Source: Pseudomonadales bacterium
Lineage (GTDB): Bacteria; Pseudomonadota; Gammaproteobacteria; Pseudomonadales; JAHRWD01
Direction: 5' to 3'
DNA length: 64,000 nucleotides
Assembly: GCA_029210125.1 (NCBI GenBank)
Contig: JARGPR010000001.1
Coordinates: 248,001 to 312,000, forward strand
The first letter of the stretch is position 1; the number at the start of each line of letters is the position of its first letter. Of this stretch, positions 1-64,000 are shown piece after piece. The notes beneath the pieces were generated by a model that saw only the letters and a list, made by a program, of their open reading frames with translations, searched no databases and was not told the DNA's origin. A program made the translations under genes and the position numbers.

Positions 1-310
1 TTGACTGTTCTAGCGCGAGCATTTTTTTTGCTGTGGATTCCGCATCAACTTTGTAACTGCCTTCCGCAATGGATTGCTTGATCGCTTCGACGCGCGCAAC
101 ATCCACTTCCGGAAACTGTTGAACACGCACTTCCAAAGCTTGAATACGTTGCGCGTGACTACTAATGGCGACCTGATCGCTGCCCCCCGTCGTTTTTTCT
201 GGCGCATCTGAGCTGTGCGGAGTGCTTTTGCTCGTTTGAGTGTTGGTGCTCTGTTGAGTTCCAATACCTGTGCTATTTTTAGTTGAAGGCTTGTTGAATT
301 CGATAGCCAT
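1..310 (-). CDS. flgM: Anti-sigma-28 factor FlgM (C-terminus cut by window edge)
   Basis: FlgM binds and silences FliA (sigma-28) in the cytoplasm until the hook is complete, then is exported. Reading the minus strand from ATG at 310-308 gives MAIEFNKPST, an S/T/Q-rich flexible N-terminus, then a helical segment (SSHAQRIQALEVRVQQFPEV) and VDVARVEAIKQSIAEGSYKV. That last stretch is the typical FlgM sigma-binding region (R-V-x-x-I-K-x-x-I-x-x-G-x-Y). About 103 codons are visible, near the full family length, so only a few residues are missing. An AGGA ribosome site lies about 10 bases before the ATG. It follows flgA on the same strand but has its own sigma-28 promoter at 360-386. Confidence 0.9.
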   Translation of the reverse strand, partial: MAIEFNKPSTKNSTGIGTQQSTNTQTSKSTPHSSDAPEKTTGGSDQVAISSHAQRIQALEVRVQQFPEVDVARVEAIKQSIAEGSYKVDAESTAKKMLALEQS

Positions 311-359
311 TCACTTAATCCTGGGTTGTTTATCTAAAAAAAAAGGTCTTCACTAGAGC

Positions 360-386
360 TTAGCGGCCGATTTTCGTAAAACTTTA
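360..386 (-). promoter_or_regulatory. Sigma-28 (FliA) promoter of flgM
   Basis: On the minus strand the sequence reads TAAA-N15-GCCGCTAA, differing from the sigma-28 consensus TAAA-N15-GCCGATAA at one base. The -10 end is about 50 bases before the flgM start. This allows the autoregulated late-class expression of flgM known in other bacteria. Confidence 0.8.
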
Positions 387-485
387 GTGTCACAAAACAG
401 ATACATGATAGTTTTTCGTACTGGATATTACGGCATTGAAACCAGCTCGAAGAGGTTATTTTCATAGTTTTCTGTATGTTGATAT

Positions 486-1220
486 TCACATTGGAACCGA
501 TACTTGGCCGCTTGCAATAATAGTTGCCCTCACAATTTTTTTTGAGCGGCGGTTGCGAACATTTATTTGCTCTCCAATACCACCGCCCGATAGCGCGATC
601 CCAGGTGATTTAACCGAAATAAGCCCTTTTGATGCCTCAATTAAGACTTCGTCTCCCTTTTTTACGATTTTTGTGATGCCGAGATGGTCCGGCAATACTG
701 GCATGCCTCCGTTGATGGGTTTGCGTAACGGGCGGCCCAGTACCTGTTTTACCACACTAAAGTAGCCGTATTTGAGATGGTTAATTTCCCAGTCGACTAA
801 CTGCAATTGCCCTTCTCGCAGTGTTGCACCTCGAGAAACCGATTGTGTCGCAACCACTACAGGTTTGATCACACTGATGCTGACTGGTACGTACAGTGAC
901 CATCTGTTGTCGCCAGTGCATGTGGCTTTGAGTAGGTAGCGGCCGCCAATTAGCGATCCGCTATGATCCTGGATCATCAGATCATGGTTGGCGCAGTGAG
1001 CCAATTTCAGCCGTGAATCAAGCCGGCCAACTTTAATTTGGATATCACTACTGCCTTTAAACAGCGGATGGTTTGCCATGCTACTGAGTCGTTGACCCAC
1101 GTATTCTTCAACAGCCGACCGTATTTGTAGCGTCGTTTGGTTGGCGTAGACAGCAGGGGACAGACACGTAGCGGCCGCCACTAATACGATGATGAATTGT
1201 TGTGCAAGATAGCTTTTCAT
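486..1220 (-). CDS. flgA: FlgA, P-ring assembly chaperone
   Basis: FlgA is a periplasmic chaperone that helps FlgI subunits assemble into the P ring. The 244-residue product begins with a clear signal peptide (MKSYLAQQF, a hydrophobic core, cleavage after VYA). It ends with the SAF/beta-clip region typical of FlgA: VSRGATLREGQLQLVDWEI, GRPLRKPINGGMPVLPDHL, then VKKGDEVLIEASKGLISVKSPG and the conserved ending QINVRNRRSKKIVRATI. It is divergent from cheV and upstream of flgM, the flgA-flgM arrangement also found in Pseudomonas. No sigma-54 or sigma-28 site was found in its own upstream region. Confidence 0.95.
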   Translation of the reverse strand: MKSYLAQQFIIVLVAAATCLSPAVYANQTTLQIRSAVEEYVGQRLSSMANHPLFKGSSDIQIKVGRLDSRLKLAHCANHDLMIQDHSGSLIGGRYLLKATCTGDNRWSLYVPVSISVIKPVVVATQSVSRGATLREGQLQLVDWEINHLKYGYFSVVKQVLGRPLRKPINGGMPVLPDHLGITKIVKKGDEVLIEASKGLISVKSPGIALSGGGIGEQINVRNRRSKKIVRATIIASGQVSVPM

Positions 1221-1295
1221 CTTCTAAGCTTAAAATATCTTCCGCAGAGCGTTAAAGGGACTGACTAAAAATTGACGCAATAGTTGACTTGATCA

Positions 1296-1322
1296 TAAAT
1301 AAAGCAAATATCGTGCCTAATT
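1296..1322 (+). promoter_or_regulatory. Possible sigma-28 promoter of cheV (weak)
   Basis: TAAA-N15-GCCTAATT. The -35 and spacing fit sigma-28, but the -10 agrees with GCCGATAA at only about half its positions. It lies about 95 bases before cheV. Low confidence. Confidence 0.3.
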
Positions 1323-1415
1323 TAACGACTAATTTTTTCGGTTTAAATGAGTGGTCCCTGAATACAAATTGAAAATGCTATTTAAAGGTGTGGCAAAGCA
1401 AGTGAGAGGTATCAC

Positions 1416-2369
1416 ATGGCCGGCGTGCTAGAAACAGTTAATCAGCGTACCCAGCTGGTTGGAAAAAACCGACTTGAGTTGTTGCTGTTTCGCTTAAACG
1501 GCGAACAAACCTTTGGTATCAATGTATTTAAGGTCAAGGAGGTTTTGCAGTGCCCGTCACTCACCCAGTTGCCTAAAAGTGATCCTGTAGTCAGCGGTGT
1601 TGCGAATATTCGAGGGGCTACCGTTTCAATCGTTGATCTGGCTCTGGCGGTCGGCGGTAAAGGGATATCCGAAACTGAGCGAGACCAGTGTTTTGTCATC
1701 ATTACTGAATACAATCGACTTACCCAAGGCTTTTTAGTTAGAAATGTAGAACGAATCGTCAACATGAACTGGGAAAGTATTCATCCACCACCGTTAGGTG
1801 TGGGCGATGAAAATTACCTGACCGCAGTTACAGAAATTGATGACAAACTAGTGGAAATAATTGATGTTGAAAAGGTCTTGTCTGAAGTAGTGGATCTAGA
1901 ATGTGAGGTAAGCGAAGAATTTGTACCTGATAAAGCCGATGAAGACGATCCAGAAAATGGTCGTCGAGTCATCATTGCCGATGACTCCATGGTGGCAAGA
2001 AAACAATTGACTCGTTGCCTGGAAACTATTGGTCTAGAAGTGGTTTCTTTTAATGATGGGCGTCAAGCATGGGAGTTCCTGCTTGAACAGGTTGAAGCTG
2101 GGCGGCATGTAAATGATGATTATTTGATGCTTATTTCAGATATCGAAATGCCTGAAATGGATGGGTATACCTTAACATCGAATATTCGCGCTCACTCCGA
2201 TTTGGCCGATATGCACGTTGTTTTGCATACTTCATTGAGCGGCGTATTTAATCAATCTATGGTGAGAAAAGTTGGCGCGGACAATTTTATTGCAAAGTTT
2301 CAGCCGGATGAATTAGCGAAAACTGTCTTTAACCAGATTGAAGTTGTTGAAGGTGTAAATGCCAGCTAG
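1416..2369 (+). CDS. cheV: CheV, CheW-receiver coupling protein
   Basis: CheV couples chemoreceptors to CheA and can be phosphorylated, damping the signal. The 317-residue protein has an N-terminal CheW-like domain (about residues 15-160; FGINVFKVKEVLQCP, SGVANIRGATVSIVDL) and a C-terminal receiver domain (about 185-310). The receiver has the acidic pocket (IIADDS), the phosphoacceptor Asp in LISDIEMPEMDG, and a late conserved Lys in FIAKFQPDEL. It precedes cheR, as in the Pseudomonas flgM-flgA-cheV-cheR block. Because only one cheW is present in the window, CheV may be an important coupler for the flagellar kinase. Confidence 0.95.
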   Translation: MAGVLETVNQRTQLVGKNRLELLLFRLNGEQTFGINVFKVKEVLQCPSLTQLPKSDPVVSGVANIRGATVSIVDLALAVGGKGISETERDQCFVIITEYNRLTQGFLVRNVERIVNMNWESIHPPPLGVGDENYLTAVTEIDDKLVEIIDVEKVLSEVVDLECEVSEEFVPDKADEDDPENGRRVIIADDSMVARKQLTRCLETIGLEVVSFNDGRQAWEFLLEQVEAGRHVNDDYLMLISDIEMPEMDGYTLTSNIRAHSDLADMHVVLHTSLSGVFNQSMVRKVGADNFIAKFQPDELAKTVFNQIEVVEGVNAS

Positions 2370-2546
2370 GTTCATCTAAAACAAAGTAAGTCCAGAAGTT
2401 ATGCCGGACTAATTCACACGGGTTACCAGAGTACTCTCCGTGAACATTTACCCTTGGGTTCTAATTTTGCTTCCCAAGTGATATGGAACACCGAAACGCT
2501 ACAAAAACCGATAATAATTGATAGCAACCTAAGGCAACGACATACC

Positions 2547-3389
2547 GTGCAGTATCAGGATAGTTCAGCGGATTTCGATCTTTTTCGCGGTTTTCTCGTG
2601 GAAGTTTGTGGTATAGAGCTTTCAAATGACAAAGAATACCTGGTTGCAAGCCGCTTAAAAAAAGTGATGGCAACCTACCAACTGGAATCACTTCCAGACC
2701 TGGTTCAACGAAGCAGATCGCACTCAGGCCGTGAAATCCTATTTGCGGTAATTGATGCAATGACGACCAATGAAACCCTTTGGTTTCGTGATCGGCATCC
2801 GTTTATAAACCTGGAAAACACTATTCTCCCTGAACTCTCAAAAAATAATTCCCCCATAAAAATTTGGTCGGCGGCATGCTCCTCTGGGCAAGAGCCCTAT
2901 TCGATCGCCATGACGATCGAGCAATACACTGAAAATAGCTCTAACCCTTCGCTGAATTACAGTATTGTTGCAACGGATGTCTCCGAGTCTATGTTGGATA
3001 AATGCCGACAAGGAATATACGATGAATACGCCGTAGGTCGAGGACTACCCGAGGAGATGAAAGAGCGTTATTTTCATCCAGATACCAATGGCGTACTAAA
3101 AATCAACAATCAAATACGCAAAAATATTCGTTTTAAGGCAAAGAATTTAATAGAAAGTTTTCGGGATCTCGGTAGGTTCGATGTAGTTTTCTGTCGCAAT
3201 GTTCTGATCTATTTTCCCCATTCCGTTAAGCTCGACATACTTAACCGAATATTTGAATCGCTGCTCCCTGGTGGTTACTTGCTGGTGGGCGGTTCCGAAA
3301 GTTTGGCTGGGATGGCCGATCGATTTGAGATGGTTTCCTGCCGCTCTGGAATCATCTACCGAAAGCTACAACACCCTCAAAGCCATTGA
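2547..3389 (+). CDS. cheR: CheR, chemoreceptor glutamate methyltransferase
   Basis: CheR transfers methyl groups from S-adenosylmethionine to receptor glutamates for adaptation. The CheR N-terminal helical domain (FDLFRGFLVEVCGIELSNDK) precedes the SAM-binding domain: IKIWSAACSSGQEPYSIAMT, IVATDVSESMLDKCRQG, FDVVFCRNVLIYF and a C-terminal LVGGSESL. The chosen start is GTG at 2547, with a TAAGG motif about 12 bases upstream and a family-typical 280 residues. The frame stays open to TTG 2454 (311 residues), but that start has no ribosome site. This is the first of two cheR genes; it is linked to cheV and probably serves the flagellar pathway. Confidence 0.93.
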   Translation: MQYQDSSADFDLFRGFLVEVCGIELSNDKEYLVASRLKKVMATYQLESLPDLVQRSRSHSGREILFAVIDAMTTNETLWFRDRHPFINLENTILPELSKNNSPIKIWSAACSSGQEPYSIAMTIEQYTENSSNPSLNYSIVATDVSESMLDKCRQGIYDEYAVGRGLPEEMKERYFHPDTNGVLKINNQIRKNIRFKAKNLIESFRDLGRFDVVFCRNVLIYFPHSVKLDILNRIFESLLPGGYLLVGGSESLAGMADRFEMVSCRSGIIYRKLQHPQSH

Positions 3390-3400
3390 TTTTGAATGAC

Positions 3401-3646
3401 TCATTGTTTCGCATCAGGCTTGAAAATCTGATTGTGTACCCATCCTTTATCCTGCTCGTAACCGATTGAATATTTCTGGTTAATATATTTGTAGTTCTAC
3501 AGAGTCGTCTCATTACAGCTGTAATTAGCCCCTGCAGGTACGTTTACATAGAAGGCAGATGTGTAAGAAGGTTGTTGCCGGTACTTGCCGCCTTCCGGAA
3601 TTGAATTGCCCGTTTGCGCACTTCCTACGCTTTCAAAACCCCGTAA
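3401..3646 (-). pseudogene. Remnant of an unidentified protein gene with an in-frame amber codon
   Basis: Read on the minus strand from 3646, one frame runs 82 codons and looks like real protein: GFESVGSAQTGNSIPEGGKY, then PSYTSAFYVNVPAGANYSCN, TAG at 3499-3497, then NYKYINQKYSIGYEQDKGWV and HNQIFKPDAKQ before TGA at 3403-3401. There is no start codon, and TAG lies just upstream of the first codon. It therefore appears to be a C-terminal piece of a decayed gene. The aromatic, Gly/Asn-rich composition suggests a secreted or surface beta-rich protein, but I do not recognise the family. It sits in an otherwise empty gap before flgB, between cheR and the sigma-54 promoter. Confidence 0.55.
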
Positions 3647-3657
3647 CTATATGATTT

Positions 3658-3682
3658 ACATGCCAAATAAAATTTGGCATGT
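3658..3682. repeat. Perfect inverted repeat overlapping the flgB -24 element
   Basis: ACATGCCAAAT - AAA - ATTTGGCATGT: two perfectly complementary 11-base arms separated by three bases. The right arm contains the TTGGCAT of the sigma-54 -24 element, so a protein bound to the dyad, or a cruciform, would interfere with polymerase binding. Confidence 0.7.
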
Positions 3683-3690
3683 GCTTTGCT
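3674..3690 (+). promoter_or_regulatory. Sigma-54 promoter of the flgB operon
   Basis: TTGGCATGTGCTTTGCT has the invariant GG (3676-3677), N10 and GC (3688-3689) and matches the TTGGCAC-N5-TTGCA consensus closely. The expected start point is near 3701, about 50 bases before flgB. A small hairpin (ATATGT-TGTG-ACATAT, 3709-3724) lies in the leader. In Pseudomonas the flgB operon is sigma-54 dependent through FleR, consistent with this. Confidence 0.85.
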
Positions 3691-3751
3691 ATGTATATGG
3701 ATAATTAGATATGTTGTGACATATAGAGACCAAGAACGAGAGATATCAACC

Positions 3752-4159
3752 ATGGCAATTAGTTTCGAAAATGCATTTGGCACTCATGATTCCGCACTGC
3801 TTTTGAGTAGTCGTCGAGCTGAGGTCATATCAAGAAATCTCGCCAATAGTGAAACACCCGGCTTTAAGGCGCGTGACATCGATTTTAGGGCGATTCTAAA
3901 TGCGGAGTCGGAAGGTCGTAGCAGCACCTTTCAAATGGCTCGAACCAATAAGAGCCACATGCCGATGTCAAATGTCGGTTTCGGAGCTCAAGATGACCTT
4001 AAATATCGAGTTCCAACCCAGGATACTGTCAATGGAAACACGGTAGAAGAGCATGTCGAACACGCTGAGTACGCGAAAAATGCTCTGCGTTTTCAGTCTG
4101 AATTTACATTTTTGAACGGCCGTGTTCGTGGCCTGATTAACGCGATAAAAGGAGAATAA
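3752..4159 (+). CDS. flgB: FlgB, proximal rod protein
   Basis: FlgB forms the innermost part of the flagellar rod and is exported by the flagellar type III system. The 135-residue product begins MAISFENAFG and has the rod-protein N-terminal motif ISRNLANSETPGFKARDIDF. It ends with a coiled C-terminal helix (ALRFQSEFTFLNGRVRGLIN). ATG 3752 is chosen over an upstream in-frame TTG/ATG because it matches the family start and follows GAGAG. It is first in the flgBCDE block, 2 bases before flgC. Confidence 0.95.
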   Translation: MAISFENAFGTHDSALLLSSRRAEVISRNLANSETPGFKARDIDFRAILNAESEGRSSTFQMARTNKSHMPMSNVGFGAQDDLKYRVPTQDTVNGNTVEEHVEHAEYAKNALRFQSEFTFLNGRVRGLINAIKGE

Positions 4160-4161
4160 CC

Positions 4162-4581
4162 ATGTCCTTAGTCAGTATTTTTGATACCAGTGGATCTGCT
4201 ATGTCAGTTCAAACTGGCCGGCTGAATGCAATTGCCAGCAACATGGCAAATGCAGAAACAGTAAGTAGCACAGAAAAAGACGCATATCGTGCTCAGCGCG
4301 CAGTGTTCAAGGCTGTACTTCAAGGGGCCGAAGGCAGTGGTTCAAACAAAAGAGCCGCGATCACAAGTGAAATTGTTGAAAGTGAGGCTCCAATTATCCG
4401 TCGATATGAACCGGGTCATCCGTTAGCGGACGAATCAGGCCATATTTTTACATCCAATGTAAATGTTATGGAGGAGATGGCTGAGATGATCGCTTCTTCA
4501 CGCAGCTTTCAAATGAATGGTGATGCCATGAATACAGCCAAACAATTGGTTCAAAAAGTTCTGACTTTAGGTCAGGGTTAA
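4162..4581 (+). CDS. flgC: FlgC, proximal rod protein
   Basis: FlgC is a rod subunit stacked on FlgB. The 139 residues show the conserved N-terminal rod motif (TGRLNAIASNMANAET). The C-terminal segment is SNVNVMEEMAEMIASSRSFQ, typical of rod and hook proteins, where the two termini pair into a coiled coil. An AAGGAG ribosome site precedes the ATG inside the end of flgB. Length is typical for the family. Confidence 0.95.
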   Translation: MSLVSIFDTSGSAMSVQTGRLNAIASNMANAETVSSTEKDAYRAQRAVFKAVLQGAEGSGSNKRAAITSEIVESEAPIIRRYEPGHPLADESGHIFTSNVNVMEEMAEMIASSRSFQMNGDAMNTAKQLVQKVLTLGQG

Positions 4582-4612
4582 TTCAAAGAATTATAGAGAA
4601 AGGGCGGTAGAG

Positions 4613-5281
4613 ATGGTTGATACAGTTACAAATACAAGCAGCATTGGTTCCGTTGCCGGGCTTGGTGCATCGAGTGCAGATACCAGTAAAGAACTTGGCA
4701 AAACCCAATTTCTGGAATTGATGATTGCACAGCTAGAACATCAAGATCCCTTGAACCCACAGGAAGGCGGAGAGTTTATCGCCCAGCTTGCACAGTTCAG
4801 TTCGGTTGAAGGCATTGAAAATTTGAACAGTTCAGTGGACAGCGCCATCGGGTCTTTTAGGTCAGGTCAAACATTGCAGGCAACCTCGATGATTGGTCGA
4901 ACGGTTCAGATAGAAACTGATAGTGGTGTTCTGAACAGTGCCGGTCTAATGAATGGCAGCTACGACTTGCCTCTGGACAGTGAAAAAGTACAGATTGATA
5001 TACGAAATAGCAGTGGTGAGTTGGTGCGTCAGTTGTATGTGGGACCGCAATCAAAGGGCAATTTGGCCTTTGAGTGGGATGGCAAAACAGCTGATGGTAA
5101 TACAGCCCCACAAGGCGCCTATGAGATTGATGTTCAGGCTGTCATCGGTGGTGAAACCGTTCAGTTGGCCACGTTTATGGATGGCAACGTCGATAGTGTC
5201 ACCATGTTAGGGAATACGCTAGCGCTTAACGTGGGCGGAATTGGTTCCGTGTCTGTAGATAAAATTCGAGAAATAAAATAA
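4613..5281 (+). CDS. flgD: FlgD, hook-assembly scaffold (hook cap)
   Basis: FlgD caps the growing hook and directs FlgE polymerisation, then is discarded. The 222-residue protein has the FlgD N-terminal export and cap region (QFLELMIAQLEHQDPLNPQE; EFIAQLAQFSSVEGIENLN). Next is an Ig-like/tudor C-terminal region (VRQLYVGPQSKGNLAFEWDG, TADGNTAPQGAYEIDVQA). It ends in the short motif GGIGSVSVDKIREIK. It lies between flgC and flgE with short gaps, consistent with one operon. Confidence 0.95.
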   Translation: MVDTVTNTSSIGSVAGLGASSADTSKELGKTQFLELMIAQLEHQDPLNPQEGGEFIAQLAQFSSVEGIENLNSSVDSAIGSFRSGQTLQATSMIGRTVQIETDSGVLNSAGLMNGSYDLPLDSEKVQIDIRNSSGELVRQLYVGPQSKGNLAFEWDGKTADGNTAPQGAYEIDVQAVIGGETVQLATFMDGNVDSVTMLGNTLALNVGGIGSVSVDKIREIK

Positions 5282-5302
5282 TTCAGTTGAGAGGAAAAAA
5301 CA

Positions 5303-6535
5303 ATGTCATTTAATTCAGCTTTAAGTGGTCTTCGAGCCGCATCCAGTGATTTGAGTGTGGTAGGAAACAACGTAGCCAATGCGAGTACCGTTGGTTTTAA
5401 AAGTTCTCGAACAGAGTTTGCGGACGTATATGCAAACAGCCAAATTGGCTCGGGTTCAAATGCAATCGGTAGCGGGGTGGTTGTTTCGGATGTTGCTCAA
5501 CAGTTTACCCAGGGGTCGGTTAACTTTACGGGCAATGCGCTTGATATGGCAGTGAATGGGAATGGGTTCTTCATCTTCGATAACAATGGCGCTACAAGCT
5601 ATTCCCGTTCCGGTGCGTTAGGGCAAGATAAAAATGGCTTTATCGTCAATGATCTGGGTGAAAAGTTACAGGGTTTTACTGTAAATAATGCGGGTGATGT
5701 GAGTGGGAGTCTTTCCGATATCCAAATTTCGACAGCTAGTCAGCCACCTCGGGCATCCGGTCAGGTTACCAGTCAGGTAAATCTACAGGCGACGGAAGTG
5801 GCTATTAGTCAGGCCGTGACTCCTTTTGACGCGACGGACCAATCAACCTATCACTCTGCTACCTCTCTAGCGGTTTACGACAGTCTTGGTAATTCACATG
5901 TACTGACAGAGTATTTTATAAAACGAGGTGAAAATGACTGGGACATGATTGTTCAGATCGACGGTGCTGATATTGGCGCAGCTGGAGCAGAGGAAAAAAT
6001 CGATCTTACATTCAACGCAGACGGTTCGATTCAATCACCTCTAAACCCCGTTAATCTTTCAAACTGGGCGCCCGGTACAGGAGCCGTAACACCGTCATCT
6101 TTTAGCGTCGATTTTGGCAGTACCACGCAGTTTGGTAGCCCATTCTCGATTGATGATCTTACTCAAGATGGCTTTACGACAGGTCGCTTAGTGGGTCTGG
6201 ATGTAGAGGATGGTGGCTCCCTTTTTGCCAGGTATACCAACGGTCAATCTTCAGTGTTAGCTGTAATTGGACTGGCGAATTTCAATAATCCACAGGGCTT
6301 ATCTCAATCAGGTGGTACATCCTGGCGAGAAACCTTTACTTCCGGTGCTGCGGTGGTGGGTGCCCCGGGTACCTCTTCTTTAGGTGTGGTTCAGTCAGGA
6401 GCACTTGAAGATTCTAACGTAGAAATTTCAGAGGAACTGGTCCGATTGATCATTGCCCAGCGTAATTATCAGGCCAATGCGAAAACAATTGAAGCTGAAA
6501 ATGCAGTGACCCAGGCGATTTTGAACCTTAGGTAA
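5303..6535 (+). CDS. flgE: FlgE, flagellar hook protein
   Basis: FlgE polymerises into the curved hook, the universal joint between rod and filament. The 410 residues begin MSFNSALSGLRAASSDLSVV with the rod/hook motif VGNNVANASTVGFKSSRTEF. The middle holds the hook D1/D2 beta domain (VNGNGFFIFDNNG, TSYSRSGALGQDKNGFIVND). It ends with ISEELVRLIIAQRNYQANAK and a helical C-terminus. A GAGAGGA ribosome site precedes the ATG. It is shorter than some marine homologues and close to the enteric length. Confidence 0.95.
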   Translation: MSFNSALSGLRAASSDLSVVGNNVANASTVGFKSSRTEFADVYANSQIGSGSNAIGSGVVVSDVAQQFTQGSVNFTGNALDMAVNGNGFFIFDNNGATSYSRSGALGQDKNGFIVNDLGEKLQGFTVNNAGDVSGSLSDIQISTASQPPRASGQVTSQVNLQATEVAISQAVTPFDATDQSTYHSATSLAVYDSLGNSHVLTEYFIKRGENDWDMIVQIDGADIGAAGAEEKIDLTFNADGSIQSPLNPVNLSNWAPGTGAVTPSSFSVDFGSTTQFGSPFSIDDLTQDGFTTGRLVGLDVEDGGSLFARYTNGQSSVLAVIGLANFNNPQGLSQSGGTSWRETFTSGAAVVGAPGTSSLGVVQSGALEDSNVEISEELVRLIIAQRNYQANAKTIEAENAVTQAILNLR

Positions 6536-6603
6536 CGGTTCATTTTAGCGAAACTCGATAGTCAGACAGTCAATCAATTCAATGCATCAGGGTAAAAGAT
6601 AAA

Positions 6604-7350
6604 ATGGACAAAGCACTTTATACATTAATGACTGGTGCCAATCGTAGTCTTCAGGCCCAAACAGTATTCGCAAACAATCTGGCCAACATTAATACCGTGG
6701 GCTTTCGTGGCGACCTGGTCGATGCTCGTAAGATTTTGATTGATGATGTCGGCCCTGCTGTGGGTCGCCGAGAACTTGAGAATGATATCGATACCAAAAG
6801 TGACTTTACGACCGGCCAGATCGAGCAAACCGGGGGTGTCTTAGATGTTGCCATAGCAAGCCCAGGTTTTATTGCAGTCACGGCAGCGGATGGTACAGAG
6901 GCTTACACCCGAGCTGGAGATCTTCAATTGGATAGCAATGGATTGTTGACCACTGGCCGGGGAGATCTGGTGTTGGGTGATGGTGGCCCAATATCGATTC
7001 CACCCGCAGAAAAAATTTCGATAGGTGTAGATGGCACGATCTCGGTCCAAATTCTTGGGCAGAGTGCGGCAAGTCTGGCACAAATTGATCGTATAAAGAT
7101 GGTAAACCCTGATAGCAAGGATTTAATCAAAGGTGATGATGGTTTATTTCGGCATGAATCAGGGAAAAAAATTGCAGCGGACGCGGATGTGCAGTTACGT
7201 TCAGGGTTTGTAGAACGAAGCAATGTGAACGCGGTATCGATGTTAACAAAAATCATCTCCACGGCACGGCAATTCGAGATGCAGGTAAAAACAATGAAGA
7301 CTGTTCAGGAAAACTCTGAATCTTCGGCCCGTATTATGCAGATGTCCTGA
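6604..7350 (+). CDS. flgF: FlgF, proximal rod protein
   Basis: FlgF is a rod subunit between FlgB/FlgC and FlgG. The 248-residue protein starts MDKALYTLMTGANRSLQAQT and carries the rod motif VFANNLANINTVGFRGDLVD. The central domain has VAIASPGFIAVTAADGTEAY and TRAGDLQLDSNGLLTTGRGD, and the C-terminus is SNVNAVSMLTKIISTARQFE. A 68-base gap separates it from flgE; no promoter was found there. Confidence 0.95.
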   Translation: MDKALYTLMTGANRSLQAQTVFANNLANINTVGFRGDLVDARKILIDDVGPAVGRRELENDIDTKSDFTTGQIEQTGGVLDVAIASPGFIAVTAADGTEAYTRAGDLQLDSNGLLTTGRGDLVLGDGGPISIPPAEKISIGVDGTISVQILGQSAASLAQIDRIKMVNPDSKDLIKGDDGLFRHESGKKIAADADVQLRSGFVERSNVNAVSMLTKIISTARQFEMQVKTMKTVQENSESSARIMQMS

Positions 7351-7450
7351 TATTGGGCTTAAATCGTCAAAAAACGGTCACTAGCAAACAACACTTAAGC
7401 AAGTACATATTTAAGTTCAAATAGAATTGAGAGCAACGAGGTAGGTCATC

Positions 7451-8236
7451 ATGAATGGTGCATTGTGGGTAGCAAAAACAGGATTAACCGCGCAGGATGC
7501 GTCGCTGCGAACCATATCCAATAACCTGGCAAACGTCTCTACGGTTGGGTTCAAAAAGGATCGCGCAGTATTCCAGGATCTGTTTTATCAAATTGACAGG
7601 CAGCCCGGTTCGCAATCCTCCCAAACAACTCAATTAGCGTCGGGGCTGCAATTGGGAACCGGAGTAAAAACCGTTGGTACTCAAAAGTTATTTACCAACG
7701 GCACACTGCAAATCACTTCTCAATCAACCGATGTTGCGATCAATGGACGAGGTTTTTTTCAGGTGTTATCACCGGATGGCGCCCTGAACTACAGTCGCGA
7801 TGGCCAGTTTCACCTTGACCCTAATGGGCAATTGGTTACAGCAAATGGATACACCCTGGAGCCAGCCATCACGGTTCCTGCGAACACACAAACGATCAGC
7901 ATTAGTGACGATGGAATCGTCAGTGTTACCCAGGTTGGCAGTACAGCACCTACCCAAATAGGCACTATTCAAATCGCTGATTTTGTGAACCCCGGAGGCC
8001 TTGAGGCAAAAGGGCAAAATTTGTTTGTTGAAACGGCAGCAAGTGGCGCTGCAGTAGTGGGTACACCGGGGTTAGCGGGCATGGGAAACCTTAAACAGGG
8101 TGCGCTGGAAAATTCCAACGTAAATGTGGTGGAGGAGTTGGTCAGTATGATTTCAACCCAACGAGCCTACGAGATTAATTCCAAAGTAATCTCTACTGCC
8201 GATCAAATGCTGCAATACGTCAACCAGAATTTATAG
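7451..8236 (+). CDS. flgG: FlgG, distal rod protein
   Basis: FlgG forms the distal rod that passes through the P and L rings. The 261 residues are the standard length. Motifs: TISNNLANVSTVGFKKDRAV near the N-terminus, VAINGRGFFQVLSPDGALNY and YSRDGQFHLDPNGQLVTANG in the core, and SNVNVVEELVSMISTQRAYE at the C-terminus. A 100-base gap separates it from flgF and contains no recognisable sigma-54 or sigma-28 site. A GAGGTAGG ribosome site lies before the ATG. Confidence 0.96.
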   Translation: MNGALWVAKTGLTAQDASLRTISNNLANVSTVGFKKDRAVFQDLFYQIDRQPGSQSSQTTQLASGLQLGTGVKTVGTQKLFTNGTLQITSQSTDVAINGRGFFQVLSPDGALNYSRDGQFHLDPNGQLVTANGYTLEPAITVPANTQTISISDDGIVSVTQVGSTAPTQIGTIQIADFVNPGGLEAKGQNLFVETAASGAAVVGTPGLAGMGNLKQGALENSNVNVVEELVSMISTQRAYEINSKVISTADQMLQYVNQNL

Positions 8237-8268
8237 GTCATGATTAGTTCAGGCGTGAGGGTTATAAA

Positions 8269-8952
8269 ATGAGCGGTTTAAAACGATATTACGTCGTTCT
8301 ATCGGTGGCTACTTTGGTGTTGATATCGGCATGCAGTTCAAACACCGTAAGACCAGATGATCCAAACTTCGCGCCAGTTTCTCAGGAACGGTTAATACCT
8401 GCGCCTGCCCAGGGGGGATCTCTGTTTCAAAAAGACTTTGGGATCTCACTATTTGATGATCACAAGGCCTTTCGGGTTGGTGACATCATCACCGTATCGC
8501 TTGACGAAAATACTGAATCGTCAAAATCTGCGGATACTTCAGTCAAAAAAGATACCGATATTTCGCTAGCTAATCCCACTTTGTTTGGCCGAACCGCAAG
8601 TGGCCGATATGGGCTCGGGATCGGCGTTGAATCGGAGAACGATTTTTCAGGCAGTAGTTTAAGCGGCCAGAGTAATAGTTTGGTGGGTAATATTACCGTA
8701 ACCATTGTCGATGTATTACCTAATGGCGTATTAAAAATACGTGGCGAAAAATGGATAACGCTTAATCAAGGTGAGGAATATATTCGTATTAGCGGAATGG
8801 TACGAACTGAAGATATCTCCGCCAATAATCAAGTTTCATCCATGCGCATTGCGAATTCAAGAATATCCTATGGCGGCGTTGGCACACTCGCGGATTCAAA
8901 CCGACAAGGTGTACTGAGCCAGTTTTTTAACAGTCGTTGGTGGCCTTTTTAA
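8269..8952 (+). CDS. flgH: FlgH, L-ring lipoprotein
   Basis: FlgH forms the outer-membrane L ring, the bearing for the rod. The 227-residue precursor has a lipoprotein signal peptide ending in a lipobox LISAC, so Cys22 would be lipidated. The mature part has the FlgH signature [20 protein letters not shown] and [20 protein letters not shown], and ends [11 protein letters not shown], as is usual for the family. It precedes flgI by 10 bases. Confidence 0.95.
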
Positions 8953-8962
8953 GGTAAACATA

Positions 8963-10102
8963 ATGTTATTTTTTACGAAAAAATCCAGTCGCCATTATCG
9001 CAACCTCAATTCAGTTGTATTTTTTTTGAGTCTGGTTTTGGTGGTTTGTGCTGTCCCATCACAGGCTGAAAGGCTAAAAGATATTACCAGCGTATCGGGG
9101 GTTCGCAGCAACGCTTTGGTAGGTTACGGATTAGTGGTTGGGCTTAACGGTAGCGGCGATAAAACACCGTTTACCGATCAAACCTTTGTCAACATGATGA
9201 ATAAAATGGGTATTACCATTCCCGCAGGTATTGATCCAAAGTTAAAAAATATTGCCGCCGTTTCCATCCACGCTGACCTCCCAGCTTTTGCCAAACCTGG
9301 ACAGACTATCGACGTTACGGTTTCATCTATTGGTAATGCGAAAAGCCTGCGAGGAGGCAGTTTGTTATTAACGCCGCTAAAGGCAGTTGATGGTCAAGTG
9401 TATGCCCTTTCCCAGGGAAATTTGATCGTTGGTGGTTTCGATGCCGGTGGCGCAGACGGCTCTCGTATTACAGTCAATATACCTAGTACCGGTCGAATAC
9501 CGAATGGCGCCATGGTTGAAAAAGTTGTGCCGACGCCGTTTTATACGAGCGACAGTATTATTTTTAATCTCGACCGTTCAGATTTTACAACCGCAAAAAG
9601 AGTTACCGATCAAATTAATGATTACCTGGGACCCAATATTGCACAGGCTCTGGACAGCACCTCAATAAAAGTGAGTGCACCAAAGGACCCCAATCAAAGA
9701 GTCATGTTTTTATCGGTTCTTGAAAACCTGAAGGTAATTCCAGGGGAAGCGGGTGCCCGGGTGATTATTAACTCCAGAACCGGAACTATCGTAATAGGCC
9801 AGCATGTGAAGGTTGCTCCGGCGGCGATTACCCACGGTAGTTTAACCGTGACGATTACAGAGCAACCAGAAGTGGTTCAGCCAGAAGCCTTTTCCGAGGG
9901 CGGTGTAACTGCAATTGTACCCCGTACTAATGTGCAGGTTGATCAATCGGATGGACACATGTTTTTGTTTGGTCCGGGTGTTTCGCTTAGCACCATTGTG
10001 CAAGCCGTAAACCAGGTGGGTGCCGCACCGAGTGATTTAATGGCCATTCTGGAAGCTTTAAAGCAAGCGGGTGCTTTAAAGGCTGATTTGATTGTGATTT
10101 GA
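8963..10102 (+). CDS. flgI: FlgI, P-ring protein
   Basis: FlgI forms the periplasmic P ring around the rod. The 379-residue precursor has a signal peptide with cleavage expected after VPSQA. Then come the characteristic [20 protein letters not shown] and [40 protein letters not shown], and the closing [20 protein letters not shown]. Its export is Sec-dependent. FlgA, encoded at the left end of the window, should act as its chaperone. Confidence 0.96.
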
Positions 10103-10113
10103 GGGGTGTATAA

Positions 10114-11127
10114 ATGGATTATCTTGGAACCGTTGATTCCTACACCGATTTTTCCGGGCTTGGTGACTTAAAGCGCAAGGGTAAAGAGGGTGATAAGGAC
10201 GCCATTCGCGAAGTTGCGCGACAGTTTGAATCGCTGTTTGTACATCAGTTATTGAAATCGATGCGTCAAGCCAATGAGATTTTTTCCGAGGGCAGCTTTT
10301 TAAGCAGCAACGAAACAAAATCATACGAGCAGATGTTTGATAACCAACTAAGTCTCAGTATGACCAAAGGGCGAGGTATTGGCCTGGCGGATAGCATCGT
10401 TCGACAACTGTCCTCAGCAGGGCAGGGTGATGAACAATCCAAAGCAGAACAACTGAAAGAAATTGATATGCCATTACAACAAGGCTTTTCAATCGACACA
10501 GCGCGGAAACTATCCAGCATAATACATTTGAATGAACAGCAACTGACTGTTACCAGTCATCCAGACAAAAGTAACCTCTTGGATAAAAGCACCGAGCTCG
10601 TCACACCCGTTACCCAAGTGTTAACTATTCCAACCACTCCTGATGAGTTTATTCATTGGGTCTACCCCGAGGCTGTTGAGGTGGCTAAGGAGCTTGGGGT
10701 TTCACCCAAAATACTGGTAGCGCAATCCGCGCTAGAAACCGGTTGGGGGCAGAAACCAATTCGTACTGCTGAAGGGGGAAATAGCCATAACTTGTTCGGT
10801 ATTAAAGCGGACCACCGATGGAGTGGACAAAAAACATCAGTAGGTACGCTGGAATACCGAGAAGGAATCGCTCAAAAAGAGCAGGCCAGTTTCAGGGTTT
10901 ATGATTCGATTAAAGATAGCTTGCAAGACTACGTACAGTTTCTAAAACAAAGTCCACGTTATCAGCAAGCATTGGAAAGCGTCAGTGATCCATCTTCTTT
11001 TGCACACTCATTAATGAACTCAGGTTATGCGACCGACCCAAAATACGCTGAAAAAATCATGGGGATTTTTGATGGAAAACTCCTGAATCGAGTGGTCGAG
11101 AGCATGAAGATTGGGAGCATGAAATAG
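10114..11127 (+). CDS. flgJ: FlgJ, rod cap and peptidoglycan hydrolase
   Basis: FlgJ caps the rod during assembly and cuts a hole in peptidoglycan. The 337-residue protein is the dual-domain form. The N-terminal rod-cap domain covers about residues 1-110 (VARQFESLFVHQLLKSMRQA). After a linker comes a C-terminal glucosaminidase/GH73-type domain at about 180-330 (ILVAQSALETGWGQKPI, with Glu208 the likely catalytic acid; SHNLFGIKA; GYATDPKYAEKIMGIFDG). It is 11 bases after flgI. Confidence 0.95.
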   Translation: MDYLGTVDSYTDFSGLGDLKRKGKEGDKDAIREVARQFESLFVHQLLKSMRQANEIFSEGSFLSSNETKSYEQMFDNQLSLSMTKGRGIGLADSIVRQLSSAGQGDEQSKAEQLKEIDMPLQQGFSIDTARKLSSIIHLNEQQLTVTSHPDKSNLLDKSTELVTPVTQVLTIPTTPDEFIHWVYPEAVEVAKELGVSPKILVAQSALETGWGQKPIRTAEGGNSHNLFGIKADHRWSGQKTSVGTLEYREGIAQKEQASFRVYDSIKDSLQDYVQFLKQSPRYQQALESVSDPSSFAHSLMNSGYATDPKYAEKIMGIFDGKLLNRVVESMKIGSMK

Positions 11128-11179
11128 TGCCGTCCAAATTGCCCCAGATTTCAGAGAAAACATTTTCGAGTATTGAATA

Positions 11180-13174
11180 ATGGCTGATCTACTAAATATT
11201 GCGATATCCGGATTGCGAGCATACCAGGCGGGTATATCGACCACTGGTAATAATATTACCAATGCCGAAGCGCCGGGTTATAGCCGACAACGGGTTGAAC
11301 TTGCTACACGGGATGCGCAGCCCCTTGGCGGAAATTTTTTTGGTACCGGCATTGATGCAGTTAGTGTGGGTCGGATCGTTGATACGTTTGTTAATGACAA
11401 ATTACGTTCCGATATCTCTACCTACAGTCAAATGGACACGTATTACAACAATATTGCCCAGGTCGATAACCTTTTAGCAGGTGAAAGCACCAGCATATCA
11501 CTTCAAATGCAGAGCTATTTTTCCAGTTTACAGGTGGCTTCGGATGATCCGACATCCCTCACCGGCCGCCAAATGGTACTGGATAATGCCAACGCACTGG
11601 CGGAACGTTTTCATGATCTTCTTTCGCGTCAAGTTCAGCTCGAAGAGGGGGTAAATCGAGAGCTGGTGGGTACTGCAGGCGACATTACTGTGCTGGCTCA
11701 GGGTATCGCTGATATCAACATGGAAGTCGTCAGCAATAGCGCAGGGGGCACAGGAGCATCACCTAACGGCCTGTTGGATCGTCGAGATCAACTCATTCGG
11801 GAACTATCAGAAAAAGTTGAGCTTTCAGTGTTACCCCAGTCCGACGGCAGCGTTAACCTTTATGTTGGTAGCGGCCAGGTGTTAGTTGTTGGTTCTACTG
11901 CAAACGGTATGGCGGTAATAAATGGCAGCCCAGACCCGGATAAGAAAGAGGTCGCACTGATGGTAGACGGCAGTGTAAATCGCATGCGCCAAGATACGCT
12001 CGGTGGAAAGCTGGGTGGTTTGGTGAGTTTTCGGGACAACATTTTGGGAACTGTTGTCAATTCTTTAGGCCGAACCGCTATGGCATTGGCAGACCAAGTG
12101 AACTCGCAGCATCAGCTTGGAATAGATCTAGAGGGTAAGCTCGGTGGAAATTTCTTTACTGATATAAATGCTACAGAAGCGACGGTTGAACGAGTTGTGC
12201 AGGATGCCGCAAATGCATTACCCGCAGACCGGGTGATGAATGTCACGATTACCGACGTATCCCAGCTTAGCACCAGCGACTATGAGCTGCGCTTTGATGG
12301 TCCGACTAACAATGACTACCAGTTAGTGCGACTTGAAGACAGTAAAGTTGTGGGAACGGGGCCGATTGCAGGCATCCCGGGTTCTATCACTGCTGACGGG
12401 TTCTCCGTTAACCTGACATCCGGTTCATTTCAAGTAGGGGATCGGTACGTTATAAAGCCAACCTCTGCCGGAGCCAAGAATATAGCCGTCGAAATTCCGC
12501 GCCCCCATGAATTGGCGATAGCCGCGCCTGTCCGTACTACCCATGCCTCAAACAACCAGGGTAGCGGTGCAATCTCGCAGGGAACCGTAACTGATGCGAC
12601 TACCGCAGCCTTCACCACGACGGCTGGTGCTTTGGCGCCGCCAATACTCATTCGCTTTAACTCCCCAACCAGTTTCGACGTATTGGACAACACCAATCCA
12701 GCAGCGCCAGTTGGTATGGGCGCAGCGTTCACCGGCTTACCTCTTCCGCCAGCAGTGCCAGGTCAAACGTTGCCAGCTAGTCTAGGGTATCAGGTAGAAA
12801 TCGAAGGCATACCATCCGCCGGTGATAGTTTTACGGTCGACTATAATAGTAATGGTGTTTCTGACAACCGGAACCTGGCTGCAATATCAGCCTTAAACAG
12901 TACGCCGGTTTTAGAGAATTCAACCATCACCTTTGAGGGAAGTTATCAGCACCTGATAGCGTCCGTGGGTGTAAAGACCAGCATTGCAGATATCAATCGC
13001 GAAGCGAGTCAGGTAATTATGACCCAAAGCGAAAGTGCTCAGGCGACGGTTTCGGGTGTTAATTTGGATGAAGAAGCTGCAATGCTGATTCAGTACGAGC
13101 AAATGTATCAGGCATCGGCACGGGTAATAACCGTTGCCCGGAGCCTGTTTGAAACACTCATCAATGCCGTGTAA
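11180..13174 (+). CDS. flgK: FlgK, hook-filament junction protein 1
   Basis: FlgK sits between the hook and FlgL. The 664 residues are longer than enteric FlgK but in the Pseudomonas range. The N-terminus is MADLLNIAISGLRAYQAGIS with TTGNNITNAEAPGYSRQRVE. The C-terminus is VSGVNLDEEAAMLIQYEQMY and QASARVITVARSLFETLINA. The extra length lies in a beta-rich insert at about residues 455-560 (GSGAISQGTV ... GIPSAGDSFTVDYNSNG) that resembles an insert in the neighbouring FlgL. No strong promoter is visible in the 52-base gap after flgJ. Confidence 0.95.
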   Translation: MADLLNIAISGLRAYQAGISTTGNNITNAEAPGYSRQRVELATRDAQPLGGNFFGTGIDAVSVGRIVDTFVNDKLRSDISTYSQMDTYYNNIAQVDNLLAGESTSISLQMQSYFSSLQVASDDPTSLTGRQMVLDNANALAERFHDLLSRQVQLEEGVNRELVGTAGDITVLAQGIADINMEVVSNSAGGTGASPNGLLDRRDQLIRELSEKVELSVLPQSDGSVNLYVGSGQVLVVGSTANGMAVINGSPDPDKKEVALMVDGSVNRMRQDTLGGKLGGLVSFRDNILGTVVNSLGRTAMALADQVNSQHQLGIDLEGKLGGNFFTDINATEATVERVVQDAANALPADRVMNVTITDVSQLSTSDYELRFDGPTNNDYQLVRLEDSKVVGTGPIAGIPGSITADGFSVNLTSGSFQVGDRYVIKPTSAGAKNIAVEIPRPHELAIAAPVRTTHASNNQGSGAISQGTVTDATTAAFTTTAGALAPPILIRFNSPTSFDVLDNTNPAAPVGMGAAFTGLPLPPAVPGQTLPASLGYQVEIEGIPSAGDSFTVDYNSNGVSDNRNLAAISALNSTPVLENSTITFEGSYQHLIASVGVKTSIADINREASQVIMTQSESAQATVSGVNLDEEAAMLIQYEQMYQASARVITVARSLFETLINAV

Positions 13175-13234
13175 ACAACCTTTAAAAATGCTCCAAAATA
13201 GCCAAACATACGAGTAGCCAGAGAGTAGCCAGCA

Positions 13235-14485
13235 ATGAGAGTATCCACCCATCAGGTATTTCAGCGTTCACTGAACGGGATTCTCGACGCTCAGACAAAA
13301 GTATCAAATACTCAGGAACAGATCTCCACAGGTAAGCGAGTTAACAAAGCCTCGGATGACCCCGCCGCTACTGCGTCGATCTATCTGCTTAAAAATCAAA
13401 TCGCCACCACCGAGCATTACGTGCGCAATAGCACCCTGGCCGAGGGTGAACTACAACTTCAGGAAAGCGTATTCCAGAGTATCGAAAGTAGCATTTTGCG
13501 TGTACGTGAGTTGATTATTACGGCTGGCAACGGAGCGTATAACGCTGAAGACAGGAAAGGCCTGGCCACAGAAGTCAGTCAACGCCTTGATGAGATGCTT
13601 AATTACCTTAACTCAAAAAGTGCAAACGGCGAATATATGTTTGCCGGGCATCAGGGGCAGATTAAACCCTTTGCCAAAAACCCCGCTGGTGGCTATCAAT
13701 TTCAGGGTGATGAGGGGCAGCGTTTGCTACAGATATCCTCTGAGCTCAGTGTTGCCGTAAGGGATTCCGGTAAAGCTATTTTTGCAGATATTCCCGAGCC
13801 AGAGAATTTTTCCACGCGAGCTGCGATAGCAAATACCGGGACCGGCGCTATCAGTGTGGGTAATGTAATTAACCAGGAGGATTTCAGTCGCTTCCACCCT
13901 CAAGATATTCAGATCGAATTCGTAACCGCAAATACCTTCACCGTAAAATTGACGCCCTCCGGTACAGATGTAGGTGTGACCAGTGGTGCACAGTCTGGTT
14001 ATACCATCGGTAGTGCGGTGGAATACGTTGCGGGTCAGCCATTGGAATTCGAAGGTGTTCATATTGAACTAAGCGGAGTACCTCAGGCTGGGGATGATTT
14101 TTTTGTGGAATCCGATCCAATCGCTACACGGGGTCTTCTCAATGGTGTGGATACACTATTGACTGGGCTGAATAATATTGGAGACAGCCCCGCCGAACAG
14201 TTGGAGCTAGAGGAGATGCTAGCCGATGCGCTCGTTTCCCTTGATGCTGCCAGTGAATCCCTCAGTGTCGCCCATGGCCAACTTGGCGCACGTTTGAACG
14301 TAATTGAAACAGCACAACGCAGCAATGAAGATTGGAAGCTTCTAAATCAAACAACACTTTCGGATCTGGAGGATGTTGATTATACCGAGGTGATCAGCCG
14401 CTTCTCGCTAGAAACCGTTGCACTGCAAGCAGCCCAACAAAGCTACGCTCGAATCAGCTCAATGAATTTGTTTCAATATCTTTAG
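13235..14485 (+). CDS. flgL: FlgL, hook-filament junction protein 3
   Basis: FlgL joins FlgK to the flagellin filament. The 416-residue protein has flagellin-like termini: VSNTQEQISTGKRVNKASDD with PAATASIYLLKNQIATTEHY at the start, and DVDYTEVISRFSLETVALQA with a C-terminal SYARISSMNLFQYL. The central insert at about residues 200-295 (GTGAISVGNV ... GVPQAGDDFFVES) is shared with FlgK. It is the last gene of the flgB-flgL series; the next 411 bases carry only the fliC promoter. Confidence 0.95.
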   Translation: MRVSTHQVFQRSLNGILDAQTKVSNTQEQISTGKRVNKASDDPAATASIYLLKNQIATTEHYVRNSTLAEGELQLQESVFQSIESSILRVRELIITAGNGAYNAEDRKGLATEVSQRLDEMLNYLNSKSANGEYMFAGHQGQIKPFAKNPAGGYQFQGDEGQRLLQISSELSVAVRDSGKAIFADIPEPENFSTRAAIANTGTGAISVGNVINQEDFSRFHPQDIQIEFVTANTFTVKLTPSGTDVGVTSGAQSGYTIGSAVEYVAGQPLEFEGVHIELSGVPQAGDDFFVESDPIATRGLLNGVDTLLTGLNNIGDSPAEQLELEEMLADALVSLDAASESLSVAHGQLGARLNVIETAQRSNEDWKLLNQTTLSDLEDVDYTEVISRFSLETVALQAAQQSYARISSMNLFQYL

Positions 14486-14896
14486 GCTAACAAATTTAAT
14501 ATTTTTTCTTCGGAAATCTTCTAGATAGCTGTTCAGATCTATTTATAGTTTCCGATTACTTTTCCTTTAATTCTATTCTTTTTAGCATTGCTTAAGCGAT
14601 GTTCAGGGCTCATTTTATATCCTCGTTTTGTGCAGGTTTTTGTCCCGTTTTTTGCTAGTTTTGATATTTTTGCTGGTCTGATTTATGGCGTGCTTGACGT
14701 GTTTTTGAGTCGGTTTTATGACACCGTTCTTTGCAAAAAATACCCACCGCTTTTTCTTAAACTTCTGTAAATAAAACCTAAATATTCCTGATGAGTCGCC
14801 GATATATTAGTTGGGAGCGGTAAATATCACATGTTGATATATCCGCTGAATATCAAAGTCCTGCTTTTAGCAGGCTGCTATATATAGGTAACTATC
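14486..14896 (+). other. Intergenic region flgL-fliC
   Basis: This gap is T-rich on the plus strand. An open frame of 60 codons (14588-14770) has no family resemblance and is probably not a gene. The right end carries the fliC sigma-28 promoter and a leader with a small hairpin, CCTGC-TTTTA-GCAGG (14860-14874), just upstream of the ribosome site. No clear terminator for flgL was seen. Confidence 0.6.
14779..14805 (+). promoter_or_regulatory. Sigma-28 (FliA) promoter of fliC
   Basis: TAAA-N15-GCCGATAT, one base from the consensus, with exact spacing. The predicted start near 14812 gives a leader of about 85 bases. Late-class, FlgM/FliA-controlled flagellin expression is expected. Confidence 0.9.
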
Positions 14897-16420
14897 ATGG
14901 CTTTATCCATTAATACCAATGTCTCATCTCTAAATGCACAGCGTAACCTGAATAACTCAGGTAACATGCAAAGTCAGGCGTTACAGCGTCTATCTTCTGG
15001 TTTACGAATTAACAGTGCACGGGATGATGCGGCGGGTCTTGCGATTTCAAACCGTTTAACTTCACAGATCAATGGTCTCAACCAGGCGACACGAAATGCT
15101 AATGACGGTATTTCACTGGCGCAAACCGCTGAGGGCGCACTTCAAGAGTCCACCAATATTCTTCAACGTATGCGGACTCTGGCTATTCAGTCTGCTAACG
15201 GATCAAATGGTTCAACCGAACGTAGAGCGCTTAACGATGAGGTCACTCAGCTTAAGTCAGAGCTTGATCGTATTGCGACCACCACTCGGTTTGGTAGCGA
15301 AAAATTATTGAGTGGAACATTTACTTCTAAATCATTTCAAGTGGGTGCAGAAGCGAATGAGGTTATTCGAGTCAGTATTAACTCAGCTCGGACCGCTGAT
15401 TTAGGTCAGATTAACTCGGTGGCTTACGCGACTCAGGTTAACTCGACTGATTCAGCGGCGGTAACAGCCGCTAACCTGGCAACTACCAATAATATCGCAG
15501 CTCAAACCCTGACATTTGCGGTCGATTCCCAGTCAACTACCGTGTCGGTTTCCGCCGGTGATTCAATGGGTACTATTGCTGACGCGATTAACGGCGCGGT
15601 TGGTGGTGTTACTGCGGATGCCAACTCGGGTGCTCGAATTACTCTCGGTAACGGTACCTCTTCTGGTGACACAGCGACACTCGCTATTAATGGCGTTTCA
15701 ATTGGTGCTGTTGATACCAGTGGTAACACAGCGGCCCAGACCGCGGCATTAACCACCGCGATTCAAAATACATCGAGTCTTTCTAACTTCACTGTAGTCG
15801 ATAACGGGACTTCGGTTGATATCTTGGATGAAACCGGTGATGACGTTACGGTTACCTTCAGTGCGGTAGCTGGCGATTCGACCGTGACAGTAAGTGCGCT
15901 TAATTATGATGGCACTACAATTGACGCGACGGATGGTGCTACCACACTAACTCAAGGTGGTAACGATAGTGTAAAAGTTACCGGTGATATCAAATTTACA
16001 ACCGCACTGCCATCTACATCCACATTGACGCTTCTTAGTTCCAATGGCTCTGGTAATTTCATGACGGGTACTACGGCACAAACCGGTACCATTACCGAAG
16101 AAACCGCTCGAATTAAAGATGTTGATATCTCTACCGTTAGTGGCTCCAACACCGCACTGGGTTTGATTGACTCGGCGATTGCTTCAATTGATTCAAGTCG
16201 AGCATCCCTTGGTGCGGTTCAAAACCGTATGCAATCTACCATTGCTAACCTTTCCAGTGTCTCAGAAAATGTATCGGCTTCGCGGTCACGTATTCTGGAT
16301 GCGGATTTCGCGGCGGAAACTGCGGCCATGACTAAAGCTCAAGTTCTGCAACAGGCAGGTATCTCTATCTTGAGTCAGGCTAATGCAGCACCACAACAAG
16401 TTCTGTCATTACTCCAGTAG
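14897..16420 (+). CDS. fliC: Flagellin FliC
   Basis: The filament subunit, 507 residues. The conserved N-terminal D0/D1 region ([40 protein letters not shown]) and C-terminal D1/D0 region ([40 protein letters not shown]) flank a variable, Ser/Thr/Gly/Ala-rich middle at about residues 165-410. That middle contains beta modules resembling the flagellin IN motif (for example [15 protein letters not shown]). It is the only flagellin gene in the window. The many Ser/Thr in the exposed middle make it a reasonable target for O-linked modification, but no modification can be read from sequence. Confidence 0.97.
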
Positions 16421-16450
16421 TGGCTAAAACTTCAAGCTAATCGGCCATGG

Positions 16451-16478
16451 AAGGCTGGGAGTTTCTCCCGGCCTTTTG
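16451..16478 (+). terminator. Rho-independent terminator after fliC
   Basis: AAGGCTGGGAG - TTT - CTCCCGGCCTT followed by TT: an 11-base-pair stem with one G-T wobble, then T residues, 30 bases after the fliC stop. It would limit readthrough from the strong flagellin promoter into flaG. Confidence 0.85.
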
Positions 16479-16533
16479 TGGTTCTAAAAATGAAATTTGC
16501 AATAACTAGAACTTTAAATATCAGGTGATTACC

Positions 16534-17016
16534 GTGAACGAATTAAATATGGGTTCGGCTATCAGCCAAAGCTCACAGCGTGGCAGTCATTCATCTAGTG
16601 CTAAACCTTCATCTGCCGCTTTGCCGCCCGATAGGGCGGAAACAGTTCCAGGCGGCAAAGAGTTGCCATCATCCGCCAGCTTAACAGCGGTAAATAGTCG
16701 AGACCGTAGTGTCGGTGCAGCCGTTTCTGAGCTGAATAAAGCTGATGCTAAACAGACTGAAAAAGTGGTGGAAGATCTCAATAAAGTCGCTGTAAGTCTG
16801 CAGCGAGACCTCAACTTTAAGGTCGATGAAGACACAGGGAAAAGTATCATTACCGTAACGGATTCGCTTACACAAAAAGTGATTCGACAAATTCCTTCTG
16901 AAGAAATTGTCGAATTGGCAAAAAATTTGCAGTCTATGGTGCAATCAGTAGAGATTCCCGCAGGAAATGCGCAGATGGATTCATCTGGTGGCTCGTTACT
17001 GAACATTACCGTTTGA
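16534..17016 (+). CDS. flaG: FlaG family protein
   Basis: FlaG proteins influence filament length and are usually encoded between flagellin and fliD. The 160-residue product has a low-complexity Ser/Pro N-terminus. Its C-terminal FlaG domain (about residues 70-145) includes LQRDLNFKVDEDTGKSIITV, KVIRQIPSEEIVELAKNLQS. GTG at 16534 is chosen because AGGTGA, a strong ribosome site, ends six bases before it. An in-frame GTG at 16525 would overlap that site. The molecular role of FlaG is only partly understood. Confidence 0.88.
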   Translation: MNELNMGSAISQSSQRGSHSSSAKPSSAALPPDRAETVPGGKELPSSASLTAVNSRDRSVGAAVSELNKADAKQTEKVVEDLNKVAVSLQRDLNFKVDEDTGKSIITVTDSLTQKVIRQIPSEEIVELAKNLQSMVQSVEIPAGNAQMDSSGGSLLNITV

Positions 17017-17147
17017 TTATTTGCCTCTGCTTTTAAGCTGGCTATGTTATTTAACGCTAAGGATAAATAATTTTTGGTTCCAGAGGTAAGTAAATTACCG
17101 GCAGCAACTAAAAATAATTTGAAAGTAGAAATCGAAGAGTAATTGAT

Positions 17148-18923
17148 ATGGCCATTTCAGCTTTAGGCGCAGGTTCAGGATTAGATTTAGGCAACCTGGT
17201 CAGTGGTCTTGTGGCGGCAGAGGGAAGTGGGAAAAACGCAATTCTTGATAATCGTGAATTCGCTGTTCAAACCGATATTTCAGCATATGGCACGTTTAAA
17301 AGTGCACTTTCAGAATTTAATTCAGCTATAGACGATCTTGGCAATATCAGTAAATTCCAGGCTCGTAAAGCAACCTCATCCGATAGTTCAATGTTTACGG
17401 TTTCTGCTTCTATAGATGCAGCGCCTACTACCGTAAATATAGATGTAGTAGCCATAGCCACAGCCCACACACTCAGCAGTTTGCAGGAAACCAGTACCAA
17501 TATTCATATCGGTGGTGGTGCACTGACCATCGCATTGGGTTCCGATAGCTTTACCCTTGATATTCCATCCGGCGCTAGCACCCTGAATGATATTCGTGAT
17601 GCCATTAACAGCGATAATGACAATGTCGGTGTGACCGCATCGGTTATTAATACCGACTCCGGTGCCCAACTGATTCTCACTTCAAATAAATTGGGTACAG
17701 ACAATACCATCACGGTTACGGCTGATGATGACGATGGCAATGATATCGATACCAACGGACTGTCCCGTTTAGTCAACATGGTCTCGACAGCAGCGATAGA
17801 TGGGCAAATAAAGGTCAACAATCAACTCGTTACCAACACCTCCGGCAATACATATGGTGATGTGATAGATGGTGTAACTATCAGCGCTATAGAGATGACA
17901 ACGGATACTGAAACCCTGGCAGTATCTCTGGATAAAAGTTCAGTAAAAAACAGTGTTAAAGATTTTATCGAGGCTTACAACAGTCTGCGGCAAAGTATTA
18001 CTGAATCGACATCCTATAACGCGGATACCGGCCAAGCTGGCCCACTGCTTGGGGATGCTTTGGTGCGGGGTGTAAGCTCTCAGGTGTACAGCTTATTAAC
18101 CTCAAAAATTGAAGGCGTAGACAGTGATAAAGATACCCTGACTGAAATGGGTATCGGTTTTTCAAACAACGGCGATCTGGTTTTGGATAACACACTGTTT
18201 GATGCTGCCCTTGATGATAACTTTAATGATATTGGATTGTTTTTTGCGGGAACTGGCACCGCTATTCCACAAAAACATACTCTGGGTTCGGCAACATTTG
18301 CTGCAACCTCTACGGTGATTGGCAATGGCGACCTGACCATTGGCGTAGGAGAGGATAGTTTCACCGTAAATATCACCAATGGCGTAAATGATACGGTTCA
18401 ACTGATCGCGGATGCTATTAATAACGCAGGGGATAATCAAGGTGTAACGGCTTCGGTAGTGGCAGTAACCGGTGGTTTTCAGCTGTTATTAAGCTCGGAT
18501 ACAAAAGGAGCTGATTCGGCGCTAACGATCACCGTAGCCAACGATGGAGATACCAATCAAACCGATGCATCAGGTCTTTCTCAGCTGGTTTACGATACCG
18601 AGTCGTTGGTAACCAATATCTCCGAATTGCAGGCATCAACGCGCACTGGCGTGACAGGTATAGCATCTAATATTTCTGACCTTCTGGATGAGTATTTGGG
18701 ATTTCAGGGAATACTTACGGAAAAAACCAATGTACTGGATGCTCAGTTAAAAAGCATTTCTGAAGACCGCATCCAGTTGTCGGATTACATTACAAAATAT
18801 GAAGCGGAGCTGACCGCAAGGTTCTCCGCTTTGGATGGTTTGGTAGCACAGCTCAACACAACCGGTGCGTTTCTCAGTACTCAATTAAGTATGTTGAATG
18901 ACCTTACCGTTGGTAAAAAATAG
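17148..18923 (+). CDS. fliD: FliD, filament cap protein
   Basis: FliD caps the filament tip and folds incoming flagellin. The 591-residue protein begins MAISALGAGSGLDLGNLVSG, the FliD N-terminal signature. It has the conserved C-terminal region (ISEDRIQLSDYITKYEAELT; ARFSALDGLVAQLNTTGAFL). It contains two similar beta modules: about residues 124-200 (GALTIALGSDSFTLDI) and 392-470 (GDLTIGVGEDSFTVNI), each followed by a DAIN..(D/N)N.GVTASV segment. The second copy makes it longer than enteric FliD. A GAAGAG ribosome site precedes the ATG. Confidence 0.95.
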   Translation: MAISALGAGSGLDLGNLVSGLVAAEGSGKNAILDNREFAVQTDISAYGTFKSALSEFNSAIDDLGNISKFQARKATSSDSSMFTVSASIDAAPTTVNIDVVAIATAHTLSSLQETSTNIHIGGGALTIALGSDSFTLDIPSGASTLNDIRDAINSDNDNVGVTASVINTDSGAQLILTSNKLGTDNTITVTADDDDGNDIDTNGLSRLVNMVSTAAIDGQIKVNNQLVTNTSGNTYGDVIDGVTISAIEMTTDTETLAVSLDKSSVKNSVKDFIEAYNSLRQSITESTSYNADTGQAGPLLGDALVRGVSSQVYSLLTSKIEGVDSDKDTLTEMGIGFSNNGDLVLDNTLFDAALDDNFNDIGLFFAGTGTAIPQKHTLGSATFAATSTVIGNGDLTIGVGEDSFTVNITNGVNDTVQLIADAINNAGDNQGVTASVVAVTGGFQLLLSSDTKGADSALTITVANDGDTNQTDASGLSQLVYDTESLVTNISELQASTRTGVTGIASNISDLLDEYLGFQGILTEKTNVLDAQLKSISEDRIQLSDYITKYEAELTARFSALDGLVAQLNTTGAFLSTQLSMLNDLTVGKK

Positions 18924-18960
18924 ATCAAATTTACTCTAATCTAAGCAGGGCGATATAATT

Positions 18961-19353
18961 ATGCAGTCACAACAGGCAATGAATCAGTACAAAGCCGTGG
19001 GCGTTCAGAGCGGTCTCGAAAGTGCAAGCCCGCACACACTGATCCAGATGTTGCTTGACGGAGCTCTTGGCCGTTTGGCATTGGCAAAAGGCTTTATGGA
19101 ACGCAGTAACCATGAGCAAAAAGGTAAAGCAATTAGCTCCGCCATATCTATCATTGGTGGCTTACAGGGTTCACTCGATCTTGATAAGGGTGGAGAAATT
19201 GCTGTAAATTTGAATGCCTTATATAGTTATATGACTGAGCGCCTTTTTAAAGCCGGTACGAATAACGATATTGAAACCCTAAATGAGATCTCTGGTTTGC
19301 TTGAGGAAATTAGAGAGGGCTGGCAGGGCATCAAGGCTGAGGTTGGTGGATGA
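18961..19353 (+). CDS. fliS: FliS, flagellin export chaperone
   Basis: FliS binds the flagellin C-terminus in the cytoplasm, prevents early polymerisation and aids export. The 130 residues are standard: MNQYKAVGVQSGLESASPHT, LIQMLLDGALGRLALAKGFM, then SLDLDKGGEIAVNLNALYSY and MTERLFKAGTNNDIETLNEI. It is 38 bases after fliD and overlaps the next gene by four bases (ATGA), indicating coupled translation. Confidence 0.95.
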   Translation: MQSQQAMNQYKAVGVQSGLESASPHTLIQMLLDGALGRLALAKGFMERSNHEQKGKAISSAISIIGGLQGSLDLDKGGEIAVNLNALYSYMTERLFKAGTNNDIETLNEISGLLEEIREGWQGIKAEVGG

Positions 19354-19658
19354 AAGGTTTGGTTGAAAATCAGTTCGATGGAATTCGGATAGCAATGCAA
19401 TCGGCTCAGGATAATGAAGATTATGAGTTGATTGCGAAACTGGATAAGCAAATACATAACGAGTTGTTAAATATAGATATGAAGCAACTTGCCTCGAACC
19501 CCCGCCAGGTAACCCAGTTAACGGATCTGCTTGATTGGTATCGAGCTGCTATTGAGTCATTTACTGCTCAGCAGAGCAGTTTATTGGCTGAAATCAACGG
19601 GCGAGCAAAGAATAAGAAAGCGGTAGGTTGTTACCAATCAATGGCATCAGGTGCATAG
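19350..19658 (+). CDS. fliT: FliT-like flagellar export chaperone (small helical protein)
   Basis: A 102-residue, all-helical protein immediately after fliS with an ATGA overlap. That position is held by fliT in enterics and by a second small chaperone gene in Pseudomonas. FliT binds FliD and prevents its premature assembly. Sequence resemblance is weak, as is common for this family (YELIAKLDKQIHNELLNIDM; LLDWYRAAIESFTAQQSSLL), so the assignment rests mainly on position, size and predicted coiled-coil character. Confidence 0.65.
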   Translation: MKGLVENQFDGIRIAMQSAQDNEDYELIAKLDKQIHNELLNIDMKQLASNPRQVTQLTDLLDWYRAAIESFTAQQSSLLAEINGRAKNKKAVGCYQSMASGA

Positions 19659-19886
19659 TAGAGGAGGGGCACGCCTCTATTTCAGCACTAAATGTACCCA
19701 CGGCTGCGTTGACCGCTGTCCGGAGGTCTACTCCCCCTTAATCAACGATGCTCTGATCAGGTGTTTCTTAAGCCCGTTGGGGGCACACTGAAGCCCATTA
19801 GATTCATGCCCCTTTCCTGGAAATATATCCTACACTTAGGTATGAGTTATTTTTTCACCAAAGCATCCGTCTGTAACTTGCCTTGA

Positions 19887-22800
19887 ATGACGACTTCAAA
19901 CCTGAAAATATTGGCCAATAGTAACCAAAAAGAGCCTGAGACGATAAAGGATATTGTTACACTGATTCAGTATGGAGACTACGATCTGGCTGATAATGCC
20001 ATTGATCGCCATCTGGTCGATAATGCCCATAATCCAGACTTAAATCATCTGAAAGGTTTGATTGCGTATAACCAGGGCCATCTTCAAAAAGCTGAAGAGT
20101 GGATCAAGAAAGCAATATTCATCAAGCCAGATGAAGCAAGTTACCACAATAATATTGGTAATATTTTCAAAGCGAACGGTGCTCTGAAGAAAGCCGAAGA
20201 GAGCTATCGAAGAGCTATGGAGCTGAACCCCAGCTCTCCGGATGCGATCAGTAATATTGGAACCATCTATCTTGCTGCGGATAACCCAGAATATGCGTTA
20301 ACCTTTTTTGATAGCGCTTTGGCCGTGCAGCCAGGGTATGCAGAAGCTCAAATTAATATGAGTTCCGCTTTGCTTAAGCTCGAACGTTATCAAGAAGTGA
20401 TCGAGCTGTGCGAAAAATTATCCGCTCGAAATATCGAACCACCTATTGTTTTTTCAAACTGGGGGCGTGCCTTAAAAGGTCGCGGTGACTTTTTTGAAGC
20501 GGTAGATCTTTTTGATCGTGCTGTTTCGTTATATCCAGAAGATCCGGATTTACATAATTTTCGGGGAGTTCTGTTACGCCTGATAGGCGATTTCGAAGAT
20601 GGATGGAAAGGCTATCAATGGGAACCCTATTCGACAGATGCCGCCAGGGTTATCTATGATCTGTCGATAGAAAGATGGCAGGGCCATTCTTTAACGGGCC
20701 GTACCCTGTTGATCTATGGTGAACAGGGTATTGGTGATGAAATCATGTTTGCCTCCTGTTTTGCGGAGCTTATTGCTCAGGCCGAATCGACATTTATCGC
20801 TTGCGAACCCCGGTTAGCGCCATTGTTTGAACGCTCATTTCCCAAGGCAACCATTCTTGCTGGTTATAATCTGGACCTGTTGAAAGATTATATTCGCAGC
20901 CACCGCATTGATCTGTGCTGCCCAATGGGTGATATACCCATTTATACAAGGAAACAGTTATCCGACTTTAAACACTCTTGTGCATATTTAACCCCTGAGT
21001 CGGCATCCGTTACCAAATGGCGGCAACGTTATGCAGAGCTTGGTAAAGGCCTGAAAATTGGCATCTCCTGGCTTGGCGGGAAAAGCCCTGTTCAACAGCG
21101 TACACGCTCAATACCGTTAAGCCACTGGATCGGTTTGTTTGACTGTACAAATGTTCAGTTCGTAAATATCCAGTACGGCGATCATGCGCAAAGTTTGCGT
21201 GATCTTAAAATGGAAACCGGTGTTGAAATTCACGATTGGCCGGATATCAATGGATTAACCGAGATGGATGAGTTTGCAGCAAAAGTGGCTGCATTGGACC
21301 TTGTGATATCGATCGATAACTCTACGGTGCATCTGGCAGCTTCCCTGGGGGTGGAAACATGGGTGATGTTACCCATGATTCCCGATTGGCGTTGGTTGCT
21401 TGATAGGGATGATTCGCCATGGTACTCCTCCGTTAGGTTATTTCGTCAGTCTATCGCTGGAGAATGGGATAAGGCATTACAACAGGTCATTGCGAAACTT
21501 AAAGAAAAAACCAAAGCGATTCCATCGTATCAACCCCAACCTGCAGCGCTATTTGTTAATGATACTAGCAACTGGTATCACTGGGGCTGTACAGTGACCA
21601 GCTCTGTGATCCGTCGGCGGTTGAAAGAGATTGGCTATGAAATTGATGCTATTCCAATTGAAAAAATTGTCAATATGCAGCCCTGTTTGGAGAAGCTTGA
21701 GGACCTAAACTCAGACTTGTTTTTCGAGAAATTTAGCCAAGCCAATCACGAGCTGGTAGATGCTCTGATGCAACATGATTTGATTATCATTAATGGTGAA
21801 GGTTCTCTGCACGGTACCAGTCCTACCTCAGTAAGTTTGTTGTATATAGCGTACGTGGCGAAGCTACGCTTTGGGAAAAATGTTCAAATTGTGAACCATT
21901 CTTGTTATCCACTGGGATCGAGTGAATGGCAGGATACCGTTGAATTTAATCTGTACAAACAAGTTTACGACGCAATCGATTATGTAGCGGTTCGCGAGCC
22001 CGTAAGTCAACGCCTTCTTACGGAAGGCGGTATTCATAGTAGTCAGAGTTTTGATTGCATGCCGTTATATATAGAAAGGTATGCAAACCAAATCGAAAAA
22101 ACCGATAGAGCGGGAGTTGTGTTGGCAGGCTCGGTTAGTTGGTTGCAGAGCTCTCTCGATCCGATCTCTGAGTTAGTAAATTATCTGAAAAGCCAGGATC
22201 ATGAAGTGGTTGTGCTGATTGGTGCTCGCAATAATATGGCTTCGGATGACGTGGCATTTGTGAACGAACTTTATGAAAAAATGAACGCTAATATCACCGT
22301 CCGTGTTGCCTCTTCCCTGAGGGAGTGGTTGCAAATTTTGGCAAGCACAAAGTTGCTTGTATCAGGTCGGTTTCATCATACGCTTGCGGCGGCTTTGCTC
22401 GACACGCCGTTCGTGCTACTAAACAGCAACACTCCCAAGCTGCAAGGTATTCTAGAGCTGATGGGCGGGGATGCTCCTATTGCATATGATGCTCCGGATC
22501 TGCTTAAAAGCCTGCGGGTAGCGGTGGATAAAAAACTTCAGGGAGGCCTGGCTGCACCGATTACAGCATCACAAAAACAGCAATTAATGGAGCTTGCCAA
22601 TGTTAACTTTGAGGCTGCGGAACACTATTTTCAAAAACTGATAAAAATGGATGATTCAGAAAGCCTGCAAGATATTGATGAGCTTTCCTCTGCTCCTGCT
22701 CCTGTACAAACCTCCCCGGACAGAAAGCTTGAAACCACAGAACATGGATTGTTGTTGTTTGATGACGATGAAAAAGTGGTTGTGCAATCGTTGCTGAAAT

Positions 22801-23306
22801 ATGGTGAATACGCCATTGGTATGCGTGAACTATTTTCACAGCTGCTTAGAGATGGCAGTGAGGTCGTTGAGTTTGGCTCCGGTATTGGAGTAACGACGGT
22901 TGAAATTTGTCGGCATGTCGGTGAAAGCGGCAGCGTTTGGGCTGAAAATAGAGAGCAACAGGAGTTTTTGTTGCTGTGCGCAAATCTCGCGCTAAATGAG
23001 ATCAACAACGTACAATTTTTTGATTCAGTTTCAGACATAGATTTACCGCCACGATGTGACATGGTTGTCCTCAACGATACACCGTGGACACCGGAGCTTG
23101 AAACTATTGTTACGAACAAGCTATCCAGTGATCGGCCGTTCATTATGGCGATTGGAGATATCGAAGGTATTGATGAATTAAGGAAGTACCCCGATTATAT
23201 GTTTGTTGAGTATTGGATAGATCTTGCTCGGCCAGACAATTTTAAAGGGGTTCCGGTTGAACCAGACGAATCTCAGATTTTGTGCATGGTGGGCGTGCCT
23301 TCCTAA
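19887..23306 (+). CDS. Multidomain TPR-glycosyltransferase-pyruvyltransferase-methyltransferase fusion
   Basis: A 1139-residue protein with no signal peptide and at least four parts. (1) About residues 35-240: TPR repeats (AEEWIKKAIFIKPDEASYHN, AEESYRRAMELNPSSPDAIS, ALTFFDSALAVQPGYAEAQI). (2) About 260-545: a TPR-associated GT9/heptosyltransferase-like domain (TLLIYGEQGIGDEIMFASCF; KIGISWLGGK; DLVISIDNSTVHLAASLGVE). (3) About 550-880: polysaccharide pyruvyltransferase (CsaB)-like, with IINGEGSLHG, VAVREPVSQRLL and LVSGRFHHTLAAALL. (4) About 960-1139: a SAM methyltransferase-like domain (VVEFGSGIGVTTVEICRHVG). Its place between fliT and fleQ suggests flagellin or cell-surface glycan modification; that is inference. 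Substrates are unknown. No visible nonulosonic acid pathway accompanies it. Confidence 0.8.
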   Translation: MTTSNLKILANSNQKEPETIKDIVTLIQYGDYDLADNAIDRHLVDNAHNPDLNHLKGLIAYNQGHLQKAEEWIKKAIFIKPDEASYHNNIGNIFKANGALKKAEESYRRAMELNPSSPDAISNIGTIYLAADNPEYALTFFDSALAVQPGYAEAQINMSSALLKLERYQEVIELCEKLSARNIEPPIVFSNWGRALKGRGDFFEAVDLFDRAVSLYPEDPDLHNFRGVLLRLIGDFEDGWKGYQWEPYSTDAARVIYDLSIERWQGHSLTGRTLLIYGEQGIGDEIMFASCFAELIAQAESTFIACEPRLAPLFERSFPKATILAGYNLDLLKDYIRSHRIDLCCPMGDIPIYTRKQLSDFKHSCAYLTPESASVTKWRQRYAELGKGLKIGISWLGGKSPVQQRTRSIPLSHWIGLFDCTNVQFVNIQYGDHAQSLRDLKMETGVEIHDWPDINGLTEMDEFAAKVAALDLVISIDNSTVHLAASLGVETWVMLPMIPDWRWLLDRDDSPWYSSVRLFRQSIAGEWDKALQQVIAKLKEKTKAIPSYQPQPAALFVNDTSNWYHWGCTVTSSVIRRRLKEIGYEIDAIPIEKIVNMQPCLEKLEDLNSDLFFEKFSQANHELVDALMQHDLIIINGEGSLHGTSPTSVSLLYIAYVAKLRFGKNVQIVNHSCYPLGSSEWQDTVEFNLYKQVYDAIDYVAVREPVSQRLLTEGGIHSSQSFDCMPLYIERYANQIEKTDRAGVVLAGSVSWLQSSLDPISELVNYLKSQDHEVVVLIGARNNMASDDVAFVNELYEKMNANITVRVASSLREWLQILASTKLLVSGRFHHTLAAALLDTPFVLLNSNTPKLQGILELMGGDAPIAYDAPDLLKSLRVAVDKKLQGGLAAPITASQKQQLMELANVNFEAAEHYFQKLIKMDDSESLQDIDELSSAPAPVQTSPDRKLETTEHGLLLFDDDEKVVVQSLLKYGEYAIGMRELFSQLLRDGSEVVEFGSGIGVTTVEICRHVGESGSVWAENREQQEFLLLCANLALNEINNVQFFDSVSDIDLPPRCDMVVLNDTPWTPELETIVTNKLSSDRPFIMAIGDIEGIDELRKYPDYMFVEYWIDLARPDNFKGVPVEPDESQILCMVGVPS

Positions 23307-23643
23307 GTGATCGACTAGCTAATTGCTGACAGGTGTTACGTGTTTTTCAGGGTAATCCATTGAGCTCTCTTTATATTCCGTTTGATATCTTTAAAATCAG
23401 CTATTATTCTCCATCGCTCTAAAAAATTTAGGTAGAGTCGGAAAAACCGACCATACTTTAATATATCGGAGCCAAATTTTTGACCATGGCTATAGCGCGC
23501 CTTTAAATGCTTACCACTAGTTTATGGTGGGCTTGTGGCGATCATGTAGTGAATTTTTTCTGCTATCAAACTGTGATTCCGTCGGTAAAATACCAAGTTG
23601 AGTCTGGCTGATAGCGCCAAACATATTTTAAGTCGGTTGTTTT
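23307..23643 (+). other. Intergenic region upstream of fleQ
   Basis: No gene is visible on either strand. A short GTCGG-AAAAA-CCGAC hairpin (23437-23451) lies here without a T tract. No good sigma-54 or sigma-28 promoter was found. This agrees with a housekeeping (sigma-70) promoter for fleQ as in Pseudomonas, but I cannot assign -35/-10 elements with confidence. Confidence 0.5.
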
Positions 23644-25089
23644 ATGCACAGTGAACCCGCTGTACTGGTTATCGGGGATCAACCCTATTGCCACTCTTTA
23701 GAAGTTATCCTCGATTTTTTGGGGGAGCCATCACAACTAATAGAGCATGACCAACTTGATACCGTTACCTCGGGTGATGCCGAGCAGGAATATCAGGTGA
23801 TAATGGTTGCGCCACCGACAGTGTCTTCTATAGACCTTGCCGGATTACTCACCAGACTCGATAAATGGAACTCTTCCGTGCCGGTTATTTTGACCGGTGG
23901 AGTGGAAATTCCTGATGGACTTGATAACGCGCTCACTCAGAAAATAGTGGCTCAATTTGGTAAGAATCTCAGTTATACCCCTACTGTTGATGCACTGTAT
24001 CGAGCACAGGTTTTTCGAGAGCAATCTGCACTTGCTATCGCCAAGCGGGGTGAAAAGCGTGAACTCCATCTGTTTCGTAGTCTTGTTGGAACCAGTAGAA
24101 GCATACGCAACGTGCGGGAAATGATGTCCCATGTTGCCGACAAGGAAGTGACGGTTTTGATCACCGGCGAATCCGGTTGTGGCAAAGAGGTGGTTGCACG
24201 TAACCTGCATTACAACTCACCACGCCGGGATCAACCCTTTGTGCCGATTAACTGTGGTGCGATTCCAAAAGAGCTTCTTGAGAGTGAGCTTTTTGGTCAT
24301 GAAAAAGGTGCGTTTACCGGCGCTATTTCCAGCCGTTCCGGTCGATTTGAAATGGCCCAGGGCGGAACATTGTTGCTGGATGAAATAGGCGATATGCCGC
24401 TGGATATGCAAGTCAAGATTTTGCGCGTACTGCAGGAACGTTGTTTTGAACGGGTTGGTGGAAACAAATCGATTCCGGTTGATGTTCGTGTGATTGCGGC
24501 GACCCATAAAAACCTTGAAGAGATGATTGAAAAGGGTGAGTTCAGGGAAGACCTGTACTACAGGCTCAATGTATTTCCGATTGAAGTACCGCCTCTTCGT
24601 GAACGAAGCGAAGACATTCCGCTGTTACTGAATGAACTGAACACCAGACTTGAGCATGAAAAGAACGGGGCGATCCGGTTTAACTCAACGGCAGTGATGG
24701 CGCTGTGTCGATATCCATGGCCGGGAAATATCCGTGAGCTGGCTAATCTTGTCGAGCGAATGGCGATCATGTATCCCGGTGGTGTGATCGGGGAGGGTGA
24801 GTTACCTCGTAAGTATCGTCAAAATCCTGATGCCGAACCTGCAAACAACCAGCAGCAGGAGGAGACAGGTAGCGCAGAAATCGCTATACCTACGATGAGT
24901 GTAGATGCGGTTGCGATGCTGCCGTTAAATGGTCTGGATCTTAAAGGGCATCTTGCACAACTTGAAAAGGAACTGATTGAACAAGCGCTGGATATTAGCG
25001 AAGGGGTGGTAGCCCGAGCAGCGGATAAACTAAATTTACGCCGCACAACGCTGGTCGAGAAGATGCGTAAACTGGATATTCAACGCTGA
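23644..25089 (+). CDS. fleQ: FleQ, sigma-54-dependent master regulator of flagellar genes
   Basis: FleQ activates sigma-54 flagellar promoters and in Pseudomonas also responds to cyclic-di-GMP. The 481-residue protein has an atypical N-terminal receiver-like domain (1-125) without the usual phosphoacceptor signature. A central AAA+ domain follows, with Walker A GESGCGKE (175-182), GAFTGA (222-227, sigma-54 contact) and LLLDEIGDM (Walker B). The C-terminal Fis-type helix-turn-helix is ARAADKLNLRRTTLVEKMRK. LFRS at 143-146 and KEVVARN after Walker A correspond to cyclic-di-GMP contacts known in P. aeruginosa FleQ. FleN, its antagonist partner, is encoded at 56291. Confidence 0.95.
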   Translation: MHSEPAVLVIGDQPYCHSLEVILDFLGEPSQLIEHDQLDTVTSGDAEQEYQVIMVAPPTVSSIDLAGLLTRLDKWNSSVPVILTGGVEIPDGLDNALTQKIVAQFGKNLSYTPTVDALYRAQVFREQSALAIAKRGEKRELHLFRSLVGTSRSIRNVREMMSHVADKEVTVLITGESGCGKEVVARNLHYNSPRRDQPFVPINCGAIPKELLESELFGHEKGAFTGAISSRSGRFEMAQGGTLLLDEIGDMPLDMQVKILRVLQERCFERVGGNKSIPVDVRVIAATHKNLEEMIEKGEFREDLYYRLNVFPIEVPPLRERSEDIPLLLNELNTRLEHEKNGAIRFNSTAVMALCRYPWPGNIRELANLVERMAIMYPGGVIGEGELPRKYRQNPDAEPANNQQQEETGSAEIAIPTMSVDAVAMLPLNGLDLKGHLAQLEKELIEQALDISEGVVARAADKLNLRRTTLVEKMRKLDIQR

Positions 25090-25203
25090 TTGCAGCTATA
25101 AAAACAACCGATATAAACTGGTAACCTTCGGAGCTCCAGCCTGGAGCTCTCGCACAATCAAATCCCCACTTGTGTAAACATAGCTAAAAGCACGGCCAAA
25201 AAA

Positions 25204-25220
25204 TCGGCACGGTGTTTGCA
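25204..25220 (+). promoter_or_regulatory. Sigma-54 promoter of fleSR
   Basis: TCGGCACGGTGTTTGCA has GG (25206-25207), N10, GC (25218-25219) and the CAC and TTTGCA parts of the consensus. The predicted start is near 25231. FleQ-dependent transcription of fleSR from a sigma-54 promoter is known in Pseudomonas. Confidence 0.88.
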
Positions 25221-25222
25221 AT

Positions 25223-25273
25223 ATCTCTGATAAATACGGTTTTCGTCAGAATTTCGACGCATTTATCAGAGAT
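25223..25273. repeat. 13-bp perfect inverted repeat in the fleS leader around a FleQ-like box
   Basis: ATCTCTGATAAAT (25223-25235) and ATTTATCAGAGAT (25261-25273) are exact reverse complements 25 bases apart, with two more CG/CG pairs inside after one mismatch. The spacer contains GTC-N8-GAC (25245-25258), the symmetry of the Pseudomonas FleQ box. The repeat spans the predicted transcription start and reaches the fleS start region. It could be an operator or an RNA hairpin. Confidence 0.75.
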
Positions 25274-25284
25274 TGTTGTCCGAT

Positions 25285-26589
25285 ATGTTTACTACAGCTA
25301 TTCCTACTTCGCTAGTTGAATCACGACCTAAGCAACCCGTTGCGGTCAGACGGGACCCAGCCGAGCTAAATAGTGCTTTTGAACAATTCAACCAGCTATC
25401 CCAACAACTCGAAGATTCATATCGCGTTCTGGAAGATCGTGTGTGCGAACTCAACGGTCAATTGGCCAATGAAAGTGAAAGCCGATTAAAAGAGCTGGCT
25501 GAAAAAGAAAAGCTCGCCAATCGTCTTGAGAAACTTGTCGAGTTGCTGCCTGGTGGTGTCATTGTTCTGGATCAACGCGGCCGGGTCGTTACCTGTAACC
25601 CTGTTGCAGCTCAGTTTTTGCATGAATCTCCAGCAGAAGGAAAGGGCCAAAGCAACGCCTTGATTGGTCAGTATTGGAGCCAAATCATTGAACGATGCTT
25701 CTCTCCCCGTATGGATGATGGCCATGAAATCTCACTTAAGGATGGCCGCCGCCTGAGTGTTGCGACTAGTTCTCTAGACCCCGAACCGGGCCAGATTATT
25801 CTACTCACCGATCAAACCGAAACCCGTTTGTTACAGCAACGGGTTTCCCATAACGAACAATTAACCGCTATGGGCAAAATGGTCGCATCATTGGCTCATC
25901 AAATTAGAACACCCTTATCAACCGCCATGCTCTACGCAGGCCATCTATGCAACGATCAACTTGATCCAGGACGGATCCCTCAGTTTGCCGACAAATTATT
26001 GTCGCGGCTAAAAAACATGGAAAAACAGGTCAGCGATATGCTGGTTTTTTCGCGCCGGGATATCGCCATAACCGACTGCCTTAGTATTGAAGATTTTTTT
26101 GATGAAATAGTCGTAGCGACCGAGCAACCGTTGATCGCTTCTTCATCGATCATGACGACAGAAATAAAAACCGCTGGCATCGAATTTATGTGCCATCAAG
26201 AACTGCTGAGTGGTGCGGTATTAAACCTTGTGATGAATTCAATTCAAGCCGTTGAGAAAGGTGCAATTATTAAATTGGAAGCCCAGTTAGTAGAAAAACG
26301 TTGGGTTGAAATATCGGTTTCTGATCAGGGGCCGGGAATTGACCCATCGATTCAGAGCCGTGCGATGGAAGAATTCTTTACCACGAAAAGTAATGGCACA
26401 GGCCTTGGCTTAGCGGTAGTTCATTCGGTAGTGAATGGCCATAAGGGCCAGTTCTGGATCGATTCTACCCCTGGCAAGGGTACAACCGTGTTCATTCGCT
26501 TACCTCTTTACACCGGTCAAAAAGCAGATAAACAGGCGGATTACCAGAGCATTGAATCTGCTGAAATGAATCAGGAGAATTTTGCATGA
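25285..26589 (+). CDS. fleS: FleS, flagellar sensor histidine kinase
   Basis: FleS phosphorylates FleR to activate basal-body and hook genes. With ATG 25285 it is about 434 residues. An N-terminal coiled coil (LNSAFEQFNQLSQQLEDSYR) is followed by a PAS domain (about 75-185; LVELLPGGVIVLDQRGRVVT), an H box MVASLAHQIRTPLSTAM with His205, and an HATPase domain (LNLVMNSIQAVEKG; VSDQGPGID; GTGLGLAVVHSVV). There are no membrane segments, so it is cytosolic. In-frame TTG codons at 25273 and 25276 are alternative starts; none has a good ribosome site. It overlaps fleR by four bases (ATGA). Confidence 0.92.
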   Translation: MFTTAIPTSLVESRPKQPVAVRRDPAELNSAFEQFNQLSQQLEDSYRVLEDRVCELNGQLANESESRLKELAEKEKLANRLEKLVELLPGGVIVLDQRGRVVTCNPVAAQFLHESPAEGKGQSNALIGQYWSQIIERCFSPRMDDGHEISLKDGRRLSVATSSLDPEPGQIILLTDQTETRLLQQRVSHNEQLTAMGKMVASLAHQIRTPLSTAMLYAGHLCNDQLDPGRIPQFADKLLSRLKNMEKQVSDMLVFSRRDIAITDCLSIEDFFDEIVVATEQPLIASSSIMTTEIKTAGIEFMCHQELLSGAVLNLVMNSIQAVEKGAIIKLEAQLVEKRWVEISVSDQGPGIDPSIQSRAMEEFFTTKSNGTGLGLAVVHSVVNGHKGQFWIDSTPGKGTTVFIRLPLYTGQKADKQADYQSIESAEMNQENFA

Positions 26590-27974
26590 ATCATCAACAA
26601 GCCAAAATATTGGTGGTCGAGGACGACCTCGAATTGTGTGAGGCTGTGGTCGATACGTTAGAACTTGCGGGGTTTTGTGTTGAGTATGTAGATTCAGCGG
26701 AACGCACATTAGATACTTGTCGCGAACAGTATTTCGATATGGTGATCTCCGACGTCAACATGGGCGAAATGGATGGCCATCAGCTGCTTTCTGCACTGCA
26801 TGAGCAGTATCCATTGATGCCGGTAGTACTGATGACTGCCTACGGTAGTATCGAGCGTTCGGTTTCTGCGATGCAGGTTGGCGCCAAGGACTATTTGGTT
26901 AAACCATTCGAGCCACAGGTTTTGATTGATTGCGTGAAGCGCCATATTTTAACGGCAAACGATAGCGAAAATGGCTCTAAGCCAATTGTTGTGCAGGCGG
27001 AAAGTCAGCAACTGTATAGTCTGGCTAGCCGGGTTGCGCGAGCTAACTCCACAGTGTTGATCTGCGGTGAAAGTGGTACGGGAAAAGAGGTACTGGCGCG
27101 TTATATTCATGACCAATCCCCACGTAGTTCAGAACCATTTATTGCGATCAATTGCGCGGCAATTCCAGAGAATATGCTGGAAGCAACTTTATTTGGGCAT
27201 GAAAAAGGCTCTTTTACCGGAGCTCATCAGAGTGCTCCGGGAAAATTTGAGCAGGCGGATCACGGTACTCTGTTACTGGATGAAATCAGTGAAATGGATC
27301 TTGGTCTACAGGCAAAAATTTTGCGGGTGTTACAGGAGCGAGAGGTCGAACGAATCGGCGGCCGAAAGACCATAAAGTTAGACATTAGAGTTATCGCAAC
27401 GACCAATAGGGATATGAAAAAAGAGGTTGCCGAGGGGCGTTTTAGAGAAGACCTTTATTACCGAATTGGGGTTTTTCCATTAACTTGCCTGCCGCTGCGG
27501 AATCGTCCAGCGGATATTTTACCGCTGGCGAATAAATTTCTTGAAAACTACTGTGAAAAAATGAGCCGTTCAGTTTGTAGGTTTGATAGTTCAGCGATGG
27601 ATTGGCTGGTTGGTTACACATGGCCAGGTAACGTGCGTGAGCTGGATAACCTCGTTCAACGTGCGCTCATTCTTCAAGAAGGGGATTGCATTACAGCAAC
27701 GGATCTATTTATTGAAGACGATAATTTATCAACCCAACTGTATGCTGATACAGCAGATGCCACCGAGCAAAATACAGCTGAGCTGGATTTGGAACATCTT
27801 TCCGGGCGTGTACAAAATCGGGAATTCGAAGTCATACTCCAAATGTTAAAAACCGAGGGTGGTAATCGTAAAGGTACCGCCGAGCGGCTAGGGATCAGTG
27901 CGCGAACCTTGCGCTACAAACTAGCTAAGATGCGAGATCAGGGTATTGATGTTGATGCAATGGTTGCTGCCTAA
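26586..27974 (+). CDS. fleR: FleR, sigma-54 response regulator
   Basis: FleR, phosphorylated by FleS, activates sigma-54 promoters of later rod and hook genes. The 462 residues hold a receiver domain (1-125; VVEDD, Asp56 in VISDVNMGEMDG, LMTAYGS, VKPFEP), and an AAA+ domain with Walker A GESGTGKE (161-168), GSFTGA (208-213), LLLDEISEMD and GYTWPGNVRELDNL. A Fis-type helix-turn-helix follows (NRKGTAERLGISARTLRYKL). The sigma-54 contact loop reads GSFTGA instead of the commoner GAFTGA. Its translation is coupled to fleS. Confidence 0.95.
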   Translation: MNHQQAKILVVEDDLELCEAVVDTLELAGFCVEYVDSAERTLDTCREQYFDMVISDVNMGEMDGHQLLSALHEQYPLMPVVLMTAYGSIERSVSAMQVGAKDYLVKPFEPQVLIDCVKRHILTANDSENGSKPIVVQAESQQLYSLASRVARANSTVLICGESGTGKEVLARYIHDQSPRSSEPFIAINCAAIPENMLEATLFGHEKGSFTGAHQSAPGKFEQADHGTLLLDEISEMDLGLQAKILRVLQEREVERIGGRKTIKLDIRVIATTNRDMKKEVAEGRFREDLYYRIGVFPLTCLPLRNRPADILPLANKFLENYCEKMSRSVCRFDSSAMDWLVGYTWPGNVRELDNLVQRALILQEGDCITATDLFIEDDNLSTQLYADTADATEQNTAELDLEHLSGRVQNREFEVILQMLKTEGGNRKGTAERLGISARTLRYKLAKMRDQGIDVDAMVAA

Positions 27975-28055
27975 GACACGACAAAAGTTGGAATAAAACA
28001 GCAAAACAAATTGCGATTTGAATTAACAACTGGATAACAGAGTAGGGTAACGAAA

Positions 28056-28424
28056 ATGAATGTAGGCCGAGTAGACGTAAACCAGGTTTTATCTCAAATG
28101 CGTGACATGCGTGCGCAAATGCCTAATGCCTTAAATGGCACTGATCAGGTTGATGCAAATTCGGGTTTATCTAAAGTCGAAGGTCTGCAAGATGCGCAAA
28201 AAACCGGTTTTGGTGACATGTTATCCAATGCAGTAAATCAGGTAAGTGACATGCAGAGTCAGGCGGGGCAATTACAAAAGGGTTATTCCCTGGGCGACCC
28301 AAACGTCGATATTACCCAGGTTATGGTAGCGATGCAGAAATCAAAAGTTTCCTTTGAAGCGATGAGTCAGGTCAGAAACAAACTGGTTACCGCATACAAA
28401 GATATTATGAATATGCCTGTTTAA
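28056..28424 (+). CDS. fliE: FliE, MS-ring/rod junction protein
   Basis: FliE connects the MS ring to the rod and is exported early. The 122-residue protein has the conserved C-terminal half GFGDMLSNAVNQVSDMQSQA, YSLGDPNVDITQVMVAMQKS and KLVTAYKDIMNMPV. It starts a tight fliE-fliJ run. The upstream region has a GG and a GC only nine bases apart, so a clear sigma-54 promoter was not found despite the known one in Pseudomonas. Confidence 0.95.
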   Translation: MNVGRVDVNQVLSQMRDMRAQMPNALNGTDQVDANSGLSKVEGLQDAQKTGFGDMLSNAVNQVSDMQSQAGQLQKGYSLGDPNVDITQVMVAMQKSKVSFEAMSQVRNKLVTAYKDIMNMPV

Positions 28425-28548
28425 TACAGATGATCTAACCCTGAAATCACCACTTAATCTATCAGCTAATGTTAACGATGAAACCTGTAATGACTGCGCT
28501 AGAAAACAGTTCGATGACCCTTGGTCCCAATAAGAGAGAAAGTTAAAA

Positions 28549-30168
28549 ATGGCTAGCGACGCGGCAACGGCAACCAATAGCGACCTCTCCGGAGGTTTTA
28601 TGAACCTGGATATATTGCGTCAGCTTGGGCTTATGCTCGGCTTGGCAGCAAGTATCGCCATTGGGTTCGCGGTGGTGCTGTGGTCAAGAGAGGAAGCTTA
28701 TAGCCCGATCTACCCCAACATGGAGGTCCATAACGTCGGCGAAGTGATGAGTGTGCTGCAGTCCAACCAGATTCCCTACAAAATTGAAACCGGAAGTGGC
28801 GTACTGATGGTGGCTGATGACAAGGTACATCTGGCTCGCATTAAACTCGCCGCTGAGGGTATCAGCGGCTCATCTAGTAAAGGATTTGAATTGCTGGACC
28901 AGGAACAGGGTCTGGGCACTAGCCAATTTATGGAAACCACACGATATCGTCGTGGTCTGGAAGGAGAGCTTGCTCGCACGATTAATAGTATGCAGGGTAT
29001 TCGAGGGTCACGGGTGCATTTAGCGATTCCCCGTTCGACGGTCTTTGTGCGGGCTGCTCGCAAGCCACGCGCATCCGTGTTTCTTGAGCTGAGCTCCGGG
29101 CGTCGCCTGAGTGATGAAAAAGTGCAATCGGTGGTGAATCTCGTCGCATCGGCGGTTTCTGAACTGGATCCTGGTGCGGTAACGGTTGTCGATCAAAAGG
29201 GACAACTGCTCTCCAGTACGCGCAGCACAGACGACATGATGCTGGCGGCCAAACAATTTGATTACAATCGTAAGCTAGAAGAGGTGCTGAGTCAGCGCAT
29301 CCATCGCGTGATGGAGCCGATGATCGGTATTGGCCACTTTACTGCGGAAGCGACGGTTGATATGGACTTCAGTCAGATCGAAAAAACCAGTGAAAATTTC
29401 CAACCCGAACGCCAAATGATTCGTAGTGAGCAGGTATCCGAAGAGAAGCGTTCAGGAGGACTGACAGAGGACGATGGCGGTTCACTGGTTGGCGAGCCAG
29501 ATACACAAATCGACGGTGGCAAGTCGAAAAGCCATAAGGTGGCATCAACCCGTAATTTTGAAATCGATAAAAGCATCAGTTATACCAAATTTCAGGTGGG
29601 CAACATTCGTAAACTCTCTATCGCAGTGATGGTGGATGATCGGCTGGATATGGAGGGGGAAAATCCGGGCACAACACGTAAACCCTGGGAAGAAACCGAG
29701 CTTACCGAGCTTACCGAACTGATTAAAGGAGCTGTCGGTTTTGATGCAGCTCGGGGCGATACTATTAACATCATCAACAATACATTTTTAGTTCCGGAAC
29801 AATTGGGTGAAATTGAAGAACCACCTATCTGGGAAGCACCATGGGTGCTGAGTGCTGGAAAGCAAGCATTAGGTGGTTTGTTTGTGCTCATTCTGGTGTT
29901 TGGTGTATTGAGACCAATCCTTAAAAGCCTCTCCGAGGCAGGCGCCCAGAGCAAGCTAGCTATGGTTTCTGCTATGGAAGCATTGCCGGCCGGGGGTGGG
30001 GATATGGGCGATATGAATGAGTCCAATGCAGCAATGGAAGAACAGTTTTTGCTACCCGGAGCCGATGATGGCTACGAAGCAAAGCTCAATGCAGCAAAGG
30101 GTATGGTAGCGGAAAATCCTAATCAGGTCGCACAGGTTGTACAGGGGTGGGTAGCGCAAGATGAGTAA
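28549..30168 (+). CDS. fliF: FliF, MS-ring protein
   Basis: FliF builds the inner-membrane MS ring, the base on which the motor and export gate assemble. The 539 residues have two membrane segments: about 23-45 (LGLMLGLAASIAIGFAVVLW) and about 440-460 (ALGGLFVLILVFGVLRPILK). Between them is the YscJ/FliF ring-building region (YSPIYPNMEVHNVGEVMSVL; GSRVHLAIPRSTVFVRAARK; ASVFLELSSGRRLSDEKVQS). The acidic C-terminal tail should bind FliG. The stop overlaps fliG by eight bases. Confidence 0.96.
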   Translation: MASDAATATNSDLSGGFMNLDILRQLGLMLGLAASIAIGFAVVLWSREEAYSPIYPNMEVHNVGEVMSVLQSNQIPYKIETGSGVLMVADDKVHLARIKLAAEGISGSSSKGFELLDQEQGLGTSQFMETTRYRRGLEGELARTINSMQGIRGSRVHLAIPRSTVFVRAARKPRASVFLELSSGRRLSDEKVQSVVNLVASAVSELDPGAVTVVDQKGQLLSSTRSTDDMMLAAKQFDYNRKLEEVLSQRIHRVMEPMIGIGHFTAEATVDMDFSQIEKTSENFQPERQMIRSEQVSEEKRSGGLTEDDGGSLVGEPDTQIDGGKSKSHKVASTRNFEIDKSISYTKFQVGNIRKLSIAVMVDDRLDMEGENPGTTRKPWEETELTELTELIKGAVGFDAARGDTINIINNTFLVPEQLGEIEEPPIWEAPWVLSAGKQALGGLFVLILVFGVLRPILKSLSEAGAQSKLAMVSAMEALPAGGGDMGDMNESNAAMEEQFLLPGADDGYEAKLNAAKGMVAENPNQVAQVVQGWVAQDE

Positions 30169-31177
30169 CACAGACACAGGCGGTAAACCTACACCGGTAG
30201 AAAAGGCTGCTATTTTTTTAATGACCCTTGGCGAAGACGAAGCCGGCAAGGTATTAAAGAATATGGGCCCGAAGGATGTACAAAAAATCGGCCTGGCTAT
30301 GAGCAGTATTTCAAATGTTCAGCGTGAAGCCGTTGACGGTGTACTGGATGAGTTCTTCAATGCGGTGGGTAGCCAAACTGGCCTGGGAATGGGCAATGAT
30401 GACTACATTCGGAATATGTTGGTGACGGCGCTTGGAGAAGACAAGGCCAACACACTGGTGGATCGAATTTTACTCGGCGGCAACACCACAGGACTGGATA
30501 CTCTCAAGTGGATGGATGCACGTTCGGTAGCCGCGGTGATCCGTTTTGAACACCCGCAAATTCAGAGCATCGTGGTGGCATACCTTGATGCGGATCACGC
30601 TGCGGACGTGCTTTCTTATCTGGACGAAAAGGTTCGTCTGGATATTGTCATGAGGGTTTCAAAGCTTGAATCTGTTCAACCAGAGGCCCTGGCGGAGTTA
30701 AACAGCATTATGGAACAACAGTTTTCAGGTGGTAGCGGGCGACAGGCAGCCAATATTGGTGGTGTTAAATGTGTCGCAGAGATTATGAACCATGTGGATA
30801 CCTCGGTTGAAGCGACTCTAATGGAGTCGATCAAAGATGAAAACGAAGAACTGGGCACTAGCATTCAGGATCTCATGTTTGTATTCGACAACCTGAAGGA
30901 AGTTGATGATACCGGTATCCAGGCGCTACTGCGGGAGGTTTCATCTGAAGTATTGATTCTTGCGCTCAAAGGCGCAGATGATGAAATGAAAGAAAAGGTA
31001 TTCTCGAATATGTCGAAACGCGCTTCCGAGTTGTTGCGTGATGATCTAGAAGCCCGAGGCCCAGTGCGGCTCAGTGACGTTGAAGGTGCTCAGAAAGAGA
31101 TATTGGTGATTGCACGGCGAATGGCGGATGCCGGTGAAATAATGCTTGGCGGTGGTGGCGGTGAGGAGATGATTTAA
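30161..31177 (+). CDS. fliG: FliG, motor switch protein
   Basis: FliG is the rotor protein that receives torque from the stators. The 338 residues have an N-terminal FliF-binding domain (EKAAIFLMTLGEDEAGKVLK), a middle domain with the EHPQ motif (IRFEHPQIQSIVVAYL), and a C-terminal torque domain. The torque domain carries the charged helix (EVLILALKGADDEMKEKVFS; NMSKRASELLRDDLEARGPV). Length and order are typical. It overlaps fliF by eight bases and fliH by one base. Confidence 0.97.
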   Translation: MSNTDTGGKPTPVEKAAIFLMTLGEDEAGKVLKNMGPKDVQKIGLAMSSISNVQREAVDGVLDEFFNAVGSQTGLGMGNDDYIRNMLVTALGEDKANTLVDRILLGGNTTGLDTLKWMDARSVAAVIRFEHPQIQSIVVAYLDADHAADVLSYLDEKVRLDIVMRVSKLESVQPEALAELNSIMEQQFSGGSGRQAANIGGVKCVAEIMNHVDTSVEATLMESIKDENEELGTSIQDLMFVFDNLKEVDDTGIQALLREVSSEVLILALKGADDEMKEKVFSNMSKRASELLRDDLEARGPVRLSDVEGAQKEILVIARRMADAGEIMLGGGGGEEMI

Positions 31178-31938
31178 TGAGTAATGTAATTTCGCCAGCC
31201 TTTGTAAATGCGGATGATGGCTACGAATCATGGAAAATGCCGACTATTCGTGCCCGTGATGGCTTGGTAATCAGCAATAAGGATGACAGCCTTGGGGATG
31301 AGCTGCTTAAAATACCGGAGTTTCAGCAAGAGCTGGAACAACTGCGAGAAACGGCCAGAGCAGAAGGGTTCAGTGCAGGAAAAGAGCAAGGTTATCGGCA
31401 GGGCTTGAATCAGGGCAAAACTGAAATTCAGCTGATTGGTGATCGCTTAAATGGATTGCTAAATAACCTGATGGTCCCCATCCATAATCAGGATGAGGCG
31501 CTTGAAAGCGCTTTATTGAATATGGTGGTCAGCATTGCGCGGCAAGTGGTAACGGAGGAGGCCGTCAGATCTCCTGAGAATCTACGTGAAACCATCCAGT
31601 CAGCCATCGAGGCGCTGCCCCGGGGTGCGGATAATATTCAAATATTTCTGAATCCTGACGATAAAAAATTGTTAGGGGCACTGGGTGACCTTCCCGATAG
31701 TTACCAGAATATACAGACCGATGCAGGCCTTGAGCGGGGAGGTTGCCGGGTTGAAACCCATGAATCTACCGTAGATTACGGTCTCAATTATCGGTTTCGG
31801 CAAGCGATTGCTCAGCAGGTTCATAAACAATATTCAGATGAAGAGCTGGCCGTGCTGTCAGCATCTGCTAACAGCGCTGTGCAGAAAAATGTGGAACTTG
31901 GCGCCGCTGAATCTGATGATCCTGTTGACCCGGCATGA
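31177..31938 (+). CDS. fliH: FliH, export ATPase regulator
   Basis: FliH binds and restrains the FliI ATPase and links it to FliN at the C ring. The 253-residue protein has a central Glu/Gln/Gly-rich helix (EGFSAGKEQGYRQGLNQGKT) with the Gly-x3-Gly spacing typical of FliH/YscL. The C-terminal FliI-binding region is MVVSIARQVVTEEAVRSPEN, DAGLERGGCRVETHESTVDY. It starts within the stop of fliG (TAATG) and overlaps fliI by ATGA. Confidence 0.93.
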   Translation: MSNVISPAFVNADDGYESWKMPTIRARDGLVISNKDDSLGDELLKIPEFQQELEQLRETARAEGFSAGKEQGYRQGLNQGKTEIQLIGDRLNGLLNNLMVPIHNQDEALESALLNMVVSIARQVVTEEAVRSPENLRETIQSAIEALPRGADNIQIFLNPDDKKLLGALGDLPDSYQNIQTDAGLERGGCRVETHESTVDYGLNYRFRQAIAQQVHKQYSDEELAVLSASANSAVQKNVELGAAESDDPVDPA

Positions 31939-33293
31939 CACGTATTGAACTTACCGACCGCATTGTTAGTAACCACAATCGGCAAGTCGAATCGATAAGA
32001 CCGAGTGTAGAGGGCCGATTAACCCGTATGGTCGGTTTAACGCTAGAGGCGGTTGGTTTTGAAGCCTATGTGGGCGAATGTTGCACTATTGAATCAAGAG
32101 ATGGCAGCTTGGTTCAGGCAGAAGTGGTTGGTTTTGCCGATAAAAAAATATTCCTGATGCCGGTTGAGCACGCTGAAGGCCTGCAACCCGGGGCAAAGGT
32201 AGCGCCATTGGCGAATTTGAGCCAAATACTGGTGGGTGACGAACTGCTGGGGCGAGTACTGGATGGCAGAGGAGAGCCACTGGATGGCCTGGGTCCAGTT
32301 GCCGGGGGGGCTCGCGTATCTTTAGAAGCCAAAACCATTAACCCCCTGCAACGACGTATTGTGAGTGAACCGATGGATGTCGGAATACGCGCGATCAACG
32401 CCATGATTACCATGGGCAAAGGTCAGCGTATTGGCCTGTTTGCAGGTAGTGGCGTTGGTAAAAGTATGTTGCTCGGGATGATGACTCGATATACCGAAGC
32501 CGATGTGACAGTGGTGGGTCTAATCGGTGAACGGGGGCGAGAGGTTAAAGAATTTATTGAATCCAGTCTGGGCGAAGAGGGACTCAAAAAATCAGTCATT
32601 GTTGCAGCCCCGGCGGATGATACTCCGCTGATGCGATTACGGGCTGCACAACTCGCAACACGCGTTGCGGAGTACTTTCGTGACCAGGGTAAAAATGTAC
32701 TGTTATTGATGGATTCGCTGTCTCGTTATGCCCAGGCGCAGCGGGAAATAGCGTTAGCGGTTGGTGAACCACCGGCTACCAAAGGATATCCACCCTCTGT
32801 TTTTGCCAAGTTGCCACAGTTAGTGGAACGTGCTGGAAACGGTGCAGAAGGTGGAGGTTCGATTACCGCAGTGTATACCATTCTTGCGGAAGGCGATGAC
32901 CTGCAGGACCCGGTTGTAGATGCGGCTCGGGCGATTCTAGATGGCCATGTAGTGCTGTCTCGAACACTGGCGGATGCGGGACACTATCCAGCTATTGATA
33001 TCGGTGCTTCTGTCAGTCGGGTTATGAGTTCTGTGGTAGGACCGGAGCATATGTCCGCCGCGATTAAGCTTAAAAAACGCTATTCAAAATACCAGCAGGT
33101 CAAAGATCTTGTTAGTGTGGGTGCCTATGCACATGGCCAGGACCCGGAAACCGACCTATCTATTCAGCAGATGCCGATGATTGAACAGTTCCTACAGCAA
33201 TCGTTGAACCAAGCGGTCAGCTTTGATCAGAGCTCAAACCAGATTCAGCAAATGATGGCGGATGTCTCTATGGGGAGTGAATCTGTCGCCTGA
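31935..33293 (+). CDS. fliI: FliI, flagellar export ATPase
   Basis: FliI hydrolyses ATP to help unfold and feed substrates to the flagellar type III export gate. The 452 residues show the F1-beta-like ATPase core: Walker A AGSGVGKS (170-177), VIVAAPADDTPLMRLRAAQL, LLLMDSLSRYAQAQREIALA and YPPSVFAKLPQLVERAG. Length is typical. It overlaps fliH by four bases; fliJ follows after 55 bases. Confidence 0.97.
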   Translation: MTRIELTDRIVSNHNRQVESIRPSVEGRLTRMVGLTLEAVGFEAYVGECCTIESRDGSLVQAEVVGFADKKIFLMPVEHAEGLQPGAKVAPLANLSQILVGDELLGRVLDGRGEPLDGLGPVAGGARVSLEAKTINPLQRRIVSEPMDVGIRAINAMITMGKGQRIGLFAGSGVGKSMLLGMMTRYTEADVTVVGLIGERGREVKEFIESSLGEEGLKKSVIVAAPADDTPLMRLRAAQLATRVAEYFRDQGKNVLLLMDSLSRYAQAQREIALAVGEPPATKGYPPSVFAKLPQLVERAGNGAEGGGSITAVYTILAEGDDLQDPVVDAARAILDGHVVLSRTLADAGHYPAIDIGASVSRVMSSVVGPEHMSAAIKLKKRYSKYQQVKDLVSVGAYAHGQDPETDLSIQQMPMIEQFLQQSLNQAVSFDQSSNQIQQMMADVSMGSESVA

Positions 33294-33348
33294 TATCGGG
33301 AGTAAACATAGCTGAACGAACCCTCGTAGATATTGCAACAAATCATTT

Positions 33349-33810
33349 ATGTCCTCAGATAAAAAAAGATCACAGCGGCTGAAACCAGTATTGGATCTAG
33401 CCAATCTGAACCGCGACAAAGCCGAAGCGGAGATGGGTCGTTGCCGGCAACTACTGGTACAGGAGCAACAAAAACTATTGGGCCTGATTAACTATCAAAA
33501 TGAATACCATGAAATGGTTCACGGTAATGCTGTTGCACCAATGGCCGCTCACCAACTTCAGATGACACAAGCTTTTTTAAAGCAATTAAAAACCGCGATA
33601 ACACAGCAGCATGCCTATATCGAAACTGTCGAGCAGCAGCTTGAAGCGGTAACCCACGCATGGCGGCAGCGTTATGGCGATAGCGAAGCGATTGCCAAAG
33701 TAATTGATTCTGCGCGAGTTCAGGAACGAGCGGAGCTAGATAGAAAGCAACAAAACGAGACCGATGATATAGCCCAGATGAGGTTTTTATCACGGGACCA
33801 TGACGCATAA
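33349..33810 (+). CDS. fliJ: FliJ, export chaperone-escort protein
   Basis: FliJ is a coiled-coil protein that sits inside the FliI hexamer and contacts FlhA. The 153-residue product is almost entirely charged helix (LDLANLNRDKAEAEMGRCRQ; LVQEQQKLLGLINYQNEYHE; VQERAELDRKQQNETDDIAQ), matching FliJ in size and character. In Pseudomonas, fliK-region genes follow nearby; here the next gene is an ammonium transporter, so this is where the flagellar run is interrupted. Confidence 0.9.
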   Translation: MSSDKKRSQRLKPVLDLANLNRDKAEAEMGRCRQLLVQEQQKLLGLINYQNEYHEMVHGNAVAPMAAHQLQMTQAFLKQLKTAITQQHAYIETVEQQLEAVTHAWRQRYGDSEAIAKVIDSARVQERAELDRKQQNETDDIAQMRFLSRDHDA

Positions 33811-34009
33811 AATCATCTGACGGCTCTGTTTTACGCACTATATTAGTTCGTCTTTGCTTCGCCACCGGCTCGCAAATCCGCTACAATTCCCTCTTCAAAT
33901 AATAAGAAAGCCGCAGTCAAATTAGTCGGTCAACCCCAAGTCTGCATATTATCTTTTTATAATCAATGAGATATATAGAAAACTATTCGTAGTACAAGGA
34001 GATTCAATC

Positions 34010-35305
34010 GTGAATAAAATGCACGCCCTGATTGGGAGCGTTCTACTGCTGTTACCCGTGTCCGCTTTTGCTGACGCACCACAACTGAACGGTGCGGATA
34101 CCGGCTGGATATTGGTATCGACCGCTTTAGTATTGTTTATGACCCTGCCGGGTTTGGCACTTTTTTATGGTGGGCTGGTGCGGGTTAAAAACGTGCTGTC
34201 GGTCTTGATTCAGTGTTTTGCTATTACGGGGCTGGTGACCATTCTTTGGGTGATTCTTGGTTACAGTTTGGCCTTTGGTGAAGGTAATGCTTTCATCGGC
34301 GACTTTAGCAGAGTATTTATGAGTGGTATCACGCGGGACACATTGTCTGGCACCATCCCCGAATCGTTGTTTGCCTTATTTCAGATGACCTTCGCTATTA
34401 TTACGCCGGCGTTGATCGTAGGTGGTTTCGCCGAGCGCATGCGGTTTTCATCGATGCTACTATTTTCCGCACTATGGTTATTTCTGGTCTATGTACCGAT
34501 TACTCATTGGGTTTGGGGTGGCGGCTGGTTGGGCCAAATGGGGCTGTATGATTTCGCTGGAGGTACAGTGGTACACATTACCGCAGGTGTAGCGGCACTG
34601 GTGGCAGCTATTATGCTAAAACCCCGGATTGGTTTTGGTTCGACGCCGTTACCACCGCACAACATGACCATGGTAATGACCGGAGCAGGGATGCTATGGG
34701 TCGGTTGGTTTGGTTTTAATGGCGGTAGCGCATTAGCGGCTGACGGTAACGCTGCGATGGCGATGTTCGCAACTCATGTTTCGGCATCAATGGGTGCATT
34801 AACCTGGATGTTTATGGAATGGAAGCGGTTTGGTAAGCCCAGTGCTCTGGGTGTGGCTACCGGAATGGTGGCCGGTTTGGGAACCATTACCCCTGCTTCC
34901 GGTTTTGTCGGTATTGGCGGCGCAGTGGTGATTGGGTTACTGGCGGGTTACGTTTGTTTTAATGCCACCATGTATATCAAACAAGTATTAAAAATTGACG
35001 ATTCACTTGATGTATTTCCAGTTCATGGCGTTGGTGGGATACTCGGTACCCTACTAGCGGGCGTATTCGCATCGACAGAACTGGGTTTGTTTAGTGGTTT
35101 TGGTTTTGCCGATGGTATTACCAGCATGGCCGGCCAGGTAAAGGTCCAGCTTATAGGTATCGCTGCTACAGCCATTTATACAGCGATACTCACCTGGTTT
35201 ATTTTAAAAGTAGTTGGACTGGTTTCAGATCTTCGGGTTAGCAAAGATGAAGAGGTTGAAGGTCTTGATCTCGTGCTGCACGAAGAGAGGGGTTACGATC
35301 TATAA
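34010..35305 (+). CDS. amt: Ammonium transporter (Amt family)
   Basis: Amt channels move ammonium/ammonia across the inner membrane. The 431-residue protein begins with a signal-like segment (MNKMHALIGSVLLLLPVSAF, ADAPQLNGADTGW) and continues with the usual eleven-helix Amt core: LALFYGGLVRVKNVLSVLIQ, THWVWGGGWLGQMGLYDFAG, GWFGFNGGSALAADGNAAMA, DVFPVHGVGGILGTLLAGVF. The pore His residues (in GGTVVHITAG and FPVHGVGG) are present. GTG start with a strong AAGGAG. No glnK lies beside it, unlike the usual glnK-amtB pair. It has its own terminator and no obvious link to the flagellar genes. Confidence 0.95.
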   Translation: MNKMHALIGSVLLLLPVSAFADAPQLNGADTGWILVSTALVLFMTLPGLALFYGGLVRVKNVLSVLIQCFAITGLVTILWVILGYSLAFGEGNAFIGDFSRVFMSGITRDTLSGTIPESLFALFQMTFAIITPALIVGGFAERMRFSSMLLFSALWLFLVYVPITHWVWGGGWLGQMGLYDFAGGTVVHITAGVAALVAAIMLKPRIGFGSTPLPPHNMTMVMTGAGMLWVGWFGFNGGSALAADGNAAMAMFATHVSASMGALTWMFMEWKRFGKPSALGVATGMVAGLGTITPASGFVGIGGAVVIGLLAGYVCFNATMYIKQVLKIDDSLDVFPVHGVGGILGTLLAGVFASTELGLFSGFGFADGITSMAGQVKVQLIGIAATAIYTAILTWFILKVVGLVSDLRVSKDEEVEGLDLVLHEERGYDL

Positions 35306-35401
35306 AGTTTGATCAAGAAATGCTTTTCCCGGTTTACAGCTGAGTATCGTTAGCGGCTATTTTTGCCGTAACTCAAGATAGCTGTATAGCTCGTGATTTT
35401 G

Positions 35402-35435
35402 AAAGCCCATTACTTTTTGTAGTGGGCTTTTTTTT
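35402..35435 (+). terminator. Rho-independent terminator after amt
   Basis: AAAGCCCATTAC - TTTTT - GTAGTGGGCTTT followed by a run of T residues: a 12-base-pair stem with one T-G wobble and a strong T tract. It is the clearest terminator in the window and separates amt from the chemotaxis cluster. Confidence 0.93.
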
Positions 35436-35499
35436 GCCTGAGAAACCCATTAAATCACTATAAGAACAAATAATTGACCATTTTACGTATAAAGCAGGC

Positions 35500-35526
35500 T
35501 AAAAGTAGTCAATTTTTTGCCGTTTT
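35500..35526 (+). promoter_or_regulatory. Possible sigma-28 promoter of the second chemotaxis cluster (weak)
   Basis: TAAA-N15-GCCGTTTT. The -35, spacing and GCCG agree with sigma-28, but the last half of the -10 is poor. It lies about 135 bases before the first STAS gene. Low confidence. Confidence 0.35.
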
Positions 35527-35661
35527 TTAGTGGCATTAATTTAGTTGTCCATTTTGTTAAAAAAAAGCTTTCTTTAGTGGAAAGCTGAAAGTGAGGTGCT
35601 AGTTTTAAGTCATAAATAAGCTGACCTTAAGAGATTAGTATCTGAACACAGGCCTTAATAT

Positions 35662-35937
35662 ATGAAGCTAGATAGTGATTTATCCATTCGGAATGCTGAA
35701 TTATTTTATTCGTCCTGTGAAAGTGAATATGCAAAGGGTGGAGATGTATCTATAGATGCTAGTGACGTTGATCGTATCGACACCACTATTCTCCAAATCA
35801 TCACAGCCTTAAAAATGAGGCTGGAGTTTGAAGATCTGCATCTAAATATTACCGAACCGTCGGCGGAATTTATCCATTCAGCTGAATTACTAGGGCTAGC
35901 AAGCATTCTAGAATTAACCGTCAGCTCCAGTTCATAA
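35662..35937 (+). CDS. STAS-domain protein of the second chemosensory cluster
   Basis: A 91-residue single STAS (anti-anti-sigma-like) domain: VSIDASDVDRIDTTILQIIT is the strand-helix segment that normally carries the phosphorylated Ser/Thr, here Thr. It precedes cheY by 14 bases, so it is probably translated in the same operon. STAS genes are found at the head of some gammaproteobacterial chemosensory clusters, but their role there is poorly known. The partner kinase or phosphatase is not visible in the window. Confidence 0.8.
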   Translation: MKLDSDLSIRNAELFYSSCESEYAKGGDVSIDASDVDRIDTTILQIITALKMRLEFEDLHLNITEPSAEFIHSAELLGLASILELTVSSSS

Positions 35938-35951
35938 GGAGAATATTACAA

Positions 35952-36314
35952 GTGTCTATCGTATTAGCCGTAGATGATTCAGCTTCAATGCGCCAAATGG
36001 TGTCCTTTACTCTACAAACCGCCGGTTTTGACGTGATTGAAGCGGTCGATGGTGTGGATGCTTTGGAGAAAGCCAAGGGCCAAGAAGTGGATGTTGTGGT
36101 TTCCGATGTCAATATGCCCAATATGGATGGGATTACATTGATCGCAGAGCTTCGTGCATTACCTCAATACAAATTTACACCCATGTTGATGCTGACAACC
36201 GAGTCCGGTGGAGAGAAAAAATCACAAGGGAAAGCAGCCGGCGCCACTGGATGGATTATTAAACCGTTTAACCCTGAACAACTGGTTAAAACGGTCAAAA
36301 AAGTACTGGGATAA
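35952..36314 (+). CDS. cheY: CheY-type single-domain response regulator (second cluster)
   Basis: A 120-residue stand-alone receiver: VLAVDDSASMRQ (acidic pocket), phosphoacceptor Asp52 in VVSDVNMPNMDG, MLTTESGG (switch Thr) and IIKPFNPEQL (Lys). GTG start follows AAGGAG. It differs clearly from the other CheY at 58019 (SDVNMPNMDG against [10 protein letters not shown]), so the two probably receive phosphate from different CheA proteins. Whether this one binds FliM or another target cannot be told from sequence. Confidence 0.93.
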   Translation: MSIVLAVDDSASMRQMVSFTLQTAGFDVIEAVDGVDALEKAKGQEVDVVVSDVNMPNMDGITLIAELRALPQYKFTPMLMLTTESGGEKKSQGKAAGATGWIIKPFNPEQLVKTVKKVLG

Positions 36315-36316
36315 TC

Positions 36317-38407
36317 ATGTCTATCGATATGGAGCAGTTTCATCAAGTGTTCTTTGAGGAGAGTCTCGAAGGATTAGATGTCATGGAATCATCCTTAATG
36401 GAACTTCAGGAAGGGAAAGCCGACCCGGAAGTGGTGAATTCGATATTTCGAGCGGCCCATTCGATAAAGGGTGGCAGCGCGACATTCGGGTTTTCTGCAG
36501 TTGCTGAGTTTACCCACGTGCTAGAAACCTTGCTGGATGAAGTTCGCGAGGAAACCCGAGAGATTACCTCAGAAATGATCGATTTACTGCTTCAGTCGGT
36601 AGATTGTCTTCGAGATCAAATGAGCTCCCTGGAACAGGGTGAATCGGCGGATTCTGAAAGAAGTCATAACCTCAAAAATAGCTTTCTTAGAATACTGGAA
36701 TCTGATGATCGGATCGAGTCAAGCAGCGCCAGCATAGCTCTCCATAAGGAAGCGGGCCTAACTGAAGGGTGGTCGATATTTTTCAAGCCGGAAATTGAAA
36801 TTGTACAGTCCGGCAATGAACCTCTGCGAATGTTTAGAGAGTTGTCTCAACTAGGTCGGCTCAAAACAACCGCACACTTAGATGCACTGCCCACGTTTAC
36901 GGCATTAGAGCCGGAAAACTGTTACCTGTGTTGGGAAATGGAATTGTATGGGAAGGATATTTCTGAAGCTCAAATAAAGGAAGTGTTTGAATGGGTTGAA
37001 GATGAATCCGAAATCCGGATTAAACCACTCACACCTAACACTGATTCTAACTTAAAAGACAATGTGGGTTCTGAACAACTGTCAAACTCGATAAATTCTG
37101 AGCTAAATACTATACCAACGGAAGAAGGGGTAAATAGTCCCGAAAAAAATGAAGCCAAGTCGGCTTCATTTTCAAAGCGTGAATCAGCCTCTATTAGAGT
37201 TGGAATCGATAAGGTTGATGAGCTGATTAATACAGTGGGTGAGCTGGTAATTACTCAATCGATGCTGAGTGCAGTTGGGCAGGATTTTCAAATTGGTCAA
37301 TTGGCGAGGCTACAGGAAGGTCTAAATCAACTCGCGCAGAATACACGGGAGTTACAGGAAAGTGTGATGAGGATCCGAATGTTACCGATCAGCTTTTCTT
37401 TTAACCGGTACCCACGGATGATCAGGGACCTCAGTAAACAACTCGATAAAAAAGTCGAATTGATTATGGTCGGAGAACAGACCGAACTGGATAAAACGGT
37501 ACTTGAAAAAATAGGTGACCCACTAACCCATCTAGTTAGAAACTCCATGGATCATGGAATTGAAAGCCCAGAGGAACGATTGCAATCAGGTAAACCTGAA
37601 ACTGGAATTATCACATTAAAAGCCTCCCATCAGGGTGGCAATATTGTGATTGAAATTAGTGATGATGGTAAGGGCCTTGATAGAGAAAAAATCCTGGAAA
37701 AAGCGGTTGAAAAAGGGTTACAAGAACCGGGCGATACGCTCACCGACGAACAAGTTTATCAACTAATTTTTAGTCCCGGGTTTTCAACTGCAGACACGGT
37801 CAGCGATGTTTCCGGTCGAGGTGTTGGAATGGACGTTGTGCGTAGAAATATCCAGGAGCTCGGTGGCAGCATTAGCATCAGATCGATCCATAGAACAGGT
37901 TCAACGATAACCATTCGGTTGCCATTAACGTTGGCTATTTTGGATGGTCAACTGGCCCAGGTTGGCGATCAGATTTTCGTATTTCCACTGGTCTCCATTA
38001 TCGAATCACTCGAAATGCGTGGCGTCGAAGTAAGTAAAGCTGCGGGCGGCTGCGATCTAATTAAATTACGAGAGGATTATATTCCCGTCGTATATTTAGC
38101 AGAGGTATTTGGTATCTCAGATCAGCCCGTCCTATTAGACGAATCACTGCTAGTAGTGGTGGAAAGTAACAATGAAAAAATTGGCGTAGTCATTGATGAT
38201 CTACTAAGTCAGCAACAGATTGTAATCAAAAGCCTCGAAGAAAATTACAAAAAAGTAGAGGGCATTTCAGGTGCAACTATTCTTGGTGATGGCCGGGTTG
38301 CACTGATTACTGATATCGGGGAGCTGATTCGGCTGTCCGGAGCGATGCATATAAATAAGATGGAGGCAGGGAATGTCATGTTCCCCGCCGGCCCACAAGC
38401 AGCATGA
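36317..38407 (+). CDS. cheA: CheA histidine kinase (second cluster)
   Basis: A 696-residue CheA: P1 phosphotransfer domain with His48 in AAHSIKGGSATFGF; a short P2-like region (about 150-235); P3 dimerisation (VDELINTVGELVITQSMLSA); P4 kinase with LVRNSMDHGIESPEERL, ISDDGKGLD and GRGVGMDVVRRN; and a P5 CheW-like C-terminus (FPLVSIIESLEMRGVEVSKA). It is 2 bases after cheY and 9 before cheW. It is one of two full-length CheA proteins in the window and is more like the type grouped with cheD and a PAS receptor. Confidence 0.96.
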   Translation: MSIDMEQFHQVFFEESLEGLDVMESSLMELQEGKADPEVVNSIFRAAHSIKGGSATFGFSAVAEFTHVLETLLDEVREETREITSEMIDLLLQSVDCLRDQMSSLEQGESADSERSHNLKNSFLRILESDDRIESSSASIALHKEAGLTEGWSIFFKPEIEIVQSGNEPLRMFRELSQLGRLKTTAHLDALPTFTALEPENCYLCWEMELYGKDISEAQIKEVFEWVEDESEIRIKPLTPNTDSNLKDNVGSEQLSNSINSELNTIPTEEGVNSPEKNEAKSASFSKRESASIRVGIDKVDELINTVGELVITQSMLSAVGQDFQIGQLARLQEGLNQLAQNTRELQESVMRIRMLPISFSFNRYPRMIRDLSKQLDKKVELIMVGEQTELDKTVLEKIGDPLTHLVRNSMDHGIESPEERLQSGKPETGIITLKASHQGGNIVIEISDDGKGLDREKILEKAVEKGLQEPGDTLTDEQVYQLIFSPGFSTADTVSDVSGRGVGMDVVRRNIQELGGSISIRSIHRTGSTITIRLPLTLAILDGQLAQVGDQIFVFPLVSIIESLEMRGVEVSKAAGGCDLIKLREDYIPVVYLAEVFGISDQPVLLDESLLVVVESNNEKIGVVIDDLLSQQQIVIKSLEENYKKVEGISGATILGDGRVALITDIGELIRLSGAMHINKMEAGNVMFPAGPQAA

Positions 38408-38416
38408 GGGTAAGCA

Positions 38417-38968
38417 ATGAACACCGGTGAACACGTAGATAACGAAGCAAATGGACTGTTGCAGCAGGGTGAGCATGGCGTCGATCAGTATTTGACCTTT
38501 GTAATGGAGGATGATGAATACGGTGTTGATATTTTGTGTGTTCAGGAAATTAGAGGTTGGGAAGATACCACTCCAATTCCAAATGCGCCCAGCTTTGTAA
38601 AAGGGGTGATCAATCTACGTGGAACCATTGTTCCCATTATTGATATTCGACAATGCTTCAACATGCAGGAGACCAACTACGGGCCACTTACTGTAGTTAT
38701 CGTACTTCGCGCAAATCATGAGGCTGGAAGCCGAACCATTGGAATAGTGGTCGATGCGGTTTCAGACGTACACTCATTTTCTGAATCCGATATGCATAAC
38801 CCTCCTAGCCTTGGAGATGCTGTAAATACTTCTTATATAAAGGGGTTGGCGCAGGCGAGTACAAATATGGTTATTTTGTTAGATATCGATAAAGCCCTTA
38901 ACTTTGATGAGTTACAGGGGTTTATTGATGTGCAGTCGAAGGCGGTAGCTGCGCCCATGAGTTCGTGA
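38417..38968 (+). CDS. cheW: CheW coupling protein
   Basis: CheW bridges receptors and CheA. The 183-residue protein shows the CheW fold: YLTFVMEDDEYGVDILCVQE, IPNAPSFVKGVINLRGTIVP and IDIRQCFNM, VDAVSDVHSFSESDM, and KGLAQASTNMVILLDIDKAL. It lies between cheA and the receptor gene. It is the only CheW in the window; the flagellar CheA at 59222 would depend on CheV or on a CheW gene beyond the right edge (in Pseudomonas cheW follows motD). Confidence 0.95.
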   Translation: MNTGEHVDNEANGLLQQGEHGVDQYLTFVMEDDEYGVDILCVQEIRGWEDTTPIPNAPSFVKGVINLRGTIVPIIDIRQCFNMQETNYGPLTVVIVLRANHEAGSRTIGIVVDAVSDVHSFSESDMHNPPSLGDAVNTSYIKGLAQASTNMVILLDIDKALNFDELQGFIDVQSKAVAAPMSS

Positions 38969-39057
38969 AAAGTAAGTTGCAAAGTCGTTATTCTATACAC
39001 CTAAATTGAATATATTCCCAACCCCACTTAATAACAGGTAACAGCAGGAAATCACCC

Positions 39058-41181
39058 ATGAAAATATTTGATGCATTTGATATCAAACAGCAATTATTGT
39101 TTGCAGTATTTTTACCGGTAGCGGGGTTTTCAGTATTTATCTATTCGCACAACGAAATGACCTATTCGTTTACCGGGCCGTTACTATTTTTACTGCTAAC
39201 CATCGTGGGTAGCCTGACGTTACTATATAGCATCATGGGTATGCTAAGTGGTACGGAGGGAGGTGACAGTATAAGGCAACAAGAAGCGTTGAAGGTGTGT
39301 GATACCAATATCATGATTGCCGATGCCGATAACAACATTGTCTACATGAATGATGCGGTGCAGGAAATGATGCGGGATGCGGAATCAGATATTAAAGAAG
39401 ACTTGCCGAATTTCAATTCCAATGATCTGGTTGGAAAAAATATTGACCTGTTCCACAAGAACCCTTCTCATCAACGCATGATGCTGGAGAAACTGCGGGA
39501 TACGTATAAAACCAAAATCACGGTGGGCGGCCGTACCTTTTCCCTGATAGCTAGCCCTATTATCGATGCAGCTCAAACCCGTATCGGTACCGTGGTTGAA
39601 TGGGATGATGTCACTGCTGAACTGGCGAGACAGATAAAAGATGAACAATTGGCAGCAGAGAACCTGCGTGTTAAGCAGGCACTGGATTCAGTTTCCACCA
39701 ATGCCATGATTGCCGATGCCGAGAATAATATTGTTTATATGAATGATGCAGTTCTGGAGATGATGCGGGTCGCGGAATCAGATATCAAAGGAGACCTGCC
39801 GAATTTTAATTCCAATGATCTGGTTGGACAAAATATCGATCTCTTCCACAAGGATCCCTCTCATCAGCGGATGATGTTGGAAAAACTGCGGGATACTTAT
39901 AGTACTTCGATCACTGTTGGTGGCCGTACCTTCTCTCTGGTAGCCAATCCTATCATTGACGATGGTCAAAACCGTATCGGTACCGTAGTTGAATGGGCGG
40001 ATAAAACAGTGGAGCTTGAGGTTGAGGTGGAAATCGATCAACTCATAACTGCGGCGGTTGCAGGCGATCTTTCAAAACGATTGTCGGTCGAAGGTAAGCA
40101 GGGATTTACTCTTAATCTATCCGAAGGATTGAACCAGTTGATGGGCATTTGCTCAGAAGTGATCACCGATGTATATGAGGTGATGACCGAGGTATCTAAG
40201 GGTTCATTAACTAAAAAAATGGAACGCGAATACGACGGTGAATTTGATGGACTGAAAACAGCCATTAACGATACGGTGAGTAAATTGACCGAGATTATTG
40301 CTGGAATTCGTGAATCTGCAATCACTGTCAGCGGTGGTGCCCAGGAAATTTCACAAGGCAATACAGATCTTAGTCAGCGTACCGAAGAGCAAGCTTCGTC
40401 ATTGGAAGAAACCGCATCCAGCATGGAAGAGATGACCAGTACGGTTAAACAAAGTGCTGAAAACGCAATGGAGGCAAATAGCCTTGCCTCAGCGGCCAAA
40501 GATAAAGCTCAGCGCGGAGGAGAGGTGGTTAGACATGCGGTTACAGCCATGGAAGCGATCAGTGATTCCAGCAAAGAGATTGCCGACATCATCGGTGTGA
40601 TTGACGAGATCGCTTTCCAGACTAACTTGCTCGCATTGAACGCTGCTGTTGAAGCAGCAAGGGCGGGAGAGCAAGGTCGAGGATTTGCGGTAGTAGCTGG
40701 TGAAGTCAGGAGCCTCGCAGGCAGGTCAGCGGACGCAGCCAAGGATATTAAAGCGCTAATTCGAGATAGCGAAACCAAGGTTGCTGAGGGCGCTCAGTTA
40801 GTGAATGAATCAGGACAAACCCTGGAACAAATTGTCGAGGCAGTCGAAAAAGTTAGCACCATGGTAAGTGACATTAGTGAAGCGACTAATGAGCAAACGA
40901 ACGGCATCTCGCAAGTAAATATTGCAGTGTCTCAGATGGATGAAATGACTCAACAAAACGCAGCGTTAGTAGAGCAGGCAACTGCAGCAAGTGAAGCGAT
41001 GGCCGAGCAAGCTCAGGGTATGTCAACCATGGTTAGTTTCTTTACCCTGCCACGAAACGCAACAGCGATAGCTGCAGGAGCCAACGTATCGGTCGATAGC
41101 ACACGGCCTAGATTGTCAAATAACACTTCAAATTCTAACCTTTCATTTAGCTCTGGCGGTGACGAGTGGGAGGAGTTTTAG
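39058..41181 (+). CDS. Methyl-accepting chemotaxis protein with tandem PAS domains
   Basis: A 707-residue receptor. Two close membrane helices (about residues 12-30 and 40-62) leave almost no periplasmic loop, so sensing is probably cytoplasmic. Two PAS domains follow (about 82-195 and 213-325); they are near copies ([18 protein letters not shown] against [18 protein letters not shown]), offset by 131 residues. A HAMP-like region ([36 protein letters not shown]) precedes the signalling domain with the hairpin tip [20 protein letters not shown]. The C-terminus ends EWEEF, the x-W-x-x-F type of CheR-docking pentapeptide. PAS ligand (haem, flavin or none) is unknown. Confidence 0.94.
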
Positions 41182-41291
41182 AAGCGCCAGCTGAGCAGAG
41201 GCTAGTATATTGACAAGAGTAGTTGATTAAGATTTTTTTAAAATTTGTTAAGTGCAGTGCCGCACATAAATATGCGGTATGAGGTTGTAAT

Positions 41292-42146
41292 ATGTTAAAT
41301 ACCGCTCAACCTATCAAGATGAGTGATCGCGAATTTCCAATGAGTGATCACAATTTCGATACAATCTCAAAAATTGCTTATCAGTACACTGGAATTAAGC
41401 TTCCTGAACAAAAGCGGCAAATGATTTACAGTCGTATAGCGCGACGAATCCGAGCCCTAAATTTGCAAAATTTCGACCAATATTGTGAACTTATTGGTGA
41501 TGATAAACATGTTGAATTCAACGAATTTATTAACTCGATCACCACTAATCTAACCTCGTTTTTTCGAGAGAATCATCATTTTGAATATCTCGAATCGACT
41601 ATTTTACCACACCTAACGAAGGTTCATGGAACTGACCGTCGAATACGAGTGTGGTCAGCCGGCTGCTCTACAGGCGAAGAGCCCTATTCAATTGCATTAA
41701 CGCTGCTTAAAGCTTTTGGTGCTTCCTCGGGTTGGGATCTAAAAATACTGGCAACGGACCTTGATTCAAACGTCGTAACCACCGGAAGAAATGGAATATA
41801 CGCTGCAGATCGGCTATCTGGATTGAATCCCGCACTGGTCAAAAAGTGGTTTAGCCGTACTGCAGATTCAAGCCGCTACGTTGTAGCAGATGAAGTAAAA
41901 AAACTAATTCAATTTAATCGGTTAAACCTTCTTGATAATTGGCCGATGAGAAACAAATTCGACATTATATTTTGCCGAAATGTCGTGATCTATTTCGATA
42001 AGCCTACCCAGCAAAAGTTATTTGACCGATACGCAGAGCAACTTAATGATGGTGGCTATCTAATAATAGGTCACTCAGAGAGTTTGCATAACCTGACCGA
42101 TCGATTTGAATCTATCGGTAAAACGATTTATCGGAAGGATAATTGA
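41292..42146 (+). CDS. cheR: CheR methyltransferase (second cluster)
   Basis: A second 284-residue CheR: N-terminal helical domain (YQYTGIKLPEQKRQMIYSRI), SAM-binding core (IRVWSAGCSTGEEPYSIALT; ILATDLDSNVV; FDIIFCRNVVIYFDKPTQQK; LIIGHSESLHNL). It should methylate the adjacent receptor, whose C-terminal EWEEF is a docking site for pentapeptide-dependent CheR proteins. A GAGG ribosome site precedes the ATG. It differs strongly from the cheR at 2547. Confidence 0.95.
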   Translation: MLNTAQPIKMSDREFPMSDHNFDTISKIAYQYTGIKLPEQKRQMIYSRIARRIRALNLQNFDQYCELIGDDKHVEFNEFINSITTNLTSFFRENHHFEYLESTILPHLTKVHGTDRRIRVWSAGCSTGEEPYSIALTLLKAFGASSGWDLKILATDLDSNVVTTGRNGIYAADRLSGLNPALVKKWFSRTADSSRYVVADEVKKLIQFNRLNLLDNWPMRNKFDIIFCRNVVIYFDKPTQQKLFDRYAEQLNDGGYLIIGHSESLHNLTDRFESIGKTIYRKDN

Positions 42147-42150
42147 TGGT

Positions 42151-42801
42151 ATGGCGCCGGCTCAATTCGACACCGATGATCATCATATCCCAAAAGCGAC
42201 ACCTGGTTTTGAAGGTATAAATCGCTATTGGGACAAAAAAATGCAGATGCCCGCGGCGAAGATAATGCCGGGTGAATTTTATGTCAGCGCGCATGGAGAA
42301 ATGATTGTCACTGTTTTAGGTTCCTGTATCTCTACCTGTATACGGGATCGTAAATTGGGAATTGGTGGTATGAATCATTTTATGCTTCCCATGCAAGGAA
42401 AATATTCCGGTAGCTGGGGTAACGATGTTGATAGCTCTGCCACCCGTTATGGCAATTGGGCGATGGAATATCTGATTAATGCTATTTTAAATCTCGGTGG
42501 AAACAAAAAAAACTTTGAAGTTAAAGTGTTCGGAGGTGGTAAGGTACTCGCGAATGCTACTGATGTAGGTAGCAATAACATTGAGTTTGTAACGGAGTAC
42601 CTTAGGTCTGAGATGCTAATAACCGTTGCTTCGGATGTAGGCGGTATCTACCCTAGAAAAGTCCTGTATTTTCCTGACACAGGTAAAGTAAAGGTGAGAC
42701 GTTTGATTCATGTTACTAATGAAACCATTATAGATCGAGAGAATGTTTACAGGAAAACTATCGATGCCACACCGAACGAAGGCAGTATTGAATTGTTTTA
42801 G
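42151..42801 (+). CDS. cheD: CheD, receptor glutamine deamidase
   Basis: CheD deamidates receptor glutamines. The 216-residue protein has the catalytic Cys59 in VLGSCISTC and His76 in GGMNHFMLP, plus EVKVFGGGKVL. The ATG at 42151 starts five bases after the cheR stop; the open frame reaches back into cheR, but that part (NLSVKRFIGRI) is an out-of-frame reading of cheR. The N-terminal 40 residues before GEFYVSAHGEM are longer than in minimal CheD. Confidence 0.94.
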   Translation: MAPAQFDTDDHHIPKATPGFEGINRYWDKKMQMPAAKIMPGEFYVSAHGEMIVTVLGSCISTCIRDRKLGIGGMNHFMLPMQGKYSGSWGNDVDSSATRYGNWAMEYLINAILNLGGNKKNFEVKVFGGGKVLANATDVGSNNIEFVTEYLRSEMLITVASDVGGIYPRKVLYFPDTGKVKVRRLIHVTNETIIDRENVYRKTIDATPNEGSIELF

Positions 42802-42869
42802 TATGCCATTGTTTGAAGCCGAAGATATGGTGACACAGTGATCGCGAGCGTAAATGCAGAGATTTTTTG

Positions 42870-43928
42870 ATGATTAAGGTATTTATCGTTGACGACTCCG
42901 CTTTGATTCGAGCGTTACTTACGGAGATCTTAAGTAAAGCGGATGATATTGAGGTGGTGGGTACAGCGCCCGATCCACTGGTAGCTCGTGAAAAAATAAA
43001 ACAAACAAATCCTGATGTGCTCACATTGGATATTGAGATGCCTCACATGGATGGTATCTCTTTTCTGAAAAATTTGATGCGATTGCGCCCGATGCCAGTG
43101 GTTATGATTTCAACACTCACTGAAAAGGGCGCGCCAGCTACACTGGAAGCGCTAGCATTAGGGGCTGTGGATTTTGTCGGCAAGCCAAAAACAGATTTGA
43201 ATAATGGTCTTCTTTCGTTTTCCGAGCAGATTACGGAAAAGGTTAGAGCTGCAGCCCAAGCTAACATCCATGCGCTTGAAAAAGTACCGCCCACCAGGGC
43301 GAAAGTGGTAGCCTCCAGCGTCCCTGTCCGGAAAAAAGTATATCCGAAGCCTGGTCATTTGGTTGCGATTGGAGCGTCAACCGGCGGTACCGAGGCGATT
43401 AAGACCGTCCTTATTGAGCTACCCGAAAATACACCGCCCATCGTGCTTGCTCAGCATATTCCGGCAAATTTCAGCAAATCTTATGCACAACGGCTTGATG
43501 ATAATTGTGCAATTAGCGTGTTTGAAGCGGAGCATCAACAGCCTGTAGAGCCAGGTTGTGCCTATCTTGCACCCGGAGATTTCCACCTTAGAATTTCTAA
43601 GCATAAGTCTGGATATGTTTGTATGCTTGATCAAAAAGAGAAAGAAAGTCGACACCGGCCATCAGTAGATGCGTTATTTAATTCTGTTGCTGGGTTAGGA
43701 AAATGTCACGCGACCGGGATGTTATTAACGGGTATGGGTATGGACGGAGCACGGGGTCTATTGGCTATGAAAAAGGCGGATTGTTTGACGCTGGTTCAGG
43801 ATGAGGCTTCATCAGTAGTGTGGGGTATGCCAGGCTCTGCGGTTAAAATCGATGCGCAAACTGAAATTGTCTCTCTCCATAAAATGGCATTAAAAATAGT
43901 TGAAAATTGCATGTTTTCAAAGAAATAA
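42870..43928 (+). CDS. cheB: CheB methylesterase (second cluster)
   Basis: CheB removes receptor methyl esters and deamidates when phosphorylated. The 352-residue protein has a receiver (FIVDDSALIR, Asp54 in LTLDIEMPHMDG) and a C-terminal methylesterase domain with GASTGGTEAI (active Ser), LAQHIPANFSKSYA (His) and LTGMGMDGARGL (Asp). ATG 42870 is chosen; a TTG three bases earlier is in frame. It completes the mcp-cheR-cheD-cheB adaptation set. Confidence 0.95.
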   Translation: MIKVFIVDDSALIRALLTEILSKADDIEVVGTAPDPLVAREKIKQTNPDVLTLDIEMPHMDGISFLKNLMRLRPMPVVMISTLTEKGAPATLEALALGAVDFVGKPKTDLNNGLLSFSEQITEKVRAAAQANIHALEKVPPTRAKVVASSVPVRKKVYPKPGHLVAIGASTGGTEAIKTVLIELPENTPPIVLAQHIPANFSKSYAQRLDDNCAISVFEAEHQQPVEPGCAYLAPGDFHLRISKHKSGYVCMLDQKEKESRHRPSVDALFNSVAGLGKCHATGMLLTGMGMDGARGLLAMKKADCLTLVQDEASSVVWGMPGSAVKIDAQTEIVSLHKMALKIVENCMFSKK

Positions 43929-43998
43929 TAGTCGTATTTTGTTTTTGAACTATAATTTTTACCAGTGGTTTAATTTTTAAAAATTTGGAAACGACAAG

Positions 43999-44298
43999 AT
44001 GATAAATACCAAATCTTCAACCGATGGAAAGGAACTCGTAATCGATATTGATGGTCGTTTTGATTTTGGTGTGCACCAGCAATTTCGTGACGCGTACGAA
44101 CATGAAAAAGGTATAGAGCGTTTTTGCCTTGATATGGAAAATACTACTTATCTTGATAGCTCGGCCCTTGGAATGTTGTTATTGATGAGGGATTTTGGTG
44201 GTGGAGAAAAGTCGATCATCCGCATTATAAATTGCAATGATGATGTAAAAAATATTTTGATGGTTTCCAGTTTCGATCAGCTTTTCTCGATCTCCTAG
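43999..44298 (+). CDS. STAS-domain anti-sigma factor antagonist-like protein
   Basis: A 99-residue STAS domain resembling SpoIIAA: LVIDIDGRFDFGVHQQFRDA and the phosphorylation-site segment MENTTYLDSSALGMLLLMRD with the conserved Ser. It lies 70 bases after cheB and is followed by a terminator. Several Pseudomonas species carry a STAS gene and a phosphatase/Hpt gene near fliJ-fliK, so this may belong to the flagellar rather than the chemosensory set. No partner anti-sigma kinase is visible nearby. Confidence 0.85.
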   Translation: MINTKSSTDGKELVIDIDGRFDFGVHQQFRDAYEHEKGIERFCLDMENTTYLDSSALGMLLLMRDFGGGEKSIIRIINCNDDVKNILMVSSFDQLFSIS

Positions 44299-44350
44299 TT
44301 GCTTATATAGCTCTATCTTAAGGGATATATTCTGTTCCAAAGCTTTATAA

Positions 44351-44373
44351 GGCGGCTTTAAGCCGCTTTTCTG
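44351..44373 (+). terminator. Probable terminator after the second STAS gene
   Basis: GCGGCTT-T-AAGCCGC followed by TTTTCTGTT: a GC-rich perfect palindrome with a modest T tract, 53 bases after the STAS stop. It closes the chemosensory block before the fliK promoter. Confidence 0.7.
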
Positions 44374-44457
44374 TTCCGTTACTGAGTGCAAATTCACAGT
44401 AGTTGGAAAATCTCTCCAGTAACTTCGCCGTATTATTTCGCCGCTCTTTTTTTATTG

Positions 44458-44474
44458 TTGGCAGAAAATTTGCT
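44458..44474 (+). promoter_or_regulatory. Sigma-54 promoter of fliK
   Basis: TTGGCAGAAAATTTGCT has GG (44460-44461), N10, GC (44472-44473) and close matches at both elements. The predicted start near 44485 lies about 60 bases before the fliK ATG at 44546. This argues against starting fliK at the in-frame ATG at 44492. Confidence 0.83.
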
Positions 44475-44495
44475 TTATATGGATCAAATGCATGG

Positions 44496-44531
44496 ATTTG
44501 GGTCAACCATCTCCAGAACCTGGTTCCAAAT
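44496..44531 (+). promoter_or_regulatory. Predicted leader hairpin upstream of fliK
   Basis: ATTTGG and AACC (with three unpaired bases between) are complementary to GGTT and CCAAAT downstream, giving a ten-base-pair stem. It ends just before the GAGG ribosome site at 44534. It could mask or stabilise the leader; function is inferred only. Confidence 0.45.
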
Positions 44532-44545
44532 ATGAGGCAGTTTTA

Positions 44546-45910
44546 ATGGATACGGTATCAATTTTACCTTCGGCTATCAATCGGTCGAATGTTTCAAGCG
44601 TGTCATCTGACCCTGCAAAAGGGAAACCTGCTTCCCCCAGAAATACTGATGATGCGGCGAGTGGAATGCAAGAGGGACAGTTTTCAGGCGAATTGGCAAA
44701 ACTGGGGAAAGCTAAAGCTCAGGGTGTTGAAAGGAATGAGCAAGTGCCGGAAATTGAGTCTGCTGTACCTGATGATAGTGCCCTGGTTTCTCAGGGTTCC
44801 GGAACAGATTCACCGGAGCACGGTGAATCATTGCCGCCAGGCTTATTAGGAACCATCAAGCCGAATGAATTTGAAGATGCAGTCCAATTGGATGGTACTG
44901 GAGTCAGCCCAATATCTGAGATAGACATTGGCCAGCTTCAGGGGGTTGATCAAGCGAGCGACACCGCTGCGGCGGTTGGAGTGCAATTTAACCCCGTGAC
45001 ACCCAACGAAGTCGCATCGAATGCTAGTTTTTTGACCTCAACCCTTTCGGATAGCTTGAACCCCAAGGCGAATAGTTTGGCTTCCATCGCCACACCACTG
45101 GGTCCAGCCATGACATACAACTCGAATAATGGTAGTGCTACTGTAGAAGCAATGATGGGTAAGCCTGTGTTCGGGCAGCTGGGTGAGAGCTTATCTGCTC
45201 TTTCTTCTTCGGCTTCACCAACCTCAAGTGTTGCGGCGGGTTCCGATGCCCTCACTACCGTAATGAATGGCGAATCAAAATCTGTATTAGGGTTGATGGA
45301 GTCATTAATTGTTGGCGCGTCGACTGGATCCGATAAAGACTTTTTAGAACCTTCTAGTGCCGGCATAAATCGAGTGCTGGGGGGGGGTGGTTTGAATTCC
45401 GGGTTATCGACTCCGGTGCCCCTCAGTACCATTCGAACCGAATCATCTACCACCATTCCATTGGCCAGCGGTGCACCGTTTGGTACCCAGGGATGGAGTG
45501 ATGCGGTTGCTAATCGGGTAATGTGGCTGACAGACAATCGTATGATGACCGCGGAACTGAGGCTTGATCCCCCTGACTTGGGGCCGCTTCAGGTGAAAAT
45601 AGCGATAGCAGATGGGCAAGCTCAGGTCTCCTTTGTTTCCCAGAGTAGCGACGTGCGCGGAGCAATTGATCAGTCAGTGGCAAGGTTGCGTGAACTGTTT
45701 GATGAGAAAAATGTGGAGCTAGTCAATGTTGATATTTCGGATCAGCCCTCCAGCAACAGAGACTCTTCCGGGCAGCAATTAAACACCTCTAACGAGACCA
45801 GCAATACCGCAGAGAATGGGCTGTTGGAAAGTACAGAAGATATCAGTGCGGTCGAGAGCCTTGATGAAAATTTATCACAGTTAACTGGACTCGTTGATTA
45901 CTATGTTTGA
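44546..45910 (+). CDS. fliK: FliK, hook-length control protein
   Basis: FliK measures hook length and switches the export gate from hook to filament substrates by acting on FlhB. The 454-residue product has a long low-complexity Ser/Pro/Gly/Asn N-terminal ruler region. The conserved C-terminal domain (about 330-405) includes LRLDPPDLGPLQVKIAIADG, QAQVSFVSQSSDVRGAIDQS and RLRELFDEKNVELVNVDISD. ATG 44546 has GAGG eight bases upstream. The longer frame from 44492 would begin only about 7 bases from the predicted transcription start and across a leader hairpin. Confidence 0.92.
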   Translation: MDTVSILPSAINRSNVSSVSSDPAKGKPASPRNTDDAASGMQEGQFSGELAKLGKAKAQGVERNEQVPEIESAVPDDSALVSQGSGTDSPEHGESLPPGLLGTIKPNEFEDAVQLDGTGVSPISEIDIGQLQGVDQASDTAAAVGVQFNPVTPNEVASNASFLTSTLSDSLNPKANSLASIATPLGPAMTYNSNNGSATVEAMMGKPVFGQLGESLSALSSSASPTSSVAAGSDALTTVMNGESKSVLGLMESLIVGASTGSDKDFLEPSSAGINRVLGGGGLNSGLSTPVPLSTIRTESSTTIPLASGAPFGTQGWSDAVANRVMWLTDNRMMTAELRLDPPDLGPLQVKIAIADGQAQVSFVSQSSDVRGAIDQSVARLRELFDEKNVELVNVDISDQPSSNRDSSGQQLNTSNETSNTAENGLLESTEDISAVESLDENLSQLTGLVDYYV

Positions 45911-46395
45911 TCCGAGTGTGACCGCCGTTTGCAGAAATATAGGGCGCAGTTATCTGACTTACCTGCGATGCACGCATTCAGATTTGCTTCGCCTTAACTG
46001 AACTCACTCAATCAGAGAACAGTAGGTATGGGTATCCCGCTGTGTAGGGTTAGCCCTAATAACAGCTGGTACCTTCCTTTTCGATTACGGATTGAAAGTT
46101 ATGCTTGCAATCCGTGATTCTTCCCACCCCCGCCTCCCAAAAAAGCTCTCTCAGCTCGAGTCTCTATAGGTCATTGAGCTAAATATATTCCTGATTATCT
46201 AACTGTCGGTTGAGGTTTAGCTACACTCTTAGGGCGTCAAGTAATTGTTAGTATTTCGCGAGTAATCGGCATTTTACCGACGGGGTATATTTTAATTATT
46301 GCTAACTATTTGAAATATATAGATAAAAAACCATTCATTGTGGCTGGCATAACCTTTGCTAGTCTAAGTGTAAATGATACTTAAGGGATAAAATA
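45911..46395 (+). other. Intergenic region fliK-fliL
   Basis: A 485-base gap with no convincing gene on either strand. It contains an ACGGATTG ... CAATCCGT hairpin (46087-46115, 13-base loop) that could terminate fliK transcription, a smaller TAGGG-TTAG-CCCTA hairpin (46045-46058), and, at the right end, the fliL sigma-54 promoter. Its length is unusual in this otherwise compact locus. Confidence 0.55.
46344..46360 (+). promoter_or_regulatory. Sigma-54 promoter of the fliL operon
   Basis: CTGGCATAACCTTTGCT has GG (46346-46347), N10, GC (46358-46359) and good TGGCA and TTTGCT elements. The predicted start is near 46371, about 25 bases before fliL. A short TAAGT/ACTTA dyad (46365-46383) overlaps the start point. 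FleQ-dependent sigma-54 control of fliL is known in Pseudomonas. Confidence 0.87.
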
Positions 46396-46896
46396 ATGGC
46401 AGAAGAACAGATTCAAGATGGTTCGCAGGCAAGTGCAGGGAAATCAAAACTGATTATTATCATATTGGTGGTGGTTTTGTTGTTAGGTGGTGCGGGTGCA
46501 GCGGCGTTTTTTCTCTTAGCTACGCCTGAAGAGGAAACAGCAGAAGGAGGAGAGGTAGCGGAAGAGGTGGTGGCAAAAGCTCCTGCCAAATACGTCAAAA
46601 TGAAGCCTATTACGGTCAATTTTACTGAAAACAAAAAACAGCGGTTTGTTCAGATTTCACCCTCTTTAATGTCTAGGGATCCTGCAATGATTCTGGCGGT
46701 TGAAGAGAATATGCCGTTGATTCAAAACAGTTTGTTGATGCTGTTTCAATCCCAGGAATTCGCGGATCTAAAAACTCAAGAAGGTCGCAAAAAGCTGCGG
46801 GAGCAAGCTCTGACTGAGGTGCAGAAGGTTATGCATGACGAAATAGGCCAAGATGCGGTAGAGCGGGTATTGTTTACCGGTTTTATCATTCAGTAA
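46396..46896 (+). CDS. fliL: FliL, motor-associated membrane protein
   Basis: FliL is a single-span inner-membrane protein that surrounds the stator and supports torque or stator retention. The 166 residues have a cytoplasmic N-terminus, one membrane helix (about 20-42; KLIIIILVVVLLLGGAGAAA), an acidic linker and the periplasmic FliL domain (YVKMKPITVNFTENKKQRFV; EENMPLIQNSLLMLFQSQEF; REQALTEVQKVMHDEIG). It starts the fliLMNOPQR-flhB run. Confidence 0.95.
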   Translation: MAEEQIQDGSQASAGKSKLIIIILVVVLLLGGAGAAAFFLLATPEEETAEGGEVAEEVVAKAPAKYVKMKPITVNFTENKKQRFVQISPSLMSRDPAMILAVEENMPLIQNSLLMLFQSQEFADLKTQEGRKKLREQALTEVQKVMHDEIGQDAVERVLFTGFIIQ

Positions 46897-46930
46897 TAGT
46901 CAGTATTAGAAAGGCGCGGAAGCTAGCTTT

Positions 46931-47902
46931 ATGGTTCAGGATATTCTTTCACAGGATGAGATTGACGCGTTACTTCATGGGGTGGATGACCGTGTAGTCG
47001 AGCGGGATGAGCCACTCCCAGAGGGAGAAGCGGCCAACTACGATTTAACCAGCCAGGACCGAATTGTTCGTGGTCGAATGCCAACCCTGGAAATGGTCAA
47101 CGCGCGTTTCGCACGATACACCCGTATCAGTTTATTTAACCTGTTGCGCAAGAATGCCGACGTTCAAGTAGGTGGATTACAGGTGATGAAATTTGGTGAG
47201 TACGTTCATACGATGTACGTACCCACCAGCCTTAATATGGTAAAAGTGCGCCCTTTGCGCGGTACGGCGCTTTTTGTGCTGGATGCCAAGCTGGTCTTCA
47301 AATTGGTGGATAACTTTTTCGGAGGTGAGGGGCGACACGCCAAAATTGAAGGGCGCGAATTCACTCCAACCGAAAATCGTATCGTACATAAAATGCTGGA
47401 ACAGGCGTTTATCGATATGAAGGAGGCTTGGAAAACCGTAATGGATATTGAGTTTGATTACATGGGCTCTGAAGTGAACCCTGCTATGGCCAATATCGTG
47501 AGCCCCAGTGAAGTGGTCGTGATCAATACGTTCCACATAGAGTTGGATGGCGGCGGTGGCGAGTTACATATGACGCTGCCGTACTCGATGCTTGAGCCGA
47601 TCAAGGAGATGCTGGATGCAGGCCTTCAAACCGATGTGGATGAGAAGGACGACCGATGGGGTACAGTGCTACGGCGAGACATTATGGGGGCCGATATCGA
47701 GCTGAATGCAAACCTGGTAGAAAAACAAGTTACCTTGCGGGACATCGTCGACCTTAAAGAGGGCGACATTTTGCCGGTTGAAATGCCCGATCAAGTGGTA
47801 TTAAGAGCGAATGGAGTACCGGTGTTTGATACGCAACTTGGCGTATCTAATGGGCATTTGGCATTGAAAATTACCGACACGATAAATGTTGAAGAAGCAT
47901 AG
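46931..47902 (+). CDS. fliM: FliM, motor switch protein
   Basis: FliM binds phosphorylated CheY and forms the C ring with FliG and FliN. The 323-residue protein opens with the CheY-binding peptide ILSQDEIDALLHGVDD. The middle domain contains the GGXG-type motif region (LVDNFFGGEGRHAKIEGREF). It ends in the SpoA/FliN-like domain (LRDIVDLKEGDILPVEMPDQ; GVPVFDTQLGVSNGHLALKI). Length is typical. fliN follows after 21 bases. Confidence 0.96.
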   Translation: MVQDILSQDEIDALLHGVDDRVVERDEPLPEGEAANYDLTSQDRIVRGRMPTLEMVNARFARYTRISLFNLLRKNADVQVGGLQVMKFGEYVHTMYVPTSLNMVKVRPLRGTALFVLDAKLVFKLVDNFFGGEGRHAKIEGREFTPTENRIVHKMLEQAFIDMKEAWKTVMDIEFDYMGSEVNPAMANIVSPSEVVVINTFHIELDGGGGELHMTLPYSMLEPIKEMLDAGLQTDVDEKDDRWGTVLRRDIMGADIELNANLVEKQVTLRDIVDLKEGDILPVEMPDQVVLRANGVPVFDTQLGVSNGHLALKITDTINVEEA

Positions 47903-47923
47903 GGTTTTGAAGGAGTTACTACG

Positions 47924-48412
47924 ATGAGTGATGATAGTACTGACAATGAAAACGAAGAGGTATCCGATGATTGGGCTGCTGCCTTAGAGGAGCAGGATCA
48001 GGCGGAACCTTCTGCTCAGGATGGTGCTGATGATGATTGGGCTGCTGCTATGGCAGAACAAGCTGATTCGGAAGCAGATCCCGCCGAAGTTGCGCAGGCC
48101 GAAACCGCCGATTTTCAGGAGCTTCAGGATGAATCTAGCCCAGGGGGACAGGCCCCTGATCTGGGTGTGGTGATGGATATACCCGTCACCATCAGTATGG
48201 AGGTAGGTGCAACCGCGATTACGATTCGTAACCTGCTTCAGCTCAGTCAGGGTTCCGTTGTAGAGCTGGATCGGCTTGCCGGTGAACCCCTTGATGTGCT
48301 TGTAAACGGCAAGTTGATCGCCCATGGCGAGGTGGTGGTGGTCAATGAAAAATTTGGTATCCGGATGACCGATGTGGTTAGTCAAACGGAACGGATCAAC
48401 CGCCTTGCATAA
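47924..48412 (+). CDS. fliN: FliN, motor switch / C-ring protein
   Basis: FliN forms the bottom of the C ring and docks the FliH-FliI complex. The C-terminal SpoA domain (about 85-160) is standard: VMDIPVTISMEVGATAITIR, NLLQLSQGSVVELDRLAGEP, VLVNGKLIAHGEVVVVNEKF. The N-terminal 80 residues are acidic and contain two copies of a D-D-W-A-A-A-x-x-E-Q element (SDDWAAALEEQDQ and DDDWAAAMAEQAD). At 162 residues it is at the long end for the family. Confidence 0.94.
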   Translation: MSDDSTDNENEEVSDDWAAALEEQDQAEPSAQDGADDDWAAAMAEQADSEADPAEVAQAETADFQELQDESSPGGQAPDLGVVMDIPVTISMEVGATAITIRNLLQLSQGSVVELDRLAGEPLDVLVNGKLIAHGEVVVVNEKFGIRMTDVVSQTERINRLA

Positions 48413-49028
48413 CTTTCTCATTTTTATCCTACGCACAGTTACCGCTGTGTGGCTTGGTTTATCCAGCTTTTCCCTGTCCGCAGCGGATCAATTAAGATCC
48501 GAATCTGCTATAAGTGAAAGCGTTCATGAGCAGGCCGCCGTGGGTGCTAGCGACCAACCTGTTTTAAAATCACCAAACACCCATTCAGCTCTTTCCGGTG
48601 CTGCGGCTTCTGATGGTGCTGCGACGTTTGATATTGCTAAAGCGGCTACTTCGCAGGGCGTTTCCACATCCCAATACGCAAACCTGTTTCTTGGCTTAGT
48701 GGCCATTATTGGTTTCATATTTTTAGTTGCGTGGTTGTTACGTCGTGTCGGTGGAGTATCCACCTCATCGGCCAGTGCAATGAAAATAATCGCCGGGTTA
48801 TCTTTGGGTAGTCGGGATCGTGTAGTGCTGCTACAGGTTGGTGAAAAGCAAATATTGGTGGGAGCATCTCCTGGCAACATATCCTTGATACATGCATTTG
48901 ATGAGCCCGCGATTGAAGATGAAAATACCTCTTCAGGATCCGATTTCTATCGGAAGCTACAGGCAAGTCTGAATCGAAGCAATAATCCCAATACCGACCA
49001 GAATCCTGATAAGGAGGGTGGGGTGTGA
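48372..49028 (+). CDS. fliO: FliO, export-gate assembly protein
   Basis: FliO helps assemble the FliP ring of the export gate. The 218-residue product has an N-terminal signal-like segment ([20 protein letters not shown]), a Ser/Ala-rich linker, one membrane helix (about 97-122; [20 protein letters not shown]) and the cytoplasmic FliO domain ([36 protein letters not shown]). ATG 48372 overlaps fliN by 41 bases; TTG 48405 is an alternative start that would shorten the overlap. It overlaps fliP by four bases. Confidence 0.88.
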
Positions 49029-49840
49029 ATTGCTTTAGGTTTGAATTCCCTTCTATAGGTATCCCTTCGGTTGAGCTATCTTCCATCTTGGCGGTTTCTA
49101 TCAAAGCACTACTGCTGGTACTGCTGTTTATTCCTTCAACGCAATTGTTGGCTGCGGATCCCGGTGGGTTGACAGCATTTAAGGTGACCGGCCAGGCCGA
49201 TGGCTCAACCGATTACAGTGTGACATTACAAATTCTTGCGATTATGACGGCGCTTACTCTACTGCCGTCACTGCTCATGATGATGACCTCCTTTACCCGC
49301 ATCATTATTGTATTCGCAATCATGCGGCAGGCGATCGGCCTGCAGCAAACTCCATCGAACCAAATTTTGCTGGGCTTAGCACTGTTTCTGACGTTCTTTA
49401 TCATGACTCCGGTTTTTGAGCGTATTAACGAAGCCGCATTGCAACCCTACATGAATGAAGAGATGGGTAGCCTGGATGCGGTCAAAACCGCTTCAGTGCC
49501 GGTGAGAGAGTTTATGTTGGCGCAAACCCGTGAATCAGATCTGGCGTTATTTTTGGATATAGCACGGAAAAAAAATGTCGAGAGTATCGATGATGTGAAC
49601 TTTTTTATCATTGTCCCCGCATTCATTACCAGTGAGCTTAAAACCGCATTTCAGATGGGTTTTATGCTGTTTATTCCATTTTTAATTATTGATTTAGTCG
49701 TGGCGAGCGTGTTGATGGCAATGGGCATGATGATGTTGTCGCCTATCATTATTTCGCTACCGTTCAAAATTATGTTGTTCGTATTGGTTGATGGTTGGGC
49801 GATGCTAATGGGAAGCCTTGCATCGAGTTTTGCTATCTAG
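49025..49840 (+). CDS. fliP: FliP, flagellar export-gate protein
   Basis: FliP forms the core channel of the flagellar type III export gate with FliQ and FliR. The 271-residue protein starts with GTG overlapping the fliO stop and has a cleavable N-terminal signal (ending near QLLAADPGG). The strongly conserved [40 protein letters not shown] and [20 protein letters not shown] follow. Length is slightly above the enteric form because of the long leader. Confidence 0.96.
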
Positions 49841-49876
49841 TGGTTTGGCTGGAACTGGACAGGGGTGAATTGAACT

Positions 49877-50146
49877 ATGGTACCTGAAGCAATCGGTGAT
49901 CTGATGCGACAAGCCATGTTTTTAATCATCAGCATGGTTTCGGTGCTGATTTTGCCTAGTCTGTTTGTAGGCCTTTTGGTGAGCGTATTTCAGGCGGCCA
50001 CTCAGATCAATGAACAAACCCTTTCATTTCTTCCCCGCTTGCTTACCACCTTTGTAGTGATGGTTATGGCGGGTCCCTGGCTGGTAACTGAAATGTTAGA
50101 TTTTAGCGCTAACCTCTTCAATCAATTGCATTTTGTGGTGAATTAG
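49877..50146 (+). CDS. fliQ: FliQ, flagellar export-gate protein
   Basis: An 89-residue, two-helix membrane protein of the export gate: AMFLIISMVSVLILPSLFVG and LLVSVFQAATQINEQTLSFL, then PRLLTTFVVMVMAGPWLVTE. Size and the Q-A-x-T-Q-I-N-E-Q-T-L-S-F motif are diagnostic. It is 36 bases after fliP and 26 before fliR. Confidence 0.96.
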   Translation: MVPEAIGDLMRQAMFLIISMVSVLILPSLFVGLLVSVFQAATQINEQTLSFLPRLLTTFVVMVMAGPWLVTEMLDFSANLFNQLHFVVN

Positions 50147-50172
50147 AGGCGCTTCAATAGTGCGAAATCATC

Positions 50173-50952
50173 ATGCTTGAATTTAGTTCTGAACAAGCGC
50201 TGCAATGGCTAGGCATGTTCATGTGGCCATTTGTTCGCATCAGTGGGTTTATGCTGGCGGCTCCTATTTTTGGTGCCCAAACAGTGCCGGTGCGTATCCG
50301 CCTGAGTATGGCTTTCATGTTCAGCCTTATTGTCGCGCCACTACTCGAAGGTTTGCCCACTATGGAGCTGCTTTCCCTCGGAACTTACCTGATGATCGGC
50401 AAACAGATGTTGATTGGCCTGGCGATGGGGTTTGCGATGCAGCTGACCTTTCAGGTATTTATTCTCGCAGGGCAGATGATCGCGATGCAGATGGGTCTGG
50501 GTTTTGCCTCGATGATGGACCCCGCCAATGGCATATCCGTAACCGTGCTCAGTCAGTTTTTTCTGGTAGCGACAACACTTCTGTTTGTATCGATGAATGG
50601 CCATACCGTAATGCTTCAGGTATTTCTTGAAAGCTTTATCCAGTTTCCGGTCGAAAACGCTTCGATCTCTGCAGAGCAGCTTTGGCTGTTGATTGTATCC
50701 GGTGGCTGGCTGTTTTCGTCCGCATTATTGATTGCGCTGCCAGCGGTAACCGCAATTCTGATTGTGAATTTCGCGTTTGGGGTGATGACCAAAGCAGCGC
50801 CTCAACTGAACGTATTTTCGTTGGGTTTTCCTATCGCCATGATGTTTGGTCTATTGATTGTCTGGATCAGCCTTGGGGACATTGTCCCGCAGTTCCAGCG
50901 TATCGCTTCGGAAGGGCTGGACATGATGCGTGCCTTGAGCCCTAAGTCATAG
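50173..50952 (+). CDS. fliR: FliR, flagellar export-gate protein
   Basis: FliR completes the FliPQR gate core. The 259-residue protein has about six membrane segments, the conserved RISGFMLAAPIFGAQTVPVR near the N-terminus, GLAMGFAMQLTFQVFILAGQ with MIAMQMGLGFASMMDPANGI, and a C-terminal NVFSLGFPIAMMFGLLIVWI. It precedes flhB, with which it interacts; the two are fused in some bacteria, here separate. Confidence 0.96.
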   Translation: MLEFSSEQALQWLGMFMWPFVRISGFMLAAPIFGAQTVPVRIRLSMAFMFSLIVAPLLEGLPTMELLSLGTYLMIGKQMLIGLAMGFAMQLTFQVFILAGQMIAMQMGLGFASMMDPANGISVTVLSQFFLVATTLLFVSMNGHTVMLQVFLESFIQFPVENASISAEQLWLLIVSGGWLFSSALLIALPAVTAILIVNFAFGVMTKAAPQLNVFSLGFPIAMMFGLLIVWISLGDIVPQFQRIASEGLDMMRALSPKS

Positions 50953-51018
50953 TTGCCTACACCATGAACGATTATTACGCGAAAGCGACCGACCCATCAA
51001 AGAGTGTAGGGGGCTCAA

Positions 51019-52173
51019 ATGGCTGAAGAAAACGGTCAGGAAAAAACCGAAGACGCCACCCCCAGACGGCTTGAAAAAGCCAGAGAAGAGGGGCAGGTAG
51101 TCCGGTCAAAAGAGCTGAACACTACTGCTATTCTGCTAGCAGGAGCCTTTGGCCTGATGATGTTTGGAAGCCCTATAGCCGTGGCGCTCGAAAACGTACT
51201 GCGTTATAACTTTGTGCTGGATCGAGCGGCGATCTTTGATGACAGAGCTATGTTACTTCACCTTGGGCACTCAATTCAGTCGGTTGCTACTACGCTGGCG
51301 CCAATCGGGATTCTACTGATGGCGGCGGCTATTCTGGGGCCGATTGCATTAGGAGGGTGGAATTTCAGTGTCAAGGCGTTGGCGCCGAAAGCCAATCGAA
51401 TCAACCCTGGTTCAGGCCTTAAAAGAATGTTTTCAGCGAATTCAATGATGGAATTGGTAAAAGCCATCGCCAAATTCATTCTAGTGTTGGGGATCAGCCT
51501 CATGGTGCTGAATGCCAATCAATACGAGTTAATGGGGCTCAATAAAGAAGGGGTGATCCCTGCAATGGCCCACACCGTTTATTTATTAAGTTGGTCTTTT
51601 ATATTCCTCTGTAGCTCTTTGATTTTAATAACAGTTATGGATATTCCCTTTCAGATAAAGGATCACGCAAACAAGCTAAAAATGACCATGCAGCAGGTCA
51701 AGGATGAAATGAAAGACAGCGAAGGAAAACCTGAAGTGAAGGGTCGAATTCGCCAATTGCAGCGTGAAATGGCCCAGGGCCGTATGATGGATAATGTACC
51801 CGATGCCGACGTAATTATTACCAACCCGACTCACTACGCGGTGGCGCTAAAATATGACCCCGACAATATGGAAGCGCCTCTACTTATAGCCAAAGGTGCC
51901 GATTTAGTAGCCGCTAGAATTCGGGAGTTAGGCGCTGAGCACAAAATTCCGGTTTTATCCTTCCCGCCATTGGCTCGAGCTGTCTACCATAGCACTGAAG
52001 TAGAGGAAGAGATTCCGGTTTCGCTTTATGTGGCGGTTGCCCAGGTACTGGCTTATGTATTCCAGTTGCGTACATACAGGAAAGAGCGCACCAACAAACC
52101 CGTTATGCCCGTTGATCTGCCGGTGCCTGATGAGTCTGAATTTATTAAACACCCACGACCTGATGCTGAGTAG
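51019..52173 (+). CDS. flhB: FlhB, export substrate-specificity switch
   Basis: FlhB controls the switch from hook-type to filament-type export, triggered by FliK. The 384-residue protein begins EKTEDATPRRLEKAREEGQV, has four membrane segments and a cytoplasmic tail with the autocleavage motif NPTH (Asn269-Pro270; ADVIITNPTHYAVALKYD), the same position as in enteric FlhB. The C-terminal extension after about residue 355 is Pro-rich. It ends the fliL operon; flhA has its own upstream region. Confidence 0.97.
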   Translation: MAEENGQEKTEDATPRRLEKAREEGQVVRSKELNTTAILLAGAFGLMMFGSPIAVALENVLRYNFVLDRAAIFDDRAMLLHLGHSIQSVATTLAPIGILLMAAAILGPIALGGWNFSVKALAPKANRINPGSGLKRMFSANSMMELVKAIAKFILVLGISLMVLNANQYELMGLNKEGVIPAMAHTVYLLSWSFIFLCSSLILITVMDIPFQIKDHANKLKMTMQQVKDEMKDSEGKPEVKGRIRQLQREMAQGRMMDNVPDADVIITNPTHYAVALKYDPDNMEAPLLIAKGADLVAARIRELGAEHKIPVLSFPPLARAVYHSTEVEEEIPVSLYVAVAQVLAYVFQLRTYRKERTNKPVMPVDLPVPDESEFIKHPRPDAE

Positions 52174-52334
52174 GCGCGATTTCGATCAAGGGTAAGTAAA
52201 GGTTGTGCTAACCGCAAATTAATTGGCGGTGGCTAGCTGAATGCCCGATGATAGAAATAGTATAGCTCTACTAAAGTCTTGTAACATTTTGATTTTAAAG
52301 AATAAAAAATATTAATTAGAGGTGGGTTGTAAAG

Positions 52335-52351
52335 TAGGTAAGGTTTTTGCA
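52335..52351 (+). promoter_or_regulatory. Probable sigma-54 promoter of flhA
   Basis: TAGGTAAGGTTTTTGCA has GG (52337-52338), N10, GC (52349-52350) and a good -12 (TTTTTGCA). The -24 element (AGGTA in place of TGGCA) is weak. The predicted start is near 52362. Sigma-54/FleQ control of flhA is known in Pseudomonas. Confidence 0.6.
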
Positions 52352-52354
52352 ACG

Positions 52355-52392
52355 TACTCAATTAGATGACGAATGCGTCAATTAATTGAGTA
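52355..52392. promoter_or_regulatory. Long inverted repeat with FleQ-box-like sequences in the flhA leader
   Basis: TACTCAATTA (52355-52364) pairs with TAATTGAGTA (52383-52392), and inside it TGACG pairs with CGTCA around an AATG loop. The right half contains GTCAATTAATTGAG (52377-52390), 12 of 14 positions identical to the Pseudomonas FleQ box form GTCAATAAATTGAC. The left half, on the minus strand, gives a poorer copy (GTCATCTAATTGAG). It covers the predicted start point, as expected for downstream FleQ sites. Confidence 0.7.
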
Positions 52393-52407
52393 AACGAGTT
52401 GTAAATT

Positions 52408-54531
52408 TTGGCTACACAAACACCTTCACTTCAATCAATACAGGCTGCGACCAAGGGTAACCTTGGTATACCGTTGGCCCTGTTAGCACTTTTGGGCATG
52501 ATGACATTGCCCATGCCAGCGATACTGCTGGATCTATTTTTCTCCTTCAATATTGCATTATCTTTAGTGGTTTTATTGGTCGCTGTGTACGCAATGCGGC
52601 CACTGGATTTTGCTGTGTTTCCCACCATCTTATTGATTGCGACACTGCTTCGGTTGGCACTGAACGTGGCCTCGACACGGGTCGTATTGTTGCATGGCCA
52701 TCAGGGTGGTGATGCTGCGGGAAAAGTAATTGAAGCTTTCGGTGAGGTAGTGATTGGGGGCAACTACGCGGTTGGCCTGGTGGTCTTTGCTATCTTGGTG
52801 ATCATCAATTTTGTGGTGGTAACCAAGGGCGCAGGAAGAATTTCCGAAGTGAGCGCGCGTTTTACTCTGGATGCAATGCCTGGAAAACAGATGGCGATTG
52901 ATGCGGATCTGAACGCTGGCATGTTGACGCAGGAGGAAGCTCAGACCCGGCGCTCAGAGGTATCACAGGAAGCGGATTTCTATGGTTCTATGGATGGTGC
53001 CAGCAAGTTTGTCCGGGGTGATGCGATTGCCGGTATTCTAATCTTGGTGATCAATATTGTTGGTGGACTGTCGATCGGCATGGCTCAGTACGATCTTGAA
53101 TTTTCCGACGCTATGCAAAAATACTCGTTGCTAACCATCGGTGATGGATTGGTTGCACAGATTCCTTCACTGTTACTATCGACCGCTGCTGCTTTAATGG
53201 TGACGCGGGTAAACAGCGCTGAAGATATGAGCGGGCAGGTGGTCGCTCAGATGTTTAGTTCTCCCAGAGCGTTGGCCGTTGCCGCGATTGTATTGATTGT
53301 GATGGGCTCCATCCCCGGCATGCCCCACGTCGCGTTTCTTGGTTTGGGTTTTGCTGCTGCGGGATTCGCCTGGTATATCCACCACAATAACCAGGAACAA
53401 GAAGTCGTTCAGCAGCGCGAAGAGTTGCAGATTCAGCAGGAACAACAGCAAAAACCTGCATTGCCTGAACTAGGTTGGGAAGATGTTGTGCCGGTGGATA
53501 CCATTGGTCTTGAAGTGGGTTACCGGCTTATCCCAATGGTGGACAGTACCCAGGGTGGTGAGCTGCTCAGCCGCATTAAAGGTATCCGTAAGAAGCTTTC
53601 ACAGGAACTGGGCTTCCTGATTCCATCTGTTCATATTCGCGACAATCTTGATCTTGCGCCCAGTGCGTACCGGATAAGCTTGATGGGCGTAACCCTCGGC
53701 GAGGCGGAGATTCAGCCTGATCGTTTTATGGCGATTGATCCCGGTCAGGTATTCGGCGCACTGGAGGGGATTGAGACTATAGATCCTGCCTTTGGTCTGA
53801 AAGCTGTCTGGATTGACGCTGGACAACGTGAACACGCGCAGACCCTCGGTTACACCGTGGTAGATGCCAGCACCGTTGTGGCAACCCATTTGAATCAACT
53901 ATTGCTAGAAAATGCCTATGAATTGTTGGGCCACGAAGAGGTTCAGGAACTGCTCGACATGCTTGAGCGTACCTCGCCCAAGCTCGCTGAAGAGCTGGTA
54001 CCCAATACAGTCTCCATTAGTACTCTGGTCAGAGTGCTCGGCAACTTGCTGATCGAGCAGGTACCGATTCGGGATATGCGCTCAATTGCCGAAGCGATGA
54101 CCGAGCTGTCACCCAAAACAGATGATCCCGAGCGATTGACCGCCGCAGTGCGTATTGCCCTGTCACGAATGATCGTTCAGCAGATCTGCGGTGTTGAAAC
54201 CGAACTACCCGTGATTACTCTTGATCCGTCGCTGGAACAAATTCTAATCAATTCTGCCAACCAGACCCGTGGCATGGATGGAGCCGGTTCTGATCCGGTA
54301 TTGGAACCGATGATGGCAAATAACCTCCAGCAATCGCTGCAGGAATCGGTAGAGCGTCAAGAGATAAAGGGTGAGCCAGCGGTACTGCTGGTTTCCGAAA
54401 CGGTACGCGCGTTCCTGGCTAAATTTGCACGATACGGCCAGGTCAAAGTACACGTGCTTTCCTATCAGGAAATTCCCCAAACCAAACAAATTACCATTGT
54501 TTCAACCATCGGCCGTCAAGAAGGTGCTTGA
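52408..54531 (+). CDS. flhA: FlhA, export-gate protein
   Basis: FlhA is the large export-gate component that binds chaperone-substrate complexes and uses proton flow. The 707-residue protein has eight N-terminal membrane segments (to about residue 320) with the conserved FHIPEP-family region FAVFPTILLIATLLRLALNV and GGNYAVGLVVFAILVIINFV. The cytoplasmic loop contains GRISEVSARFTLDAMPGKQM, and a large cytoplasmic domain follows. The start is TTG 52408 with a poor ribosome site; no better in-frame start fits the family N-terminus. Confidence 0.96.
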   Translation: MATQTPSLQSIQAATKGNLGIPLALLALLGMMTLPMPAILLDLFFSFNIALSLVVLLVAVYAMRPLDFAVFPTILLIATLLRLALNVASTRVVLLHGHQGGDAAGKVIEAFGEVVIGGNYAVGLVVFAILVIINFVVVTKGAGRISEVSARFTLDAMPGKQMAIDADLNAGMLTQEEAQTRRSEVSQEADFYGSMDGASKFVRGDAIAGILILVINIVGGLSIGMAQYDLEFSDAMQKYSLLTIGDGLVAQIPSLLLSTAAALMVTRVNSAEDMSGQVVAQMFSSPRALAVAAIVLIVMGSIPGMPHVAFLGLGFAAAGFAWYIHHNNQEQEVVQQREELQIQQEQQQKPALPELGWEDVVPVDTIGLEVGYRLIPMVDSTQGGELLSRIKGIRKKLSQELGFLIPSVHIRDNLDLAPSAYRISLMGVTLGEAEIQPDRFMAIDPGQVFGALEGIETIDPAFGLKAVWIDAGQREHAQTLGYTVVDASTVVATHLNQLLLENAYELLGHEEVQELLDMLERTSPKLAEELVPNTVSISTLVRVLGNLLIEQVPIRDMRSIAEAMTELSPKTDDPERLTAAVRIALSRMIVQQICGVETELPVITLDPSLEQILINSANQTRGMDGAGSDPVLEPMMANNLQQSLQESVERQEIKGEPAVLLVSETVRAFLAKFARYGQVKVHVLSYQEIPQTKQITIVSTIGRQEGA

Positions 54532-54588
54532 TCATGGATTACATAATACAAAAAGCCAGAACCGCCAGAACCGAAAGGGGTTTGAGCC

Positions 54589-56253
54589 ATGAATGACCAC
54601 ACATATGTTGCCGCTGATATGCATCATGCGATGAAATTGGTGAAGGAAGATATGGGGCCGGATGCGGTGATTTTATCCCACCGCAAAGTGATGGAGGGTG
54701 TTGAAATTGTCGCCGCTCCTTCGGAGATGATGGAGGCTCTGCAGCAGTCGGTACAACAGCAGTCAGCTCAGCAGAACCTGGGGCAACAGAGCTCCGGGCA
54801 ACAGCCGGTGGCGCCGATGGCTACTGCAATTGACAGTATGATCTCCCCTGATGTTGCAGCGGGAATGGATCATCAGCAAGGTTTGAATCAGTCCACTGTG
54901 GGCATGGTCGCGCCGGGTACTCAAAAGTCCGCTGGAAGGGTTAAATCATTTTCATTTCCAGGGCTATCGAAGCGCTCAAATGCGAACAAGGCAAAAGCTG
55001 ATCCAGGCGCCTCTCAAGGGACTTTAAAACCTGCGATTCAGCCGCATACACAGCCGAATAAAACCATGACTGATGATGTGATGGTATCTCTGTCCAGATC
55101 AAATAACGAGAATCTGGGTCGGCAAACCTCAAAAATTGCTCAGCCGAGGCTTACGCAACGATTTTCTCCGCAGTCGTCTGCTGCAACTGGTTCGGTCAGA
55201 AGGCCTGCGGCTCAGAAGCCTGCCGCGCCGCAACCAACCCCATCGGAGCAGGCATATGAAACCATGATCCTGCAAAACAATATGGAATTGTCAGCGATGC
55301 GGGATGAATTGAGTGGTTTAAAAGAACTGTTGGAAGCGCAGTTTAAAGCCCTGTCATGGTCGCAATTCAGTCAGCAAACGCCGATTCATGCATCGGTATG
55401 GAAACGCCTAAAAACCATGGGTCTGGAAACTTTTTTATGTGAAGAGCTGGTATCGAAACTAGGCCCGGATGATCGGTTAAAGCACGCCTGGAACGATACA
55501 GCTGAAAACTTGCGAGGAATGCTGCCGATTTTCTCAGAAAACCTTTGCGACTATAGCGGAATTGTTTCTCTAGTTGGCCCTACAGGAGCAGGAAAAACTA
55601 CGACTATTGGTAAAATCGCCGCGCACCATGTACTGAAATATGGTGTAGATGAGGTAGCGCTAGTCTCTACCGACAGTTTTCGCATTGCATCCCGAGAACA
55701 GCTTAACAGCTACGGAAGAATTCTGGGTATTCCCGTTTACTCAGTCACAGAAAACCAAACTCTTGATCAGGTGCTGGAGGCGATCAGTAACCGCCACCGT
55801 TTGGTTTTGATCGACAATCCCGGGCTAAGTGGCGATGAGGCATTCTTTAGTCAGCACCTTGATCAGCTTGCCCATTCCCGATTTCCAATCGACAATTTTT
55901 TTGTGATGCCCTGTACCAGCCAATATCAGGTGCTGGAGTCCTATCTTGATCGTTTGAACCAGATTCCATTGCAAGGCTGTATCGCCAGCAAAACAGACGA
56001 GGCCTCGGAAATTGGCCACATATTGAGTTTGGCTATTGGTTACGAATTGCCAATCGCCAGTTACACCAACGGACAAAATATACCCGATGATATTTATCAG
56101 GCTGACCCCCAACGGTTGGTGAGCATAGCGATCGATATGAGTGCTTTTGGATCCGCATCTGACGATCAGGAAGTAACCATGAACCATGACGACGGAGTTA
56201 ATAATCGTCAAAAACAGGATAAAACAGCCCGGATGGACTTAAATGATAACTAA
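54589..56253 (+). CDS. flhF: FlhF, polar flagellum placement GTPase
   Basis: FlhF is an SRP-type GTPase that marks the pole for flagellar assembly. The 554 residues have the N-terminal B domain (YVAADMHHAMKLVKEDMGPD), a long Gln/Pro/Ala-rich linker (about 55-225), an N domain, and a G domain with P-loop GPTGAGKTTT (330-339) and STDSFRIASREQL. The G3 motif reads DNPG (409-412) where family members usually have DTAG; the G4 position reads SKTDE. The ribosome site GGGGTTTGAG precedes the ATG. Confidence 0.93.
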   Translation: MNDHTYVAADMHHAMKLVKEDMGPDAVILSHRKVMEGVEIVAAPSEMMEALQQSVQQQSAQQNLGQQSSGQQPVAPMATAIDSMISPDVAAGMDHQQGLNQSTVGMVAPGTQKSAGRVKSFSFPGLSKRSNANKAKADPGASQGTLKPAIQPHTQPNKTMTDDVMVSLSRSNNENLGRQTSKIAQPRLTQRFSPQSSAATGSVRRPAAQKPAAPQPTPSEQAYETMILQNNMELSAMRDELSGLKELLEAQFKALSWSQFSQQTPIHASVWKRLKTMGLETFLCEELVSKLGPDDRLKHAWNDTAENLRGMLPIFSENLCDYSGIVSLVGPTGAGKTTTIGKIAAHHVLKYGVDEVALVSTDSFRIASREQLNSYGRILGIPVYSVTENQTLDQVLEAISNRHRLVLIDNPGLSGDEAFFSQHLDQLAHSRFPIDNFFVMPCTSQYQVLESYLDRLNQIPLQGCIASKTDEASEIGHILSLAIGYELPIASYTNGQNIPDDIYQADPQRLVSIAIDMSAFGSASDDQEVTMNHDDGVNNRQKQDKTARMDLNDN

Positions 56254-56290
56254 TATTAGAAGTAGAAGAACGCAGAGTAGAGGTATCTCA

Positions 56291-57121
56291 ATGGAAGGTT
56301 CTAACCCAGTACGGGTGATCGCGGTAACCGGAGGTAAGGGCGGTGTCGGCAAAACAAACGTATCCGTGAACCTGGGTGCTGCATTATCCGGTCGAGGTCA
56401 GCGTGTAGTACTGCTGGATGGGGATATGGGACTTGCCAATATAGATGTTGTGCTTGGATTAACCCCGGGCAAGAACATGGCTGACGTTCTTTCTGGCGAA
56501 TCGACTCTGCAGGAAGTGATGGTGGAAGGCCCACTTGGAATGAAAGTTATTCCCGCGGCTTCCGGTGTTCAGAATATGGTAAACCTCAGTTCCGCGCAGC
56601 ATAGCGGCATTATTCATGCCTTTAGTGAATTGGGTGACCAGCTGGATGTATTGATCATTGATACGGCGGCGGGTATCTCCAACGATGTTGTAAATTTCGT
56701 GAAAGCATCACAGGAAGTGCTGGTCGTGGTCTGTGATGAGCCTGCCTCAATAACAGATGCCTACGCGCTGATCAAAATGTTAAATGCAGAGCATGGTATG
56801 GAGCACTTCAGGGTGTTGGCTAATATGGTCCGTTCCGAGCAGGAAGGAATGGGGTTGTTTAGCAAATTACAAAAAGTCACCAGTCGATTTCTGGATATCA
56901 ATATCCAGTATGCGGGCTGCATCCCCCATGATGAAAATTTGCGCAAAGCCATAAGACGACAACGCTCCGTATATCAGGCATACCCTAAAAGTAACGCATC
57001 CATTGCGTTTGATAAACTCGCAAATCAGGTTTTGTCCTGGCCTTTACCAACTCGATCAAAGGGTTATATGGAGTTTTTCGCTGAACAGTTGGTAATGAGC
57101 CAAAACTCAGTGAATTTTTAG
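56291..57121 (+). CDS. fleN: FleN (FlhG), flagellar number regulator ATPase
   Basis: FleN is a MinD/ParA-type ATPase that limits flagellar number by restraining FleQ and works with FlhF. With ATG 56291 it is 276 residues: deviant Walker A GGKGGVGKT (14-22), LLDGDMGLANIDVVLGLTPG, IIDTAAGISNDVVNFVKASQ, VVCDEPASITDAYALIKMLN. ATG 56291 has AGAGG about eight bases upstream and gives the family N-terminus. An in-frame ATG at 56243 lies inside the flhF end and would add 16 unusual Arg/Ser-rich residues. Confidence 0.94.
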   Translation: MEGSNPVRVIAVTGGKGGVGKTNVSVNLGAALSGRGQRVVLLDGDMGLANIDVVLGLTPGKNMADVLSGESTLQEVMVEGPLGMKVIPAASGVQNMVNLSSAQHSGIIHAFSELGDQLDVLIIDTAAGISNDVVNFVKASQEVLVVVCDEPASITDAYALIKMLNAEHGMEHFRVLANMVRSEQEGMGLFSKLQKVTSRFLDINIQYAGCIPHDENLRKAIRRQRSVYQAYPKSNASIAFDKLANQVLSWPLPTRSKGYMEFFAEQLVMSQNSVNF

Positions 57122-57140
57122 AGTTAGATTCTCGCTCTTC

Positions 57141-57869
57141 ATGTATCAACAAACCCAAACCGTTGATCTTGATGACCTGGTTGAGCAACACGCCGTATTA
57201 GTAAAGCGGATTGCTCATCATTTGTTGTCTCGATTACCTGCGTCTGTACAACTCGATGATCTTCTTCAAGCTGGTATGCTCGGTCTATTTGAAGCGGCAG
57301 CTCGGTTTGATCAATCCAAAGGGGCCCGGTTCGAAACCTACGCCGGGATTCGTATACGCGGCGCCATGTTGGATGAAATTCGCAAAGGCGACTGGACACC
57401 GCGCTCAGTCCACAAGCAGTCTCGTGCTATCAGTGAAGCGATCAAACAGGTCGAACAGACTCGGGGTATTGACGCACGGGATCGTGACATTGCTGATGCG
57501 ATGGAGATCAGTATGGATGAATATCACCGTTTGTTGGTGGATATTTCAGGATCGCGTCTGTTCAGCCTCGAAGAACTCAAAATGATCTCCGATGGATTAG
57601 AAGTTCCTGAGGCTAGTGACTCAGACTCCGTCAACGAAAACCCACTCGATATCATTCAAAAACAAGCCTTTGGAAAGTATCTGACGACGGTGATACAAAG
57701 TTTGCCTGATCGGGAGAAAACGGTTTTATCGCTTTATTATGATCAAGAAATGAACTTAAAAGAGATCGGAGAAATTCTGGAAGTGAGCGAGTCACGGGTA
57801 TCTCAAATACATAGCCAAGCTGTATTAAAAGTACGTTCACGGATGAATAGTTGGAAAACTGATCAATAA
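57141..57869 (+). CDS. fliA: FliA, sigma-28 factor
   Basis: FliA directs RNA polymerase to late flagellar promoters such as those seen here for fliC and flgM. The 242-residue sigma factor has region 2 (LLQAGMLGLFEAAARFDQSK; GARFETYAGIRIRGAMLDEI), region 3 (DARDRDIADAMEISMDEYHR) and region 4 (LPDREKTVLSLYYDQEMNLK; EIGEILEVSESRVSQIHSQA). It is 19 bases after fleN, in the flhA-flhF-fleN-fliA order of Pseudomonas. Confidence 0.97.
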   Translation: MYQQTQTVDLDDLVEQHAVLVKRIAHHLLSRLPASVQLDDLLQAGMLGLFEAAARFDQSKGARFETYAGIRIRGAMLDEIRKGDWTPRSVHKQSRAISEAIKQVEQTRGIDARDRDIADAMEISMDEYHRLLVDISGSRLFSLEELKMISDGLEVPEASDSDSVNENPLDIIQKQAFGKYLTTVIQSLPDREKTVLSLYYDQEMNLKEIGEILEVSESRVSQIHSQAVLKVRSRMNSWKTDQ

Positions 57870-58018
57870 CACGATGTTTCTGTGAAATTTGTCATAAAAC
57901 TGGATAGCTGCAAAACACCGACTAAACTTTGTAAAGAAGAAATTAGATAGATATTGCTGATTGCGTTTAAAAAAATAAACGGTTTTAGCAAGGTAATTGA
58001 GGCTTATTGGAGGCTTCC

Positions 58019-58408
58019 TTGGACAAAAATATGAATATTCTGGTCGTTGATGATTTTTCAACGATGCGGCGAATTATAAAAAACCTTTTGCGGGACTTGG
58101 GCTTCACCAATACGGAGGAGGCTGACGACGGAAGTACGGCGCTGCCGATATTGCAAAAAGGAGGTATCGATTTTCTGATTACTGATTGGAATATGCCGAA
58201 AATGACAGGCATTGACCTTCTTAAAGCGGTTAGAGCGGATGCTTCATTGGAGGGTTTGCCTATTTTGATGGTGACTGCCGAGGCAAAACGTGAACAGATC
58301 GTAGAAGCTGCCCAGGCAGGTGTAAATGGATATGTAGTAAAACCGTTTACTGCGGCCGTACTGCAAGAGAAGATCGAACGAATCTTCGAACGTGTAGAAG
58401 CGGGTTAA
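58019..58408 (+). CDS. cheY: CheY, flagellar response regulator
   Basis: CheY-P binds FliM to change motor rotation. The 129-residue receiver has [20 protein letters not shown], phosphoacceptor Asp56 in [23 protein letters not shown] (switch Thr) and [11 protein letters not shown]. It is very close to enteric and Pseudomonas CheY. The start is read as TTG 58019, five bases after GGAGG; ATG 58031 is 17 bases from that site, and TTG 58007 overlaps it. It heads the cheYZAB-motCD run. Confidence 0.94.
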
Positions 58409-58433
58409 CCCAAATATAAAAAGGTTGCAGGAA

Positions 58434-59213
58434 ATGTCTCGATTAACGGATACCAATTCTTACGAAGGCTACATTCAGGAGTTAGCCAAAACTACTGAAT
58501 TGTTAATGGAAAAAATTGAACAGGGTAAGACAAATGAGATCTCTGAACTGATCGATTCGATCAAAGAAACCAGAGATCGTGGGCTTTATCTAGAGGTCGG
58601 AAAATTAACCCGTGCTTTACATGATGCCATTTCCGCATTCCATATTGATGCTTATCTGGATGATTCAGATAAAAAAGATATGTCAACCATTTCAGATGCG
58701 ACGGATCGGCTTGGTTATGTGATGAACCTAACGGACAAAGCCGCTAATCGAACCATGGATATGGTGGAAGCCAGTTTGCCGATCGCCCAGGGTATTGGTT
58801 GTGATACCAGCAAGCTTAAAAAGGATTGGGAGCGCTTAGGGAAACGGGAAATATCCTATGAGGAGTTTGGTGAACTGTACAAAGAGATGGGTACTTTTCT
58901 CGAAGCGAATGAAGCACGAGTGAAAGATCTCCAGCAAAATTTGACCAATATATTAATGGCTCAGGATTACCAGGATCTGACCGGGCAGGTGATCAAACGT
59001 GTGGTGACGCTTGTTCAGGATGTAGAAGGAAGTTTAGTTACTTTAGTGAAGCTTGCCGGCAATATTGAAGAAGTTGGTGGCTTAGAGGTGGAATCGGTAA
59101 AACATAGTTCGAAGCCGGCTCAGGAAGAGATAGGGATTTTCCCCACCAAGAATGATGAGTTTGTGAGTGGCCAGGATGACGTCGACGACTTGCTATCGAG
59201 TCTTGGCTTTTAG
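58434..59213 (+). CDS. cheZ: CheZ, CheY-P phosphatase
   Basis: CheZ removes phosphate from CheY. The 259-residue helical protein has LTRALHDAISAFHID, then the phosphatase segment AQDYQDLTGQVIKRVVTLV with conserved acidic and Gln residues (about 177-186). It ends with the C-terminal CheY-binding peptide DVDDLLSSLGF. ATG 58434 is chosen because AAGG lies about 10 bases upstream; an in-frame TTG at 58425 abuts that site. Confidence 0.95.
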   Translation: MSRLTDTNSYEGYIQELAKTTELLMEKIEQGKTNEISELIDSIKETRDRGLYLEVGKLTRALHDAISAFHIDAYLDDSDKKDMSTISDATDRLGYVMNLTDKAANRTMDMVEASLPIAQGIGCDTSKLKKDWERLGKREISYEEFGELYKEMGTFLEANEARVKDLQQNLTNILMAQDYQDLTGQVIKRVVTLVQDVEGSLVTLVKLAGNIEEVGGLEVESVKHSSKPAQEEIGIFPTKNDEFVSGQDDVDDLLSSLGF

Positions 59214-59221
59214 GAGTAAAC

Positions 59222-61507
59222 ATGAGTATCAGTGAAGATGATGAGATCCTTCAGGATTTCCTGGTTGAAGCCGGAGAAATACTTGAACAGCTGAATGAAC
59301 AGCTGGTGGATCTGGAACAGAAGCCTGACGATGTTGAATTATTAAACGCAATTTTCCGTGGTTTTCATACTGTAAAAGGCGGCGCTGGTTTTCTGCAGAT
59401 AGAAAACCTTGTAAATGTCTGCCACGTTACCGAAAACTTGTTCGATAGTTTGCGTAAGGGTGAACTAGCGGTCAGCGCAGAATTGATGGATATTGTTCTG
59501 CAGGTTCTTGACGTAGTTAATGAAATGTTTGCTCAAGTTAGAGCGCGGGAAGAAGTTTGTGCGGCGGACGATAGCCTCTTGGCAGCTATTTCTGGAGCAC
59601 TGGAAGGTGGAGGAGCAGAACCTGAACCGGACAATGTTGAGGTTGCCTCGGAACCCGTCGCAGAAGAGCCTTCTACTGATGGTATAGAGCTATTCGATTC
59701 TAACGAAGAATCAGAATCTGACGGGGTAGAGTTATTTGGTGAAGAGGACTTTGTCGAGACGGCCCCAACCGATTCGAACACCGCAGCAGCTGTAGATGTT
59801 GCGGGAAGTCATTCTGATGATGAGATCAGCGAAGATGAATTTGATCGATTACTAGATCAGTTGCATGGCAAAGGAAAGCATGGAACCGGATCAATCGCCC
59901 AACAATCTGCAGAGGAAAAGCCGAGGCCTGTTACAACTGAATCAGCGGGTGATTCAAGCGACGAAATAAGCGAAGATGAATTTGAAAAAATGCTGGATGA
60001 TCTGCACGGGAAAGGAAAGCATTCCAGCACATCAGCCTTAAAAGAAACAGAACAATCTGTTTCAGCTGCCACTGCACTGCATACAGCATCCGCGCCTGAA
60101 AAGGCAACTTCAGCACAATCAAGCGACAGCGTGATTGATGATTCTGAGTTCGACAAGTTACTTGATGATTTGCACGGAAAAGGTAAAGGTCCAACCAAAC
60201 AGGCTTCTGCAGCAGAAAAATCCGCTAAACCAGATGTGCCTAAAAAGCCGGATACCCCAGCGCCGACAAAAGCAGATAAACCTGCAGTAAAGCCTGTTAA
60301 AGCCAGCGCTGCCACAAAAAAAGAACCGCCACCTCCAGCCGCGGAAACCACCGTTCGTGTGGATACCCAGCGGCTGGACGATATTATGAATATGGTTGGA
60401 GAACTTGTATTGGTTCGAAACCGGCTAGTTCGATTGAGCGTTAGTATGCCCGGTGAAGATCTAGCGAAGGCTGTTTCAAACCTGGATGTTGTCACCGCTG
60501 ACCTGCAATCATCAGTCATGAAAACCCGAATGCAACCGATTAAAAAAGTGTTTGGGCGATTCCCGCGTGTTGTACGTGATTTGGCTCGTTCCTTGAAGAA
60601 AGAAGTCACATTGCAGATGGCGGGTGAAGACACCGATTTAGATAAAAATCTGGTGGAGGCGCTTGCTGATCCACTTGTTCACCTGGTGCGAAACTCGGTT
60701 GATCACGGTATTGAATCACCTGACGAGCGTGAAGCGACAGGAAAAGATCGCATGGGTATCGTGATACTTTCTGCCGAGCAGGAGGGCGATCACATCATGC
60801 TTACGATTTCAGATGATGGAAAAGGTATGGACCCGGATGTTCTGCGTGGTCTTGCTGTCAAGAAAGGACTAATGGATTCCGATGCGGCAGATCGTTTGAC
60901 TGATGAAGAGTGTTTTAACCTGATATTTGCACCGGGCTTTTCTTCTAAAGAGGAGATATCCGATGTATCCGGCCGCGGTGTTGGAATGGATGTGGTTAAA
61001 ACAAAAATCGCTCAATTAAATGGTGCAATTCAGATTCACTCTGAGCTGGGTAAAGGTACCCGGATCGAGATCAAAGTGCCGCTAACATTGGCGATCATGC
61101 CTACACTGATGATTATGCTGGATAAACAGGCCTTTGCATTACCGTTAGTGAGTGTGAATGAAATATTTAATCTTGATCTGTCGAAAACAAATATTGTAGA
61201 TGGGCAAGAGGTAGTGACGGTTCGTGATAAAGCGCTGCCGCTGTTTTACCTGAAAAGTTGGTTGTTGCCGAGTCAAGATAGCGATGAAATGAATCATAGT
61301 GATTGCCACGTTGTTATTGTCACAGTTGGGACTCAGCGGGTTGGTTTCGTAGTAGATCAGTTATTAGGGCAAGAAGAAGTCGTGATTAAACCTCTAGGCA
61401 GCATGTTGCAAGGTACAGCAGGTATGGCAGGGGCGACGATCACCGGTGATGGCCGGATAGCACTGATTCTTGACGTGCCCAGCATGCTCAAAAGATATGC
61501 TGCATAA
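59222..61507 (+). CDS. cheA: CheA histidine kinase (flagellar)
   Basis: The kinase that phosphorylates CheY and CheB in the flagellar pathway. The 761 residues: P1 with His49 in FRGFHTVKGGAGFLQI; a long acidic/Ala-Pro-rich linker (about 130-375); P3; P4 with LVRNSVDHGIESPDERE, ISDDGKGMDP and GRGVGMDVVKTK; P5 CheW-like (PLVSVNEIFNLDLSKTNIVD). The linker holds three copies of an element ending in LHGKGK (about 201, 248 and 304), each like E-I-S-E-D-E-F-x-x-x-L-D-x-L-H-G-K-G-K. The element may act as a CheY/CheB binding site. It is 8 bases after cheZ. Confidence 0.96.
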   Translation: MSISEDDEILQDFLVEAGEILEQLNEQLVDLEQKPDDVELLNAIFRGFHTVKGGAGFLQIENLVNVCHVTENLFDSLRKGELAVSAELMDIVLQVLDVVNEMFAQVRAREEVCAADDSLLAAISGALEGGGAEPEPDNVEVASEPVAEEPSTDGIELFDSNEESESDGVELFGEEDFVETAPTDSNTAAAVDVAGSHSDDEISEDEFDRLLDQLHGKGKHGTGSIAQQSAEEKPRPVTTESAGDSSDEISEDEFEKMLDDLHGKGKHSSTSALKETEQSVSAATALHTASAPEKATSAQSSDSVIDDSEFDKLLDDLHGKGKGPTKQASAAEKSAKPDVPKKPDTPAPTKADKPAVKPVKASAATKKEPPPPAAETTVRVDTQRLDDIMNMVGELVLVRNRLVRLSVSMPGEDLAKAVSNLDVVTADLQSSVMKTRMQPIKKVFGRFPRVVRDLARSLKKEVTLQMAGEDTDLDKNLVEALADPLVHLVRNSVDHGIESPDEREATGKDRMGIVILSAEQEGDHIMLTISDDGKGMDPDVLRGLAVKKGLMDSDAADRLTDEECFNLIFAPGFSSKEEISDVSGRGVGMDVVKTKIAQLNGAIQIHSELGKGTRIEIKVPLTLAIMPTLMIMLDKQAFALPLVSVNEIFNLDLSKTNIVDGQEVVTVRDKALPLFYLKSWLLPSQDSDEMNHSDCHVVIVTVGTQRVGFVVDQLLGQEEVVIKPLGSMLQGTAGMAGATITGDGRIALILDVPSMLKRYAA

Positions 61508-61718
61508 CTGAGAACCCGTGTTTTGATATATATTGACACCTTCGCCAGCGGTATAGTAGTTAAAAAATAGAGGTGAACGTCCCTGTCTTTGGACAGGTTC
61601 CTAATTTAGTTTTTTGTCTGACGGGGGTAACTAGACACCTTATACGACTACGCAATTAAGTTCTGCACTATGGCGCATATCAAGAGGCGCAATTTGCCGG
61701 ACAACAGGTTACGGATAA
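61508..61718 (+). other. Gap between flagellar cheA and cheB with a short hairpin
   Basis: A 211-base gap in an otherwise tight operon. It contains CCTGTC-TTTG-GACAGG (61583-61598), a six-base-pair hairpin followed after a few bases by a T-rich stretch. It could weakly terminate or process the transcript between cheA and cheB. No sigma-28 or sigma-54 site was recognised. Confidence 0.4.
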
Positions 61719-62744
61719 ATGCCCATTAAAATCCTCATTGTTGACGATTCCCAATTTTTTCGTAAAAGACTTTGCGAACTGTTTGAGGGTCATCCAGGTA
61801 TATGCGTAGTTGCAACCGCAGTTAATGGTGAAGAGGCTTTGGCTAAGGTCGAAGCCCACCGTCCGGATCTGATCACCATGGATTACGAAATGCCAGTTAT
61901 GGATGGTGTCACGGCTGTAAGGCGGATCATGGGTCGTTACCCAACGCCAATTCTGATGATCTCGGCTTTAACCTATGAGGGTGCATCCGTGACGTTAGAT
62001 GCACTTGAGGCCGGGGCGTTGGATTTTGTTGCAAAATTAGGCAATGACGGAAGCAATCCTTTTTTAGAAAAAAAACTTCTTTGTGAGCAGGTTTTGCAGC
62101 TGGTATCCAGTAGTAAAGCTGGGCCTGTCCATACCTTTCCTACATCGCAAAAAATAAAAGTAGATATAAAACAAACCCCCTGTGAACTAGTGGTAATTGG
62201 TGCTTCGACGGGAGGGCCAGTAGCTGTACAGGAGTTGCTATCAAAACTTCCCGGTGACTTCCCTCTGCCGATAGTTGTTGCGATTCATATGCCTGAAAAT
62301 TTCACCCAGGCTTATGCAAACCGGCTGGCAAGCAGTTGCAATATTGAGGTAAAAGAAGCTGAGGACCAAGATCAGCTTATTCCTGGTCGAGCATTGATCG
62401 CACCCGGTGGAAAACTATTGAAAATTGGTAAGAAGTATATGGGATTTGTGACACTGGAGCGCAAGAAAAAGGAATTTAATTTTTCACCTTCGGTGGACTA
62501 TTTGTTTGAGAGTGCAGCCAACTCATATTCACAAAAAGTATTGGCGATTGTGTTAACAGGCATGGGTTCAGACGGTCGGATCGGTGCAAGAAAACTGCAC
62601 CAAAAAAAGGCCACCATTTGGGCTCAGGATGAAGAAAGCAGTTTGATATACGGTATGCCCAGCGTGATTGCTAAAGATAAGCTCGCTAGTCAAGTGTTAA
62701 ATATTGACGAGATGGTTTTGGGATTAAAGAGTCTAAATGGATAA
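61719..62744 (+). CDS. cheB: CheB methylesterase (flagellar)
   Basis: A 341-residue CheB: receiver (ILIVDDSQFFRKRLCELFEG; Asp55 in ITMDYEMPVMDG; ALDFVAKLG) and methylesterase domain with GASTGGPVAV (active Ser), IHMPENFTQAYA (His) and LTGMGSDGRIGA (Asp). It differs from the cheB at 42870 and pairs with the upstream CheA. It overlaps motC by eight bases, so translation of the two is probably coupled. Confidence 0.95.
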   Translation: MPIKILIVDDSQFFRKRLCELFEGHPGICVVATAVNGEEALAKVEAHRPDLITMDYEMPVMDGVTAVRRIMGRYPTPILMISALTYEGASVTLDALEAGALDFVAKLGNDGSNPFLEKKLLCEQVLQLVSSSKAGPVHTFPTSQKIKVDIKQTPCELVVIGASTGGPVAVQELLSKLPGDFPLPIVVAIHMPENFTQAYANRLASSCNIEVKEAEDQDQLIPGRALIAPGGKLLKIGKKYMGFVTLERKKKEFNFSPSVDYLFESAANSYSQKVLAIVLTGMGSDGRIGARKLHQKKATIWAQDEESSLIYGMPSVIAKDKLASQVLNIDEMVLGLKSLNG

Positions 62745-63480
62745 GCTTAGTTTTGTTGGTGTCATCGTTGGATTTGGGGCAATTTTAGGCGGGAACCTTC
62801 TAGAGGGGGGGCATCTAAGCGCCTTGCTCAATTTACCCGCGTTTATGATTGTGTTCGGTGGCACCCTAGGAGCAGCAATGCTACAGACGCCCTGGGCCAG
62901 CTTGTCCAGAGCACTGGTAATCAGTCGATGGGTGTTTTTCCCACCTGCCACACAATTAGTTTCAGGTATGGAGAATGTGGTGAGCTGGAGTAAGGTTGCT
63001 AGAAAAGAGGGGCTTCTTGGGTTGGAATTGGTAGCTGAAGATGAAACCAATCTGTTTATGAAAAAAGGCCTTGAATTGCTGGTGGATGGTAGCGAACCAG
63101 AGGTAATTCGAAACATTTTGGAAGTAGAGCTCATTGTTTCTGAGCAGCGAGATATTCATGCTTCCAAATTTTATGAGGCAATGGGTGGTTACTCACCAAC
63201 GATCGGTATTATTGGTGCGGTATTAGGGTTGATTCATGTGATGGGAAACCTTGCGGACCCCTCTCAGTTGGGACCTGGGATTGCGGTAGCTTTTATTGCC
63301 ACAATATACGGAGTTGCCTTAGCTAACCTGCTTTTTTTGCCTATTGCAAGCAAACTAAAAAGTGTCATAAGAGGCAATGTTCAATTCCAAGAGATGGTAA
63401 TTGAAGGCATTGTGTCTATCGCCGAAGGAGAGAACCCGAAATCGATCGAATTGAAATTGTCAGGGTTCGCTCTTCATTAG
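62737..63480 (+). CDS. motC: MotC, MotA-type stator protein
   Basis: MotC is the MotA-family half of a proton-driven stator that powers the flagellar motor. The 247-residue protein has four membrane segments: GVIVGFGAILGGNLLEGGHL near the start, LPAFMIVFGGTLGAAML, then YSPTIGIIGAVLGLIHVMGN and IAVAFIATIYGVALANLLFL. The cytoplasmic loop between segments 2 and 3 would contact FliG. Position after cheB and before motD matches Pseudomonas motCD. No second stator pair (motAB) is in the window. Confidence 0.94.
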   Translation: MDKLSFVGVIVGFGAILGGNLLEGGHLSALLNLPAFMIVFGGTLGAAMLQTPWASLSRALVISRWVFFPPATQLVSGMENVVSWSKVARKEGLLGLELVAEDETNLFMKKGLELLVDGSEPEVIRNILEVELIVSEQRDIHASKFYEAMGGYSPTIGIIGAVLGLIHVMGNLADPSQLGPGIAVAFIATIYGVALANLLFLPIASKLKSVIRGNVQFQEMVIEGIVSIAEGENPKSIELKLSGFALH

Positions 63481-63520
63481 TATCGTAATTTAGTATTGAA
63501 ATCTATCTTTATATAAAAGT

Positions 63521-64000
63521 ATGTCGAGGCGCAAACGAGGAGAAGAGGAACATGAAAACCATGAACGGTGGTTAGTCTCCTATGCTGATTTTATTACCTT
63601 GCTGTTCGCTTTTTTCGTTGTGATGTATTCAATATCACAGGTCAATGAAGGTAAATATCGAGTGTTAGCGGAAACACTTGACACTGCATTTAATGTAGAT
63701 CCATTGACTCAATTGAAGAAGCCTGCTCTTTCGCTCGATCCAATTCAAATTGGAGATCCTGTACTTCGTCCAAAGATTGCTTCACTTGGTATTCAATTAC
63801 CAGATACTGGTCAAAATCCAAATAACAATCCTGAAGATGGGGAGTTAACTCAAGAATTAGATGACATGAAAGGGTTAATTGAAAGTGGCTTTTCTGAGCT
63901 CATTAATCACGATATTTTAACGATAAACGGCAACAATAACCGGCTCGAGATTGAATTGAAATCTAATGTTTTGTTCGAGCCAGCTGGAGCAATTATACAG
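63521..64000 (+). CDS. motD: MotD, MotB-type stator protein (cut by right edge)
   Basis: MotD is the MotB-family partner of MotC. From ATG 63521, 160 codons are visible: a basic N-terminus (MSRRKRGEEEHENHERW), one membrane helix with the conserved proton-channel Asp (SYADFITLLFAFFVVMYSIS), then a periplasmic linker (VNEGKYRVLAETLDTAFNVD) and the start of the OmpA-like peptidoglycan-binding domain (LEIELKSNVLFEPAGA). The rest lies beyond the window. It follows motC after a 40-base gap. Confidence 0.93.
   Translation, partial: MSRRKRGEEEHENHERWLVSYADFITLLFAFFVVMYSISQVNEGKYRVLAETLDTAFNVDPLTQLKKPALSLDPIQIGDPVLRPKIASLGIQLPDTGQNPNNNPEDGELTQELDDMKGLIESGFSELINHDILTINGNNNRLEIELKSNVLFEPAGAIIQ

Follow-up and report, generated by a model that had tools for sequence, protein, structure and literature searches.

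A predicted flagellin-modifying fusion of TPR, glycosyltransferase, pyruvyltransferase-like and methyltransferase-like parts in a Pseudomonadales bacterium

Predicted role and layout of the protein

The window (the whole 64,000-nucleotide stretch of Pseudomonadales DNA that was analysed) encodes a 1139-residue protein that is probably a FlmG-like cytoplasmic flagellin O-glycosyltransferase, predicted also to pyruvylate and methylate the sugar that it adds. Its parts follow in the order TPR repeats, GT9-fold domain, PF04230 pyruvyltransferase-like domain and class I SAM-methyltransferase-like tail. Computed support comes from the four folds (the last one weakly), from conserved PEP-site residues in the pyruvyltransferase part and from repeated linkage to flagellin; beyond these computations, we infer flagellin binding, sugar transfer, sugar identity, pyruvyl and methyl transfer, and the order of the reactions.

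By analogy with FlmG, the TPR part would bind newly made flagellin ahead of export, and the GT9-fold part would attach a sugar to flagellin Ser or Thr. The pyruvyltransferase part would build a pyruvate ketal on the attached sugar from PEP, and the C-terminal part may transfer methyl from SAM to the sugar or to the pyruvate carboxylate. The first-pass annotation had suggested a one-protein machine that makes and decorates a flagellin glycan, with the TPRs as scaffold. Fold, active-site conservation and gene neighbourhoods support a flagellin-glycan enzyme, but the protein probably attaches and decorates the sugar rather than makes it, because a sugar-nucleotide synthesis part was not found in it. 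The TPRs are better read as a flagellin-binding part than as a mere scaffold, by the FlmG precedent (excerpts of PMC7591256). It is possible, at somewhat under an even chance, that this single polypeptide is a complete protein-glycan line, which holds flagellin, adds a neutral sugar, acidifies it by a PEP-derived pyruvate ketal and adds a methyl cap.

The ORF listing agrees with the position and size first given for the gene, and the motifs quoted at that time (including GEQGIGDE, GEGSLHG and SGRFHH) are present in the protein. The four domain calls were borne out by profile searches and fold comparison, weakly in the case of the methyltransferase. The features are as follows (window coordinates, strand, description).

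14897..16420, +, flagellin of 507 aa, putative substrate (Pfam Flagellin_N 3.5e-44)
19887..23306, +, whole four-part ORF, ATG start, 1139 aa; carries the sole PF04230 match of the genome (genome profile search)
19959..20591, +, TPR repeats, residues ~25-235 (Pfam TPR_2 2.8e-25, TPR_1 5.1e-23); putative flagellin-binding part
20607..21536, +, GT-B glycosyltransferase domain of GT9 fold, residues 241-550, with GEQGIGDE at 278-285 and SIDNSTVH at 475-482 (model and 3tov match; PF01075 0.0013, below cut-off)
21537..22631, +, polysaccharide pyruvyltransferase-like domain PF04230, residues 551-915 (Pfam 4.7e-17; GT-B fold)
21993..21995, +, R703 (REPVS), position resembling CsaB R148, equated by motif order, not alignment
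22368..22376, +, R828-x-H830 (SGRFHH), resembling CsaB R306/H308 and an RLH motif of Pvg1
22437..22439, +, K851 (SNTPK), position resembling CsaB K328, equated by spacing, not alignment
22632..22745, +, linker from pyruvyltransferase to methyltransferase (pLDDT <50 over residues 926-1025, which also cover the tail start)
22746..23303, +, class I SAM-methyltransferase-like tail, residues 954-1139, with VVEFGSGIG at 993-1001 (CbiT/TRM5 scores; Foldseek)

An assembly or frame artefact was rejected, since the 1139-aa frame is uninterrupted, the contig that carries it is 519 kb long, and the same parts occur in a same-genus genome at 66-68% identity. A phage or plasmid gene was not supported: a search with residues 372-1139 hit 103 plasmid and 3 phage records, and no match covered more than 80% of the query. 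The GT part alone matches in the 3 phage rows and in all of the 20 plasmid rows listed (20 of 103), and a viral-contig scan found no relatives of the pyruvyltransferase part.

Folds and active sites

PF01075 scores 18.6 bits on the window protein, below its 22-bit cut-off, and covers only 35 residues; relatives L044 (22.8), L075 (22.6) and L074 (35.3; two GT copies) pass this cut-off. The GT-domain model consists of blocks mostly at 65-95 pLDDT, and protein residues 266-545 align to the solved GT9 enzyme 3tov from Veillonella parvula (Z 19.3, rmsd 3.1, 263 residues), so a GT9 fold is supported for the second part at the level of a model. The window protein is unlike the GT9 family in its score below the Pfam cut-off and in being joined to TPRs.

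Residues 575-847 of the third part match PS_pyruv_trans (PF04230) with 63.2 bits (cut-off 25.3), and the CsaB equivalog TIGR03609 gives 1.3e-17 and 64.1 bits, under its cut-off of 213.1. The transferase fold expected for this part was found in the model as a GT-B fold, for which the best structural matches (best 50 listed) are UDP-sugar enzymes. Roles of CsaB R148, R306, H308 and K328 in the PEP site are described in excerpts of PMC10435577. Their equivalents here (R703, R828, H830 and K851) are kept in 14 of the 15 fusion rows of alignment A2, and R703 also in 23/23 rows of alignment A4, which leaves out L045, L075, L076, L083 and L081 (all five in A2) as well as L054, L058 and L062. The exception is L081, where the PEP-site residues of the pyruvyltransferase part are lost though the gene is at a flagellin locus. 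A profile places the R-x-H motif on Pvg1 (5ax7), the first of 3 PDB sequence matches but at an E of only 0.13, and a three-row pyruvyltransferase profile gave nothing useful against PDB sequences. Pvg1 was not among the best 50 matches listed in either fold search, and this was not counted as contrary evidence. Like the ketal-pyruvyltransferases CsaB, Pvg1 and WbbZ, the window part combines PF04230, a GT-B fold and residues resembling the PEP-binding R, R-x-H and K of CsaB (excerpts of PMC10435577 and PMC10629545); unlike them, it is fused to a TPR-glycosyltransferase and lies under the CsaB equivalog cut-off. CsaB acts on a wall polymer and WbbZ on O antigen, according to the same excerpts, whereas the acceptor of the window part is probably a protein-bound sugar.

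The tail of the window protein scores 1.7e-6 for CbiT and 2.6e-4 for TRM5, both below cut-off. The same-genus copy scores 1.7e-8 for CbiT and 1.6e-7 for TRM5, the latter passing the Pfam cut-off (31.9 vs 28 bits). Foldseek matched the tail to 3e05 (E 1.5e-6), and nearly all of the best 50 matches listed were named methyltransferases; the tail model is of low confidence (pLDDT 57; best VIA Z 8.8). A class I SAM methyltransferase fold is weakly suggested by this model. The FkbM cut-off (TIGR01444/PF05050) was missed by the same-genus copy (13.5 vs 37.7 bits), and no FkbM match was listed for the window tail. L018 and L020, stand-alone relatives of the tail, are FkbM, and no flagellar genes were seen beside stand-alone tail relatives in the 5 loci viewed (5 of 15 further genomes). 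At the same place, a distant relative from a flagellar locus carries a methyltransferase tail that is unrelated to this one. The linker of the same-genus species holds a run of Asp-Thr-Thr repeats, and L005 and L022 both terminate in the repeat.

It is rather unlikely that the protein glycosylates flagellin while one or both extra parts act otherwise, the PF04230 part by adding a second sugar or by serving structure or specificity, or the methyltransferase by modifying the flagellin protein, much as FliB methylates flagellin lysine. Such roles would fit the GT-B fold of the third part with its UDP-sugar enzyme matches (best 50 listed), the retention of this part in L081 despite the lost residues, and the top family scores of the tail, which are precorrin and tRNA methyltransferases and not FkbM. 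The PEP-site residues matched in 14/15 fusion rows and a PF04230 score well above cut-off argue against them. Protein methylation in particular is disfavoured by the composition of flagellin, which has only 7 lysines; residues 171-420 hold 3 of these and 78 Ser/Thr.

Flagellar locus and relatives

Pyruvylation and methylation of a flagellin-bound sugar, the preferred reading, draws further support from gene context. Neighbouring genes confirmed the original placement between the filament chaperones and fleQ: upstream are flagellin, FlaG, FliD and FliS, with a small ORF where fliT would lie (a positional label, as this ORF has no Pfam match), and fleQ is downstream. The genome has one flagellin, the second Flagellin_N match being FlgL. 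Promoter and terminator scans gave 8 and 4 sites in comparison with shuffle means of 8.0 and 4.2, with no promoter signal above shuffles. A sigma-28-like pattern matched three times in the window, never before the four-part gene, and at least 3 matches occurred in 4/100 shuffles.

NeuB (PF03102) had no match in the 99.84% complete genome, and the Caulobacter vibrioides control was positive; Maf (PF01973) likewise had no match in the genome, with positive controls from archaea only. A nonulosonic-acid transferase was rejected on the NeuB result. FlmG uses pseudaminic acid (PMC7591256, in excerpt), so the donor of the window protein must differ.

Listeria GmaR is a flagellar regulator that is also a glycosyltransferase, and the location between filament chaperones and fleQ would suit a similar moonlighting protein, whose main task would be to regulate or chaperone flagellar assembly by way of flagellin or the neighbouring FleQ. 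We regard this as very improbable; relatives L050, L051, L075 and L076 lie between flgL and flagellin and do not adjoin fleQ, and a purely binding role would not call for several catalytic folds whose sites are conserved.

All four parts recur in the same-genus genome, where the gene is split between contigs. The first three parts stand in the same order in the same-genus gene and in 13 other fused proteins, which argues against a chance join. Only two species, both of one genus, showed all four parts with this methyltransferase; the more widespread unit is TPR-GT-pyruvyltransferase. The 15 fused proteins comprise the window protein, nine of 20 loci (L043-L046, L048-L051, L053) and L074, L075, L076, L081 and L083; the other 11 of the 20 loci are a split pair (L047) plus ten PF04230 genes that stand alone, are broken or are doubtful (L052, L054-L062). 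L042, L068-L070, L077 and L079 are outside the fusion count, as are TPR-GT-only matches. Proteins L045, L076 and L083 terminate in the pyruvyltransferase part.

In the neighbourhood survey that the first-pass annotation had proposed, the first three parts recurred, and 10 of the 15 fused proteins were near flagellin or FliS (window, L043, L046, L050, L051, L053, L074, L075, L076 and L081), four of them (L050, L051, L075 and L076) directly between flgL and flagellin. Because first-three-part relatives are often beside flagellin in other bacteria, sugar attachment and decoration on the filament are probable. Three genomes have the parts as separate adjoining genes (L080, between flgL and fliD/flagellin, L047 and L078), and trees of the GT and pyruvyltransferase parts have four starred groups in common and zero starred conflicts. 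Flagellin_N matches occur in 14/15 fusion-holding genomes (FlgL can match too), the L048 genome being without one; since 291/390 (75%) of the sampled genomes of the order have a match anyway, mere presence is weak support.

Five fused proteins are away from flagellar genes in the DNA viewed: L044, L045 and L083 (Zhongshania group), L048 and L049. They would agree with a target among other surface glycans of the cell, LPS or exopolysaccharide, and with an accidental flagellar placement, as would the wall polymer and O antigen acceptors of the characterised CsaB and WbbZ (excerpts of PMC10435577 and PMC10629545) and the weak NCBIfam matches of the GT part, which are LPS heptosyltransferases (the window protein is far under the heptosyltransferase cut-off). 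Such a target is improbable given the 10/15 at flagellin or filament-chaperone genes, the lack of a second PF04230 match in the genome and a TPR-GT arrangement that is the known FlmG layout.

Relation to known systems and possible significance

Flagellin glycosylation usually requires a sugar pathway and a transferase, with decoration carried out by separate enzymes. In Caulobacter crescentus, FlmG glycosylates flagellin, which its TPR part binds (PMC7591256, in excerpt). The same excerpts allow a comparison by layout, not sequence: both proteins have a TPR part at the N terminus and continue with a GT-B transferase, C. crescentus is without Maf and the window genome is without a PF01973 match (positive controls from archaea only), and the flagellin target shown for FlmG is likely for the window protein. 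They differ in size, FlmG having 596 aa in two parts and the window protein 1139 aa in four, and in the donor, pseudaminic acid for FlmG in contrast to a genome without a NeuB match. Flag-2 regions of Enterobacterales also have pfam04230 and methyltransferase genes in flagellin loci, for which the authors suggest methyl- and pyruvyl-bearing flagellin glycans; these are separate proteins, and a TPR-GT-pyruvyltransferase fusion is not mentioned in the excerpts of PMC6993521.

FlmG-type enzymes are already known, and pyruvyltransferase genes have been noted in flagellin loci as genes of their own. No published report of the fusion was found among the papers listed from the PMC literature, which does not extend to preprints, and excerpts of PMC12645811, PMC11231755 and PMC5835511 hold nothing on it. 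If the prediction is true, bacteria without nonulosonic-acid synthesis would gain an acidic, sialic-acid-like filament surface by another route, in which pyruvate joins a protein-bound sugar instead of being built into a free sugar. This would be the first case of a pyruvylated flagellin glycan with an assigned enzyme, as far as the literature found goes; it would show a second way of putting acidic sugar on flagella and widen the little-explored FlmG class. With three catalytic parts joined to one that probably binds flagellin, a single gene and a single flagellin would be enough to test reaction order and glycan directly. The protein is also a possible one-gene tool for placing pyruvylated sugars onto protein in the cytoplasm, and a function is proposed for a family whose members may carry TPR-only labels.

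Domain architecture and predicted folds

The ORF was confirmed at 19887-23306 on the plus strand with 1139 residues, as the first-pass annotation had it, and lies on a 519-kb contig of a 3.13-Mb genome that is 99.84% complete. In Pfam searches the TPRs were strong and the PF04230 domain well above cut-off. The GT9 and methyltransferase models fell under their cut-offs; therefore, the structure of residues 228-1139 was predicted from an input alignment of 16 rows. Parts two and three were modelled fairly confidently (ten-residue blocks mostly 65-95 pLDDT) and the linker and tail without confidence (pTM 0.49 for the whole model). Transferase folds had been proposed for both middle parts, and the model bears this out: the second aligns with the solved GT9 enzyme 3tov (Z 19.3, rmsd 3.1, 263 residues), and the third with GT-B enzymes, UDP-GlcNAc 2-epimerases being the top rows (Z about 22), which points to a predicted GT-B fold, not to a function. 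The tail, folded separately with FkbM-like relatives, gave a weak model (pLDDT 57, pTM 0.62); SAM methyltransferases make up most of the structural matches listed for it, and the highest VIA Z is 8.8.

Relatives and joint inheritance of the parts

Matches at 1e-10 to a model of the pyruvyltransferase part occurred in 9 of 390 genomes at order level, 7 of 369 at class level and 3 of 398 at phylum level, each count including the own genome. Scanning of named genomes gave 20 loci, nine encoding fused TPR-GT-pyruvyltransferase proteins; these, the window protein and five more make up the 15 fusions examined. Trees of 18 GT parts and 18 pyruvyltransferase parts have four starred groups in common: window and L043; L048 and L049; L050 and L051; and L044, L045 and L083. 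No starred conflict was found between the two 18-row trees, both of which lack resolution at depth and contain several long rows.

A methyltransferase tail is present in three fusions (window, the same-genus relative L043/L022, and L046) and absent in 12, nine by Pfam scan and L045, L076 and L083 by length. Because the L046 tail is a Methyltransf_23 domain (3.3e-6) without BLASTP similarity to the window tail, such a tail was probably gained twice. Among the tail-less fusions, L081 is degenerate and L074 doubled (TPR-GT-TPR-GT-pyruvyltransferase, 1707 aa). In the L074 region 5145-13876 this gene is followed, on the opposite strand, by a pair of similar genes whose products carry NDQYENYPYP close to the N-terminus, and by fliS; the first of the pair, the one scanned, matches Methyltransf_12 (6.1e-19). 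At L052 (3724-7068) a stand-alone pyruvyltransferase relative comes directly after apparent ABC-transporter genes, a reading made by eye from the beginnings of the ORFs; its genome measures 1.4 Mb and has no Flagellin_N match.

In the same-genus genome the gene is split over two contigs, and each terminates in a 9-base repeat that encodes Asp-Thr-Thr. One piece adjoins fliS/fliD and the other fleQ, matching the arrangement in the window; we infer one gene. The linker before the methyltransferase is an Asp-Thr-Thr run (L022 1501-2202; L005 1-130), where the assembly breaks. Whole-unit slippage would leave the reading frame intact, and strains may therefore differ in linker length.

Association with flagellar genes

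The suggested flagellin-locus setting holds for 10 of the 15 fusions, near flagellin genes or FliS (window, L043, L046, L050, L051, L053, L074, L075, L076, L081), and fails for five, away from flagellar genes in the DNA examined (L044, L045, L083, L048, L049); the four-part form with this tail occurs in the window and L043/L022. The genomes of the ten are related, so these are not ten independent events. At L074, close to a contig end, FliS is the sole flagellar neighbor. In L050, L051, L075 and L076 the gene sits directly between flgL and flagellin. The Zhongshania group (L044, L045, L083) has the flgL-flagellin site without the fusion gene, which there adjoins an AraC-type regulator (Pfam in L044; similar ORFs in L045 and L083).

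Parts encoded as adjacent genes in some genomes and as one protein in others are a recognized sign of joint function. TPR-GT and pyruvyltransferase are separate adjacent genes in three genomes, including L080, where they lie between flgL and a fliD-flagellin group. Flagellin_N matches occur in 19 of 22 genomes with any relative and 14 of 15 with a fusion, compared with 291 of 390 in the order; this model also matches FlgL, so the counts reflect flagellar genes, not flagellin alone.

The own genome has one flagellin besides FlgL, with 78 Ser/Thr and 3 Lys in residues 171-420. A sigma-28-like site (14779-14805, 3 mismatches) lies about 90 bases upstream of flagellin; it is one of three window matches, and at least three occurred in 4 of 100 shuffles. 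The flagellar genes are interrupted between fliJ and fliK (34010-43928) by an ammonium transporter together with a set of chemotaxis genes (CheY-like, CheA, CheW, MCP, CheR, CheB), and a second CheB lies at 61719-62744.

Proposed role and pyruvyltransferase site

TPR-GT flagellin transferases are already known. For Caulobacter FlmG, two-hybrid tests are reported to show that the TPR part binds flagellin; modification was not restored by the GT part on its own, and FlmG was enough for glycosylation in cells making pseudaminic acid (PMC7591256). The likeness to the window protein is drawn from FlmG's description, with no homology claimed. By analogy, the TPR part would bind flagellin, the GT9-fold part would add a sugar, the third part would ketal-pyruvylate that sugar from PEP, and the tail would methylate it from SAM, all ahead of export. 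Pyruvylation by yeast Pvg1 is described in a review as mimicking sialylation (PMC6801904); therefore, pyruvate is a possible stand-in for an acidic sugar on flagellin. The single PF04230 match of the own genome is in the four-part protein. No NeuB match was found there, which argues against pseudaminic or sialic acid as donor sugar, and no PF01973 match (controls positive in archaea only).

In flag-2 flagellin loci, pfam04230 and methyltransferase genes are described as separate, and methyl and pyruvyl groups have been suggested on the glycans (PMC6993521), whereas the window has both in one protein. In the portions available of two flagellin papers, "pyruvylate" refers to the PseI step only (PMC5109656, PMC7874193). 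No report of a TPR-GT-pyruvyltransferase fusion was found among the papers listed in searches of the PMC library.

In CsaB, R148, H308 and K328 are reported as critical to PEP binding, with R306 added by docking (PMC10435577). Their counterparts in the window protein, matched by motif order rather than by alignment to a CsaB sequence, are R703, R828-x-H830 and K851. Of the 15 fusion rows, 14 have all four residues, and so do 23 of 23 rows in a wider alignment, seven PF04230 proteins at 19-25% identity among them. A wide profile searched against PDB placed Pvg1 (5ax7) first of three matches and SGRFHH on its DRLHA motif; at E 0.13 this is suggestive, not significant. The exception is the flagellin-locus relative L081, with none of the four residues and a very long pyruvyltransferase branch (7.62) but not GT branch (0.94). 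In this region (8695-14901) its neighbors are two cytidylyltransferase-like genes, a 3-dehydroquinate-synthase-like gene (Pfam) and, judged by eye, an SDR-like ORF; together they may form a CMP-sugar pathway in place of pyruvylation.
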